Source of the DNA: Suillus spraguei
Lineage: Eukaryota; Basidiomycota; Agaricomycetes; Boletales; Suillaceae
Direction: 5' to 3'
Assembly: GCA_016800925.1 (NCBI GenBank)
Contig: JABCPU010000083.1
Location: 62,001-126,000 of the forward strand
Length of the DNA: 64,000 nucleotides
Part shown: positions 1-64,000 of the stretch, piece after piece
Layout of the letters: every line of letters begins with the position of its first letter
Position numbering within the stretch: the first letter of the stretch is position 1
The notes under the pieces: model-generated
What the model saw: only the letters and a program-made list of their open reading frames with translations
Databases searched by the model: none
What the model was told of the DNA's origin: nothing
Translations under genes and position numbers: made by a program

Positions 1-44
1 ATCACATTAAATTTTCGAACAAAACCTCATTCCGCCAACTTGTA

Positions 45-1134
45 ATGGAAGAACTCTGGGGACCATCGACATCAAACTCGACATGCCCATCCTTTGTGAC
101 TGGAGGATCCGTATGCCTTCCCCCGGTTAAAATCCCATTCTATTTCTCCCCCCGCCAGAACATATTCGACGGCATTCTGGACATATACGTCGCAGCCGCT
201 GCTCCCGTGGTCGGTTATTGGATCACGTCTCTTATATTCTTCTGCCTTGATATATCTGGCTGGAAATGGCTTGATAAATATCGCATCCACGAGTCCAAGG
301 AGGTCAAGTCTAGGAATCTGGCTACCCCTTGGCAGGTCGCCCGAGCTGTCCTATTCCAGCATGCGGCGCAAACCGTGGTGGTATTTATTGGGGCGACAGA
401 GTCACCTGAGATCTCGATTGTGCGGTGTCAGAGTGATATGGAGGCCTTTGGAAGCACGCTGGTATGGGTTGTGCGACTTTTCTTGGGAGAGCAGACGGGA
501 TTGAAGTTTTTGGAATTGGGAGGATCTGGGATGACCCATTGGCTATACTGGTGGGGAATACCAGCTGCACAGATGTTACTTGCGTTGTGGGTGTCGTTAA
601 AAATCTCGCTTGACTTCCCTCTGATGTCTTCCCAGGTTCGTCTTGGATACTTGGCAATACTTCACCCATCGCCTGATGCACATGAACAAATATCTCTACA
701 AGAATATCCATTCTGTGCATCATAAAATCTACGTCCCTTATTCCTTCGGGGCAATATACAACCATCCTTTAGAAGGCCTCGTGTTGGACAGCGTAGGCGC
801 AATACTCGCGGCACGCATCTCATGTCTTTCAGTGCGACAAACTATTTTTTTCTTTACATTCAGCTCGTGTAAGGCTGTCGACATGCACGGCGGATACAAT
901 TTCCCCTTTGATCCATTCCAGATGATGAGCAGCAATAACGCGGACTACCATGATATACACCATCAGGTAATTCTTTCACTATCATCTACTCCTGTGTGGT
1001 GCTGACGACAAGTTCAGGCGATCGGAATCAATTCAAATTTCGCATTTTTCTTCATCCATTGGGATATCCTCCTCGGGACGCGCATGACCAGAGAAGATAT
1101 TGAGGAACGCAGAAAAAAGGTCAAGAAAACGTGA
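45..1134 (+). CDS. SUR2: Sphingolipid C4-hydroxylase-like (SUR2-like), copy 1
   Basis: Predicted ER membrane di-iron hydroxylase of the fatty acid hydroxylase superfamily; family members hydroxylate sphinganine at C4 to give phytosphingosine. Three exons join cleanly: 45-586, 636-966 and 1018-1134, giving 329 aa. The introns (587-635 and 967-1017) have GT and AG ends. The histidine boxes are visible: HRLMH and HSVHH early in exon 2, and HDIHH at its end. Hydrophobic segments lie in exon 1. The C-terminus ends with a Lys/Arg-rich tail (ERRKKVKKT), compatible with ER retention. The start was chosen because copy 2 (3504-4596) has the same start context and exon structure. No stop or frameshift is seen, so it looks functional. 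Assignment rests on recognising the family by eye; substrate is inferred. Confidence 0.87.
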
Positions 1135-3462
1135 TGCAGCTATTTCAATGTCATGCCGTGTGGATATTCAGAATTTTGATTTTCGCCCTGTCAATATTCA
1201 TTCAAATGATTCAATTCGAGACTACATGATTCGCTCACTCAACCTATTATTGAGTTCATGGTACCCTGTCATCAGTCGGACCTTACTCGAGTTTTTCGAG
1301 TTTTTCCGCACCCTGCGCAGAAGAAGTCCTCACGGCATTCACAACGAAAAGACCCTAGACATCTTCGCTTCAGTTTAAATGTTGCAGCCATTATTGAACG
1401 GTATATAACGGCCTCAAGATATCCTCACTCCCCGCATGCCTCCCTTCCCTTGCTCCTCCGCAACTTGAGTTTGGATACCCGGCTTATGTGTCTTACCATT
1501 TCAACCCCGTTGGGATGCGTTAGGGGCATCCAAAAATGATTCGGAAGTTGGTCGAAGCTAGGTAGCCTGTTCGTGCTGCTTGGCCCATGGAGCATCTCTC
1601 TATAAGTACTCTATTAATCTCGGTCTTGCTTTATATCCATCAACGAACCAAACTTGTTCTTCTGCTCTCAGCTTTCAGTGGTGTTATCCTCAAGTACGAC
1701 AAAATTGTCGGGCTCATCTTGTATCTCATATCTTGCGCGGTGCTGAGCGTCATTTTGGTGTTCCAATATGTCGCAAGCTTCCCCTCTCTGGATTGGATTT
1801 GGAGACTACCTTCACTTTGCTCCCAGTGCCCCCAATTCATGATGATATTTTATTCGTCGCCCAGCTCTTTGATGGATTTTACGATCTTTGTCTTGGGGAG
1901 CTTGTCTGACCGGATAACAGGTCTCTTCAGTCCCTCAGTAGGTGACCCTTCGAACATCAGTGGTTTTAGCCACCTCGTATCATTCCTTTGTTTTTCATCA
2001 GCATAAAGCAGATATGCAATTCGAGGGTAGTACGATTGTTATGCAGCGTTCTGAATCTGCAGACCCACAGAGCGTTTTTTTATATTTAGCCTCACAGGAT
2101 CGGCTCTTCCCTTTCAACAGTTTTTATGGCTGCGTGAGGACGGGTCCATCCCTACTTGCACATGGTTCATTGCTTGTCTTCGAGCACTGTTTCCTGATTC
2201 TATATCGGGGCACTTGCTACGTGTGGGTAGTGCTGCTTCCCTTGCGGCATCAGGCGTCTCTGCTGACCGCATTTAAGCCATGGGCCATTGGTCTAGAGAT
2301 TCCTTTCGGATATATATACGAAAAAAAAACCCCGCCTTATTGCATGCTCTTGTCTTAATGTCAGTCCATTCATGATCCAATCGCATTTCGTTGAATTAAA
2401 TTTTACTTTACTGTATTCTTATCCTGACTTGTTGCCCACCCTAATAGCTCGAGTTATAGCGTCTTTCCTGGTAGTTTGGGCCTGCTTCTTTCCCGAATCC
2501 ATGGGGCCCCTTGTCCTCACAACGAAGTCCTCCATTTGCTAGCTGCATCACCACGCGAGGACAGCTAGACATTCCAAACCGTGGCTTGCTTGCCAATTAC
2601 GTGTTACATTGGGACTATCACAAAGCATCCTAATTGGTTGAAATAAATTTATGAGATTTCCGACAATGGGCCTGTCGCCCACAACGATGACAAGTGGCCT
2701 ACGGTCTCTGACAGTGACAATAAGCCTGTAGCCCCAACGATGATAACTGGCCTGTAGCCACGACGGTGACAGTGAATCTGAAGCCCAAGACAGCAACAAG
2801 TGCATGAACCCTACAATAATGATAATGGACAAGAAGTCTACGACGATAACAGGCAATTCGCCCAAACCAGTGGTGACGGGCATGGAGTAGGTGTGTGGAT
2901 CATATGGCGGAGCCTCAATAATAAATGCCTCGCTTACGGCAGTTCCAGGTTATGGCGAATGAGAAACATGGCTCTCGGCAGCTAATAGCTCTACGGTCTG
3001 CAGGACGAAAGCAAAACAAATAGTGTAAGGGGGTAATGGCCTAGGGCTTACTGATGGAAGCCTCCGAAGTGACTGTATAAATGTTTCCTGGTACGGAGAG
3101 CAAAAGAGCTGGTCAGGAGAATGTGAAGCAGCAAGGTTGAATAATGGACATAGCGAGATCAAAATCCTCATGCATGGACCTCGCAGGGGCTCGAGCCAGG
3201 CACGATGATGGGTTGGCCCTGAATAATCTAAGTGCGAAGGATGTCGATGAATGGGCAGTTGAATGAGTGTGCAAAAGCAAACGGGATGATAAGTGCTGGT
3301 GAAACTGGCACAAAGACCGCCTTTCAGTGGTGAGATCGGTGAGCGAATCGAATGATGTAACTGTGATGTAACTTGGCTGGTGCCGGTTCCTTCCGAGCGT
3401 TCAGGAACCTACTTTGGAAGTCATACTTGACTATTTTTAGTCGACAACACTATAACTAAACC
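1135..3462. other. Intergenic region between the two SUR2-like copies
   Basis: No convincing gene. About 1380-1450 matches the 3' flank of copy 2 (about 4830-4900), so the duplication includes downstream DNA. A hydrophobic open frame at 1587-2006 has no recognisable domain. A degenerate tandem repeat lies at 2670-2803. Confidence 0.5.
2670..2803. repeat. Degenerate 26-29 bp tandem repeat
   Basis: About five imperfect units each begin near GCCTGTAGCC and continue with an ACGATGACAAGTG-like half. Unit starts are near 2670, 2697, 2724 and 2750, with a poorer fifth unit after that. The open frames across it look like by-products of the repeat. Confidence 0.6.
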
Positions 3463-3470
3463 TATATAAA
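3463..3470 (+). promoter_or_regulatory. Putative TATA box of SUR2-like copy 2
   Basis: TATATAAA lies about 34 bp upstream of the start codon at 3504. That is close for a TATA box plus leader, so the 5' UTR would be very short. No equivalent is visible before copy 1 because the window starts there. Confidence 0.35.
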
Positions 3471-3503
3471 CTTTTGAACTCAAACCACATCCGCCAACTT
3501 GTA

Positions 3504-4596
3504 ATGGACGAACTCTGGGGACCATCAACATTAAACTCGACATGCTCATCTTTCGTGACTGCAGAATCCGTATGCCTTCCCCCAGTTAAAATCCCATTCT
3601 ATTTCTCCCTCCGCCAAAACATATTTGACGGCATTCCGGACACGTACGTCGCACTCGCTGCTCCCGTACTAGCTTATTGGATCTTGTCTTTTATATTCTA
3701 TTGCCTTGATATCTCTGGCTGGAAATGGCTTGATAAATATCGCATCCACGAGTCCGAGGAGGTCAAGTCTAGGAATCTAGCCACCCCTTGGCAAGTAGCA
3801 CGAGCTGTCCTACTCCAGCATGCGACGCAAACTGTGTTGGGTTTGACTTGGTTGGTGGAGTCTCCGGAAATCTCGGTTGCGCGGTGTCAGAGCGAGATGG
3901 AGGCTTTGGGAAGCACACTGGTATGGGTTGTGCGACTTGTCTTGGGAGAGCAAACAGGAATGAAGTTTTTGGAACTGAGAGGACCTGGGATGACCCATTG
4001 GCTATACTGGTGGGGAATACCAGCTGCACAGATGTTATTTGCGTTGTGGGTGTCATTGAAAATCTCGCTTGACTTTCCCCTGATGTCTTCCCAGGTTCAT
4101 CATCGATAGTTGGCAATACTTCCTCCATCGCCTGATGCACACGAACAAGTATCTCTACAAGAAGATTCATTCTGTGCATCATAGACTCTACGTCCCCTAT
4201 GCCTTCGGGGCATTATACAACCATCCGTTAGAAGGCATCTTGTTGGACAGCACAAGCGCAGCACTCGCGGAAAGCATCTCACGCCTTTCTGTGCGACAAA
4301 CTATTTTCCTCTTCGCGTTCAGCACGTGTAAGACTGTCGACGATCACTGCGGATACAATCTCCCCTTTGATCCATTCCAGATGATGAGCAGCAATAACGC
4401 GGACTACCATGATATACACCATCAGGTAATTCTTTCACTACCATCTGCTCCTGTGTAGTGCTGACGACGAGTACAGACCATCGGAATCAAGTCAAATTTC
4501 GCACAACCTTTCTTCGTTCATTGGGATGCCCTCCTCGGGACGCGCATGACCAGAAAAGACATTCAAGAACGCAGAGAAAAGGTCAAGAAAACGTGA
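3504..4596 (+). CDS. SUR2: Sphingolipid C4-hydroxylase-like (SUR2-like), copy 2
   Basis: Tandem paralogue of the gene at 45-1134, same strand, about 3.46 kb downstream. Exons 3504-4045, 4095-4425 and 4477-4596 join in frame to give 330 aa, with introns at the same positions and of the same size as in copy 1 (49 and 51 bp). Exon 2 codes for HRLMH, HSVHH and, at its end, HDIHH, the iron-binding histidine boxes. Exon 3 encodes NFAQPFFVHWDALLGTRMT, one residue longer than copy 1, which has a changed AFFFIHW stretch. This copy therefore looks closer to the family consensus. The predicted role is ER membrane sphingoid-base C4-hydroxylation. No disabling change is seen. A third, decayed copy lies at 29311-29862. 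Confidence 0.88.
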
Positions 4597-5682
4597 TGCA
4601 GCTATTTCAATGTTATGCCATGTAGATATCCGGAAATTTGATTTTCGCTCTGTCAATATTTATTCGAGACTACATAATTCGCTCATTCAACCTATTGTTC
4701 ATGGTACCCTGTTATCAGTCGGGCCTTACTCGATTCTTTGGAGTTTCTCCAAACCCTGCACAGAAAAGTCCTCACGACATTCACAACGAAAAGACCCTAG
4801 ACTCTGCTCAACATCTTCGCTTCAGTTGAAATGTTGCAGCTATTATCGAGCGGTGTATAACGGCCTCAAGATATCTTCCTTCCCCGTATGCCGCCCTTCT
4901 CTTGCTCCACCGCAACTTGAGTTTGGATAGCATGAAGAAGACGCCGCTCTCGTCGGTTTTCTCTGAGAGGTTATCGGACTACTAAGAAGGTGAGGGAACG
5001 AATGAGAAAGGAGCGTCCACTCTGCTGATCGAAGGGGCAATTGTTGACAGCCACTGCGATGTCGAGACATCTATCAAGCGAGCACGTCCAAGGCCGCTAA
5101 GCGAGCAGCTTTCGAGAAGTAAGGAACAAAATCTCATGAGGACCGAGCAAGCGAAGAAAGATCGCACTCACTGCATCTTAAGATGATTCCCACGACCGCA
5201 CAGTCACTGGTGTAAGAAATATTGTATCCAGAGGAATCAGAATTTCATAGGAAGCATTGTTTGGCGAGAAAGAACCGCACTCAACTAAGATTCAATGACT
5301 CCACCTCGGACTGGATAGAGATTGACAGGCGTTGAAACGGTATGTGCAAGACCTGGTTGAGTTGCAGACTGGACTCGGAAGTACTTGTGTGAATTTTGAT
5401 GATACCGTCTGACCGCGAGTATGGATATAAATACAAGGAATTGGCATACGTTCGAGTCTATTGCTCGTTTGAAGGACAAGGATTGGGAGGTTCCAGTGAC
5501 TAGCAGTAAGTGTAGTTGATGCGCACTCACTGTTTGGAAGCGCCGCAGCAGTGGTAGACTCGCAACAGCGGCACAGTTGTCCGATTGATGAGATGTCAGT
5601 GAATTGGTAACCACTGATGGGTACCAGAAATGTAATTTGAATGTAATCCTTACTTATCTTCAACTACTAGCAACCATTCACA
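4597..5682. other. Intergenic region before the NLR-like gene
   Basis: The first about 330 bp repeat the 3' flank of SUR2-like copy 1. After that there are only short, overlapping open frames on both strands without recognisable domains. It presumably holds the terminator of copy 2 and the promoter of the gene starting at 5683. Confidence 0.4.
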
Positions 5683-8600
5683 ATGGGCAAAGGCAATTCA
5701 TCGAGAGAGTCAACTCAAGAAACTTATGCATCTAGCGAAACAACCCGCGAAAGCTCAGTACGTGGCTTATGAGGATCTGATCATTCACGCCACTCCAAAT
5801 ACTGACATCGACGCATTCTTCGTGTAGCATCGACCCCGTGGCAAAGTCCGTCGGTTTCTTAGCAAGGTTAAGGACAGTGTGAAATCAAGGACCTCGGTGA
5901 GTTCACGACCATGCGTAATGACTGAGAGTGTCCTGGAATACAACTAATAATGGCCTAAGCGCTCAAAGGATTCCTGCAACTTTAGTCCTGTTCCCCCCAA
6001 TGAATGTGCTTCGTCGACCCCAAATATCCAGGTAAGTTCTCATACCTGCCCCTCGGTTTTGTGCCCTCTCTAAATTGTGGTTGTCGCGCAGGTTCAAGCT
6101 GGTGTAGAAGTGGAGGCTGATACCCGATCCGCGCTTCGGAATGCACAAGAGGCTACAAAGCACATGCATTCACTTTCTGGACCTGTGATAACTGTGGCAT
6201 CTGCTGGCCAGCATGCACAAGAAGATCTTGACACTGCGGACAACTTCCAGGACACATATCTCCAACCCCTCAGGATATTCAATACTGTTATTGGAGAGAT
6301 CGCAAATGTATGGGCCCTTTTCTCTATTAGAACCGAACTAATCCAGTTCCACAGCTACATCCATACGCAAAGATGGCACTGGGCGTGTTGTCTTGTGCAG
6401 CTAAAGTTTGCCTTCTTGCTCTATATTCGTATCTCCGGCCGCTCATCGATCATTTGTGCAGATCATTCTAGCTCAAGTGGACCGCGATGCATCAACGCTT
6501 AATCTTCTCGAGAAGTTGTGTCAAGTTTACGACTTCGTGACACAAGATCAGATACTTGGCCAAATCTCGTCGATGCGCATCATCCTAGGACAGATATCTC
6601 AGCAGACCCTCGAATGTGCTCAATTTATCAAAAATTATTCGGAGATAAAGAACTTCTGTAAGTCTTAGCGAGCTGTTGCGCTTTGCACCTCCTCAGGTTT
6701 CTATCACACGATCCTGTTGAGAGAAGCAAGCTGTTGCACAGCATGTATGATCTCATTTTAACGAATATCATGCCCAGGGATACATCTACCCATGTACAGC
6801 ATTCGCAGAAATCGCGTTCGATGGCGCTAGCGAGATTCCGCTCGGTGATGGAACAAATATTAGGCACAGCTGAACCCCTTCCTTTAGATTCCCTGAACGC
6901 TATGAGGCGTCATTTTCCAACGCGAACGGACAACTTCAACGTGGAGCTTGTGGTAAAAGGCATGGGCTCCCTCCTCAGCGGTATTACCAACCCAGATTCT
7001 CCAATCCGACCTCTTCACGCATCCTTCCGCGATTTCTTAACGGACGAACTATCCAGCGGAGAGTTTTTTATCGATTTGTCAAAGGCTCAACGCAATCTTG
7101 CGTTCGCATCACTTCGAGTGATGGAACACGGTCTTCGTTTCAATATCTGTGATCTAAAGTCATCGTATCTACCCAATTGCGAAGATCCCGGACTACATGA
7201 ACGAGTCAAAGCACGCATCCCCCCATATCTATCATATTCATCTCGATTTTGGACGTCACACGTGCGAACCGCGGTCTTCGATAGAGAACTCGCGCAAGAA
7301 GTGAAATCGTTCTTCGACCACGAGCGGCTGTTTTTCTGGCTTGAGTTACTCGCCCTAATCAATGCGTTGAGCAGTGCAATTGCTGCCCTTCCGCTCATCC
7401 CCCAGTGGCTGAAGGTCAGTACATTGCTACTGGCTGCCGGATAAAGTGCTCACGCGCAACCACAGGCCCACTCCGAATTCAAAGATGTCTCATCTACTGC
7501 AATGGACGTACAGAGGTTCATTCAAGTCTTTGGCGGCATTATTTTGCACAGCACACCACATCTGTATGTATCAGCACTTCCATTCTTGCCTGCCAACTCT
7601 CCCCTATCGAGAAAGCTTTCTGCACAATTTCTGAACACTCTCCGAGTGGCATCTGGACGTAATATGAACTGGCCGGCTGTTCAGACGGTGCTCATGGGAC
7701 ACACTGATACAGTTAACTCGGTCTCTTTCTCGCCGGATTGCAGTCGCATCGTCACTGGTTCGATTGATATGACTATTCGACTGTGGGATGCCGTGACGGG
7801 GGAACAAGTCGGTGAGCCCTTGCGAGGGCACATTGATTCGGTTAGCTCGGTCTCGTTCTCACCAGATGGCACTCGCATCGTCACTGGTTCAAATGATAAG
7901 ACTGTCCGACTATGGGATGTAGCAACGTGGAAGCCGGTTGGTGAGCCTTTACGGGGGCACACTTCTTCAGTCAACTCGGTCTCGTTCTCGCCGGATGGCA
8001 CTCGCATCGCCACTGGTTCCTTGGATCACACTGTTCGGCTGTGGGATGTAGTGACGGGGAATCAAGTCGGTGAGCCCTTAAAGGGGCACAGTTCATTTAT
8101 CTCAGTTTCGTTCTCGCCGGACGGCACTCGCATTGTCACTGGTTGCTCGGATAGCACTGTTCGGCTGTGGGATGTAGCGACGGGGAAGCAAGTCGGTGAG
8201 CCCTTGCAGGGGCACACTAGTTGGATTAACTCAGTCTCGTTCTCGCTGAACGGCATTCGCATCGTTACTGGTTCGGAAGATCACACTGTTCGACTGTGGG
8301 ATGCAACGACAGGGAAACAAGTCGGTGAGCCCTTGCGGGGACACACTTCTTCAGTTAACTCAGTATCGTTCTCACCGGACGATACTCGCATTGTCACCGG
8401 TTCCTCGGATGGCACAATTCGGTTGTGGGATGCAGTGACAGGGAAGCCAGTCGGTGAGCCCTTGCAGGGGCACATTGATTCAGTTAGCTCGGTCTCATTC
8501 TCGTCGGACGGTACTCGCATCGTCACTGGTTCTTTTGATCACACTGTTCGGCTGTGGGATGCAGAGATAGGGAAGTCAATCAGCGAGCCCTCGCGGGGGC

Positions 8601-9718
8601 ACACTGATTCAGTCAACTCGGTCTCTTTCTCGCCGAACGGCACTCGCATTGTCACTGGTTCCTCAGATAGCACTGTTCGGCTGTGGGATGTAGTGACGGG
8701 GAAGCAAGTTGGTGAGCCCTTACGGGGGCATACTTCTTCAGTTGACTCGGTCTCGTTCTCGCCGGACGGTACCTGCATCGTCAGTGGTTCAAGTGACAAG
8801 ACTGTTCGGCTATGGGATGCAGTGACGTGGACGCCAGTTGGTGAGCCCTTGCGGGGGCACACTTCTTCAGTTAACTCAGTCTCGTTCTCGCCGGACGGTA
8901 CTCGCATCATCACTAGTTCTTGGGATTACACTGTTTGGCTGTGGGACGTGGCTACAGGAAAGCCAGTCGGTGAACCCTTACGTGGGCACACCGATTCAGT
9001 TAACTCGGTTTCTTTCTCACCAGACGGTACTCGCATCGTCACTTGTTCAAGTGATAAGACTGTTCGACTGTGGGATCCGGTGACAGGGAAGCAAGTCGGT
9101 GAGCCCTTATGGGGGCATACCTCTTCTGTTAATTCGGTCTCTTTCTCGCCGGACGGCACTCGCATCGTCACTGGTTCAAGAGATAAGTCTGTTCGGCTGT
9201 GGGATGCAGTGACGGGGAAGCCAGTTGGTGAGCCCTTACGGGGGCATACTTCTTCAGTTAGCTCGGTGTCGTTCTCACTGGACGGTAGTCGCATTGTCAC
9301 CGGTTCTTGGGATCAGACTATTCGACTATGGGATACAGTAATGGGGAAGCCAGTCGGTGAGCCCTTGCGCGGGCACACTGATCCAGTTAACTCGGTCTCA
9401 TTTTCCCCGAACGGCACTCGCATTGTCACTGGTTCAATGGATAGCACTGTTCGGCTGTATGACACAATGACGAGGCAGCCATTGCAACACTGCATCGTGT
9501 CAGATTCTTCAGCATTCCCATTCTCAAATCAACATCGCACAATCGAAGCTACCACTACCACAAAATCTGACACTTTGAACAATCACTTCATTTGCTTCTC
9601 GTCCAATTCCACCCATGCGCTGCACGATACTTCTGAGTTAACAGAGGGAGCATCCAATGACGACCACAGTTCGACTCCCCTGTTACTGGATGTCAACCCC
9701 AGTAAAGATCCAACATGA
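5683..9718 (+). CDS. NLR-like NWD protein lacking a NACHT P-loop, with WD40 array
   Basis: Proposed exons: 5683-5757, 5828-5896, 5960-6031, 6092-6307, 6355-6405, 6462-6657, about 6697-7414 and 7466-9718; all early junctions are in phase. The N-terminal part (HPYAKMALGVLSCAAK, then a helical segment to about 6657) resembles the helical leader of Agaricomycete NACHT-WD40 proteins. The exon from 6697 resumes in what normally follows the NACHT ATPase (SKLLHSMYDLILTNIM, then RPLHASFRDFLTDE). No Walker A or Walker B motif is found between them, and the 6657/6697 junction is out of phase. The NACHT module therefore appears deleted. The last exon holds 14 WD40 repeats and a short Ser/Thr-rich tail. 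These proteins are thought to act in non-self recognition; a P-loop-less form may be a decoy, a regulator or a pseudogene. Confidence 0.68.
7697..9497 (+). repeat. Tandem array of 14 WD40 repeats, 129 bp period
   Basis: Fourteen consecutive 43-residue units each start GH(T/I) and contain SVSFSPDGTRIVTGS, RLWD and VGEPL. Unit 4 is one codon shorter and the last unit degrades after RLYD. The number suits two seven-bladed propellers. Differences are concentrated at a few positions, mainly the two residues around the D of the x-D-x-T-V segment and those after GH. Confidence 0.93.
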
Positions 9719-9889
9719 CGGGGTCGGGGGAAATATGATATTTCTATAATTACATAATAGTAAAAATGATAAGATCTGAGATTTCCAAGGAAGACGTGTG
9801 GTTTTCGTCGTGCATCACATCGTTTTTGTCGTGCACCTGGACGGTATCGTTATCACTCCTGTCGTCGTCGTCGTCTATCGTATCGTTCT
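9719..9889. other. Short intergenic stretch with TCG-rich simple sequence
   Basis: Downstream of the WD40 gene stop, an A/T-rich run is followed by TCGT/CGTCG-rich low-complexity sequence (about 9795-9925) that runs into the next gene's poorly defined first exon. Confidence 0.4.
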
Positions 9890-11619
9890 GTGTCGTTCTC
9901 GTTGCGCATCATATCGTTTTCGTTGGCATTGTCCCAATGCAAGGGTAAGCTCATACATTTTACAAGTTACTTGACTAACTGTAGTGTTCTTCACAGTGAC
10001 GGAGTAAACCAACTGCCGGCAAGTAGACGTCGGCTTCAAGCCCACCGCGCTCTCATAAAAAGCGGGTCTGGTAAGGTAGAAAGTTCGCCCGTCCTTCGAA
10101 AGACTCTCACCCAAAAAATCTGTTTCTGGAGTCGAGCAGATTATGACAAATACATCGAGAATGCTGAGTCTGGGACTGGGACTCGGGGTAAAGCCCCTTG
10201 GCTAGAGCTCGAGGATGGTAGACCTGTCACAATCGAGCAACTCAAAGCAATTCGTAAGGTTCTGCGTGCAGCCTGGGCTGAATTGGTTGTTCAGAAATTG
10301 GCTCCACCCACCTGGTCAAGGATCTGTGCTACTGGCAAGAAGCTCGTATTCGATATCATGGTGAAACAGTTCCCGCTATTCCTATTCGACCACTGCGGCT
10401 GGAAACTCGAGCTGCTTTGCATCACTGATTACTCATCCTGGCGGAAGAACAATCTTGGGACTGACAGAAACTGGAAGGACGTACCAGGGAAGCTCTCAGC
10501 CAAGGAAGAGCATATCGACGACTTGGATGAACTTGAGGTGTTGGAATTGAAACGCACTGAAGCCCGGGCTAAAGGAAATGGCAAGCGGCGCCTGTCTGAC
10601 GACAGCAAAACCCTGGTCCGACAAGACCGTTTGAAGAAACCTAAATGTATGCATTTTTTTTCTCATAATTCCGATGCTCACATTTACACATTACCACTAG
10701 TTGACTCAGCACTGTCTCCCCTGCTTCCCATCGAACCAAAAGGCATGTATTGTTCTTTCTTTCATTATCTTGCTAATATCAATACTGCTAGTCGACCCTG
10801 GTACTATATCACGACCTTTACTCTCGACTGATGCTATGCCCCTGCATCCAGATCAAGATTCTGAGCCTGGCACTAGCGCCAACATCTGTGTTCCTTCGCC
10901 CATTGATGATTGTCTTGCCCTCGAAAATACTCGCATCACGCCAACCTACCCACGCGATGCATCTGCCCCACCATTTGGAGTCCACTTACCGCAGCCCACT
11001 CCACAAGGCTTATATCTTCCCAGATCGCCTTTACGTCCGACCGTGTCTACTTCTGAAAATAAGACCTTGCCGACTTGTCACACACCAGGAACATCTCAGA
11101 ACATACAACTTGAATGTGCCGACAAAGAGAATGAGATTATATTGCAGGATCCACTGTAAGTACCTCATACTGCATGCTCGTCCTTGCTAACTCCAATGCT
11201 ATGAAAGGGCTGATATTTTCGGACCTAACGGAATCGCCAAGACAGTCCCTGCCCCAGCACTTAGCCCAATCAAGAAGACAAACGACGATGGACCAAGTGC
11301 ATCTAACAACAAGTTAGCTGCAAAAGCGGACGGAAAGAAGAAGATGCGACCAGGTGCCGCGAAGAACGCTCGGTAAGTATTAGTATGCCTGTCTCTTAAT
11401 GTTTCGCACTAACCTTTGTCATGCAGAAACTTATGCGCATGGCGTTGGCTGAAGCAGGTGAACGAGACGAGTGGAACAACCGAAGAATTCCGCATGTATT
11501 GGGCGGCACTCACGCCCGCACAGCAAGATGAGTACAAGGCCGACGCAGAGCGGTTGCACAGCGCAGGGACGTGGACAAAGGGTTCTGATTGTGCCGTCTG
11601 CAACGGCGCACTATACTAG
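9890..11619 (+). CDS. Multi-exon hypothetical protein, unknown function
   Basis: I do not recognise a characterised family. The coding signal is clear from about 9998 (DGVNQLPASRRRLQAHRAL) to 10646, then a small exon from 10701, then about 10792-11158 (rich in Pro, Ser and Thr), then about 11210-11373 (Lys-rich, AKADGKKKMRPGAAKNAR) and a last exon of about 11428-11619 beginning NLCAWRWLKQVNET and ending CAVCNGALY. Introns with GT and AG ends separate most blocks; the one near 10744-10791 fits best with a GC donor. The last exon resembles a conserved C-terminal segment (YWAALTPAQQDEYKADAE) that I associate with lineage-expanded Agaricomycete hypothetical proteins. The N-terminus is uncertain because the first exon lies in low-complexity sequence. 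It may be nuclear given the basic stretches, but this is inference. Confidence 0.55.
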
Positions 11620-11761
11620 TATGTTTTCCCCTGCATTGTATGTCTTTTTCATTGCCTATTGCTGTCCTGCCTGCATGTTTTCACCCTGCTTTTGTGCCCC
11701 CGCCCTGCGGTTTGCTATTTGCGACTGCACTGTAACATCCCATGTCATCCAATCCTGTCTG

Positions 11762-11943
11762 ATGTCGTCACAATACATTGCATTTGCTTGACTCTCATAA
11801 ATATGCTTGAATCGGGTGAAATATGTAAACTACGGTGAAAATCAGATCCTGTCCGCTGTTGTCACAGTACATCCCATGTGCTTGACTATAGTAAATATGA
11901 TTGAATCGGGTGAGATATGTAAATTACGATGAAAATCCGATAT
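11762..11943. repeat. 94 bp direct repeat, two copies
   Basis: GTCACAATAC (11767) and GTCACAGTAC (11861) begin two similar units, both continuing through TGCTTGACT, GAATCGGGTGA and GTGAAAATC or GATGAAAATC. The rest of 11620-12464 shows no gene or recognisable element. Confidence 0.65.
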
Positions 11944-12464
11944 CATCACGGAAAACCCTGCCCCATCATGTAATATATGGGACGCACTTGAGTGGATTCT
12001 GTTTAGCTCGGGAAATTGCCTAGTCAAGAAGAATTTTTCAGATGTCGTCCGCTGGCGCCCGTTCCCATCATGTTGGGTTTTGACTGGGTGTCAACAGTGG
12101 ATGGGTGGTAGGGCCTAAAAATCGGTTGTTATTCTGGGTACCGCCTGCTTCTCGACACCCATTCTATAACCCTGCAACTGCATTAGTGATACCCAGAGGA
12201 GGTCCTGAGCTTGATTTGAGCCACATGGCACACGGACAACACTGGCGAAAGTGTCGAGAGGAGTGAGTCTCTTCAAAACCCTTTCCGTCCCTAGGACCTC
12301 ACACTTACTGAAAGCAACACTTGCAGACCGAACTTTAAGGACAAAGAGCTTGAACTGAAGGAACACACCAGGAACAGTGCATTTGTCAACATTAAGATGG
12401 CTGAGACAGTACCTAGATAGCTTTGTGATTTAGGATCAAAATTATGACAATGATCATGTTTAAC

Positions 12465-13232
12465 TGTCATATACCATACTTCTAATCTCAGATCTGACCA
12501 TATCTGACCAGATCCGATCGTTTCCATATCCGTCTGGTCCACAGATCTTGTCCGGACCACCCATCCGAATGTACTCACTTCTCGCACCTTAACTCCCTTG
12601 TGTACATCTGCGTCTATCTCCTTTCGTCATTTCTCCTGCTACCGGTACTCCGGCTGTTTATATTTCCGTCCTGTGTTACTGATCCGTTTCCTGTGTTCAT
12701 TTCCGATTCATGCTTACTGATCCGCTGTGCATTAACTAATAGACTTCCGTTACACTTCGTACATAGCCCTCGGTCCCGGACTTGCTGATTATCCGTCTTA
12801 GATACTTACAGTATATAAACCACTTGTAGATCTCCGTAGAACCTTAGTTTGAATATCATCTTAGATTCTACTCATTCTGTTTCCTCCGGACTTAAGCCAC
12901 TTTCCGCTTGAGTCACCTTCCGAGACTTAGGATTGATTCCTATAGTCTATATCTCCGACTCTATCTTTGGATAGTCTACCTCCGTTAGTTTCTAGTTAGG
13001 AACTCGTTCCGAAACTAGCCTTAATCTCTGTCCTCTCCTTACGTTCCGAATAACCTTCGGACGTACCATATCCGATACCTTCAGACACCCGGATCCGTCA
13101 CACAACTCCTTCCGGGTCTTCGGACGATTAACTTCTCCCTGAAATAAGGGGCATTACTTGAGAAAGGGGCACAGTGCACGAACTGAGGCCAAAGCCCTTC
13201 GGATCTCTCTACCCTTGAGTACAGTCTTAACA
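12465..13232 (+). mobile_element. Solo LTR, gypsy family 2 (768 bp)
   Basis: Begins TGTCATATACC and ends GTCTTAACA, flanked by a perfect 5 bp target duplication TTAAC (12460-12464 and 13233-13237). A TATATAAA box at 12812-12819 gives the orientation. The same LTR occurs inverted at 43218-43926 (truncated) and at 60535-61303; a longer relative is at 20327-21689. No internal retrotransposon sequence is attached, so LTR-LTR recombination has removed it. Confidence 0.9.
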
Positions 13233-13663
13233 TTAACTCTGAGAACATAATTGCTCTACAATCCCTCATTGGGCATGACAGCGCAACCACATATACATAA
13301 ACACCCAGGACAACAAGTATATGTTTTTTGTTCAACGCTAAAGCCGCTGTCACGAATTCCAAATACAAATCATTACTCTTTCCTCAATTTCCCTAAAGCG
13401 TCTAAACCCAGCGCTAAGACAAACACAAACTCCATTGAAATCCCTATAACCGCTTCTATAACCGAACTTCCTGATGAAGATGAAGAGATCTTTTATGATG
13501 CGATCGGATAAGATAAGATAAGATAGTGTCACGTGATCTTAGAACCTTCTAGAATATGATGTCATAACAATGTCATAATCATCACATCGTACGATTCTCA
13601 TTTCTATTTTATGATTGGCTAGTAGTTTCAAACTCAGTTTATATCTCAGTTTCAATATGTGTA

Positions 13664-14527
13664 CAGTGGCTCAAAAAACTGTCCGCATGTTTTGACATTT
13701 TTCACTATCTATGATATTGTGTGAGAATGAACAAATTCCTCATTCCAGTCCTCTACAGTCCAGTGTTGATGAGCTAAGGCAAAGGCTAGTCTTCTCTGCC
13801 TATGTTTGATGGAGAGAAGAGGCTTTTTCTTCTTTGTTACTGTCTTGAGATGAGCTGCCTTGAGAACATTCCTCACAGTTTGTGAAGAGACAGGGGTAGT
13901 GATGGTGGAATTGATATAATGGGTGGCTTGGACAGCATTATCAGCCTTTCCTGTAGTGATATGTTGGATAATAGCCCTTTTGTCAGTAGAGGTAAGCTTG
14001 GATGGACGTCCTCCACAAGAGTTTTCCTTGTCTGGGTGGCTTTCTTTGATGAACTTGGCCACAGTGGACTTGCATACTCCAGTTCTAGAGGAAATTTGGC
14101 GAGCAGAGAGGCCAGCATAAGACAGAGAGAGGATATTATCTCTTTGAGCAGAGGAGATGGCTTTCATGGTGATTATGACTATGATACATGAGATATTCTG
14201 GTTTATATAGTTAGATATAGTCATAAAATAACATAATGACACCACTTTATAATTTATATAATAGTGGCATGATTTTTATGGTGTCATAAATAATGATTTA
14301 TATAGTTTTAATATACACTCAAAAAACTGTCCACATGAGTCATCATTTTATAAGCCTTATATTTCCACCATATCTCCGCCGATTCCCACGGTGTAGGGCT
14401 CAAATAAAAGCCCTGAAGCCATACTACAATGTGGTATAAGTATGTCCTTGAGGTATTTGTTCATTCTCACACAATATCATAGATAGTGAAAAATGTCAAA
14501 ACATGCGGACAGTTTTTTGAGCCACTG
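13664..14527 (-). mobile_element. Tc1-like element, 864 bp, internally deleted
   Basis: Perfect 73 bp terminal inverted repeats (13664-13736 and 14455-14527) begin CAGTGGCTCAAAAAACTGTC and are flanked by TA on both sides (13662-13663 and 14528-14529). This is the insertion signature of the Tc1/mariner superfamily. The target is the 5' LTR of the gypsy element, so this insertion is younger. It encodes only the N-terminal half of a transposase. An extra TIR-like motif, ACTCAAAAAACTGTCC, lies internally near 14317. Confidence 0.92.
13709..14167 (-). CDS. Truncated Tc1-like transposase, DNA-binding half only
   Basis: 152 aa from the ATG at 14167 (MKAISSAQRDNILSL). The N-terminal two thirds form a bipartite helix-turn-helix of the type that binds Tc1 inverted repeats: GLSARQISSRTGVCKSTVAK, then a GRP linker (GGRPSKL), then VSSQTVRNVLKAA. 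The family's DDE catalytic domain normally follows HWTVEDW, but here the frame passes straight into the left inverted repeat and stops (EEFVHSHTIS). The catalytic triad is therefore absent. Such a protein could bind element ends without cutting, possibly acting as a repressor of full-length relatives; that role is inferred. The frame is open upstream of 14167 but without a family match. Confidence 0.8.
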   Translation of the reverse strand: MKAISSAQRDNILSLSYAGLSARQISSRTGVCKSTVAKFIKESHPDKENSCGGRPSKLTSTDKRAIIQHITTGKADNAVQATHYINSTITTPVSSQTVRNVLKAAHLKTVTKKKKPLLSIKHRQRRLAFALAHQHWTVEDWNEEFVHSHTIS

Positions 14528-14689
14528 TATATAGTTAGCTAGTTTCGCTGTAGTAGTTCTTTAGTTCAAACCTCTTGTATCTACACCTGTAGCAATCCAA
14601 GACGTCCTTGCTCTTCTCTTCCTCTGTGATAACCTTAGTTTGAGTCCTAGTCTCTGCCCTAGCGTTAATTCGTTTTGTGGGTTGTGACA

Positions 14690-15465
14690 TTAGGTTTGAA
14701 CTTTAGGGGACTCCGACTCGCATACCGCTGCATACCTTTCTTTTGGATTCCTCTTCAATGATAGTACCATTGTAGACGACTCTCAAAAGTCTCTTATCAT
14801 CTTCTGTACGCGTCTGTAAAGGCACTTGCACTTGCAGGCTAGTACAAAACATTTTGTCTTGCCCGACCCTAAAAAGTCGCGATCTTTCTTCTCCCCTTTG
14901 CTCATTTGAGCGCATTTTCTACCAATAGTCTTTTGTAGTTAGTAGACCTCTACCAGGCCCAGCCTTACATTGCTGCTGCTAGTAGACGGTGGACGAGCAA
15001 CATTAGGTGTTCGATCCATGACCTCAGTGCTGGCCCAAGACCCTGCCTGCTGAGCTCTACAATAGTTTCCTTTTTTACAATAGTTTTCTCTTCATACGAT
15101 AGAAGGTCTAGTCTTCTTCGAAGTATTTAGTGGAATTGTCTCGTTGTTCAAGATAGACTGGTCGCTTGTAAGCTTCGGCTGGAAGAGCACCGTGTCCCTC
15201 GAGTTTTTCCCACTTGGAAGATTACAAAAACCTTTACTATAGTCTTCTTAGTTAGTAAATAGGGAAGCGCCTAGTTGGGTTGATTAAAGAACCCTTTAGG
15301 ACCTGAGTACGTGGTAGATCCGATCAGATATCGGGGACCGCTCAGTTTTCCATTTACATACTTCTTTTTCCATCTCCTTTTTACCATCTTTCCTATTCGG
15401 GTTGACCATTACGACTAGTCAACCACAGACATCAGTAAATCGGGTTCCAGAAAACAACTGGTACT
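14690..15465 (+). other. Gypsy family 1 leader between 5' LTR and gag
   Basis: No coding sequence of note. The bases after the LTR (TTAGGTTTGAAC) do not show a primer-binding site I can match by eye to a tRNA 3' end. Confidence 0.5.
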
Positions 15466-16503
15466 ATGTCTGCTCCTGCCACTACCATTCACAATGAACA
15501 AGCCCTGGCTGAGTATATCGCAAATGCTATCAATGTTGTGATTGCTCCAGTCCAAGAGCAAGTTCAAAGGCTCAGGAATATGAACGATGTCTTACAAGAC
15601 CAGAACGAAAAACTCCACGAAGAACTTCGTCAATATAGGGAAAGAATTGATGAACTGGAAGCAAAACCGACATCAACAGGAGGAACTCCCAAAATTGCGA
15701 AGCCAACAGAGTTCACTGGAGGAAAAGACTCCATCGACGTCAAAACATTCCTGGCACAAGTATCCCTTTACCTCACACAATATCCCAATGCAACGCAACA
15801 ACAACATCTCAGCTTAATGTTGTCTTATCTTAAAGGAAATGCCGGAAAATGGGCAGAACCTTACGTTAAAAAACAAGCTGCAGGAGAATTAATCTTCGAA
15901 GGCTTCTTAGAGGAGTTCTCATGCATGTTTAAAGATGAGAACAAAGAAGCGAAGGCCATCAGAGAATTAGAAACCCTTAGGCAAGGATCTAGTTCTGTTC
16001 CAGAATACGTTGCATCCTTCAAACAAAAGTCGGTATTCACAAACTTCTCCGACTATGACCTCTGCCTTAAACTCCGATCTGGTCTACAAACCCGGATCAA
16101 AGAACAACTCGCTCATGTTGTGCTCAAAGACAAGAATACTCTCAACAAACTGATTGAAAGAGCAGTAGAAATTGGGCAAAACTTTGAAGAGTTGGACGCA
16201 GAAAAGAAGCGAAACACCTGGTGGACTCCCAAATCTAACAGTGGAGTTCCTTCTTCATCAAGGGCTGGACCCAGTAACAGTGACACTATGGATGTTGACT
16301 CCAGAAGGCAAAAGACTGCCCCTAAACCGCAAGGAAAGCCTGGTGCTTTTAAATGTTACAGATGCGGTGGAGAAGGTCACATGGCTAGGAACTGTAAAGA
16401 AGCGCCGAAACCAGCGCAAGTGAAGGCATCGTCTGCCGAAGAAGAAACCGCGCCTAAATGGTTCAAGGACTGGTTATCCTCCAAAGAAGGCAAGGGTTTT
16501 TAG
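15466..16503 (+). CDS. gag: Gypsy family 1 Gag
   Basis: 345 aa. Starts MSAPATTIHNEQALAEYIAN, followed by a short coiled-coil stretch (about residues 30-65), a retrotransposon Gag capsid-like region (about 75-245: FLAQVSLYLTQYP, then YLKGNAGKWAEPYV, then ETLRQGSSSVPEYVASFKQK) and a CCHC zinc knuckle near residue 300 (CYRCGGEGHMARNC). The family role is to assemble the virus-like particle and package the RNA. The stop at 16501-16503 directly follows the heptamer GGGTTTT, and the protease frame overlaps in -1, suggesting Gag-Pol is made by frameshifting. The frame is intact. Confidence 0.92.
   Translation: MSAPATTIHNEQALAEYIANAINVVIAPVQEQVQRLRNMNDVLQDQNEKLHEELRQYRERIDELEAKPTSTGGTPKIAKPTEFTGGKDSIDVKTFLAQVSLYLTQYPNATQQQHLSLMLSYLKGNAGKWAEPYVKKQAAGELIFEGFLEEFSCMFKDENKEAKAIRELETLRQGSSSVPEYVASFKQKSVFTNFSDYDLCLKLRSGLQTRIKEQLAHVVLKDKNTLNKLIERAVEIGQNFEELDAEKKRNTWWTPKSNSGVPSSSRAGPSNSDTMDVDSRRQKTAPKPQGKPGAFKCYRCGGEGHMARNCKEAPKPAQVKASSAEEETAPKWFKDWLSSKEGKGF
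16494..16500 (+). promoter_or_regulatory. Putative -1 ribosomal frameshift site G GGT TTT
   Basis: In the gag frame the codons read G GGT TTT and then TAG. This matches the canonical X XXY YYZ slippery pattern. A -1 slip gives GGG TTT TTA GAA and enters the pol frame, which stays open to 17498. The stop codon immediately downstream may act as the pause. No stem-loop was tested. Confidence 0.7.
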
Positions 16504-18629
16504 AAGGGTTGAAGTCAGAGTCTGCAGACCTAGACCTGAACAATCGATTCTCTATTCTTTCTAGTTTTTCAGATGTAATGGAAGTGTATATACGATCCAA
16601 ATCAGAACATTTTTATATTCCGATTACACTGAAAGGAAAGAACAGACAAGCAGACATAAAAGCACTTGTGGACTGTGGTGCATCAACATTATTTATAAGT
16701 GAAAGATTTGTGAAGAACAATGATGTCCGGTGTCATAAATTATTGCGTCCCATACCAGTCAAGAACATTGATGGTTCCTTAAATGCCGCCAGAGCTATGA
16801 CAAGATTCGCTGAAATAGGATTAAAGATTGGAGATCATGAGGAAGACAAAGCAGCCTTCATGGTTACAGATCTAGGAAGCGATGATGTTATTATCGGTAT
16901 AGATTGGCTAAGGTATCATAATCCGGAGATTGATTGGAACACAGGACGATTTGCTCTTACACGATGCCCAATTAAGTGTGAGACTAAAAAAGAAAAAAGA
17001 CAAAAAAATAGAGAAAAACGAAAAACCCAAAAACAGGGTGACTTGCCAGATCTGATTCCCACGGAAGAGGAAGATGATGACGAAGGCATGGCGAAGAAGA
17101 GGGCGATGGTTGAGGAAATAGAAGATGGGAATAGTTCAAAGAATGAATGGATTAGATATAAAGCTTCTATCGCCACAGAACAAAAAGTAGCAGAGGAAGC
17201 TACTAAGAAGAAAAAGTCTGTAGAAGAAATGGTTCCAGACTGGCTTCATGATTACCTGGGTGTATTCTCAGAAGAGGAATCAAAGAGATTTCCTGAAAGA
17301 AAGAAATGGGATCATGTGATAGATCTTAAAGATGAGAATGATCTTCCACCAAATGCAAAACTGTATCCTTTATCACCAAAAGAAATGGACACACTGAAAG
17401 ATTGGTTAAAAGCCGAAACTGCATTAGGACGTATTAGAGATTCACAATCTCCTGTTGCAGCACCTTTCTTCTTTGTGGCCAAAAAAGATGGCAAATTATG
17501 ACCAGTAATGGACTATAGAAAGCTCAATGAGAAAATGGTTAAAAACGCGTACCCTTTACCGCGATCTCAAGATCTAATTGATGCTTCAACTGGTGCCACA
17601 ATGTACTCTAAAATGGATGTACGATGGGGATACAATAATATTCGGATGAAAGAAGGAGACGAGTGGAAGGCAGCCTTCAAAACGCCTTTTGGTCACCATG
17701 AACCAACCATAATGTATTTTGGGTTGACAAATTCTCCAGCAACTTTCCAGACCATGATGAATGAAATATTTAGAGATCTCATTGATGGAAAGACGGTTGT
17801 TGTCTACATCGATGACATCTTGGTCTTTACAAATGGAAATAAGGAGCAACACCGAAAAGTCGTGCGAGAAGTACTCAAACGATTGAAAGATAATGACCTG
17901 TTCTTGAAACCAGAAAAATGTAGTTTCGAACAGTCTAAAGTCGAATTCTTAGGGTTGATCGTGGAAAAAGGCAATGTATCTATGGACCCTGTGAAAGTAG
18001 AAGGAGTATTAAAATGGCCTGTTCCCAAATGCATAAAAGACATACAAGCATTCATGGGTTTTGCCAACTTCTATCGAAGATTCATACTGGGGTTCTCAGA
18101 TATAGCCAGACCAATGAATGATTTGCTAAGAAAAGATGTTCCATGGAATTGGACGGAGAAACAACAGAATGCATTTGATGAATTGAAGAAACGATTCACA
18201 GAAGCTCCGCTCCTAGTAATGCCAGACATTGAGAAAAAGAAAAGAATAGAGACCGATGCTTCTGATTATGCATCTGGTGCAGTACTTTCTCAACAAATGG
18301 AAGATGGACTATGGCATCCTGTCACTTATTATTCAAAGTCAATGAATGATGCAGAACGAAATTACGACATTCATGACAAAGAATTATTAGCAATCATTCG
18401 AGCGTTAGAAGAGTGGAGGCACTATGTGCAGGGAGCACCTCATCCTGTGGAAATCTGGACCGATCATAAGAATCTCGAGTATTTCATGACAAGTCAAAAA
18501 TTGACACGAAGGCAAGCCAGATGGAGTCTGTTCCTGGCGGAGTATGAATTTACACTCCAACATAAACCTGGTGTAGTCAATGATAAGGCCGATCGTCTGT
18601 CTCGGAGATCAGACCACAGAGGGGGGTAG
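16494..18629 (+). pseudogene. pol: Gypsy family 1 Pol: protease, reverse transcriptase, RNase H
   Basis: Read in -1 relative to gag. An aspartic protease (LVDCGASTLFIS, with DCGA in place of the usual DSGA/DTGA, then VIIGIDWL) is followed by a Lys/Glu-rich linker. The reverse transcriptase has FFVAKKDGKL, PVMDYRKLN, FGLTNSPATFQ and the catalytic YIDD box (YIDDILVF). RNase H has IETDASDYASGAVL and HDKELLAIIRALEEWRHYV. One in-frame TGA at 17499-17501 replaces the Arg expected between DGKL and PVMDYRKLN, most simply CGA to TGA. The frame ends at a TAG (18627-18629) after a run of six G; one more G would read through into the integrase. With these breaks the copy is probably inactive. Confidence 0.88.
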
Positions 18630-18652
18630 AAAACGACAATTCTGATCGCATT

Positions 18653-20290
18653 TTGCTTAAACCGGAATTTTTCAAAATCAATGCTGCTAAAAGAGGCCAA
18701 GTTCTTATAGAAGGAGAAAAATCTCTTCTTAAAAAGATCAGACAAAGTACAGAACAAGAGCCTGAAGTGATGAAAGCGCTAGAAACGTTAAAAGCAGCAC
18801 CGGTGCAATTGCGTAGAGGAGTCGAAGAATGGAATGTTGAAGATGGATTGGTGTTATTCCAAGGATTGGTCTACGTTCCAAATGATAAAGAAATCCGCCG
18901 AGAGATTCTAGAGTTATTCCATGACTCACCACCAGCTGGACATCCTGGACGTGCCAAAACCTTAGAATTGATTTCCAGAAACTATTGGTGGCCAATGATG
19001 ACAAAAAGTGTTCACGACTATGTAGATGGTTGTGATCGTTGCAGACAAACAAAAGTCTATCCCAGTAAACCGACGAGACCTTTACAGCCAAATGAAGTTC
19101 CAGAAGGACCTTGGCAAACGATTACATGTGACCTGATTGTGGACCTACCAAAGAGTGAAGGGTGTGATAGCATTTTTGTTGTCGTTGATCGATTTACGAA
19201 ACAAGCACACTTCATTCCCACCAATAAAGAAGTAGACTCGAAGGAAATTGCCACGCTATTTTTAAAAAATGTATGGAAACATCATGGAACACCAAAGAAA
19301 GTGATTTCAGATAGAGGAACACAGTTCGTATCCAAATTTATGGGACAAATGTCAAAAAGATTAGGCACAAAATGGTCTGCTTCGACCGCCTATCATCCTC
19401 ATACGGATGGACAAACAGAACGCGTAAATCAAGAAGTTGAACAATATTTACGCCTGTTTACCTCTTATAGACAAAATGATTGGGTATCTTGGTTGCCGAT
19501 TGCAGAATTCTCGCATAATAACGCAGTCACAGTCACCGGTCATAGCCCTTTCAAAGTTCTATATGGATATAATCCAGAATTCACGATATCTCCTAATTCC
19601 AACTCCCGTATTCCTGTTGCCGATGAAAGAGTGGATCAAATGAAAGAAGCAAGAGATGATGCGGAAAATACTTTGAAACTAGTCAATGAACGAATGAAAC
19701 AGTTCTATGACAAAGGAGTAAAAGACGCACCACAGTATAAAAAGGGAGACAAAGTCTGGCTAGACGCAAAAAACATTAAACAACGTCGTCCAAGTCAAAA
19801 ACTGTCAGATCGTCATCTTGGGCCCTTTGAAATACTAGAGAAGATTGGCGAGGTGAACTATAAATTGAAATTACCGGCAAATTATCAGATCCATCTGGTT
19901 TTTCACGTTCAATTACTCACCCCATACTATGCATCTCAAATGATCCCTCATTCTCAACCCACCCGACCACCTCCTGACATGGTTGACGATCAGGAAGAAT
20001 TTGTTGTAGAAGAAGTATTAGATAGCCGATTATTCCGAGGAAAGCTGCAATACCAAGTAAAATGGGAAGGATATCCGATAGAAGAATCGACATGGGAACC
20101 AGAAGAAAATGTAAAGAATTCCCCGATTCTTATAGCAGAGTTTCATAAAAAGAATCCCACGGCGGCTAAAACCAAAAGAATTCAAGGCTCTATACTTAAT
20201 TCAGAAGATTTCAAAAAATGGAGAACACATAACATCAGACCTTCATACATTCGCGATGACACTCATCCTAGAGAGGGGGTAATGTCATGA
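18653..20290 (+). CDS. Gypsy family 1 integrase with C-terminal chromodomain
   Basis: The continuation of pol in another frame because of a one-base loss in the G run at about 18621-18626. The zinc-binding HHCC module is visible (HDSPPAGHPGR, then CDRCRQTK). The DDE core follows: CDLIVDLPKS, VISDRGTQFVS, and ERVNQEVEQYLR after TDGQT. A C-terminal chromodomain begins EFVVEEVLDSRLF and includes YQVKWEGYPIEESTWEPEEN; in chromoviruses this module guides insertion into heterochromatin. The coding sequence ends inside the first bases of the 3' LTR. Residues 1 to about 25 of the open frame are artificial, since the real start is the pol frame upstream. Confidence 0.92.
   Translation: MLKPEFFKINAAKRGQVLIEGEKSLLKKIRQSTEQEPEVMKALETLKAAPVQLRRGVEEWNVEDGLVLFQGLVYVPNDKEIRREILELFHDSPPAGHPGRAKTLELISRNYWWPMMTKSVHDYVDGCDRCRQTKVYPSKPTRPLQPNEVPEGPWQTITCDLIVDLPKSEGCDSIFVVVDRFTKQAHFIPTNKEVDSKEIATLFLKNVWKHHGTPKKVISDRGTQFVSKFMGQMSKRLGTKWSASTAYHPHTDGQTERVNQEVEQYLRLFTSYRQNDWVSWLPIAEFSHNNAVTVTGHSPFKVLYGYNPEFTISPNSNSRIPVADERVDQMKEARDDAENTLKLVNERMKQFYDKGVKDAPQYKKGDKVWLDAKNIKQRRPSQKLSDRHLGPFEILEKIGEVNYKLKLPANYQIHLVFHVQLLTPYYASQMIPHSQPTRPPPDMVDDQEEFVVEEVLDSRLFRGKLQYQVKWEGYPIEESTWEPEENVKNSPILIAEFHKKNPTAAKTKRIQGSILNSEDFKKWRTHNIRPSYIRDDTHPREGVMS
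20270..20282 (+). other. Polypurine tract of gypsy family 1
   Basis: AGAGAGGGGGTAA lies directly before the 3' LTR start TGTCATG, the expected plus-strand primer position. Confidence 0.8.
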
Positions 20291-20774
20291 ATGCCAAATA
20301 CAAATCATTACTCTTTCCTCAATTTCTGTTAAGACCATGCAAAACCGGAGATTAGCAAGAAGTCCTGGTCTTACATGGGGTTGTACCGGAGGGTTGTAAG
20401 TCAAAGGGGCTTGGCCTCAGCTCGTACGCTGTGCCCCTTACCCGAGTATGTGCCCTTAATTTCGGATGAAGTCCAAGGGAGAGTTCTGGTGGAGTCCGGA
20501 TGGAGGGTCCGGACGAACTCTAAGGCAGGATAGCTCGACAGAGCTCCGATGGACTTCCGGATGAGCGCGGGAATGCGCCGGAACTATTTCCGGAAGGTAG
20601 GGAGTAATGGTAACACTACTGGAACAAGTTCCAAGTAGAACAGATGAAGGATGGACCGCTGGACAAAGTCCAGGGCAGGATAGGAGCAGAGCTCCGGAGG
20701 GAAAGATGATCCATAGATGTCAGAGGATAGGATAGGATGGATCCGAAGGACTAGGGGTCCGAAGGTCTGGAGCT

Positions 20775-20872
20775 CGGAGGAGCGGAGGAGCGGAGGAGCA
20801 GAGGAGCAGAGGAGCAGAGGAGCAGAGGAGCAGAGGAGCAGAGGAGCGGAGGAGCGGAGGAGCGGAGGAGCG
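20775..20872. repeat. 9 bp tandem repeat, about 11 units
   Basis: Consecutive GGAGCGGAG or GGAGCAGAG units. The central block uses CAG and both flanks use CGG. Confidence 0.88.
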
Positions 20873-21497
20873 TAGCTCTGTGGATCTTAGAGGAAGTGTT
20901 GGCTACTAGAGAGGAGTAGGTCCAGATATGGTGTAGAGATAGTATAGACTACTCCGGACAAGGTCCGGAATAGAAACAGACAGTATAAGACTACCAAAGG
21001 TAGAGTCGGAGGTGAAACAGATGATAGACAGAGATGGACGAAGTCCGAACAGATTATAGGACATAGGATCAAAGCTCCGGCCTAGGGAGTAATCCCATAG
21101 GCCTGAGTTGGAAGCTTACAAGGGCCGGAGCCCAAGTGCAAGAACGGAGACGGAGTTATATAGACATGATAACAGGATACAGAGTAATCAAAGGAATATA
21201 CAGAAGTAGGAACAATGAATCAGACTAAGGTCTGCAGGAGTTGTACTACAAGTTTATATACTGTAGGAGCATGCCGGAGGGTAAGTACGGATAGTCCGAG
21301 GCTATGTCGGAAACACATTAGTAAGTACAGCGGGACATAAGGCTATGAACTCGGAGATGAAGCTTGTACGAAATACTTATCAAGACGGAGGCAGAGATCA
21401 CCGAGAACCGGAAGCACAGAGATACCCAGAAGCCGGAGACACAGGTATATTCTAAAAGGGGTAATGCGCAGGTGCACGGGAATAGTTCGGATATGAA

Positions 21498-21555
21498 CTC
21501 GGATCGGATATGGACACGGATCGGATATGGACACGGATCGGATATGGACACGGAT
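21498..21555. repeat. 17 bp tandem repeat, about three units
   Basis: TCGGATATGGACACGGA is repeated head to tail near the downstream end of the inserted LTR. Confidence 0.8.
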
Positions 21556-22125
21556 GGATATGGATTGGAGTGGATGGGTGGATCGGATATGTGAACTGGA
21601 GTGGATGGGTGGATCAGATTTGTGTAGGTTGGGTGTCTGGATGTCCATGGATTGGATTTGATCTAGACCTGAATGTACGGTATATGACAATTTCCCTAAA
21701 GCGTCTAAACCAGCGCTAAGACAAACACAAACTCCATTGAAATCCCTATAACCGCTTCTATAACCGAACTTCCTGATGAAGATGAAGAGATCTTTTATGA
21801 TGCTATTGGATAAGATAAGATAAGATAGTGTCATGTGATCTTAGAACCTTCTAGAATATGATGTCATAACAATGTCATAATCATCACATCGTACGATTCT
21901 CATTTCTATTTTATGATTGGCTAGTAGTTTCAAACTCAGTTTATATCTCAGTTTCAATATGTGTATATAGTTAGCTAGTTTCGCTGTAGTAGTTCTTTAG
22001 TTCAAACCTCTTGTATCTACACCTGTAGCAATCCAAGACGTCCTTGCTCTTCTCTTCCTCTGTGATAACCTTAGTTTGAGTCCTAGTCTCTGCCCTAGCG
22101 TTAATTCATTTTGTGGGTTGTGACA

Positions 22126-23331
22126 GCTGCTTTGTGGGATAAAATATTATACAGCTTGAAAAGAAAAAGAAAAAGCCTAACAATGGGGACCTTATTGCAC
22201 TACCGTTGCTTGCTGGCCATCAAGTTACTATGTTGTGCCCTTACCACGAATGCCTCAGGGGTAGTCACAAATTTGTAGACATACATGCCTATGTATCACA
22301 CAGTTGCATTGATGGACGTATAGATGCGGCCACATCTGGCAGAAATAAATTTTTGAAAAAAACACTATCATTACTACAATACCTCAGACTCACTGTTGGA
22401 GTCAGCCGCAGTTGCATAGCGCGGAATAAGTCGTCCGAAGCACAGACTCACCGGTTTGGATACATAGATATTAGCGAAAAACGTAGTGTATTAACTGTAC
22501 GAATATTTACACTAGGAATCAGTCCAATAATAATCTAAAGTCCCTTTCAAGTTCTAAGTCTCATAACCTGGTGAATCTATAGGGACTATTGATTCCATGG
22601 TAAATGGTGTTACTAAACACCAGCAATGACGGTCTTTTGAATGCATGACTCAGTAGTATCTGTGGTGAGGGCCCACTGAGGAAGTTAGCGACCATGTTGC
22701 ACTGGTACTTGTGTGGTGGGGGATTCCAGTGATGAATCTGATGGTAGACTTTGGAGGGGATTGGATAGCTGAAACAAATTGTGCTAAAAGTGAGTGAGGT
22801 TTAAATCAGGAGCAGTGTGCTGGAAGAAACGCGCCCCTCCATGATAAAATTGGAAGGAGTTTGAGATGCCAGAAGAGAACTTCGGCTACATCCGGTCACA
22901 AGCAGTCTCGGGAGTCGAACAACATGAAGAGGTGATACTGCAGTAAGGGATATCGATATCATAGCATGAGTTCGAAGGAGTGACATGATGATGTGCTGGA
23001 GTAGTTGCTCGACACAAAAAATTCATAAGGTCCTGTAGGATAGAAAGTGAGATTCAAGTATTAGGAAACACTAACTGTCGATTGAATACAATGGGATACA
23101 TTCCGGGAGCTGTGGAGACAATAGTCGGACGCATGTGTGTACTAAGGTGTTGCGAGAACGGCGGGTGTGACAACAGGGTATATTCTTGGAAGTGGAAACG
23201 AACAGCCTCCTGTCATAGGCGTCTATGGAAACAAGATGGCTTGATGCGTGCTCCGTACAACTTAGAAAAAGACACCCACAGCCCTCCAAAATCCACCTCA
23301 ACCGCGCCCGACGCCATCAATCTCTAGTAAA
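22126..23331. other. Intergenic region upstream of the first WD40-TPR-HET gene
   Basis: No gene recognised. The stretch 22880-23030 resembles 42960-43100, which suggests an old duplicated 5' flank of the WD40-TPR-HET family. Confidence 0.45.
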
Positions 23332-24285
23332 ATGTCAAAGCTCATTCCATTTACTACATCCCTACGAGAGTTCAAAGGTCACGGAGACTGCATAAGGGCA
23401 ATCGCAGTTTTCTCCGATAAAGGACGGGTGGTTACAGGCTCAGAGGATAAGACACTTCGTCTGTGGGACTTGAAGACAGGTGTTGTGTTGAAGAAGATGG
23501 AAGGACATCGCAGCACCGTATGGGCATTGGCTGTATCGCGAGATGGGCAACTGATAGCAAGCGGTGATGATAAAGGAGAGGTTATCGTCTGGCACGGAGA
23601 AACTGGAGAGTTACTCACCCAACTCATCATGTCCCATTCGAAGTCCTTTGGGATCTACTCATTGGATTTTTCTCCTGACGGGACAGTGCTGGCCACTGGT
23701 TCAAACGACACAATGACGAAGCTGTGGAATACCAACACCTGGGAGCTACAAGGAAGTCCAATAGGATGTGGTAATCGGGTCCGTTATGTTCGGCATTCGC
23801 CTTCTGGAGAACTTCTTGCCATCCTAAAATACAAGAATATCCAAATTTATAATTTGGGCACCAGGAAATGTGTCGCGTCCTTTGAGGGTCACATACGCGC
23901 ATCATACAACTCCTCACTTGCGTGGATGCCCAATTGCACACGGCTTCTCACAGGCGGAAATAATGCCGATCCTACCATACGCGAATGGGATACAGCAACC
24001 TGGCAGCAGGTCGGTCTTCCTTGGACCGGTCATACTGACAGTATCTGTGCTATCGCCGTTAATCCTGCGGGCACTCTCGTCGCCTCCGCATCTGATGACA
24101 ACCATGTCCGTCTCTGGTGCCTCTCAGATCGACAAACCATTGCCACCTTCAAGCACTCATCCCCGCTGAAATGTATCGCTTTCTCCGTGGATGGCAAATA
24201 CATCCTCAGTGGAGGTGGTGATAAGACGATCTCGGAGTGGGCGTTACCCAAGGGTATTCATCCAAAGGCACGTCTCGGTCCTTGA
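23332..24285 (+). CDS. WD40 module of WD40-TPR-HET gene, copy 1
   Basis: An intact frame from MSKLIPFTTSLREFKGHG, containing seven WD40 repeats, i.e. one propeller. Blades are recognisable from GSEDKTLRLWDLKTG, TGSNDTMTKLWNTNTW, IREWDTATWQQVG, HVRLWCLSDRQ and the final GGGDKTISEWALP. The frame stops at 24285, but a GT donor in GGCACGTCTC (after codons for HPKAH) and an AG acceptor at 24318-24319 would splice it in phase to the next exon (ILAITTARIACIDGD). The gene is thus probably a fused WD40-TPR-HET protein. The paralogue at 53447 has the same junction. The presumed role is a scaffold or sensing module in heterokaryon-incompatibility-type responses. Confidence 0.75.
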   Translation: MSKLIPFTTSLREFKGHGDCIRAIAVFSDKGRVVTGSEDKTLRLWDLKTGVVLKKMEGHRSTVWALAVSRDGQLIASGDDKGEVIVWHGETGELLTQLIMSHSKSFGIYSLDFSPDGTVLATGSNDTMTKLWNTNTWELQGSPIGCGNRVRYVRHSPSGELLAILKYKNIQIYNLGTRKCVASFEGHIRASYNSSLAWMPNCTRLLTGGNNADPTIREWDTATWQQVGLPWTGHTDSICAIAVNPAGTLVASASDDNHVRLWCLSDRQTIATFKHSSPLKCIAFSVDGKYILSGGGDKTISEWALPKGIHPKARLGP

Positions 24286-24319
24286 TTCATATACCATAAG
24301 TGGAGCATTTTTCATGCAG

Positions 24320-27300
24320 ATCCTGGCCATCACGACAGCTCGCATTGCGTGCATAGATGGTGACCTATCTACTGCTGAAGGACTACTCACGCGTGATATT
24401 AACATCGATGCGAATAACCATACTTCCTACGTTTATCGCTCATTTGTTATGGCGCGCAAACAAGACTGGGGTTATGCCCTTCAGGATGCAATTAACGTGA
24501 GATTCACTGATTCGTCATCACCCCCTAAGAAAGGCTAACTCGATGGGACACAGTCCGTTAGCATTAAGCCCTCATTGACAGGCTATATCTCCAAGGGCAT
24601 CGCCCTCTGTGGAAAAGGCCACATCCGGGACGCAAGGACAGCATTTGATGTTGCATCTATGTACACAAATCAAGACCCACAAAGCATTCATTTTCTGCTT
24701 TTGATCAAGGTATGTTACAGTTGCCTCGCATACTATCCGCTTCATTCCAGGTTTTAGGCCATTGCTCTGTTCGGTGCAGATCAGCATGACGAGGCAAACC
24801 TACTCCTCAAAGAGCTCGCTGCAAGTTGTCTGAATGCTGATATTCGGGCATGTCGTGTCGTGCAAGTAAGTATCATGCAGCCATACTGGGTCATCAACAC
24901 TAACCTTCGCAACTCGCACATTAGGCGTATCTTCGCGTTCAACTCGGAATCAAAGCCTTGGATGACGCACGTCATGACGAAGCTGTTGACCATTTCACTG
25001 CCGCTCTCAACACCAGTGATCCATCATCGAAGTTGGACATTCATGAGATGTATGAGGATTTGGTGGTGGTATGTTAATGCATATCCAAAATCCTTTTCAT
25101 AACCGAGTCCCTTGTCCAGCTCTTCGGCTGGGACCTTAAATCGTTGTGGCTCGCTGCACACCAAAAACGGTGCCAGGCCTTCCTTTCCGCACGCAAAGTC
25201 AATGAAGCCCTCGAATCATTCAAATATATGCTCGACAATATCGACGAAACAACGAAGGCCAGCTGCCTCGACTGGTCTACTGGCAAGTCTTCAGTAATCT
25301 CGCCGAGGCTATAATCCTCAACTGCATTTCGCTCAGATTTCAAGAGAGAATGCAGCGCACTCTGTACTGTCAACGGAGATACTGCTCTCCTTGCGAGCGA
25401 CTATGACAGGGCTATTGACCTATAGAGGGCGATCGACCTGGATTATACATCCGACGTAATCTTTGCAAATCGCAGCAAGGCAAAGTTGGGGAAACTGCTA
25501 TGGAAGGATACGCTTCTCGACGCGCAGAAGGTGCGATGGCGTCTATTTTTGTAGCCCATATTAACTTTGGTGATGCATAGGTCACCGAACTCAATGCTTC
25601 GTCTCACGTTGGATACCAGTTGGCACACGCAGCGCTGTGTGGCGCACAACGTTACGATGAAGCCATTGATGCCTTCACAATCATGTTGTCCAAGTTGGAC
25701 GATGCCCCCGAAACGCAGATACGAGGTGAGCCTTGGAACTCTCTTGCATCGTCCCGAAATCCCTACTTGGTTCTGCAGATCTGCGTCAGCAATATGTCTC
25801 TCCATCCGAAGTAGGAGACACTATTCAAAGAGCTATTTGGAATGAACTCGAATATGAATATGCCCCCCTTCGTCTGCTCAATACCTCTGCAGGTCTTTTG
25901 TGCGATAGAACGGCACAAATAAAGGCTTTTAAAACGAGTCCAGAGTACATTGAGCTAATATCATTTCCAACAAAGGATTCGAACCTCCGAACGGAGCGCA
26001 TCAATGACGTAGTGGCGATTTACTTCCGCTGCGTCCTGCTATCACACAGGTGGAAAGAGACGGAGGCGCTGTTGCACGACATCCAGGACAAAGTTGTGTA
26101 CGAGTTGAGTGGATTTGGGGCATTGCGAAACTGCAGTCATTCTGCAAAATCGTCCGTGATACTGGGTATCGCTGGGCATGGATGGATACTTGCTGCATCG
26201 ACAAGAAGAGCAACACTGAGCTTCAAGAATCGGTCAACTCCATGTTTGTCTGGTATCGCCACTCAGCACTTACCATCGTCTACCTATACAACGTCCTTCC
26301 TTCATCCCTGTCCGGTGCACTGGCGAAGAGTGTTTGGAACAAGCGAGGATGGACCTTTCAAGAATTCGTTGCTCCAAAAACCTTAATATTTTATCAGAAG
26401 GATTGGTCGTTATATCTTGGTGATCGCTCTCCCAACCACAAATTGTCCCCTACGATCATGAAGGAGTTGAAGGATGTAACGGGTATAGATGCACAGGCCG
26501 TGATCGCCTTCCATCCAGGGATGAGCGACGCCCGACAGAGACTTCAATGGGCATCATCACGCACCACGACGTTGCAAGAAGACATCGCGTACTCGTTATT
26601 TGGTATTTTCGGTGTACACCTACCTGTAATCTACGGTGAGAGGAAGCAGAATGCGCTCGGGCGGCTCCTGCAGGAGATCGTTGCTCGGTCAGGTAACATC
26701 ACTGTCCTCGACTGGATCGGACAGCCGTCCGAGTTCAATAGCTGTCTTCCAGCCTATATCGCCTCTTATATCACTCCTCCACGCATCTTTCCATCTTTGT
26801 CTGAAGATGAGATTCAGTCAACTATTTTTGCTGCAAAAAAATCCTATGGCTTTGGATTCGGCTTCGAAACTTTACGATCGGCTCGATAACACGAGCGCTG
26901 CTCGTTTCGCGAATTGCAGACTGCATCTGCCCTGCATCACCTTCCGTATCACAAACATCAGTCTGAGCTATGGTCCATCTCGGGAAACGCATTTTACGTA
27001 TGAAGTCAAGGCAGACGGGCTGCATGATCTCCTTATCACAACCAAAGAGCCGATCGTTCAGTTCTCACGGACAAGGCTCACTCGGCAAACCTTCGTGCTT
27101 GTCCGTCCCTGGGATCGGTCACTCCTCGAACTACCCGAATTTGCAGATTTTCCCGATGTTGCGGAGAGCGAGGGGGATTACTGGACACCGCCTTCTTCTC
27201 CGTCAGACGACTCACCTAGCCGTTCTCTTCTAAAACAGAAGGTGATTGATCTAGAATTGCGAGCATTGCGATTGCTCGTTCGCTTTGGGCAGCCTTTCAG

Positions 27301-27436
27301 CGCATTTTTGCTAGAGCGGCAGCGCGGAGGAGAATACAAGAGGGTCGCGTCGGATCATGATATCATTGCACAGGTCGTCAAAGACATTACTTCCGTTCCA
27401 GACTTGATGGACCTCAGGACGATAGAAATACTGTAG
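24320..27436 (+). pseudogene. TPR and HET-domain part of WD40-TPR-HET gene, copy 1
   Basis: Exons separated by short introns encode TPR-like helices (LLTRDINIDANNHTSYVYRS, ALQDAIN, SISPSLTGYISKGIALCGKG), then a HET domain: LSHRWKETEALLHDIQDKVV, then AWMDTCCIDKKSNTELQES, VWYRHSALTIVYL, KRGWTFQEFVAPK and LQEDIAYSLFGIFGVHLPVI. A C-terminal region follows (RFANCRLHLPCITF, then TRQTFVLVRPWD). HET domains mediate incompatibility-type cell death in fungi. Three breaks are visible: TAG at 25423-25425, where copy 2 has a Tyr codon; a one-base loss near 26112 in a short G run; and another near the A run 26835-26841. Either the gene is dead or some breaks are sequence errors. Confidence 0.75.
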
Positions 27437-27655
27437 CTGTATGTTTTCTCCCGAAGATTAAGGATCTGACCAGTTTTGATTGGTATTTATAGGTTTTCAC
27501 CAGTAGTGTGATTCTAGGCTCAAATGAAGCTTGTCCCCTTCACAATTGAATGGCGCAGGGAGATTATCCCACTAGTAGACACGTGTTAGTGTTTGGAATT
27601 TGCACTGGGGCCTTCGGATAACGAGAATACGAAAGGTACATTTTTTGATCACAGA

Positions 27656-28070
27656 GCTGCTGACTACTCCCGCCACGTACAAGGTCCTCGATAATGATGA
27701 TTTCCACTTCCGTAGACTTGAGGAACCCCAGCAGTATCGCACAGACATATACAAATATATTGCTGCACTAATTGCGCCCTTGAGGTTCTCGCAGGAATAC
27801 ACTCTCGCCTCTATATTTTCCCTTCCACCCGAGATTCTTGTGACTATCTTTGCGATCGTAGAAGGAAATTTCAATATTTATCTGACGGGAATACTACGTC
27901 GTGGCGCCATGTCGGACGTTTATTAACTGTCTCTCTCTGCACCTCGGCTAGCCGTCACCAATACTTAAGGTCGGAGAAACCTGCTTTGGTTGTCATATAC
28001 CGTGCACAGGTCGCGCTAAAATATCGCGCAGTAAGACTTCTTTCGCAGTTGCCTCGAATCAAATTCTTCA
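27656..28070 (+). pseudogene. F-box protein remnant
   Basis: The segment encodes SLPPEILVTIFAIVEG at about 27815-27862, which matches the start of the fungal F-box (LPPEIL..IF). An in-frame stop follows soon after (27925). Another frame continues with a plausible degraded F-box tail. A Leu-rich stretch at 28329-28526 (FANLLEFESIHLHQL) may be a remnant of the usual LRR-like C-terminus. Weakly supported and certainly not intact. Confidence 0.42.
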
Positions 28071-28530
28071 AGGTGTGCTCCTCTGGAGCTATCATCTGAG
28101 AAGTTCCGCCAGGCCGGCCCGCATCAGACACAAGGATGCAGGGAGTGAAATTTGAAAGCCCATAAAACTTTTCTGATGCCATTGTACAAGGACCCTGAGG
28201 GATCTTTCCCTCTCATTCGATTCCTGCGTGCTACGATGTCCAAATCAGCACGTCTTTCACTCAAATTTCAAAACCGAGTATTCGTGGAACATTCGTAACG
28301 CTACCATATATCAATCACCCTTGATCTTTTGGAGATTTTCTGGCGCGCAGAGTTCGCCAACCTTCTAGAGTTCGAAAGTATCCATCTGCACCAATTACAG
28401 GGCGCCGCTTTATCTTTGACTGTAGATGGGTCTATAGCCTACCCCTTACTCTACGCTCTGGAATTCGAGGATATCGATATCGGATGCGAGCGAAAGGTAA
28501 TGTTGGTATACACAAACTCGGACTGAGGGA

Positions 28531-29310
28531 CTGCAGGAATGTAATGGAAGTAGCTCCTGGCGGCTATGCTGCATCATGCGCATTACATAATATTTTTTCG
28601 GGGAACGAAAATGCCATCTCAGATAGTTGGCGTGAAATTTTAATTTCTAGTGCTCTCGTGCTTGCCTAACACGACGACGACATATTCAATGTTCATTTCA
28701 TGTTTATTATCATAATCCTGTGCTAGTTAAACTCTCATCTTTCGATGGCTGAATGGCACCTCGGAACAGACACGAACCTCGCGGCTACTTTAATTGTGGC
28801 CAGGGCCTCTCAAACAATCACTCGCATTTCTAATACTCAACATCACCGGAATGTCAGATCATTGTGAAAGGCACCGGAAAATGATGCTCCACAGCCTGCA
28901 ACTGGCTGTAATTTCTGAGCATGGAAAGAGGATCCAGTTGCAACCTCTACATAGGTCCGATCCAGCCATTATAACCTAGAAAGTCGGTGCATCATGTATT
29001 TCCTTTCCCTTGAGCTCTGATATCCTGTACAGTCGGACACGACCGGTCTTAGGATGGATTTAGCACCCCATCCTGAACAACAAGTCAATTTACCGTAGTT
29101 TAGGTGTGCGGAGAACTCGCCGGCGCAAATGTTTAACACCAAGTCACAGATCTTGACAACAGGGCCGAGTTCCTGAGGAGGCTTAAGCAGTGTGCCCTCC
29201 CGCATCGTGCAATTTTCATCCTCATCGTTGTAGTCGAAACTGTCGAGTCAAAAAAATTGCAATTCACGAATTCCGAACGTGTGCCTTCAAGTTTCTGACT
29301 ACGGACCACA
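28531..29310. other. Intergenic, no feature recognised
   Basis: Short open frames on both strands without recognisable domains or repeats. Confidence 0.4.
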
Positions 29311-29862
29311 ATGCACGAACTACTTCATGGTTCCTTCGAAGGATTCTCTTCCTCATCAAGAAATGAAATCGACCCGGCCAACTTTTGTGATCCGGATTCC
29401 TTTTTCCAATCAGAATCCCACTCTACTTTTCTCTCCGCTAAAGTATATTCGATGACATTACACCTACGTCGCGCTTGCTGTGCTGGTGCTCACATTCTGG
29501 CTGTTTGCTCATGTCCTGTTGGCTTGACATCTCTAGCTGGCTATGGCTCGATAAATATTGCATTCACGAATCCCAAATTCAAAACTTAGGAGGTCGTGCG
29601 CCGTCATGCTCCAGAATGTGATGTAACCTCTGGTGGGCTTAGCGTGCCGGAGATCTCGGTCGCGTGGTGTTAGAGTGAGATAGAGGCTTGGGAAGATATG
29701 CGAAGTCTCTTTGGGGGAAGAGACGGAGATGAAACTATTGGATTTGCGGGGGACCTACGCTAGACACCCTAGGCATTGGCGTCTGTCTTTACTGTTCGAC
29801 AGGCCATTTTCTTCGAGTGCAGTACAGGCAAGGTCAAGGATCATTGCGGATACAGTTTCCCA
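29311..29862 (+). pseudogene. Third, decayed SUR2-like copy, truncated by the KDZ element
   Basis: DNA similarity to both intact SUR2-like genes is clear in order: the start region (ATGCACGAACTAC), a central match to TTGATATATCTGGCTGGAAATGG (here CTTGACATCTCTAGCTGGCTATGG), a TAGAGTGAGATAGAGGCTTGG block matching CAGAGTGATATGGAGGCCTTTGG, and a final GATCATTGCGGATACAG match to exon 2. Many indels and stops are present. The segment encoding the first two histidine boxes is missing, and the copy stops where the KDZ inverted repeat begins at 29863. The rest of exon 2 and exon 3 does not reappear on the other side of the KDZ element. It cannot encode an enzyme. Confidence 0.82.
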
Positions 29863-30162
29863 CACCTGTGACTCCCACGTATTGCGTCTAATTAGACGTG
29901 ATAATAGATAGGGCTAGCACGTCTAAAATGACACAGTTCCAGCGTTTGCAAGCCTCCTTCAATAAATCTTGGATAAAGAGTGACTTATAATAACAGCAGC
30001 TCTAGGTGGGACGTCGGCGTTAACGTTCCTGGCTCCGGCTATCATGCGCCCGTCATGTCGTTCCTGGCTTCGGCTATCATGCGCCCGCCGTGTGAACCTT
30101 CGTGCCCGCCGTCGTACACGATGAGCTCCTTAAATCATGCATATCAGAGGCACATTTTTACA
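29863..30162 (+). repeat. Left terminal inverted repeat of KDZ element (300 bp)
   Basis: Inverted match to 38872-39171 with about three mismatches. It contains an internal near-duplicate of about 35 bp (CCTGGCTCCGGCTATCATGC, then CCTGGCTTCGGCTATCATGC). Confidence 0.93.
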
Positions 30163-30253
30163 CATTGGTGGCGCATTTTGACACAGTGAAAGCTACTAAT
30201 AATTCAAGTATGTACAGATCCTCAGAATATACATAAAAAAGCAGCAGGGTGTA

Positions 30254-32085
30254 CTACTCGCCCTCGTCCTCTTCCTCATCAGATGACTCGATGAACTCCG
30301 CACTTTTAGGGGCCTCACGATGCTGGGCACTACTGTTCTTTTTCACCTTCTTTGACGGCCTTCTGTTCTCTTTGTGTGCCTGTCCTGTGGTAGGTGGAGC
30401 CTTGCGCTTGCGAGCGACTCCAGCATCGGAGCGCTTCTTGCGTGGCTGCCGGACAACTTGCCCTGCCGAACGGCACGCATCAAGTTCAGCAGTGTGAAGC
30501 TTGACTTCCGCTGGAGTGAGGGCAGCCCAGTAACATGTTTGGGCCTTGAGCGCATCACAGAGCTTGCGAATTTCACCGACTGTCCCGATGTTTGAAGGAC
30601 TGATAAATTTGACACCCTGGGGCCATCCTACTAGCTTGACCGCATAAGTTTCAATGATTGCCGTATTGTAGTTATTGTAATTCATCGTGATGTCTTTCTT
30701 GCCAGTCACTGCAACTGTAAAGATGTCAGACAGCACTCATGCACACTACTGTCACATACCCAGCCCTCGGACAATCAATTTTCGAGCTTGCTTTCGGACT
30801 GTTTCCAAAGAGTCACGTTCGTTAAGATCTCGAAGATACTTGATAAGAACAAAATAAAATAATAATGAGGAGCCAGACGACTGACTTTGATTCTGCGTGC
30901 ATGCCCATTGCTCATATTGACGGAGAACATCGGCCATTGGAGAGTCATAGACGTCCTCCCAGAAATCTTCGGAATTATCAGTACCATGCATCGTGCTTTG
31001 AATCGTGTCATTGATGTGGCCCGAACAACGTATACAGTTGCATAGGTGCCTGTGCGAACACGCAAATCGTCGAGCTTTGAAGTGAAAATGAGTCCAGTAG
31101 AATACAGGTGATGAACGAAAAGCTCACCTCCTTGATGACCCTCTCTGTTGTGACCAAAACATCTCGCGCAGCAGCTATATTGTTGGCTCGCACACTACTT
31201 ACCTTTTGTTCGCGGTGCTCCCTAAGAGCACTCACATAAGTGGTCTTCTCATCCCTCGTCAAATTCTTCATCTGGGGTCCTCGGCGACCATTTCGCGCAG
31301 CTCACCCAATGTATACCGAGAGCCGATAGGTTGATCTTATTGTAACAGAACATGAGTATGTAAGAGTAAGGAAAGGGATTTAGCATACCACTGTTCATCT
31401 CCTTGGCTTTGGCGTGAATGAGGGCATTAGTCAGGTGGATCTTACGCGCTGTGTGATACTTGGTCTGACTACCAATCATGTCATTGACATATTTTGGAGT
31501 CACATTGTGAGCGCGCGAGAGCAATTCGACTGCGTGTTTCTGTTCTTGTAGGTGTTTGACGACAGCATCATGTAAACGCTTCGTCATTTCTGTCTTCAGG
31601 CCCTTCTTGATTTTCCGGGAGGCCTTCTGTGCATCTGACAGCCGAGTTGGTGGGGTCCGGCAATGGATCACGGGACGGGTTGGGTTTCGCACCGCCCAGG
31701 TGGACAAATTGGCATCACGGAGGGGCTCTGACAGCGACTCACTGTCAGCAGGCGATGGTGCGCGAGAGGCAGGTGTGAGATCGTGTGCGTCGGGTGAAAA
31801 TTCAGCAATGAAAGTAGGGTGTGGAAGGACCGGTTCACCATTGACAGCTGCTAACTCGTCACTCGTCAGCGGCATCATGTATAATGATGGGTCGTCCAAG
31901 TCGATATCATCCCAAGGTTGGAGTGTATTGCTCAATCCTGTTTTTGAAGGTCAATAAGAGTGGGAGACACATTTATACAACGCACCTTCATTTTCATTGA
32001 GCATCCCCATGAAATATTCAGGTCCTCCGCTGGCGATGAAATTCCCATTGGGGTCGAAGTCATTTTCAGGGAAAGTGAAGCTCAT
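30254..32085 (-). pseudogene. KDZ-associated accessory protein, frameshifted
   Basis: Minus-strand gene starting at the ATG at 32085 (MSFTFPENDFDPNGNF). Exon 1 (32085-31986) and exon 2 (from 31937) join in phase. Later exons encode a helical, charged segment (KGLKTEMTKRLHDAVVKHLQ), then VRANNIAAARDVLVTTERVI, then YEQWACTQNQ, and a well-conserved last exon (TMNYNNYNTAIIETYAVKLV, then FISPSNIGTVGEIRKLCDAL) ending in a basic, Ser-rich tail with an acidic end. I recognise this as a protein type widespread in Agaricomycetes, often near KDZ transposases; its function is unknown. One-base losses near 31262 and 31016 break the frame. Being inside the inverted repeats, it is probably cargo or a transposition accessory protein. 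Confidence 0.66.
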
Positions 32086-32339
32086 AGTTGTCTGTGCGAG
32101 TAGGAAGGAGTGTCGTTGCGGGGACACGATTAGAAAAAAAAGTGCTTGCCTTGGGAGCCTGAGAATCACGCCAATGGATCAGGGCGGCATAGACAGAATG
32201 GCATTAATACCAATCATTAAACCCTATAAAAAACGGCATCAATACCAAGCATCAGAGTCATAACAACTTACAATACTTCTCAGGTTGCCAATTGGAGGAA
32301 GTTCCGCATATAACATTGATTGGGGGTGATCATATACAT

Positions 32340-32850
32340 CTCTGCTGGGATGACCTCAGCGCAATGCTTTGATCCAACTTGAATACCGATGATGTTCGGA
32401 TAGGTTAGTTGTTGGGATAACCTGGTGGCGATCCTTAGATCCTACTTGAATACCGATGATATTCGGTTAGGTTAGTCGGTTAGGTTAGTTGCTGGGATGT
32501 CCTTACTTTAATATCCTACTTGAATACCGATGATATTCGGTTAGGTTAGTCGGTTAGGTTAGTTGCTGGGATGTCCTTACTTTAATACGACTTGAATACC
32601 GATGATGTTTGGTTAGGTTGGTTGCTGGGATGACCTCGTCGCCAATCCAACTTGAATACCGATGATGTTCGGATAAGTTGGTTGCTGGGATGACCTTGTC
32701 GCAAATCCGACTTGAATACCGATGATATTCGGGTAGGTGGATTACTGGGATGACCTCAACTTGAATACCGATGATATTCGGATAGGCTGGGATAATCTTG
32801 TTGCAAATCCAGCTTGAATACTGATGATGTTTGGATAGGTCAGTTGGTGA
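32340..32850. repeat. Minisatellite, about 60 bp unit, eight copies
   Basis: Eight occurrences of ACTTGAATACCGATGAT with a linked TTCGG(A/T)TAGGTTAGTTG and GCTGGGATGACCT. Two adjacent units near 32450-32590 are almost identical (70 bp). The flanks 32164-32340 and 32850-33359 show no gene. Confidence 0.88.
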
Positions 32851-33359
32851 TTGAGCGCTGACAGTAACCTTTTACTAATTCGCATTCTATAAAATGTATG
32901 AGGGGGAATCCCCATTGACATGATAGACAGTCAAACTTGGAAAATCTCACGACCCATTTCCCCCCTCAGATCTATGGTAAGTCTCGATTTTTGGACTCAT
33001 GGTGTACAGTGTTTTAAATTCATTCTAAGGCTCATCGGCAGAGTTCTCCTGTTACTTTGAACAGGCAGCGCATGGCTACCAAGCGGTGGCTTGCAAAACC
33101 AGGGTAAGTTTTTTCTTTCTTTTTAATTCAAGTCGAGATTGTACTTTCAGAGTTTGAGACACGCAAAACGCAAAGGCACGCGCTCGGATGGCGAGGTCAG
33201 TCCCACTCTCACTCTTGGGTCGAAAAATTGTACTTAAAATACAATTTTTAAGTAGGCGGGCCAGGTAAAATCATTTCTGTTTTACTGCCATCTCTTGTTC
33301 TTCCTGACTGCACCCATAGTAAAAAAAACACACAACACATCCCTTTGGTCAATCCACCC

Positions 33360-33797
33360 ATGCTTGACGGACTCGATGGTCGTGACATCACTCCAGAGGT
33401 CGATGATGGATCTCTACTCACCATGGATAATGTCATCCCTTGTTCCTGCGACTCGCCAACCCTGCAAAATATTGAGAACATGGCCAATTGCTGGCAAAAG
33501 GGATGGATTCGGGAGCGGGAGTCTGAAAATAAGTGGGATCATGCATATGAGAAACTGCTCAAAGGTGCGCAAGAAAAGGGGCGACGAGAGACCATTATTT
33601 TTCTTAATGAGTGTAGTGCGCACGCTTCCGAGGGGAGGGAACTTTTGGAAAGTATCCAAGACGTTGTGCACACCAATTGTCCACATTGCAGGGAGCGTCT
33701 CAAGTACGATATCATTATACTTCATGATCTGCTTGTCTGTATTGTTTCAGAGGTCAAATTTTTCGAGGTGAAAGTAGCTAACAGTAAAACTACGTAG
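33360..33797 (+). CDS. Small hypothetical protein inside the KDZ element
   Basis: 145 aa from the ATG at 33360 (MLDGLDGRDITPEVDDG). It has an acidic N-terminus, an amphipathic central helix (WIRERESENKWDHAYEKLL) and two cysteine pairs, CSC near residue 28 and CPHC near 110, but no family I recognise. Upstream, 33080-33350 has splice-like sequence, so it may have earlier exons. It lies between the accessory gene and the viroplasmin-like gene and may be cargo. Confidence 0.4.
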   Translation: MLDGLDGRDITPEVDDGSLLTMDNVIPCSCDSPTLQNIENMANCWQKGWIRERESENKWDHAYEKLLKGAQEKGRRETIIFLNECSAHASEGRELLESIQDVVHTNCPHCRERLKYDIIILHDLLVCIVSEVKFFEVKVANSKTT

Positions 33798-33829
33798 TTT
33801 GTGACTGTATAGGATGTTGAACAATGTCA

Positions 33830-34020
33830 TATTGAAATGATGGTGACCGAATTGATGGCGAACATATAGCGAATTGACAAAATTGATGGCGCATGTATGG
33901 CGAACTGATGGCGAACACATATCAAACACATATTGAACTAATGTCGAACACATAGCGAACACATAGCGAATAGATAGCGAATAGATAGCGAACACATATC
34001 GAATCGATAGTGAACACATG
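33830..34020. repeat. Short tandem repeat, CGAACACATAG-type
   Basis: Irregular repetition of GCGAACACATA, GCGAATAGATA and related 11 bp units. No gene is visible from 34020 to 34434. Confidence 0.75.
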
Positions 34021-34434
34021 CCAGACGTTGTAATATCTCTATGATCGCACTTCCATAGAGTTTTAAACCATACTGACTGCGTTGAAGGTTACTATTTGTT
34101 ACGCTGATTTCGTCAAAATGTGTAGTGAACGCAGTCGGCTTGGATTTAGGACCATGTTTGTATATCACTAGCTAATTACTGATTACATTCGTGGGATGCT
34201 ACACACATGCGGACTCTTAAGGTAATGCAACTGTGTAGTCCTATCTCATTCGGTCAGTTGCACATCTGCATCAATTTTGTAATCACACTGAGTAGCCTAC
34301 ACGTTCTGTGGACTGCATAAATGTTCCATTACCAAGGTATTACAAGTACTACATATGTACACGGCTGAGATAGTGAACTATTACTACGAAGGTAATCTAA
34401 AGTTCACAGTGTGTCATCGTCTCTGACAAGTCAT

Positions 34435-35160
34435 CTACCTGCGACCACAGGTCATCCGAGTCTGAGGACCAAGAGGGGAAGGTGGGGATGGGGACGGCCA
34501 GAAAGGACCGCCCGGAATTGGGACTGCCCGGACTCTACCTTCATTGTATTGTACAGTATATACTTCAAGCGCCTTCTGGAACGAAGGATACCACTTCTGA
34601 ATGTTACCACTAACAAAGTGGGTGCGTTCAGCCACATCAGCCCTAATATGAGCGTCAGTATTATTGTAAGTGAAAGTACAATACAATGCCTACCAGTGGT
34701 AGAATATGCCGACTTCTTGACCGACCGTGATTACCCAGAACCCTTCGGCTTCCAAACCAGCATGTGGTGGTATGATATCGCCAGGCTTGGGAACCTGCGT
34801 GGCTGGCAATGAAGGAAGGGCGACACTTGTAGGAGATTGCGAGTGTGATGACGAGCTTAAAGGTACCAGAGGGTCTTGTGCACGCGAGCTGGTAGAATCA
34901 GGCACTGGGATAGTTTGATTGACAAGCGAGGCATTCGTGTGCGATGCTTTGGAAAGGGTGATGCTCTCTTCAACAGTCTTGCGCTTCCAGGTAATTGTGT
35001 CCAATGCTGAACCTATTCGGGAGTGTGACCATGCGGTTTTTTATCAGATGTGATAGACTTGCGACCCACCTGATACAGTCATGTCTTCAAGCAACTGGCG
35101 CAAGTCCTGGACATGATCATTGCGGCGGGAGGCGACAGATGACGAGGAATTCTGTGACAT
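34435..35160 (-). CDS. Viroplasmin / RNase H1 N-terminal-like domain protein
   Basis: Three exons on the minus strand, 35160-35070, 35012-34694 and 34642-34435, join in phase to 205 aa. Residues 1 to about 100 are Ser/Thr-rich and probably disordered (MSQNSSSSVASRRNDHVQD). Residues about 119-170 match the viroplasmin-like fold: GFWVITVGQEVGIFYHW, then VAERTHFVSGNIQKWYPSF, then QKALEVY. In cellular RNase H1 this domain binds RNA/DNA hybrids or double-stranded RNA; in caulimoviruses it lies in the inclusion-body protein. The tail is Pro/Arg-rich. It is divergent to the KDZ transposase gene, with only about 150 bp between the two starts, so they may share a promoter region. No catalytic RNase H domain follows. 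Assignment is by motif recognition only. Confidence 0.66.
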
Positions 35161-35309
35161 GGTGGATGTGAGAAACTTAAGGAAGGAAACGATTAGTCGA
35201 ACAAGGGGAATAGATGGAGATGTGCATGAATAACGTTTATGATTAGTCACACATAGCCCAATATCCAGAGGACGTATCCATACCTGACTTGTCTGAAAAG
35301 AAAAGAAAA

Positions 35310-38300
35310 ATGCGGAATTCAGGAGGACGTCAAACACAACAAGTTCGCACTAACCTCTCTTTGCGGTCTATCCGTCGCATAGGTTCCTTGCGAGATAAGG
35401 ATGGCCTTCCCGCCAATGGTGCATCGAAACTGGTGAAACATAGAGCGTTAGTTCTGCAAGCAGCCAGCTATAAACAGCGGCGGGAGGCTCGCCTACAAGG
35501 TAAGTGTCCAGGCACTCACAAAGCCAGAACAAAGAAAAACACTGACTTGGTTTAAAGAAATGACAGCTAATGAGCGCAAAGCTCTGGAAGGTCTCAGAAA
35601 TCCCCCGACTTTCCCACCTGGCGTTGACGAGGACTTCGAAGATCTCAATTTCAACTTTGGTGATGTATGCGATGGTACTGACACACTCCCATCAGCCATG
35701 CTGGTGGGGAGTTCGAAGACCTGGCGAGAGGTGTTATGGGTGAAGTCTGGCGATTGTGAGTGCGTTTTAGTAGACAGTCAGCGATTTACACGCACATCAG
35801 AAAGGATAGAGATAATGCTCACAGGGTTCAACGTATCGACAATCGCACACGGCATGATCGTGTTCTACGGAGGAATGTCGCTTTCAATGAGCAAATACAA
35901 GTGATGAGCGAAGCATACCTTATATGGAGCCTTGAGAAATCACAGAAGGGCTTCAGGAACTTTTTTGAACGCCTACACAGCGAAGAGACGGATGAAGTGA
36001 TTGACTTTAATGCTGGCCAATGGCCAGTGACTGTGATAGATGCATTTTGTGAGTCACCTTCGATGTTTATTATCTTACGGTTTTAACGTCATTTGTTGTA
36101 CAGTCGCTGAGAAAGTGATACTTAAAATATCGTCGACAGACCATACAATCGCCTCTGCAATGGTTCGTCAAGGTGTTATACCTTGCTCTCCAATATCGCC
36201 AGTCGCGGGCATAACATCAGAAGCCCTTGAATTGTATCGTGTGACGCACCTCAGGAGCCCTCATTTATCAATTCAAGCGTTTGTTAAAACCATGTGCGAT
36301 CTACACGGGGTAAATGTTCTCACTTCAAGTTCTATGGTACTCCATGCTAAACACATTCAGATTGAATTCCATCGACACCTCTCATGTCAATTTTCAATCG
36401 CACTGGACATATATCTTCAAATTCAACGGGTTGTGGCCTCACTCATAACAGAATCACTCCGACGCGACTCGCCTGACTGGCGCCTCAAACACGCTTGTCC
36501 TGCGTGCACTTACATACTAACTAACGAAGAACAACTACGCTTCAAAATTCTCTATGCCATGGACGGGAATGATTCGTTAAAATGAATTCTACGACGCTCA
36601 CTTGACGATGACGACGACTCTCTTGGAATATCATCCGAGCTTCCCACCGCCCAGCTACTTGTCAGTGACCGTTACCTGTCTCGTAATTTCGTAGATCAGT
36701 TTGCACGCGATACTGTGTGTGCTACTGGGGACAATGTGAGTGATTGACGCAGAGCTTTTGTAGAAATAACTAATATCGATCAGAGACCGGCAGAGAACTC
36801 ATGCGAAGGCCGATGGAAGAACATGGATGACACAAAGACGAAAAAAGCATGGGGTATATATGACGAAACTGGTGTCTTTATCGCTGTGTGCCGCCATGGC
36901 TTTTGTTTACTGATCACGGACATGGTGCAGAGCGGGGAGCTGTGAGTAATATATACTTTTACTTAATATTCCTGACAGGTGTGTTCTTATAGCGCAAAAT
37001 ACCCCCTAGCTGTTGTTGCCAAATTGCTGGATGCATTTGGTGACCGTTTGGGCGGTGGTTATGATATCGGCTGTCAGTTCCAGGCTACTCTTGACAACAG
37101 CCTTCTTGGACCCCTTGCGCGTTCGTTACGTCATACCCTCCTTGTTGGCGCATTTCATGGACATGCGCACAGGCGGTTATGTCAGCTCTTTTCTTTGACG
37201 ACTTACATCAAGGGCCTTGGGATTGAAGACCTGGAGACTTGTGAGCGAACGTTCTCAAAGTCGAATTCGCTCGCATCAGCTCTAAGGTATACTACCGTGT
37301 TCCATCGTCAACAAGCCATAGATTCATACTTTGAGCATAACGACGAGTTTGAGGTCTACGGCAATCTTTGTAAGTCGGTCTTTTATTATACATGAGCTGT
37401 TGCTGATGTAATTATTTGATGGCTAGCAAATTTCTTGCACAGCAACTATAAGCAAGCTCTTGATATCCTGGCAAATGGCGAGGCTATCCTACCAAAGGTT
37501 ATGGAAGATCTGGGAGTCGAGGACGAGAGCACTTTTGAACGTTGGCTTGAAGACGAGAAAGTCTACCTTAAGGGTCTAACGCGAGAGCCCGAAGACGAGA
37601 CGCTTCACATGGAGTACTGGCAAAGATTAGTGAATCTCAGGGCGAGCCAGTAAGTTTTACTTTTGGTATACGTATTTTGTAGCTACTGATACCTCCCTCA
37701 AACAGGATTGCTCTCGATGCAGCAACGAACATGTTTGGAACGCACTCTCAGCACGATCCTCTATCATACGATGCGGACATTAGTAATACACGTATATCTG
37801 AAAACACGCGGCGCCATGCTCTCGAGGACTACGAGAGAAATTTGAAGTTGGTTCAAGCACTAGAACACAATCTCGGGATCAACAATCGCTGGGTTCCAGA
37901 AGATGGAGAGTGGCAGAAGGTGGGGAGACTTGTGGCTAATAGAAAGTATCAACGTGCGCTGGACCGTCTAGAAGGATTGGTCGTTGCTCGTATATTTGAA
38001 CTTGCAAAGATGAACAGGGCAGGGACAGGTGCGTTCAAGTCAAGCTTGACTTGTTTTAGCTAATTCTACTCATGTTCAAGGTTACAAACTACGAAAACAC
38101 ATTGCAAGGGCTTTGCAGACGCGTTCCGCTGCCATCAGATCCGCCCTCAACACATACAATAACCTCGCCAGCACAGTGTACCCTCCCCGGCAAACGCTTA
38201 AGTGGGAGGAGGTCGTCGAGTATGCCTTTCTCGCTGACTTCGACCTGCTGCGTAACACACGCTTCGATATTTCTTCATTACCTTGGTCTTCACCAGCAGC

Positions 38301-38823
38301 TCGGAGCGCAATGGATCTTTATTTTAAGATGTGTCGAGCATGCGAGGAGATTTGTCGTCTGAACATTGAGGTTCGCCGTCTGGTGACTTATATACGAGAC
38401 GAAGATAAGTATCTGCGGGAGTGCAAAGATCGACTCACGGTTGCTAACCCAGCCCTTGCCCATCAAATTGCTATACATCGGAACGTTCGAGGCCGGTTCA
38501 ACTTCCGTCATCTAAACCGGCTTCACGATATATCAAAGCTCCCTGGTTTCACAGGTACACTAGTACCTGGTGTAAGTGCTTGCATGGGCGCTGGAGACAG
38601 TGCCAGCTTGCCAGATCCCCATATTCCTGCCAGTATGTTTGCTGCCCTCGCTGTGCATGACCCATCATCTCCTGTAGGCGCGGATACCCAGGAGGAACTA
38701 GATGAAGAAGAGGTGGCCGAGAAGGTGGCCGAAGAAACCTCGAGAAGTTTGCAGGACATCGTCCTCATCACTGATGACTTCTCACAGCTCGAGGTTCTTG
38801 ACAGTGGTGAGGTGGAAGAATAG
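35310..38823 (+). pseudogene. KDZ transposase, multi-exon, one nonsense codon
   Basis: Starts MRNSGGRQTQQVRTNLSLRS and is spread over about ten exons with short introns. Family marks are clear: a Cys pair before the core (HACPACTYIL, then YAMDGNDSLK), FIAVCRHGF, GGGYDIGCQF, HGHAHRRLCQL, and the signature GIEDLETCERTFSKSNSLAS followed by TTVFHRQQAID. A long helical C-terminal region contains LKWEEVVEYAFLADFDLL, and the tail is acidic (AEETSRSLQDIVLITDDFSQ). KDZ enzymes have an RNase H-like fold and move DNA by cut and paste. A TGA at 36583-36585 replaces the Arg expected after SLK (then ILRRSLDDDDD), most simply CGA to TGA. Otherwise it looks complete. Confidence 0.88.
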
Positions 38824-38871
38824 TCTAGTTTACTCATCATATTTGTTGGAATGCACTTTGCTTATGCTTAC

Positions 38872-39171
38872 TGTAAAAATGCGCCTCTGATATGCATGAT
38901 TTAAGGAGCTCATCGTGTACGACGGCGGGCACGAAGGTTCACATGGCGGGCGCATGATAGCCGAAGCCAGGAACGACATGACGGGCGCATGATAGCCGGA
39001 GCCAGGAACGTTAACGCCGACGTCCCACCTAGAGCTGCTGTTATTATAAGTCACTCTTGATCCAAGATTTATTGAAGGAGGCTTGCAAACGCTGGAACTG
39101 TGTCATTTTAGACGTGCTAGCCCTATCTATTATCACGTCTAATTAGACGCAATACGTGGGAGTCACAGGTG
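38872..39171 (-). repeat. Right terminal inverted repeat of KDZ element (300 bp)
   Basis: Inverted copy of 29863-30162. It ends GAGTCACAGGTG, directly before the next element. Confidence 0.93.
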
Positions 39172-40382
39172 GTGTAGTGCATCCCCCCTCTCCTGATGAT
39201 TTACCTGCTGTAATTTTTTTTCCTGTAGGACCGAACCTCAAGGAGGGTGTGCGGTCCATTCCTATGCATATTTAGAGCATATTTATCAGCTAGATATTCC
39301 AGGAAACCTATAGGATCCTTCTACAGGAACAATAACTTGATAAATCACATGTTTCACAAGTTTGATGTTTCTGACTACTCTACTCTTGCATTAATAGTCA
39401 TACCTGTTTATATATCATTATAATAGCACATATACCTGCTTTTTATAACTAGGATCAGCTTAGAACAGTCCGGAGTTGTGAGCTAGTGCATATACTTGCT
39501 ATTTCTACTGATAAGGGGCCTATGCCTTCACATTATCGATATTTAATGGTCAGACACCTCCAGTACATTTCACATATATTTAGTATCCTAGGGTGAAATT
39601 TACAGAAACATATATCCAGCATTGAGAACTGGGGAAATGAAATAGATAAGAAATTGAGTGTGGGAAACTCCAAATGCCCAAAACATCGAAAATGGTCAGT
39701 TGAGTAGTTGTCGGACTTTAATGCTATGTCAACTGACTTTACATTACATCTCTTCCACCCACCCTCTACCCTCAGGGCAGTGTGCAGTATGGGTTCCTTA
39801 GGTAGTCTAACATCTATCCCACACACATTTAATGAACTCTTCGACCTGTATCATATATAAATGTGACTTTGTGTGAACAGATGTCAATTGTCACTATTTA
39901 CACATATGTTATTTTGCTTGTCATTCACTCAATCCTTGATCGATCTCTCTCAGGATTTAAGGCTATCATTATGGATATATATGAAAGGCATCCCAGGTGT
40001 CTGCTCACTGATAACATTCTTGATTACAATATGGGCTTCTAATCAGTAGAAATACCTCCTTTACATCAGATCTCAAATTTCCGCCCTATATCTGGCTGAT
40101 CCTTAGCATGAGAAATAGATATACATGTATTACTGATAGTCTATGTATAGCCTGGATAATTCATCTAGGAATGGGATGGTAAAGCACCTCGAACATATGA
40201 AAATGTGAATCTGTCAAGTTATTGTTCCTGTAGAAGGATCCTATAGGTTTCCTGGAATATCTAGCTGATAAATATGCTCTAAATATGCATAGGAATGGAC
40301 CGCACACCCTCCTTGAGGTTCGGTCCTACAGGAAAAAAAATTACAGCAGGTAAATCATCAGGAGAGGGGGGATGCACTACAC
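39172..40382. mobile_element. Non-autonomous foldback-type element, perfect 169 bp inverted repeats
   Basis: Arms 39172-39340 and 40214-40382 are identical by eye when one is reverse-complemented (GTGTAGTGCATCCCCCCTCT at the outer end, CAATAACTTGA at the inner end). The 0.87 kb centre is A/T-rich and has no recognisable protein. No clear target duplication is seen. The left end touches the KDZ terminus without a gap. Confidence 0.85.
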
Positions 40383-41365
40383 AACAAGGTCTTATACTGT
40401 GGTTCTGAGCTCCTGATACATTGTTCATAATGTTGGATAAATGCTGGGAATCATATTTCAAAGGCTCTGTACCTATAGATTAACACATGAGAACATATTT
40501 TGTATTTTCCTGTATATATGCTATATCTATTGATGTAGGACGCTTCAGGGGGTCAAATAAAGATGGGAATTTCTTTGTATATACTCTTAAACATGGTCTG
40601 AATATCATAGAACACTTCCCTATTAAAGGGGCAAAAGTGCGAAAGTGTTCTATACCCTAACCTACTTTGAATGGCCCCTGGAGGAGGAGGAGAAATACAA
40701 ATACAAATAAACAAAAAAGCGGTCTATTATACTATATTATACATATTTATACCAAAATACTACTTAGATATAGGGTGGAACTCATTGTGGTGTAGTGGTG
40801 AAGCTGCAGTAAGGTGGGGAGGGTGTGGGAACAATTGATATTGTGGAGATTCCCAAAGTGGGCGATGTTTTTGGTGTTGTGGGGAAATTCCCACAGTAGG
40901 TGGCCCAAAATGCGGAGCTATGAAGTGTGAGAATATTGTGGGGAGGTGTAGGTGGCCAAAAATGCGAAAATATGCTGGGAATGATGTGTACCTGGGATTC
41001 ACCAAGGATACATCAACCTGGACAGTGGATAGTTAAACTGAAAGATATATGGGGGTTTTTGGCTAATAAGCCAGTTTGGATATATCAATATGACAGTATG
41101 AGCTGTGGAGGAAGGACATAGTCTTTGTTACAGCCTCGTCCTTGGCATACTAGATGGTCCCACGAGTCCATGTCCCAAGAGTCTGCGCATCAACTCTAGC
41201 ACACGCAATCGTGCACAAAAATGTTGTGTGTGGGTTTCCCCTAACATAATGCACGTTCCATATTTTTTTGAAGAAATTTGAAGTAAATCTTGTCCTGTGG
41301 CCGACTTATTAGTGCTGGAGGCTAAGCTCTAAAGGTCAGATCACCACATAAAATTCTGGAATACG
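40383..41365. other. Region without a recognised gene
   Basis: A/T-rich. A short degenerate repeat around GTGGCC(A)AAAATGCG occurs at about 40855-40975. No open frame with domain content. Confidence 0.4.
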
Positions 41366-42315
41366 TGTAAAGATACAACCTAACCTGGGCTGTAGATAAA
41401 CTACCTCCTAAGTTAGTATGTGAGTCTTGCGCTCCATCTAGTCTGCTTCACTTGTGAAAACAAGAGCGTTCGACCCTAAAGGGGGATGCCTATTAGTATG
41501 GTCAAGTTCAAGTCAAACTTATGTGCGAATGTAGTGTCATAGTCAGCGGTAAGTTGCCACAGTCAGCGATGATGCCACCAGAACTAGCATCATATGTAGC
41601 GGTGCTACCGTGGTTGAGATATAGTCAGTAACAGTTGCGTCGAGTGAGCGATGTCGAGCGGTGATATCAGCGGTAGTGGTAAGGTTGTGAGTGGTGCAAA
41701 GAAACAGTAAAGAAGGCTGTGGTACTTTCAGCGGTAAAGTAGTGGTGTGTGAGAAGTTCAGTCAAAATAACACTCGAAAGTCCAGCAGTAACGGAGAACG
41801 AGCATGATTGATTAATGAGCGATAAGGAACTTTAAAGACTAAGTCCACTACTGGGTAGATCCAGAGCTAGACAATAATCCTGACCTATAGTATGTGCAAT
41901 GGGGTAAAATCAGGTACTGTATTGTGTGGGGTACATGGTGTTTATATCCTAAATTGTATGTACTCGGAATACTCTAGGCGAGATCAGTAGCACTCGAGTG
42001 TAGTAACCGCCATATGTAAACATAGCATGAGGCGCTGCAGCATGAGGCAACATGTAATAAGACTTGCCATGGAATCAGTGATAATGAACATAAAACAAAC
42101 AACACACCAAATGGAGCTATGGGATGCGGCAAGGACATGGGAGGACATCGGTATGTGGAACGAGGTGTGGCAGTTGGTATGGTGTGCGGTAAGCATGGGG
42201 ATGCTGCCGAAGTGCTAAAGGGGTAAGACGGCCATGGACAAGTGGTAACTCCTATAGACGTGAGATGAGTGTCAAAAGATAGGGTTTTAAGCCCAGCACC
42301 AATATGTTCGTTACA
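41366..42315 (+). mobile_element. Solo LTR, family 3, copy A
   Basis: Begins TGTAAAGATACAACCTA and ends TTCGTTACA, as in the copy at 49191-50156, and matches the inverted copy at 45279-46226. Flanks TACG and ACAG do not form a target duplication, so one border may be rearranged. The strand given is relative to copy B. Confidence 0.8.
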
Positions 42316-43217
42316 ACAGTATGATGATTATATATGATGAGAGAATACTAAAACAAATTTCTCCACAGCTACATACTTTCAGGATCATCTGCAATAAAAG
42401 AAATATGCTCCAGATGTGACGTTATTGATTGCACATTTCTGCTGCTTCATGCAGATTGTTTTGAGTGTCATTGCCTCTAACTAAGTCCCCAATGTTGAAT
42501 GCATGACACTGTATGAGACACTGCGGAGTGCAAATAGACATTGCGGCAGATGTGTGACTTGGTTGGGGAAAATGCACTTTTCTGTGCAGTAACTCTCCAC
42601 TGAACTCAACACATTGAGTCTCTAAAAAAAACTAGCAGATGTTGTACCTTAGAATTCAGTCTATTGAACCGTCAAAGAATTAAGTTTTTATGTCTGTACA
42701 TAGACATTGCACCAACAATGCGCATACTCCCGTGGACATCTAGCATATTTAGGTGGGATATTTTTGTTACGTATCTTGTATGTTTCTAATTCTGCGGTAA
42801 GATCTGGCAGGGAAGGATATTTAAAGTGTCATTTGATGTGCAAGTCACATCCATAACTAGGATGTTTATATTGGCGTGGAGAATGCTACATAAGATGAAC
42901 CTTGTGTCACTTGTGGGATTGGTAGTGTTGGATTTGAGTAGTGATGAGGGGATTCTGAACCTGTACAAATAATGCTGTTGAATCTGGTGCAGACCAGAAA
43001 TTGGGAGCCTACAAGATGAAGAAGTGATATTATAGGGAGCTATATGCATGCTTCTGGACAAGTTATATGTTGATGTACTGGAGTAGCTGCTTGTCACAAG
43101 AAATACCGATATTCATGTGGTCATCCCTAAAGATGGATTAGAGCGCAAGGAGGTAGTAACTTTCCTATCACAAATGGGAGGTAATACATATTAGAGGCTG
43201 AAGACAAAAGTCAGGCC
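42316..43217. other. Region with a relic of a WD40-TPR-HET 5' flank
   Basis: No gene recognised. About 42960-43100 resembles 22880-23030 upstream of the intact WD40 module (shared ATGAAGA(A/G)GTGATA, TGATGT(A/G)CTGGAGTAG(C/T)TGCT). Confidence 0.45.
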
Positions 43218-43926
43218 TGTTAAGACCATACTCAAAGGTAGAGAGATCCGAAGGGCTTTGGCCTCAGTTCGTGCACTGTGCCCCTTTCCCGAGTAATGCC
43301 TCTTATTTCAGGGAGAAGTTATACGTCTGAAGATCCAGAAGGAGTTGCGTGACGGATCCGGACATCCAAAGGTATCGGATATGATACGTCCGAAGGTTAT
43401 CCGGAAGTAAGAATAGAACAAAGATTAAGACTAGCTTCAGAATGAATTCCTAACTAGAAACTAACAGAGATAGACTATCCAAAGATAGAGTCGGAGATAT
43501 AGACTATAGGAATCAATCCCAAGTCTCGGAAGATGACTTAGAGCAGAAAGTGGCTTAAGTCCGGAGGAAGCAGAATGAGCAGAATCTAAGATGATATTCG
43601 AACTAAGGTTCTACGGAGATCTACAAGTGGTTTATATACTGTAAGTATCTAAGACGGATAATCAACAAGTCCGGGACCGAGGGCTATGTATGAAGTGTAA
43701 TGGAAGTCTATTAGTTAATGCACAGCGGATCAGTAAGCATGAATTGGAAATGAACATAGGTAATGGATCAGTGACACAGGACAGAAATATACACAGCCGG
43801 AATACTGGAAACAGGAGGAATGACAAAAGGAGATAGACGCAGATATACACAAGGAAGTTAAGGTGCGAGAAGTGAGCACATTCGGATGGGTGGTCCGGAC
43901 AGGATCTGTGGACGGACGGAAATGGA
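43218..43926 (-). mobile_element. Truncated LTR, gypsy family 2
   Basis: Starts TGTTAAGACCATACTCAAAG and follows the copy at 60535-61303 until about ATGGA at 43926; the last about 60 bp, including the TATATGACA end, are missing. Minus orientation, with the inverted TATATAAAC motif at about 43630-43640. Confidence 0.85.
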
Positions 43927-44207
43927 AGGCAGTTACACAGTGCAACAGCTAGCTACAACAACCAATCCATGCCACTGGCTGAGATTAACAAAACTGAGTA
44001 AAATTAGAGCATAGCAGACAGCAGACAGCAGACAGCACTACATCCAGTCCTACATCCAGCAGCAGCCTCCTGAAAGGTCAAACATTACTAACTTCTACAC
44101 CTCCACAGCCCCCTCAAGCTCTCGTGCATCTCTAGCCTCGGCTTCATACTCTTGAATTGCATCATCAAATATATCATCCATGAAGCCGATGGGTGTTGCC
44201 TGCGCAG

Positions 44208-44681
44208 TGTCATGAATTCCAAATACAAATCATTACTCTTTTCTCAATTTCCCTAAAGCATCTAAACCTAGCGCTAAGACAAACCCAAATCCTATCGAAA
44301 TCCCCATATCCGCTTCTATAACTGAACTTCCTGATGAAGATGAAGAGATCTTTTATGATGCTATTGGATAAGATAAGATAAGATAGTATCACATGATCTT
44401 AGAATCTTCTAGAATATGATGTCATAACAATCTCACAACTATCACATTGTACGATTCTCATTTCTATTTTATGATTGGCTAGTAGTTTCAAACTCAGTTT
44501 ACATCTCAGTTTCAATATGTGTATATAGTTAGCTAGTTTTGCTGTAGTAGTTCTTTAGTTCAAACCTCTTGTATCTACAACTGTAGCAATCCAAGACGTC
44601 CTTGCTCCTCTCTCTTCTTGTGATAACCTTAGTTTGAGTCCTAGTCTCTGCCCTTGATTAATTCGTTTGTGGGTTGTGACA
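44208..44681 (+). mobile_element. Solo LTR, gypsy family 1 (474 bp)
   Basis: Starts TGTCATGAATTCC and ends GGGTTGTGACA, with a perfect 5 bp target duplication CGCAG (44203-44207 and 44682-44686). It is nearly identical to the LTRs of the element at 13348-22125, without either nested insertion. It interrupts the 3' end of the DUF6532-like gene. Confidence 0.95.
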
Positions 44682-45278
44682 CGCAGCCAGTGAGTCCACA
44701 CCAGCATGGAGCCTTGCCATCCACATCAGTTCAGAGGACGATCAATGCAAGTGGGCAGGCACATACCAAGCAATGTCAAGGATATCACCACTGATTCTAC
44801 CTAGCAGTTTATAGGCAGATGTGCGCTCATCAAACTGCTGTAAGGAATTGAGATGAACAAGGTAGATTGGAGAATAAGTCGCTGATGAGAATTTTATGTC
44901 TTCCTTCACCCTGGTTATCCATCTGTTGATGCAACATTCAATCTGTTAGAACGCAGGAGTCAGCTGCAGCATAGACATCAGATTCCTGGAAGACACTCAC
45001 CACTGTGAGTATAAGCACAAGAGTTTCGACTGGAAACGGTCAAAATATTTACTGTGAATCACACCCTCGTCATTGCAGTTTGCAAACCACATGTCATTCA
45101 CTGCGGACTGTATTAATCCAGTCTTGTAAATCCCACATCTCTTCTCCCAGTCTTGTTACTCTGTGAGTCAGACATCGAGCAACAATGGGTGAAGTTAGGA
45201 TTGGTAACGCACCTTGAAAATGAAACATGACCCATCCTTGAGACATTCAGCCAGGTTACGATTCTGTTTAATGGCCGC

Positions 45279-46226
45279 TGTAACGAACATATTGGCACTG
45301 GGCTTAAAACCCCATATTTTGACACTCGTCTCATGTCTACAGGAGATACCACTTGTCCATGGCCGTCTTACCCCTTTAGCAGTACCGGCAGCATCCACGC
45401 TTACCGCACACCGTACCAACTGCCGCACCTCGTTCCACGAACCGATGTCCTTCCATGTCCTTGCCACGTCCACATAGCTCCATTTGGTGCGTAGTTTGTT
45501 TTCTGTTCGTTATCACTGATTCCATGGCAAGCATTATTACATGTTGCCTCATGCTGCAGCGCCTCGCGCTATGTTTACTTATGGTGGTTACTACACTCCA
45601 GCGCTACTGATCTCACCTAGAGTATTCCAAGTACATACAAATTAGGATATAAGCACTATGTACCCCGCACGATACAGTACCTGATTTTACACCATTGCAT
45701 GTACTATAGGTCAGGATTATTGTCTAGCTCTGGATCAACCCAGTAGTGGACATAGTCTTTAAAGTTTCCTTATCGCTCGTTAATACATCACGCTCATTCT
45801 CTGTTACCACTGGCATACTGCTGGACTTTTGATTGTTATTTTGACTGAACTTCTCACACTCCGCTACTTTACCACTGAAAGTACCGTGGACTTCTTTACT
45901 GTTTCATTGCACTGCTCGCAACCTTGCCGCTACCACAGAAACCACTGCTCAACACAACTGTTACTGACTTTATCTCGACGACGGTAGCACCGCTACGCAC
46001 GACGCTAGTTCCGGTGGTATCATCGCTGACTGCAGCAACTTACCGCTGACCACGACACTTGTTTCGCACATAAGTTAGGCTCGAACTTGACCATACTAAT
46101 AGGCATCCCCCTTTAGGGTTGAACGCTCTTGTTCTTACAAGTGAAGCAGACTAGATGGAGTGCAAGACTAACATACTAGTTTAGGCAGTGGTTTATCTAC
46201 AGCCCAAGCTAGGTTGAATCTTTACA
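45279..46226 (-). mobile_element. Solo LTR, family 3, copy C (948 bp)
   Basis: On the plus strand it begins TGTAACGAACATATTGG and ends GAATCTTTACA, inverse to copies A and B. Flanking 4 bp are CCGC (45275-45278) and CTGC (46227-46230), a target duplication with one CpG to TpG change. It splits an exon of the DUF6532-like gene. Confidence 0.88.
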
Positions 46227-47452
46227 CTGCTATAGAATGGCTTGTGCAGAAGCCAAAGAATGATGCTGTAAGTGCTTGCATCTTAGTTTTGAGCTCCCCT
46301 CGCACTTGTGAAGTGCACATTGTTATCTACATAACACATAACATCAATAGGGCAGGCATGTGTGCATGAGCAAGTGACTGCTTACCATTTTGACAAAAGG
46401 AGGTGTTAGTTGGATAGTAAGCCCTGCTATTTTTGATGCCTCTCATCAGGCCTCTTTAGCTAGCTTTGTCTCAACAATCAGTGTCTGAGGAAAGGGTTTG
46501 CGTGTCACAATTAGACAGCGACAAATAGATATTGCAATGACAAGCAAATCCTTTGTGACCTTCTCGAAGTCACAGGCCTTTAATCATTGGCGAGATCCAT
46601 TTGAAGTTTTGCTGAACTTCAGCAATTTGGTTTCTTCATCACTGTCCTGCAGTTGATGCTTTGTCCCGACGACCTGTGGTGAAGCATCTTTGACCACCAC
46701 TTGATTGCAATGGTCACTAGTGTAGTCAGCATCATTCACAAACTCAATGTTGCTTGATTTGTGTTTGTCCTCAGTGCTGCTATTGTCACTGGAGGGCACA
46801 ATGGTTGCAGGAGCTGACAAAAGAGTGTTAGTATTGTAGATGTACACAACATAAGATACAGTACCTTTGTGGTACTTACTGATTGACTTTGGTGCTGAGA
46901 CAGTCAGGCTCAAGTCCATACTCAGGTGGTCCTGACTGAAAGACTTTGGAGCAGAGACAGCTGGTGGGGTTTTGCTCATACTGAACATGAGAACCTGTGA
47001 CTTAGATACCTTTGTAGGTACACAGCGATCTGAGAACTACCATGTCATTGTGAGTAACATGGCACTGAAAGAACAAGACGCCAACCATATTTTCTTCTTC
47101 AGTATCAATATCACTGAGGAGTTCTGCAGGCTCAATGTCGAACTCCTCAGGTTTTTTTTTGTATGCAGCATGCAGTACCTTCAACTAGCATTTTTCCATT
47201 GCTGCTTTGAAGTCTTTGTAGTGGACTTCACCTTGATGAGCTTCTAACACTGTCAAGTAGAATGGTGTCTGTTACTTTAGAATGTTAACTTGCCAAGTCC
47301 TACTTACTTCTGTAGGTCTCTCTTTCAGTTGGTCAGTGTTTGCGACCACTTGCAGTGCACCCTGCAGTTGACTCCATCTCAGTGCATAGGTCTTTCTGGG
47401 CCTTCAAAACAGACATTTTGGCAGGCTTCTTGGAACCTGCTTTTGTGGCCAT

Positions 47453-48656
47453 GATCAATGGTAAGTAGAAATTGTGACAACATAAGTGACAAATGTACCT
47501 TTAAAAATGCTGTGGCAGCATTCAATCAACAAACAAATTTTGAGTTTTGTTGATTTGAATGTCAAATTTTCGTCTGTCCATGTGGTGTCAATTCAACAGT
47601 ATAAGTAAGAGGATTGGAATGACTTTCCTTTCAACCTTATGATCAATACTCCAGTCATATGCAAAATAACCACCTAGTAAGTCACTTCAGCAGGTCCAAC
47701 ACTCACCATGCGCTAATTGAAATTGCAGTTCAGCCTTATCACTGTCAAACGGACCACTGCTGGAGGGCAACAAAGTCAGCACAACGTGAGATACTTGACT
47801 GCATACTCCACCATGACAAATCTGACACTCCACCAGGTCCATACCACCTCTGAGTCAACCATTTCATGTAGTTTGCGCCCCAGGACAGGCTAAGGCTAAG
47901 GGGAGTCCAGCCCCCACTCTTGACATTCTGTTTCCATTGCAACCGTTTCATCAAACACCAGGACCTGTTCAAGCATTGCAAACTTACCTTCGAACTCTGG
48001 TATTGGAACATTGGGATGCAGAGATAAGGCACTGTGATGAAGTGTGCAAAGCTCAACTATTGGAACACTTCCAGGGCCCAGTGACTCACCAACTGTTGGT
48101 GTGGGAGATGATAGCATAGTGTTGGGATGCAGAGAAGAAGCAGTGCAAAGAGGCACACAAGGTTCAAATATCAGAACTCCTACTTGCGGCTCATGATATC
48201 ACTAGCCTAGTTTAGTCAGGTGTCAGTTGGGCATGAAAGGTGGCACAAGATGATGTTAGTAATAGAAAAGATGAGAGAGATGATGATAGTAACCAAGGTT
48301 AATGAGAATGAATCATACATTTGTGGAGGGAAGATATAAAATATGAGAGAGACAAGGCCAATGAGAAAACGGGTAAATAGAAAAGATAAGAGAGATGATG
48401 TGATAGTAACCAAGGCCAATGAGAAAATGGGCAAAGGAAAGGCCATATTCTACATTTGTGCATGCCAGTGGTTAAGGGTTGCATAGTTCTGATTGCAAAG
48501 GAAGATGTCGAAGGGTTAGGGTTGTGGTGTGATATGTGAACTCTATGTTTGTGGAGGGAGAAGTAGAAGGGTTGTGTAGTTCCGATCGCGAAGGAAGATG
48601 TTGAAGGGTTAGGGTTGTGGCATTGAAATTAAGTGTTCCTGGAAAAAACCTAGTAA
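47453..48656. other. Region upstream of the Plavaka gene with direct repeats
   Basis: No intact gene. A WDAE(I/K)(R/K)xC-like coding relic occurs twice (about 48010-48180). Direct repeats of about 120 bp (48255 and 48376: AATAGAAAAGAT(G/A)AGAGAGATG) and about 85 bp (48478 and 48563, each containing GAAGGGTTAGGGTTGTGG) precede the transposase gene. Confidence 0.5.
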
Positions 48657-51600
48657 GTGCATGGGCAGGTTGTGGTAACAGTGGTCAAACCATGCCTTCC
48701 TGTATGTTCTGTGGCAAGGTATCACAGACACATTGCAGGACGTCCTGAATGTCAAAAGCAGTGGGCATCAATGATCAAAGATGTCGAGGCAGAGGATTGG
48801 GATGCACCACCTGTTGACTTTGCCCATGATGATGCTGCTCCATGTCCAGGCCATGTACACTCCCACCCATCTGCTGATATTGACAACAACCCTGCTCCCA
48901 GAAAAAGTCATTGTGTTGCCATTGAGGAAGTCGAGGATGAGGATGAGACATTCTCCCACTCTGGACATTATTTTGAACCTCAAGGAGATGCCAGCTGGGC
49001 GCGCTGCATGAGGGTGAGACAGCTTTTGAAAGACATAGAAGACATCAGGAGGAAGAGGGTGAGCATGCATGGGTGCCCTTTGAAGATGCATAAGTGCTTG
49101 AACGTGGCATTAGTGAGAAGGAAAACTAAATTCACTAGGGAAGAATGGGAATTGGCTCAGTGGCTCATCAAAAATCTTGGTCAGACACGGTGTAAAGATA
49201 CAACCTAGCTTGGGCTGTAGATAAACCGCTGCCTAAACTAGTATGTTAGTCTTGCACTCCATCTAGTCTGCTTCACTTGTAAGAACAAGAGCGTTCGACC
49301 CTAAAGGGGGATGCCTATTTAGTATGGTCAAGTTCGAGTCTAACTTATTTGCGAAACAAGCGTCTGAGTCAGCGGTAAGTTGCCACAGTCAGCGATGATA
49401 CCGCCTGAACTTGTGTCGTGCGCTGCGGTGCTACCATCGTCGAGATAAGGTCAGTAACGGTTGCATCTAGCGAGCGATGTCGAGCGGTGGTCTCAGCGGT
49501 AGTGGTAAGGTTGCGAGCAGTGCAAAGAAACAGTAAAGAAGTCCGCGGTACTTTGAGCGGTAAAGTAGCAGGGCGTGAGAAGTTCAGTCAAAAGTAACAA
49601 TCAAAAGTCCAGCGGTATGCCGGCGGTAATGGAGAATGAGCGTGATGTATTAACGAGCAATAAGGAAACTTTAAAGACTATGTCCACTACTGGGTTGATC
49701 CAGAGCTAGACAATAATCCTGACCTATAGTACATGCAATGGTGTAAAATCAGGTACTGTATCGTGCGGGGTACATAGTGCTTATATCCTAATTTGTATGT
49801 ACTTGGAATACTCTATGCGAGATCAGTAGCGCTGGAGTGTAGTAACCGCCATAAGTAAACATAGCGTGAGGCGCTGCGGCACGAGGCAACATGTAATAAT
49901 GCTTGCCGTGGAATCAGTGATAACAAACGGGAAACAAACTACGCACCAAATGGAGCTATGCGGACGCGGCAAGGACATGGAAGGACATTGGTTCATGGAA
50001 CGTGGTGCGGCAGTCGGTATGGTGTGCGGTAAGCATGGGATGCCGCCGGTTACTGCTAGAGGGGTAAGAAGGCCATGGACTAGTGGTAACTCCTGTAGAC
50101 ATGAGACAGGTGTCAAAATATGGGGTTTTAAGCCCAGCGCCAATATGTTTGTTACAACGGACTGATGAATATTTGAAGTTACCAATAGTATGTTAAAAGT
50201 GTTGACTGAACTCATGATATTGATACCACACAGATGCAAAACCACATGAAAGTCTCGTTCCATAACAACCACTCTTTCTTGCAGAGGGTCAACAATCTTC
50301 CACATGGACCAGGTTGGAGTTGCAGGAAGGTTACTGTCTGGGGTAACCTTGAGGATGATGACAGAGTACCGTTGCAAGAAAATGTTGAGCTTTGGAGCCG
50401 TGATCCTGTAGAGTGTGTCAAGGAGTTAATCGGCAACCCTTTGTTTAAGGCAGATATGGCGTACTCACCTGCCAGAGCATATGTGGACCGTGCAGGCCAA
50501 CATAGAGTGATTGACAAGATGTGGACGGCAGACTGGTGGGGCGAGACACAAGTAAGACTGTTCAAGAGGGAGCAATGAAGAAATAGACTGACATTGTGAG
50601 CAGAAAGCCTTGCCCAAAGGAGCCACAATGGTGCCAATTATTCTATTGTTGGACAAAACCTGCCTATCGCAGTTTTGAGGGGACAAGTCAGCATGGCCAG
50701 TATATATGTCTATTGGCAACATCGCCAAGGCCAAAAGGTGTCAGGCATCAGCACAAGCAACAATTATTATTGGTTACTTACCTGCAGGCAAACTTGACTG
50801 CTTCACTCCCAATGCACACTCGCTGGCCGGATACAGACTCTTTCATCACTGCATGGCTCTACTCCTCCATCCTCTCATAGCTGCTGGACAAGATGGCGCT
50901 GAAATGGTGTGTGCAGACTCACAGATTCGTTGTGTCCACCTGATACTGGCAGCATATGTCACCGACTTTCCTGAGCAGTGCCTGGTTTCCTGTTGCAAGA
51001 AGAATTGTTGTCCAAAGTGTCTGGTGGCAGGGAATGAGCGAGGTGATGGACTCAACTCAGTGATGCATGATCCAGAGTTGACAAAAAAAATTCTGGAAAG
51101 GTGCAAGAATGGTCAGCATCCTCCGGAATTTGAGGAAAATGGTCTACGCGCCGTTTATAAACCATTTTGGGCAGATATGCCTCATTGCAATATCTTCCTC
51201 ACATTCACTCCCAACATTTTGCACCAACTCCATAAAGGAGTGTTTAAGGACCATCTTGTGAAGTGGTACGTCAATATTGTTGGGGAGGAAGAGATGGACG
51301 CATGTTTCAAGGCCATGCCTGACTATCCAGGGCTCTGTCACTTCAAGAAAGGTATATTGGCTGTTAAACAATGGATGGGAAGTGAACACAAAGAAATGCA
51401 ACGAGTATTTATTGGCTTACTCACAGGTGCAGTGCCCAGGTGCATGTTTGACAAGTCTTGAAGGTCATTTTTGTTGATGTTGTGAGGTGCCAGCCGTGTC
51501 TTGGTAGTTGTGCGATCAATTCTTGACTTTTTCTATTATGCACAGCTGCGAATTCACACAATGGACACACTTGAAGCTCTACAGACTGCACTGGCTGTGT

Positions 51601-52755
51601 TTCACACCAATAAAGATGTACTGAAGGAACTCGCCATTCAAGAACACTTCAATATACCTAAGTTACACCAACTGACTCACTATGTTGATTCAATCACCTT
51701 GTTAGGTGCAGCTGATGGCTTCAATACCGAGCTTCCCAAACGCTTGCATATCGACTTCACAAAAAATGCTTACCATGCAAGCAACAAATGGGACTATAAA
51801 GAGCAAATGGCTTTGTGGTTGCAGCAGCAGGAAGCAGTGTTTTTGCGTGGTGCATACCTGCATTGGGAGTCACAACAACCTCTCTTTGCAGGTGGCACAG
51901 AGCATCATTCATTTGGTCCTGACTCAGACTCAGACTCCGAGTCCGAAGACACAGACTCTCCCATCACCACACTGAGCTCACAATTTGCCACTGCTGAAGG
52001 AGTTGTAGTGACCCACATCCTTGCAAAGGTTCCAGCACATCCTCACCAAATGGTTGCTAAAATTGTGACAGCACATGGTGCTATCAATTTTCTCACCACT
52101 CTCCAAACTTTCCTTCACAAGAACCACCCACACACCACCATCGTACCTTCCCTTCACAACCATTTTGATGTTTATCGTCAAGTGGTCATCATAGCGCCAC
52201 CTGATCAACGAGTCAGCGATGTACCAAAGCAGTGGCACATTAGAGCCACACCAGAAGTAGTTGCGTCAGGCCGGAAGCCTAGTTGCCCAGCTTGGTTTGA
52301 CATGGCAATGATATCAGACAGGCCTCGGTCATCTCGCTTGTGGACTCTTGATGGTAAGTTTTTGTTGGTCGCTTAAGGATCATATCTCACAATGATCTCC
52401 TGCAGGTGTGCAAGTGGCTCAGGTTTGCACTATATTCTCTCTCCCTCATCAATTTGGAACATACAGCAGAGCCCTCACTTATATTGAGTGGTTCACACCA
52501 TTTAGACCTCCAGATCCCTCCTCTCAAATGCGACAAGTGTTGTGCTCAACGCACCAACTCCGCCACAATGCGGCTGTAATCCATGTCGACGAAATAGTGT
52601 GTCCATGTCATCTAATACTGAAGATGGGCCAGTCAGTAGATGTGAGGTTGAGAAGTGGAAATGCATATGAGGCGGCAAGTGATTTTTATCTTAATGAGTT
52701 CATCAATGGCGAGATGTTTGGTGTGTCTGTCATAAGTAGTTTAGACACAGGCTAA
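48657..52755 (+). pseudogene. Plavaka-type transposase, split by a solo LTR
   Basis: The N-terminus has a Cys/His finger-like stretch (YHRHIAGRPEC) that is frameshifted against CMFCGK just upstream (48692). After removing the LTR at 49191-50156 the protein continues TDEYLKLPI and, past a short intron, SFHNNHSFLQRVNNLPHGPG, ELWSRDPVECVKELIGNPLF, MSIGNIAKAKR, YVTDFPEQCLVSC, CCPKCLVAGNE, FTPNILHQLHKGVFKDHLVK, then YPGLCHFKKGI, HKEMQRVFIGLLTGAV, LDFFYYAQLRIHTMDTLEAL and EHFNIPKLHQLTHYVDS. This order is characteristic of Plavaka (CACTA-related) transposases of Agaricomycetes. A TGA at 50676-50678 sits inside QF-GDKSAWPVYMS. The final exon ends at 52755. I did not find the terminal inverted repeats. 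Confidence 0.84.
49191..50156 (+). mobile_element. Solo LTR, family 3, copy B (966 bp)
   Basis: TGTAAAGATACAACC to TTTGTTACA, flanked by ACGG on both sides (49187-49190 and 50157-50160). It interrupts the Plavaka coding exon exactly between codons for QTR and TDEYLKL, which confirms the insertion. Confidence 0.92.
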
Positions 52756-53446
52756 TATCACGTGAGTGCAGCCTGTAGCTGTCTGTAGTGAATCTTGACT
52801 TGGCGAACACCTGTAGCCACATGTAGTGCAGCTTGATGCTATATAGTACTATAAACATCTATGTAGTTTAAAGGGTGCCTATGGAGTGCTACAGTGCCTA
52901 CATAGTGCTATATAGCTGTCACCAGGGCTACGGCATTTTTGGTATTTTCCTGAAGTCGCCTTTAGTGCTGGACGCTCGCTTCAGAAAGGACTTCAATGAT
53001 TGTGTTATTATTTGCTTTGACTCGGTTTCTATTTCTATTTTTGTTTATTCTTCACTTTCTTGCAACTTTCCATTGTCTATACATCATGCATCATGCACCA
53101 ACCATTCATATCTCATACTACTTTTCATCCCTTTCATACTTGCCACTTGTTTTTGACAGATGTACAGCACTCCCACAGTATATAAAAACCGCATGTACTT
53201 TTCATACTTCTCAGGGAATAAACCATCCTCAGTCAGAACATCACAGTCTGTCCAAAAAGAGTCTCGCAAAATCCAAAAGAAGTCATCGAAAGTTCTCAAA
53301 ACACTCTCAACCTAATATCATTGTATTCCTCGATGAACTCATCGCATGCCTTATGCAAGGCATGTTAGCGCTGGAAAGCAGCATAAATACACAATACACG
53401 CACTGAGAGGAAATCCCTTGAAAGTCCACCTCGACCGCTCCAGTAA
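52756..53446. other. Region between Plavaka gene and second WD40-TPR-HET gene
   Basis: Contains short repeats built on TGTAGTG and CTATATAG (52780-52910), which may be subterminal repeats of the Plavaka element. The rest carries no recognised gene and probably contains the promoter of the downstream gene. Confidence 0.4.
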
Positions 53447-54388
53447 ATGTCGAACCTTAGTCCAATCACGACCCCCCTGCGAAGGTTTAAATGCCATGGT
53501 CATACAACTGTAAATGGAGTCACTGTTTTCCCCGATAAACAACGGATGATCAGTGTAAGCTCAAGCGACAAGATGCTTGATCTGTGGGACTTGAAGACAG
53601 GTGCTGTATTGAAGAAGATGGAGGGCATAGCAACCGGGTGGAGACATTGGCTGTATCACGGGATAGGGAATTTGTAGCAAGCAGTGATGATGGAGGGGAG
53701 GTCATTGTCTGGAATGGAGAAACTGGAGAATCACACACAACCCATCAAAGCCCACTCTGAAGAGATCAACTCATTGGACTTTTCTGCTGATGGCGCAGCA
53801 CTGGCCACTGGCTCATATGACAAAATGATGAAACTGTGGAACACTCAAACCTGGAAGCAATTGGGAGATCCAATTGAGTGTGGCAGTTGTGTCCGCTCTG
53901 TTCAATATTCACAATCTGGAGAACTTCTTGCCATTGCAACAGAAGAAGGTGTTCAGATTTATAATACAGGCACAAGAGAACATGTCACATTCTTCAAGAT
54001 TCGCTCATTTGAGTCCCCACTCACATGGACGCCCAATGGCACACACCTTCTCATAGGCAATAATAATGCTACCATACATGAATGGGACACAACAACCTGG
54101 CAACAGGTCGGTTACTATCGCTTAGGGACCAGGGAGATTCACCATATCAATTCCATCGCTGTTAATGCTACTGGCACACTCGTCGCAGCCCCATTTAATG
54201 ATCAGCGTATCTATATCTGGCGGCTCTCAGATCAACAACACGTTGCCACCTTTAAGCACTTGTTCTCAGCAGAATGCACCACTTTCTCCATAGACAGCAA
54301 GCACCTCTTCAGCGGAGGTATCGATATGATGGTCTCAGAATGGGAAATACCTAGCGACATCAATTCAAAGGCACGTTTCTGTCCTTGA
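53447..54388 (+). pseudogene. WD40 module of WD40-TPR-HET gene, copy 2
   Basis: Paralogue of 23332-24285 in the same orientation. It begins MSNLSPITTPLRRFKCHGHT and reads to GIATGWRHWLYHGIGNL, where a frameshift (about 53630-53680) occurs in the second blade; the frame resumes at 53684 and runs to 54388. Blades are recognisable as LDFSADGAALATGSYDKMMK, LLIGNNNATIHEWDTTTWQQ and GGIDMMVSEWEIP. The end carries the same cryptic splice as copy 1 (GCAC then GTTTCTG, acceptor at 54420), joining to ILAITTACDACIDGD. Base composition and codon changes indicate free decay since duplication. Confidence 0.75.
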
Positions 54389-54420
54389 TCCATATACCGC
54401 AATTCGAGCATGTTCTGTGC

Positions 54421-57036
54421 AGATCCTAGCTATTACCACAGCCTGTGATGCGTGCATTGATGGAGACCTGTCTACCACCGAAGAACTACTCACGCAAGAG
54501 ATCAATGCAGATATTGATATTAACAATCATATTTCCTATGCCAATCGATCATTTGTTATGGCCAGAAAATATGACTGGGACCACACCCTTCAGGATGCAA
54601 TCAAGGTAAGATTCACTAACTGATCATGACCCCATTACAGAAGGCTAACTCGACAGCGGGATAGTCCATCAGCATCCAACCCTCATTGATGGGCTACATC
54701 TCCAAGGGTATCGCCCTCTGCAGAAAAGGTCTTGTCTGGGATGCGAGGGCAGCATTTAATGTTGCATTCATGTATACCGTTCATTTTCTGCTCTTGATCA
54801 AGGTATGTTACAGTTCCCTCTAATATTATCTGCTTCATTTGCGTATTTCAGGCCATCACCCTCTTCAATGCAGATAAACATGAAGAGGTTAACCTGCTTC
54901 TCAAAGAACTGGCTGCTGGTTGTCCGAATGCTGATACTTGCGCATGCTATATCGTGCAGGTAAGTATCATACAGCCACATTGTGCTATCAACCTCAATTT
55001 TTTCCAACTCACACACATTAGGCATATCTTCGTGTTCAACTCAGAATCAAAGCTTTGACTGACGCACGTCACGATGAAGCTGTTGACCAGTTTATTACTG
55101 CTGTCAACTCTAGCAATTTCTCATCAAGATCACCCATTCATCTTATTTACGAAGACTTGGTGGTGGTATGTTGAGATGATGCATACACAATGCTTTTCAT
55201 AACCGAGTGTTTTGTCCAGCTCTTTGGCTGGGACCTGAAGTCCTTGTGGCAAACAGCATGCCAGAAGCAGTGTGATGCACTCCTTCAGGCAGGAAAACTT
55301 CAAGAGGCCATGAAATCATACCAATACATGATGGCTTTGAGTGACGAAAATACCAAGGCCGACTTCCTTGACTGGTCCAACAGCAAGTCTGGAGTTCCCA
55401 ATGTGACACGGGCTACAATACTTACCCTCATTTAACTCAGCTTTCACAGAAGAATTGAGCGTGCTCTTTCTTATTGATGGAGATACTGCCCTCGCTGCAA
55501 GTGACTATGACAAGGCCATTGATCTATATTCAGCGGCGATTGACTTAGCTTCTGTATCCAATACTGTTTTTGCAAATCATAGTATGGCAAAGTTGGGGAA
55601 GGGGATGTGGATAGAAGCACTTCTCGATGCACAGAATGTACAATGTCATTTCTTGTTTCTTTACTTATTCTTATTGTGGTGATACACAGGTCATCTGACT
55701 CAACCCTTCGTCCCATGTCGGGTATAAGTTGGAGCATGCAGTGTTACATGGTGCACACCGTTATGATGAAGCTATTGCAGCCTTCCAAATGATGCTCTCA
55801 AAACTGGATCATGCCCCTGACACTGATATATGAAGTAAGCCCCAATAATTCACAAGTCAACATGCTTTGACTACTTCTGCAGAGTTGCGCCAGCAGTATC
55901 TCAGTCCATCTGAAGGGTGCACTGGCGAGGAGTGTTTGGAACAAGCGAGGATGGACCTTCCAAGAATTTGTCGCCCCAAAAGTTGTCATCTTCTATCAGA
56001 AGGATTGGTCATTATATCTCGATGATCAGTCTTTCAACCACAAAGAGTCCTTTGCAATCATGAAGGAGTTGGAAGGTGCGACGGGCATAGACGCACGAGC
56101 CCTGATCTCCTTCTGTCCAGGGATGAGCAATGCTTGACAGAGACTTCAATGGGCATCATCACGTGTCACTACATTGCAAGAAGACATTGCATACTCATTG
56201 TTTGGTATCTTCAGTGTACACCTACCTGTAATCTATGGCAAAAAGAAGCAGAACGCACTCGGGCAGCTCCTGCAGGAGATCGTGGCTCGGTCTGGTGATA
56301 TCACCGTCCTCGACTGGATTGGACAACCGTCCGAGTTCAACAGCTGTCTTCCAGCCTATATCACCTCTTATACCACTCCTCCACGCACCTTTCCATCCTT
56401 GTCTGAAGATGAGATTCAGACATTTCTCGCTTTGCTGTGAAAAAATCCCATGACTTTGGATTTGGCTTCGAAACTTTACGATCGGCTTGATAACATGAGC
56501 GCTGCTCGTTTTGCAAACTGCAGACTGCATCTGCCCTGCATCACCTTCCATGTCACAGACATCAGTCTGAGCTATGGTCCATCTCAGCAAACGCATTCTA
56601 TGTATGAAATCAAGGCAGACGGGCTGCACAACCTTCTTATCACAACCAAAGAGCCGATCTCACAGACAAGACTCACTCGGCAAACTTTCGTGCTTGTCCG
56701 TCCCTGGGATGGGTCACTCATCGAACTACCCGACTTTGGAGATTTTCCCAGTGGGGATGATGTGGAGAGTGAGGGGGATTATTGGACACCGCCTTCTTCT
56801 CCATCAGACGACTCACCTGGCCGTTCTTTTCTGAAACAGGAGGTGATTGATCTGGAATTATGAGCATTGTGATTGCTTGTTCTTCTTGGGCAGCCATTCA
56901 GTGTGTTTATGCTAGAGCAGCAGCATGGAGGAGAATACAAGAGGGTCGCATCAGATCATGACATCATTGCGCAAGTCGTCAAAGGCATGACTTCTGTTCC
57001 AGACCTGATGGACATCAAGACGATAGAAATACTGTA
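54421..57036 (+). pseudogene. TPR/HET part of WD40-TPR-HET gene, copy 2, HET core deleted
   Basis: Follows copy 1 (24320-27436) exon by exon through the TPR region (NHISYANRSFVMARKYDWDH; DYDKAIDLYSAAIDLASV). At about 55910 the sequence jumps from the equivalent of 25811 straight to the equivalent of 26314, losing about 500 bp that in copy 1 encode the HET core (LSHRW to DTCCIDK). The remainder is recognisable: LQEDIAYSLFGIFSVHLPVI, DWIGQPSEFNSCLPAYITSY, RFANCRLHLPCITF, and TRQTFVLVRPWDG. Additional stops occur (TGA after GMSNA, TGA after FLALL, TGA after VIDLEL). It cannot encode a HET protein. Confidence 0.8.
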
Positions 57037-57961
57037 GGTGTACGTTTCCCCCTGAATATTAGGGCTCTGAGTGATATTTCATACCCGTGTATATCATATT
57101 ACATGCATGTGCATTGGACTATATTTTCATTTCAAAGCAGACTACGCAGTCCCTATGACATTGCACTTGATCGTCTGAGTCTACAAGCACAGCTGGATTG
57201 AAACTAAATATCAAGTCTTTACCAGGGTTCTGCAGTGCCAGAATCATCATACAACCTGTAAAAGCTAGCACAGCAAAACACATGATCGCAGCGCTATTAA
57301 CGATATAGTCCAACCCAGTGCCATCGAGAAGCTCAAGAACTTTTGAACATATCGTCTTCATTCATTACATCAATTTGAATGACTCGGATACAGGACTGGA
57401 TGTAAGGTCATCAAGATTCAAAGTCAAGGCTATGTCATGAAGGCAACAGGTGGTGGACACAGTTAGAAGAAGACTGTAGGAGCTTCCTGGTAATATCAAG
57501 GCCGATTCCCTGGATGCATACTATAATAAGGTTAAGAAACCATGTGTAAGCTGGACACTTACTACATGCTTAGCACATCAATCACGTGTGACTTACCCCA
57601 TATGTAAATGGCCATGAAAACCCAAACTTGGGTCTCCTACCTACTGCCATCTGCTCATTTGTATAATGTTCTAGAAATGAGTCCATGCTCGTTATGCCTT
57701 TGGCACAGGAAACAAAAGGAGTGCTTCACACTCCTTTTGCTCCCTGGCCAAGGCTTCATCCTAATAATCACTACTTCATGCACCTTAATTTATTCATAAT
57801 TATAGTGGAATTTTCAAACAGACATGTACATTTTGAGCAGCATTTCAAGAAAACCAAGACTAAAATCTACTGCATCATCTAAAAGTGCACTATACATTGC
57901 ATCACTCAGTCCTCTATATAAAAGTACATTGATACATCAATCAATCTCCAATCTCCAATCC
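57037..57961. other. Intergenic, no feature recognised
   Basis: Only short open frames. A minus-strand frame at 57119-57361 contains one hydrophobic stretch (IMCFAVLAFTGCMMILAL) but no family match. Confidence 0.35.
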
Positions 57962-59815
57962 TCAATCCTCAACCTCCATATCATCTCTATCTCTAAGTCC
58001 TCTCAGTACTTCTGTATACACCACATTGGTTGTCTTTGACCCTTCTTCATGCTCTGGAAAGATAGCATGCACTCTCTCTGGGTGAGTGCAGTGAGACAAA
58101 GCCACATACAGCTGTCCATGACTGAACATAGGAGTCTGCAAATCCAGCCCAACCCACTTCACACTTTGACCTTGAGCCTTGTTGATTGTCACAGTGAACA
58201 CAAGATGAATGGGGAATTGGCGACACTTGAAAGGGAGATTGTCTTCAGACATGACATCCAGTATTATGCGGGAGATTAGGACAGTGTTCTGATCATCTTG
58301 ATGAGCTCCATCAACTCCATTCCTAAGAATATGACACCTGAGGATATGCGTGGTCCAAGACAGGAGGATCATCCTAATTCCATTATAGAGGCCATTGGTG
58401 GGGTCCAAGTCGCCCAATAACATGAGAGGAATACCCACTTTGAGTTCCAATTTGTGCAAAGGGAACCCTGATGACATGAGAGTATGAAGGAACTCTGGTG
58501 GGATGTAGTCATAGTCCTTCTCAGTGATTGAGTCTATGCTGGTGAAGGCCACTTTATCTCCAGGGAATGATTCAAGAATGTTGGCATTGATTTTGTCCAC
58601 ATCAGTATTCTTTGCGGAGAGGATGGTATATTCCAGGAAAAAGGAATCATTCACAGGAGGATGTCCAGGGAGCAGAATAGGAGAGTATAGGGCATTAATG
58701 AGAGACTGGATATCATTGTCAGGGCAGTGCATATGAATTGGAAGGGCAACCATTCTATCTACATATGTGCCCTTCCCAGCTCCGATCTCAAGAAGCCACT
58801 TTGCAAATTTATTAGAGGCAGGGTCTTGACTAGGCTGCATATTTGTCTTCAGGTGGAAGATGTGAAGCCTTGGCCATATGTGAGATCTGCAAAATGTAGC
58901 ACCAACTATCTGCTTCCTGTATCTATGAGGCACCACCAGCAGGGTCTGTCTAAAGTCTCCTCCAAAGAGCATCATCATTCCTCCAGAATCAGCATTAATG
59001 TTTAGAAGGTCGTGTAATGAGTGGTCAAGGCATTCCAGGATGTAATGGTATAGCATAGGAATTTCATCACAGATGATGAGGGAGGTGGCCTTGAGAAGCT
59101 CATGCACAACATCTCCTTTCTTGATGTTGCAGAAGCTGTCCTCATTGATGGAAATTGGAATTTTGAATTGCAAATGAGCTGTGCATCTGCCTAGCAGGAG
59201 GAGAGAAGTGATTACAGAGGAAGCAACACATAGGACAATCTTGCCTTCAGCACAGAGCTTTGAAGCAATGAGCTTACAGAGATATGTCTTTCCACATTCA
59301 CCTGCACTATGGACAAAGTAGGAATATTCAGGTCTTTGCTCATCACATTGCATTGCATCATCAACCACTGCATCAAAGACTGCCCTCTGCTCCTCATTGA
59401 GAGAAAGCACTCCTGGATCCACAGGTGCAGGTTGAACAGGTTCATTAGGAATATGAGGTATATGTGGAGGCTGTATCTGTGCTGCCATGAGCTCTGCTTG
59501 CACCTGCTGTCTTATCTCCTGTCTGTCCTGCTGTGGACAAACATTACACTGATGATGTCTATTATTGTGAGCAGCATTTGTCTGATCATTCAAATGTGCA
59601 TTATAATCAACAGGAGGATGATGAGCATGCAACACATGTTCAATTGCATTTTGTGGTAAGCTAGGATATTGTGCAACTGGTAGTGGTTGATGTACAAAGT
59701 AAGGAGGATGCTGCATAACAGGCACAGCTGGCATGAAATTTGGCTGTACAGGAGCAGCAGGTCTGTTCTGATTATGGACAGCATGATGACAATTGTGTCT
59801 GGTAGGTGATGTCAT
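57962..59815 (-). CDS. PIF1-like, Helitron-type helicase
   Basis: 617 aa, one uninterrupted exon. Residues 1 to about 135 are His/Pro/Gln-rich with no domain. The rest is a superfamily 1 helicase of the Helitron/PIF1 type: LSLNEEQRAVFDAVVDDAM, motif I region YFVHSAGECGKTYL, Walker B LIICDEIPM, motif III GGDFRQTLLVVP, motif V/VI TINKAQGQSVKWVGLDLQ then HGQLYVALSHCTHPERV. In Helitrons this helicase is fused behind a Rep/HUH endonuclease; no Rep motif is seen here, so this is a solitary or 5'-truncated unit. Motif I is unusual (SAGECGKT where GPGGTGKT is typical), and the usual Arg of ALSR is His, so activity is doubtful even though the frame is open. Confidence 0.82.
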   Translation of the reverse strand: MTSPTRHNCHHAVHNQNRPAAPVQPNFMPAVPVMQHPPYFVHQPLPVAQYPSLPQNAIEHVLHAHHPPVDYNAHLNDQTNAAHNNRHHQCNVCPQQDRQEIRQQVQAELMAAQIQPPHIPHIPNEPVQPAPVDPGVLSLNEEQRAVFDAVVDDAMQCDEQRPEYSYFVHSAGECGKTYLCKLIASKLCAEGKIVLCVASSVITSLLLLGRCTAHLQFKIPISINEDSFCNIKKGDVVHELLKATSLIICDEIPMLYHYILECLDHSLHDLLNINADSGGMMMLFGGDFRQTLLVVPHRYRKQIVGATFCRSHIWPRLHIFHLKTNMQPSQDPASNKFAKWLLEIGAGKGTYVDRMVALPIHMHCPDNDIQSLINALYSPILLPGHPPVNDSFFLEYTILSAKNTDVDKINANILESFPGDKVAFTSIDSITEKDYDYIPPEFLHTLMSSGFPLHKLELKVGIPLMLLGDLDPTNGLYNGIRMILLSWTTHILRCHILRNGVDGAHQDDQNTVLISRIILDVMSEDNLPFKCRQFPIHLVFTVTINKAQGQSVKWVGLDLQTPMFSHGQLYVALSHCTHPERVHAIFPEHEEGSKTTNVVYTEVLRGLRDRDDMEVED

Positions 59816-60534
59816 TTGAAGTCAGTTAAGTCTGTCAAGTTCATGCTGTGATCAATGATTGCATTCTGGCATTGTCTGTTCTATATTTCTAAATGGTGAT
59901 GTGTAAATATTAGCATCATGCACCAATGCATATTAGCAGCAACTCATGGAATGAGCAGATTTTGTTCCATTCTATTGTTCAAACTGTTGTTTATAGGAAA
60001 TGCAAATTTGAGTTTTCTGAACTCATTCATAAGTCAATTTTGATTTTCATCAATATTAAACAAAACCCACAAAAAGTGTCTTTGTGTTACCAAATGCAAG
60101 CAAATTGTGTAACCAAATGTGTGACAAAATTTCTATTATTGCTTTTGCTATTCTTGGTGCTCACTCTCCCATGGTAGGAAAAGTGCATTGTTTGTCCATA
60201 TTGTGCCTGGAGTGCAGCAGGTGTGTGGATTACTGTCCACTATATTGTATTTGGCAGGTGTTTCGGATTTTTGGACTCCATAGAATTTTAGTTGTCAGAA
60301 TTCTGAAATTGGACATTTTTTTCATATGATAATGCAAGTTTTCTTTACAATTGTCTATTGTCTATTTTAGAGTAGTCTAGCAAGCTATCCAAAAACCATG
60401 TGAGCATAAGTGAAAACCATGTGGCCCTATGTGACATATGTGAAAGCCACATGAGCTGGCAAAGTCCTTCCCACACATTCTCCCTTTCTTTTTAGATACA
60501 CAGTTATATTGCCCAATTCATTTTAGTGTTTCCC
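59816..60534. other. Region between helicase gene and family 2 LTR
   Basis: A/T-rich, with no gene recognised. It likely contains the helicase promoter. The expected upstream Rep domain of a Helitron is not visible here on the minus strand. Confidence 0.4.
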
Positions 60535-61303
60535 TGTTAAGACTGTACTCAAGGGTAGAGAGATCCGAAGGGCTTTGGCCTCAGTTCGTGCACTGTGCCC
60601 CTTTCTCAAGTAATGCCCCTTATTTCAGGGAGGAGTTATTCGTCCGAAGACCCGGAAGGTGTTGCGTGACAGATCCGGGTGTCCGAAGGTGTCGGATATG
60701 ATACGTCCGAAGGTTATTCGGAACATAAGGAGAGGACAGAGATTAAGGCTAGTTTCAGAACGAGTTCCTAACTAGAAACTAACGGAGATAGACTATCCGA
60801 AGATAGAGTCAGAGATATAGACTATAGGAATCAATCCTAAGTCTTGGAAGGTGACTTAAAGTGGAAAGTGGCTTAAGTCCAGAGGAGACAGAATGAGTAG
60901 AATCTAAGATGATATTCAAACTAAGGTTCTACAGAGATCTACAAGTGGTTTATATACTGTAAGTATCTAAGATGGATAATCAGCAAGTCCGGGACCAAGG
61001 GCTATGTACGAAGTGTAACGGAAGTCTATTAGTTAATGCACAGCGGATCAGTATGCATGAATCGGAAATGAACACAGGAAACAGATCAGTAACACAGGAC
61101 GGAAATATAAACAGCCGGAATACCGGAAACAGGAGGAATGACAAAAGGAGATAGACGCAGATATACACAAGGGAGTTAAGGTGCGAGAAGTGAGCACATT
61201 CAGATGGGTGGTCCGGGCAGGATCTGTGGACCGGACGGATATGGAATCAATCGGATCTGATCGGATATGGTTGGATCTGAGATTAGAAGTATGGTATATG
61301 ACA
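60535..61303 (-). repeat. 3' LTR of gypsy family 2 element (769 bp)
   Basis: TGTTAAGACTGTACTCAAGG to GGTATATGACA on the plus strand; matches the solo LTR at 12465-13232 in reverse. The flanking TTCCC (60530-60534) would be the target duplication, but the other end is outside the window. Confidence 0.92.
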
Positions 61304-61318
61304 GTATCCCCCCCTTAG
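61304..61318 (-). other. Polypurine tract of gypsy family 2
   Basis: On the minus strand CTAAGGGGGGGATAC ends immediately before the LTR start TGTCATATACC. This fixes the element as minus-oriented. Confidence 0.8.
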
Positions 61319-61498
61319 GGCCGAACCCCTGAGGCACAAGAAGCGTCGATCTGGATCGGACAAGATTAATGTGAGACGATGGGGAAGTTTGATGGTTGTG
61401 GTGCTGAGTCTGTAATCTGACAGATATACGGACATCAGACGTCTGAAATGATTCCTACCCCCACTTCATATCCTTGTTAACAAAACTTGCCTCCAAAC

Positions 61499-62534
61499 AT
61501 GTCTGGAAAGAAATCCAATGCCCCTAAGTCTGCTGCCGACCTTGTGGCGGATCTGGAACAGCAACTGGCTGCTGCTAAGGCTGCAGTGGAAGCCGAGGCG
61601 GAACGGAAGCGGAAAGAGGCGGAGGAGCAGCAAAGGCAGGAGGAGTTGAAGCAGATTGAGTTGGCGGAGATCCGGAGGGAAATGGAGGAAAAGAGGTGGA
61701 GAGCACTGATTGAGGCTCGGGTGAGTGCTGTGGACTCTTCCAGATCCGGATATTAATGGATTGGCAAAGGCCAAGGCTGCTCCTGCATCTGGAGCAAAGG
61801 ATGGGTACTGTTCCCGTTGCATCACTAAGGACCGGATGTGCCAGTGGGGTGATGCTGAGAAGAATGCCATGGTGAGTCATCTGAAAAACTTCGGATCCGC
61901 TGATTTCGATGTTTCGTAGATTAAGTCCTGTGACGTCTGCCGGAAGGACAAGGCCACTTGTCCTGGAAGGCCCGGATTCGTTAAGGGACCCAAGGGCCGG
62001 AAGAGGCAGCGTCCTGCTGGTACTCCGTCTCCGAAGGGCAAAGGCAAGCGCCGCCAGAGGAATCCTACTCTGGATGTGGCAGACGCGGATGTCTTCTCTA
62101 ATCCAGTCACTATCGAAGGTACAGATGAGGATGTTGTGGAGTATGATGATCAGGCTTGGGTGGCCGCTGCTAATGGCATCATTGCTGAGTTGGCACGGAC
62201 CAATGGACTTCTCCAAGATGGTATTGCGGTGGCGGAAGGGAGTCGGATTGCCATGGAGCGGATGAGCTCTACCATGGAGGCCTTCCTCCAGCAACAGAGG
62301 GAATTCCAGGCCCTGCTCATTGAGGAAATCCGGACCGGATTTAGGCTTTCCGTTTCTGCCAGATCCGACAAGGATGGCACTGGTGAGGAGATTGGGGAAG
62401 AGGTGGCGGATGAGAATGGAGGAGAGATGGCGGATGGGACTGGGGAGAGATGGCGGATGGGACTGGGAGGAGACTGGGGTCCAGAGGTGAAATGGAGACT
62501 GGTGCTTAGTCCAGATCCGGATTTCCGCTACTGA
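61499..62534 (+). CDS. Antisense Zn2Cys6-like gene inside gypsy element
   Basis: Three exons, 61499-61720, 61770-61871 and 61920-62534, with GT-AG introns of 49 and 48 bp, all in phase 0, giving 312 aa. Residues about 15-72 form a charged coiled coil (LVADLEQQLAAAKAAVEAEA, then EEQQRQEELKQIELAEIRRE). Exons 2 and 3 together create CSRCITKDRMC, a 13-residue spacer and CDVCRKDKATC. This CX2CX6C...CX2CX6C arrangement is that of the fungal Zn(II)2Cys6 DNA-binding cluster. A Lys/Arg/Pro-rich basic stretch follows (KGPKGRKRQRPAGTPSPKGK), then a second helical region (MERMSSTMEAFLQQQREFQA) and an acidic tail. It lies between integrase and 3' LTR, convergent with pol (31 bp between stops). Its function is unknown; it might regulate element or host genes. 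Confidence 0.7.
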
Positions 62535-62565
62535 CCTCAATGTACTTATATTTGTTATGTACTTT

Positions 62566-64000
62566 TCAAGCAATGGGACCAGGCTTGTCCGATATGCTGA
62601 GTGGAAATCGCTACGAGATCCGATGCATTTCGAGTTCTGTGGCCAGTAACCAGGAAGTTTCTTCATCCATTCCTTCATATCTGACCAACGGACGAGGTAT
62701 AGAAGTTGGCAGTGGTGCCTACGACGGTCCAGTTTAGAGTCCAGGATTTCGGATATCTCATACTCTGGTTCTCCATCGACTTCGACTGGTGGCAGAGGAG
62801 GTTGGATGCGATTAGGAATGGTGTTCGGAACTGCTGGCTCTAACTGCGAGACATGGAAAACAGGATGTACGGAATGCATAGAATCCGGAAGTGGATGGCG
62901 AAGGAATGAGTACCCAGGCGGGATATAATTTCGAATGGTCCCAAATTCTTTTCCGAAAGTTTCTTCGATGGACGAGTGGAGCAGAAGTACTTGGTTTGAC
63001 AAAGACTTGTTCTCCAATCCGGAAGTCTGGAGCGGCTGTCTTTTAGCGTCCGCAGGTCCTTGATAGCGTTTCTGAGCTTCGGACATCTCATCTCGGAGGA
63101 ACTGGTGAAGTTTGTTAAGGTCTAGGGCATATTCCTGGGCACGGATGGAGGATAGGTCGCATTCTGGATGGATGGAAATGTTGGATGATAACCTTTATTG
63201 GCGAAGAAAGGTGAAACTCCAGTAGTGGCACTCGGAGCGTTATTGTATGCAAACTCTGCGAGGGGCAGTAGCTCGGACCAGTTGTCCTGCTGATAGTTGC
63301 AGTAGATCCGGAGGTACTGTTCCAGCGTTTGGTTGGCACATTCTGTTTGTCCGTCCCCTTCAGATGATATCCGGATGTGAAGTGTAGGACCATGTCCAAT
63401 GCCTTTCCTAAGGAACGGAAGAAGTGGGATACGAACTCTGTTCCTCGATCCGAGGTTACATGGGATGGGACTCCATGCTTAGAGAAGACATGGAGGAGAA
63501 ATAGGCGGGCGAGATCAGGAGAAGTAATGGTGTCATGGGTCGGGACGAATATGGCTTGCTTGGATAGGCGATCTATGATGACGAGGATGGCTGTAAAGCC
63601 GGATGAGTCCGAAGTTGTTCAATGAAATCCATAGAGATGGAATTCCATGGTTTTTCTGGGACGGGGAGTTGCTTGAGTAGTCTGTAGGGCTTATGTCTTG
63701 GAACTTTGGCTCGGGCGCAGGATGTGCAGGATCTGACGTACTCTTTGACAAAGGCTCGTACTCCGGGCCAGGTATAGTTGCATCGGATGAGCTCGAGAGC
63801 ACGATTCTGTCCAAAATGTCCGGATAGGGGGTGGTCATGGCAATTCCGGAGGATGCGAAGTCGTAGATCATTGGTATCCGGAATGTAGGTGCGGTTGTCA
63901 CAACAAAGGAATCCACCATCGTCTATTGTCCATCTCGGATCTGAAGGAACGGAAAATGCGTTTGTGCAATGGGGTCATTAGGGAGTGCTATCAGAATGTC
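62566..64000 (-). pseudogene. Gypsy family 2 integrase with chromodomain, frameshifted
   Basis: Minus-strand pieces in changing frames. From 64000: the zinc module (HDHPLSGHFGQNRALE, then RSCTSCARAK), KPWNSISMDFIEQL, a frame change near 63610, [40 protein letters not shown], another change near 63360, [20 protein letters not shown], then a long open piece with NYIPPGYSFLRHPLPDSMHS, HPVFHVSQLEPAVPN and a chromodomain start EYEISEILDSKL with LLYLVRWS. The last residues are frameshifted again, with the probable stop near 62566. Reverse transcriptase is outside the window. The lower 400 residues of the long minus-strand frame reaching 61575 are merely antisense to the Zn2Cys6-like gene. Confidence 0.85.

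Follow-up and report, generated by a model that had tools for sequence, protein, structure and literature searches.

An intron-bearing antisense gene for a Zn2Cys6-like protein in a Suillus Ty3/gypsy retrotransposon lineage

A spliced gene opposite to pol

The window analysed here is a 64,000-nucleotide stretch of Suillus spraguei DNA (C1069:62001-126000; the assembly searched comprises 86.2 Mb). On its plus strand, positions 61499-62534 form a three-exon gene that lies antisense between the integrase and the 3' LTR of a Ty3/gypsy element. An earlier reading, made from the sequence alone, had described three exons, two phase-0 GT-AG introns and a cysteine pattern formed across an intron; the same model was recovered here, and the LTR and the polypurine tract are where that sequence-only reading had placed them. 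The features are as follows:

60535..61303, no strand assigned: LTR, 769 bp, with 22 CGGA/TCCG words; 3' of pol, the element running on the minus strand
61304..61318, minus strand: polypurine tract, assigned from the sequence
61304..61498, plus strand: leader from LTR to ATG, 195 bp; candidate antisense promoter or 5' UTR
61499..61720, plus strand: exon 1, with the start codon; charged, mostly alpha-helical N-terminal region (helix predicted for the homologue P0007)
61721..61769, plus strand: intron 1, 49 nt, phase 0, GTGAGT...AG
61770..61871, plus strand: exon 2, first CX2CX6C
61872..61919, plus strand: intron 2, 48 nt, phase 0, GTGAGT...TAG; separates the two cysteine triads
61920..62534 including the stop, plus strand: exon 3, second CX2CX6C, basic region, conserved helix, acidic tail
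62535..64000, minus strand: end of gypsy pol, integrase and chromodomain region; frames broken; runs beyond the window

The spliced product of the window copy is 312 amino acids long, the stop not counted. Its cysteines (residues 88, 91, 98, 112, 115 and 122) follow the pattern CX2CX6C-X13-CX2CX6C and are split by intron 2, three on each side. The S. spraguei gene model P0001 uses the same splice site for intron 1. Exon 3 carries a basic region, KGRKRQRPAGTPSPKGKGKRRQRN, which is NLS-like as judged by eye, and a conserved helix around EYDDQAWVAAANGIIAELARTNGLL. When all copies are spliced on the window columns, the first stop follows 305 amino acids in 22 of the 61 distinct copies, and the tails printed for 305-residue copies end in ...EMETGA. 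The final residues of the window copy, up to 312, are read in a shifted frame, and 62534 is thus not the usual stop of the family.

The pol of the window copy is split into several frames. In the homologous copy L064, RVT_1, RNase H, integrase H2C2, rve and SH3_Tf2-1 all score above their Pfam cut-offs, and Chromo falls slightly below (24.2 versus 25.1). The LTR upstream of the antisense gene may contain its promoter. Two further LTRs of the family, at 12463-13232 (minus strand, 94.7% identical) and 43218-43927 (plus strand, 91% identical), occur in the window without an internal part.

The assignment of the product was examined by profile and fold comparison. Pfam Zn_clus (PF00172) gave 10.2 bits for the window protein and 21.2 bits for the Suillus homologue P0007, with a curated cut-off of 21. 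It matched 8 of 14 homologues at E <= 10 and is the family matched by most of them, weakly, so that the profile search proposed by the sequence-only reading gives a borderline match. Fold matches are weak and all to Zn2Cys6 proteins. The Zn(II)2Cys6 signature has 5-12 residues between cysteines 3 and 4; since this loop has 13 residues in the window protein and 14 in P0007, we file the protein as Zn2Cys6-like and not as a member of Zn_clus. Gal4, LAC9 and PPR1, to which the weak fold and profile similarities point, have the same six cysteines in two CX2CX6C halves, and the Suillus protein differs from them in its longer loop, its Pfam score below the cut-off, that of the window protein, and in being encoded by a retrotransposon. 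In both the window protein and P0007, Pfam fits the second triad to the first half of the Zn_clus model. The alignment to LAC9 takes both triads in order (model residues 87-127), and a circularly permuted zinc cluster is not needed. A Pfam search of the window protein and 14 homologues at E <= 10, whose HMMER filters may drop weak matches, gave no match to the TRP28 domain (PF04195), and no bZIP family is found among the Pfam matches of the homologues. Near-invariant cysteines, weak fold and profile matches, the NLS-like stretch and the flanking helices together support, short of proof, a nuclear Zn2Cys6-like DNA-binding protein as the predicted product.

An accessory gene maintained by purifying selection

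With the gene DNA as query, the best 40 of 220 candidates all covered bases 1-1035 or 1-1036 of 1036 at 95-100% identity. A separate query with the integrase flank (best 40 of 218 candidates scored, 30 fetched) yielded 29 loci besides that of the window; they partly overlap the gene-found loci, the queries being independent and the copies not all so. The gene adjoins the integrase in 29 of these 29 loci, over its whole length in 27, truncated in L042 and cut by the contig end in L051, which bears out the expectation that it sits at the same place in each copy. As for the outcomes that the sequence-only reading had named as speaking against it, no empty junction occurs among the 29 loci, and the cysteines are kept. 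The eight loci fetched with an LTR query comprise that of the window, the truncated copy L003 and six (L002, L004-L008) with neither gene nor integrase within 1.5 kb, which look like solo or 5' LTRs.

Relatives of the protein numbered 15 in a protein search and 72, a few of them weak, in a profile search, both reaching only proteins that share short words. All relatives with an organism name are from Suillus and the remainder are metagenomic. Eight metagenome records (P0028, P0032, P0036, P0069, P0070, P0072, P0073 and P0074, the last five weaker matches) bear bacterial or phage names (YbaR, MukF, replication initiation timing, phage tail) and look like misnamed fungal element proteins. In two copies of a sister family within this genome, L082 and L083, a gene of the P0007 type lies on the plus strand with a gypsy integrase just beyond it on the minus strand, and an intron between the triads stands at the same place as intron 2; the gene model P0025 matches the gene in L083 and splices this intron likewise. 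The sister family is distant and carries the gene in the same place. Since the gene is present in all 29 integrase-found copies and in the sister family, we reject a later separate insertion or a recent passenger, and the gene is an accessory gene of a Suillus Ty3/gypsy lineage, antisense between integrase and 3' LTR.

Other gypsy groups were compared through the H2C2 integrase profile, for which the best 150 of 1508 candidates were scored and grouped by matched profile range, a crude proxy for family. Among the matches listed, a gene match lies 0.5-3.5 kb away on the opposite strand in at least 48 of 54 group A integrases and near 0 of 44 in group B, 0 of 51 in group C and 0 of 1 in group D. 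One of the six group A misses, C536, does carry the gene (locus L041). Gypsy family 1, which belongs to group B, is present in the window at 15439-20287 (plus strand), with gag, protease, RT/RNase H, integrase and chromodomain in several frames, and no antisense gene was found near it among the matches listed. Its pol frame ends where, as we read it, the LTR begins, which leaves no room for one.

Selection was analysed on the 75 loci with at least 700 aligned bases, which gave 61 distinct sequences, window included; shorter loci were left out. Exon diversity at codon positions 1, 2 and 3 is 0.057, 0.055 and 0.109, and that of the introns, 0.095 and 0.102, is close to the third-position level. 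In the most diverged copies the introns differ from the window copy by 0.37 versus a dS of 0.44-0.77; being less diverged than synonymous sites, they seem to be under some constraint. The spliced plus frame has a pN/pS of 0.312 over all pairs, the lowest of seven frames tested, versus 0.42, 0.75 and 1.12 in the unspliced plus frames, the first two of which include exons of the gene, and 0.53, 0.83 and 1.28 in the minus frames. Frame coordinates were taken from the intact copy L020, which is hence stop-free by choice, and the median number of stops over the copies is also 0. Compared with the window copy, dN/dS is 0.14-0.38 in 13 diverged copies (dS 0.10-0.77) and 0.18-0.86 for the five close copies listed; among nine diverged copies, counting that of the window, the 36 pairwise values are 0.14-0.50. 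The six cysteines are kept in 60, 60, 61, 61, 61 and 60 of 61 copies. Thus the spliced frame is maintained as protein by purifying selection in its family, in line with the dN/dS comparison and the shared cysteine pattern that had been proposed as checks, and it is the lineage of active elements, rather than every single copy, that is under this selection.

The splice sites are kept as well. Donor 1 reads GTGAGT in 57 of 61 copies and GTAAGT in 2; donor 2 reads GTGAGT in 55, GTAAGT in 5 and GTGAAT in 1. Of the 61 rows, 59 have intron 1, the exceptions being L072, which has a deletion, and the truncated L003, and all 61 have intron 2, in L073 without its AG acceptor; no clean loss of an intron was found among the 61 rows. 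The introns of an antisense gene are not spliced from the sense genomic RNA that is copied, and it is because of this orientation that they persist, as the sequence-only reading had foreseen.

The leader was compared with the introns in 11 diverged copies, and in 10 of them it is nearer to the window copy (distances of 0.06-0.20 for the leader and 0.08-0.37 for the introns). In L070 the values are 0.14 for the leader and 0.37 for the introns, at a dS of 0.77; the exception is L078, where both are level (0.105 versus 0.100). This conservation would suit a promoter or 5' UTR of the antisense gene, and sense-strand 3'-end signals could be another cause.

A short word across the element

Zn2Cys6 proteins bind DNA at CGG triplets in a zinc-dependent manner. 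The word CGGA/TCCG was first noticed by eye, and all tetranucleotides were then ranked against dinucleotide shuffles. It ranks first in the internal part of L064 (141 versus 44.2 expected, z 15.6), in the window LTR (22 versus 4.9, z 8.3) and in a second, mostly unalignable LTR family (50 versus 10.9, z 11.6), and second after CCAG/CTGG in the sister copies L082 (z 4.8) and L083 (z 3.9). It is not enriched in gypsy family 1 (86th of 136, z -0.6) or in a host stretch (40th, z 0.7). The words have a median spacing of 21 bp in L064, with a mild preference there for TCCG[GA]A, and occur about once per 35 bp in the LTR.

The excess extends into coding sequence. The pol of five copies carries 33-34 words per kb in all three frames, with z values of 7.0-7.8 against shuffles that keep both protein and codon usage, which rules out codon bias as its source. 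In the gene of four copies the corresponding z is 5.1-7.7, with 2-4 words in each intron, and in the family 1 frames it is -1.4 to 0.7. Bins of 2 kb along the window hold 1.0-9.5 words per kb, except for five bins at 11.5-27, which are those in which this element, one of its LTRs or the second LTR lies. Around six LTR loci, two of which are partly near-identical, the flanking DNA has 2.6 words per kb on average over 15.2 kb, and a 535-bp integrase stretch of group C has 3 words (5.6 per kb). CpG decay that spared a single context is an unlikely source, as CGGT, CGGC and CGGG stand at about host-bin frequency and CGGA is several times higher. A simple link between gene and word is weakened because the old copies L070 and L071 and exon 3 of L082 (2 versus 2.9) are not word-rich, and because the word is also frequent in the second LTR family, which may or may not belong to a gene-bearing element.

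The diverged copies L070, L071, L075 and L076 are CpG-poor (10-22 per kb versus 45-59 in three longer close-copy loci), as if decayed, a deficit that would fit methylation of the family. Inside the 3' LTR of family 1, positions 20327-21689 read as a separate solo LTR (TG...CA, 1363 bp) with a 5-bp target duplication, ATTTC, and the 3' LTR of family 1 is thus not a motif-rich counter-example. This solo LTR holds 36.7 CGGA/TCCG per kb, and other genomic copies match it repeatedly at 56-bp steps, as tandem units that vary in number.

Known systems and possible function

LTR elements with antisense accessory genes have long been on record, without a known function for these genes (PMC7264820, in its accessible part). 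Plant aORF-3R frames (Grande gene23, RIRE2, Retand TRP28, PvRetro13) are likewise antisense between pol and the 3' LTR, with nuclear location described for Grande and DNA binding predicted for Retand, and the Suillus gene shares with them its conservation as a protein, as judged by codon-position diversity, dN/dS and pN/pS. In the accessible parts of these reports the plant proteins have SMC or TRP28 domains or none known, whereas the Suillus product is Zn2Cys6-like; the Suillus gene has two introns, and the word "intron" is absent from both main texts (PMC7264820, PMC11963269). Among fungi, brtn is likewise an additional antisense gene, carried by the Boty-like elements of Botrytis cinerea, which are gag-pol elements with a chromodomain, as far as the accessible source describes them. 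Botrytis cinerea is an ascomycete, and the original description of brtn is reportedly that of Zhao 2011 in Virology. No Zn2Cys6 or intron-bearing antisense gene of a fungal LTR element was described among the matches listed in our literature search, mainly of non-subscription sources; as far as that literature goes, what appears to be new here is the Zn2Cys6-like domain, together with the presence of two introns and of a word that extends over the element.

VANDAL elements are DNA transposons. Their Arabidopsis anti-silencing protein VANC is element-encoded, and a short word has amassed in its own family; CGGA/TCCG has similarly accumulated in the family that encodes the Suillus gene, and a second LTR family shares it. 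The VANC motifs lie in non-coding tandem repeats, according to the accessible text (PMC5735166), whereas the Suillus word fills coding sequence too. HBZ of HTLV-1 is, like the Suillus gene, spliced, antisense and on the 3' LTR side; it is expressed from the 3' LTR and is a nuclear regulator of transcription-factor type. It differs in being a bZIP and not a zinc-cluster protein and in belonging to a retrovirus, and the accessible part of the report describes no element-wide DNA word (PMC10186651).

We consider it about an even chance (roughly 0.5) that the antisense gene encodes a self-recognising nuclear regulator of the element. The Zn2Cys6-like protein would recognise the element that encodes it by means of the CGGA/TCCG words, a CGG followed by A, which would offer targets every 20-35 bp or so across LTR, pol, the gene and its introns. 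Its action would extend in trans to all copies and would most likely maintain them in a transcribable state, the protein being an activator or anti-silencing factor, and the conserved leader or the LTR would carry the antisense promoter. Least secure in this reading is the direction of the effect; activator, anti-silencer and repressor are alike compatible with these data. More tentatively, and with the odds somewhat against it, the protein may coat its own family only, shielding it from silencing or driving its transcription. Such self-recognition, if true, would mean that a fungal LTR element had arrived independently, by way of a fungal regulator fold, at a strategy like that of VANC; it would reveal how the copies of a retrotransposon are marked by the element itself in a fungal genome, and that accumulating motifs can spread throughout coding sequence. 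The gene offers a recognisable DNA-binding-type domain together with a candidate target word, its introns allow a strand-specific expression test, and there are many copies to date and compare.

A rather doubtful alternative is that the protein has another nucleic-acid role, as a chaperone, in nuclear import or as an integration-site factor, with the excess of CGGA/TCCG due to something else, for instance a host factor or a mutational bias of the lineage. The basic region and the coiled-coil-like helices suit many roles, import or regulatory functions have been proposed for plant antisense ORFs (PMC7264820, accessible part), and there is a motif-rich LTR family that may lack this gene; yet the fold matches are to Zn2Cys6 proteins and Zn_clus is what most homologues match, weakly, and the word shows an absolute gain (20-34 per kb versus 1-9.5 elsewhere in the window) with no loss of other CpG contexts. 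We judge it unlikely that the protein is a feedback repressor, an antisense nuclear factor that would bind or titrate LTR factors, damp sense transcription and limit copy number. Its layout is that of HBZ (PMC10186651, accessible part) and the LTR is rich in the word, but the word is also spread throughout pol and the gene, where a repressor acting at the promoter would have no use for sites, and an HBZ-like protein is at odds with the lack of bZIP families among the Pfam matches.

Another reading is that the element recently captured a host gene for a transcription factor and carries it as a passenger; Zn2Cys6 proteins are host regulators in fungi, and introns suggest a genomic and not a cDNA origin. 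We regard this as very improbable given the 29 integrase-found copies, the sister family and the purifying selection across copies, and no host ancestor was identified in the homologue searches made. An old capture of a host gene may still have taken place. That the frame is a chance opening over a real sense-strand coding region is scarcely credible. Sense-strand stretches of 954-1062 nt just past pol are open in 5 of 5 copies examined, and the window copy has an open sense frame of 539 codons, but pN/pS in the minus frames speaks against a real sense-strand gene after pol; codon-position diversity, cysteine conservation and the low pN/pS argue against a chance antisense ORF, and introns, splice sites, cysteines and homologous proteins all belong to the plus frame. 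Self-recognition by an element-encoded regulator is the reading that we retain.

Elsewhere in the window, a 757-amino-acid WD40-repeat frame at 7445-9715 (plus strand) contains 14 stretches with a 129-bp period and about 77-81% identity. A HET-domain frame lies at 26008-26886 (plus strand), and the stretch 26314-27469 recurs at 55916-57070 with 85.6% identity. A PIF1-like helicase frame of 619 amino acids at 57965-59821 (minus strand) is perhaps a Helitron remnant, and the bin 58001-60000 has only 3.5 CpG per kb.
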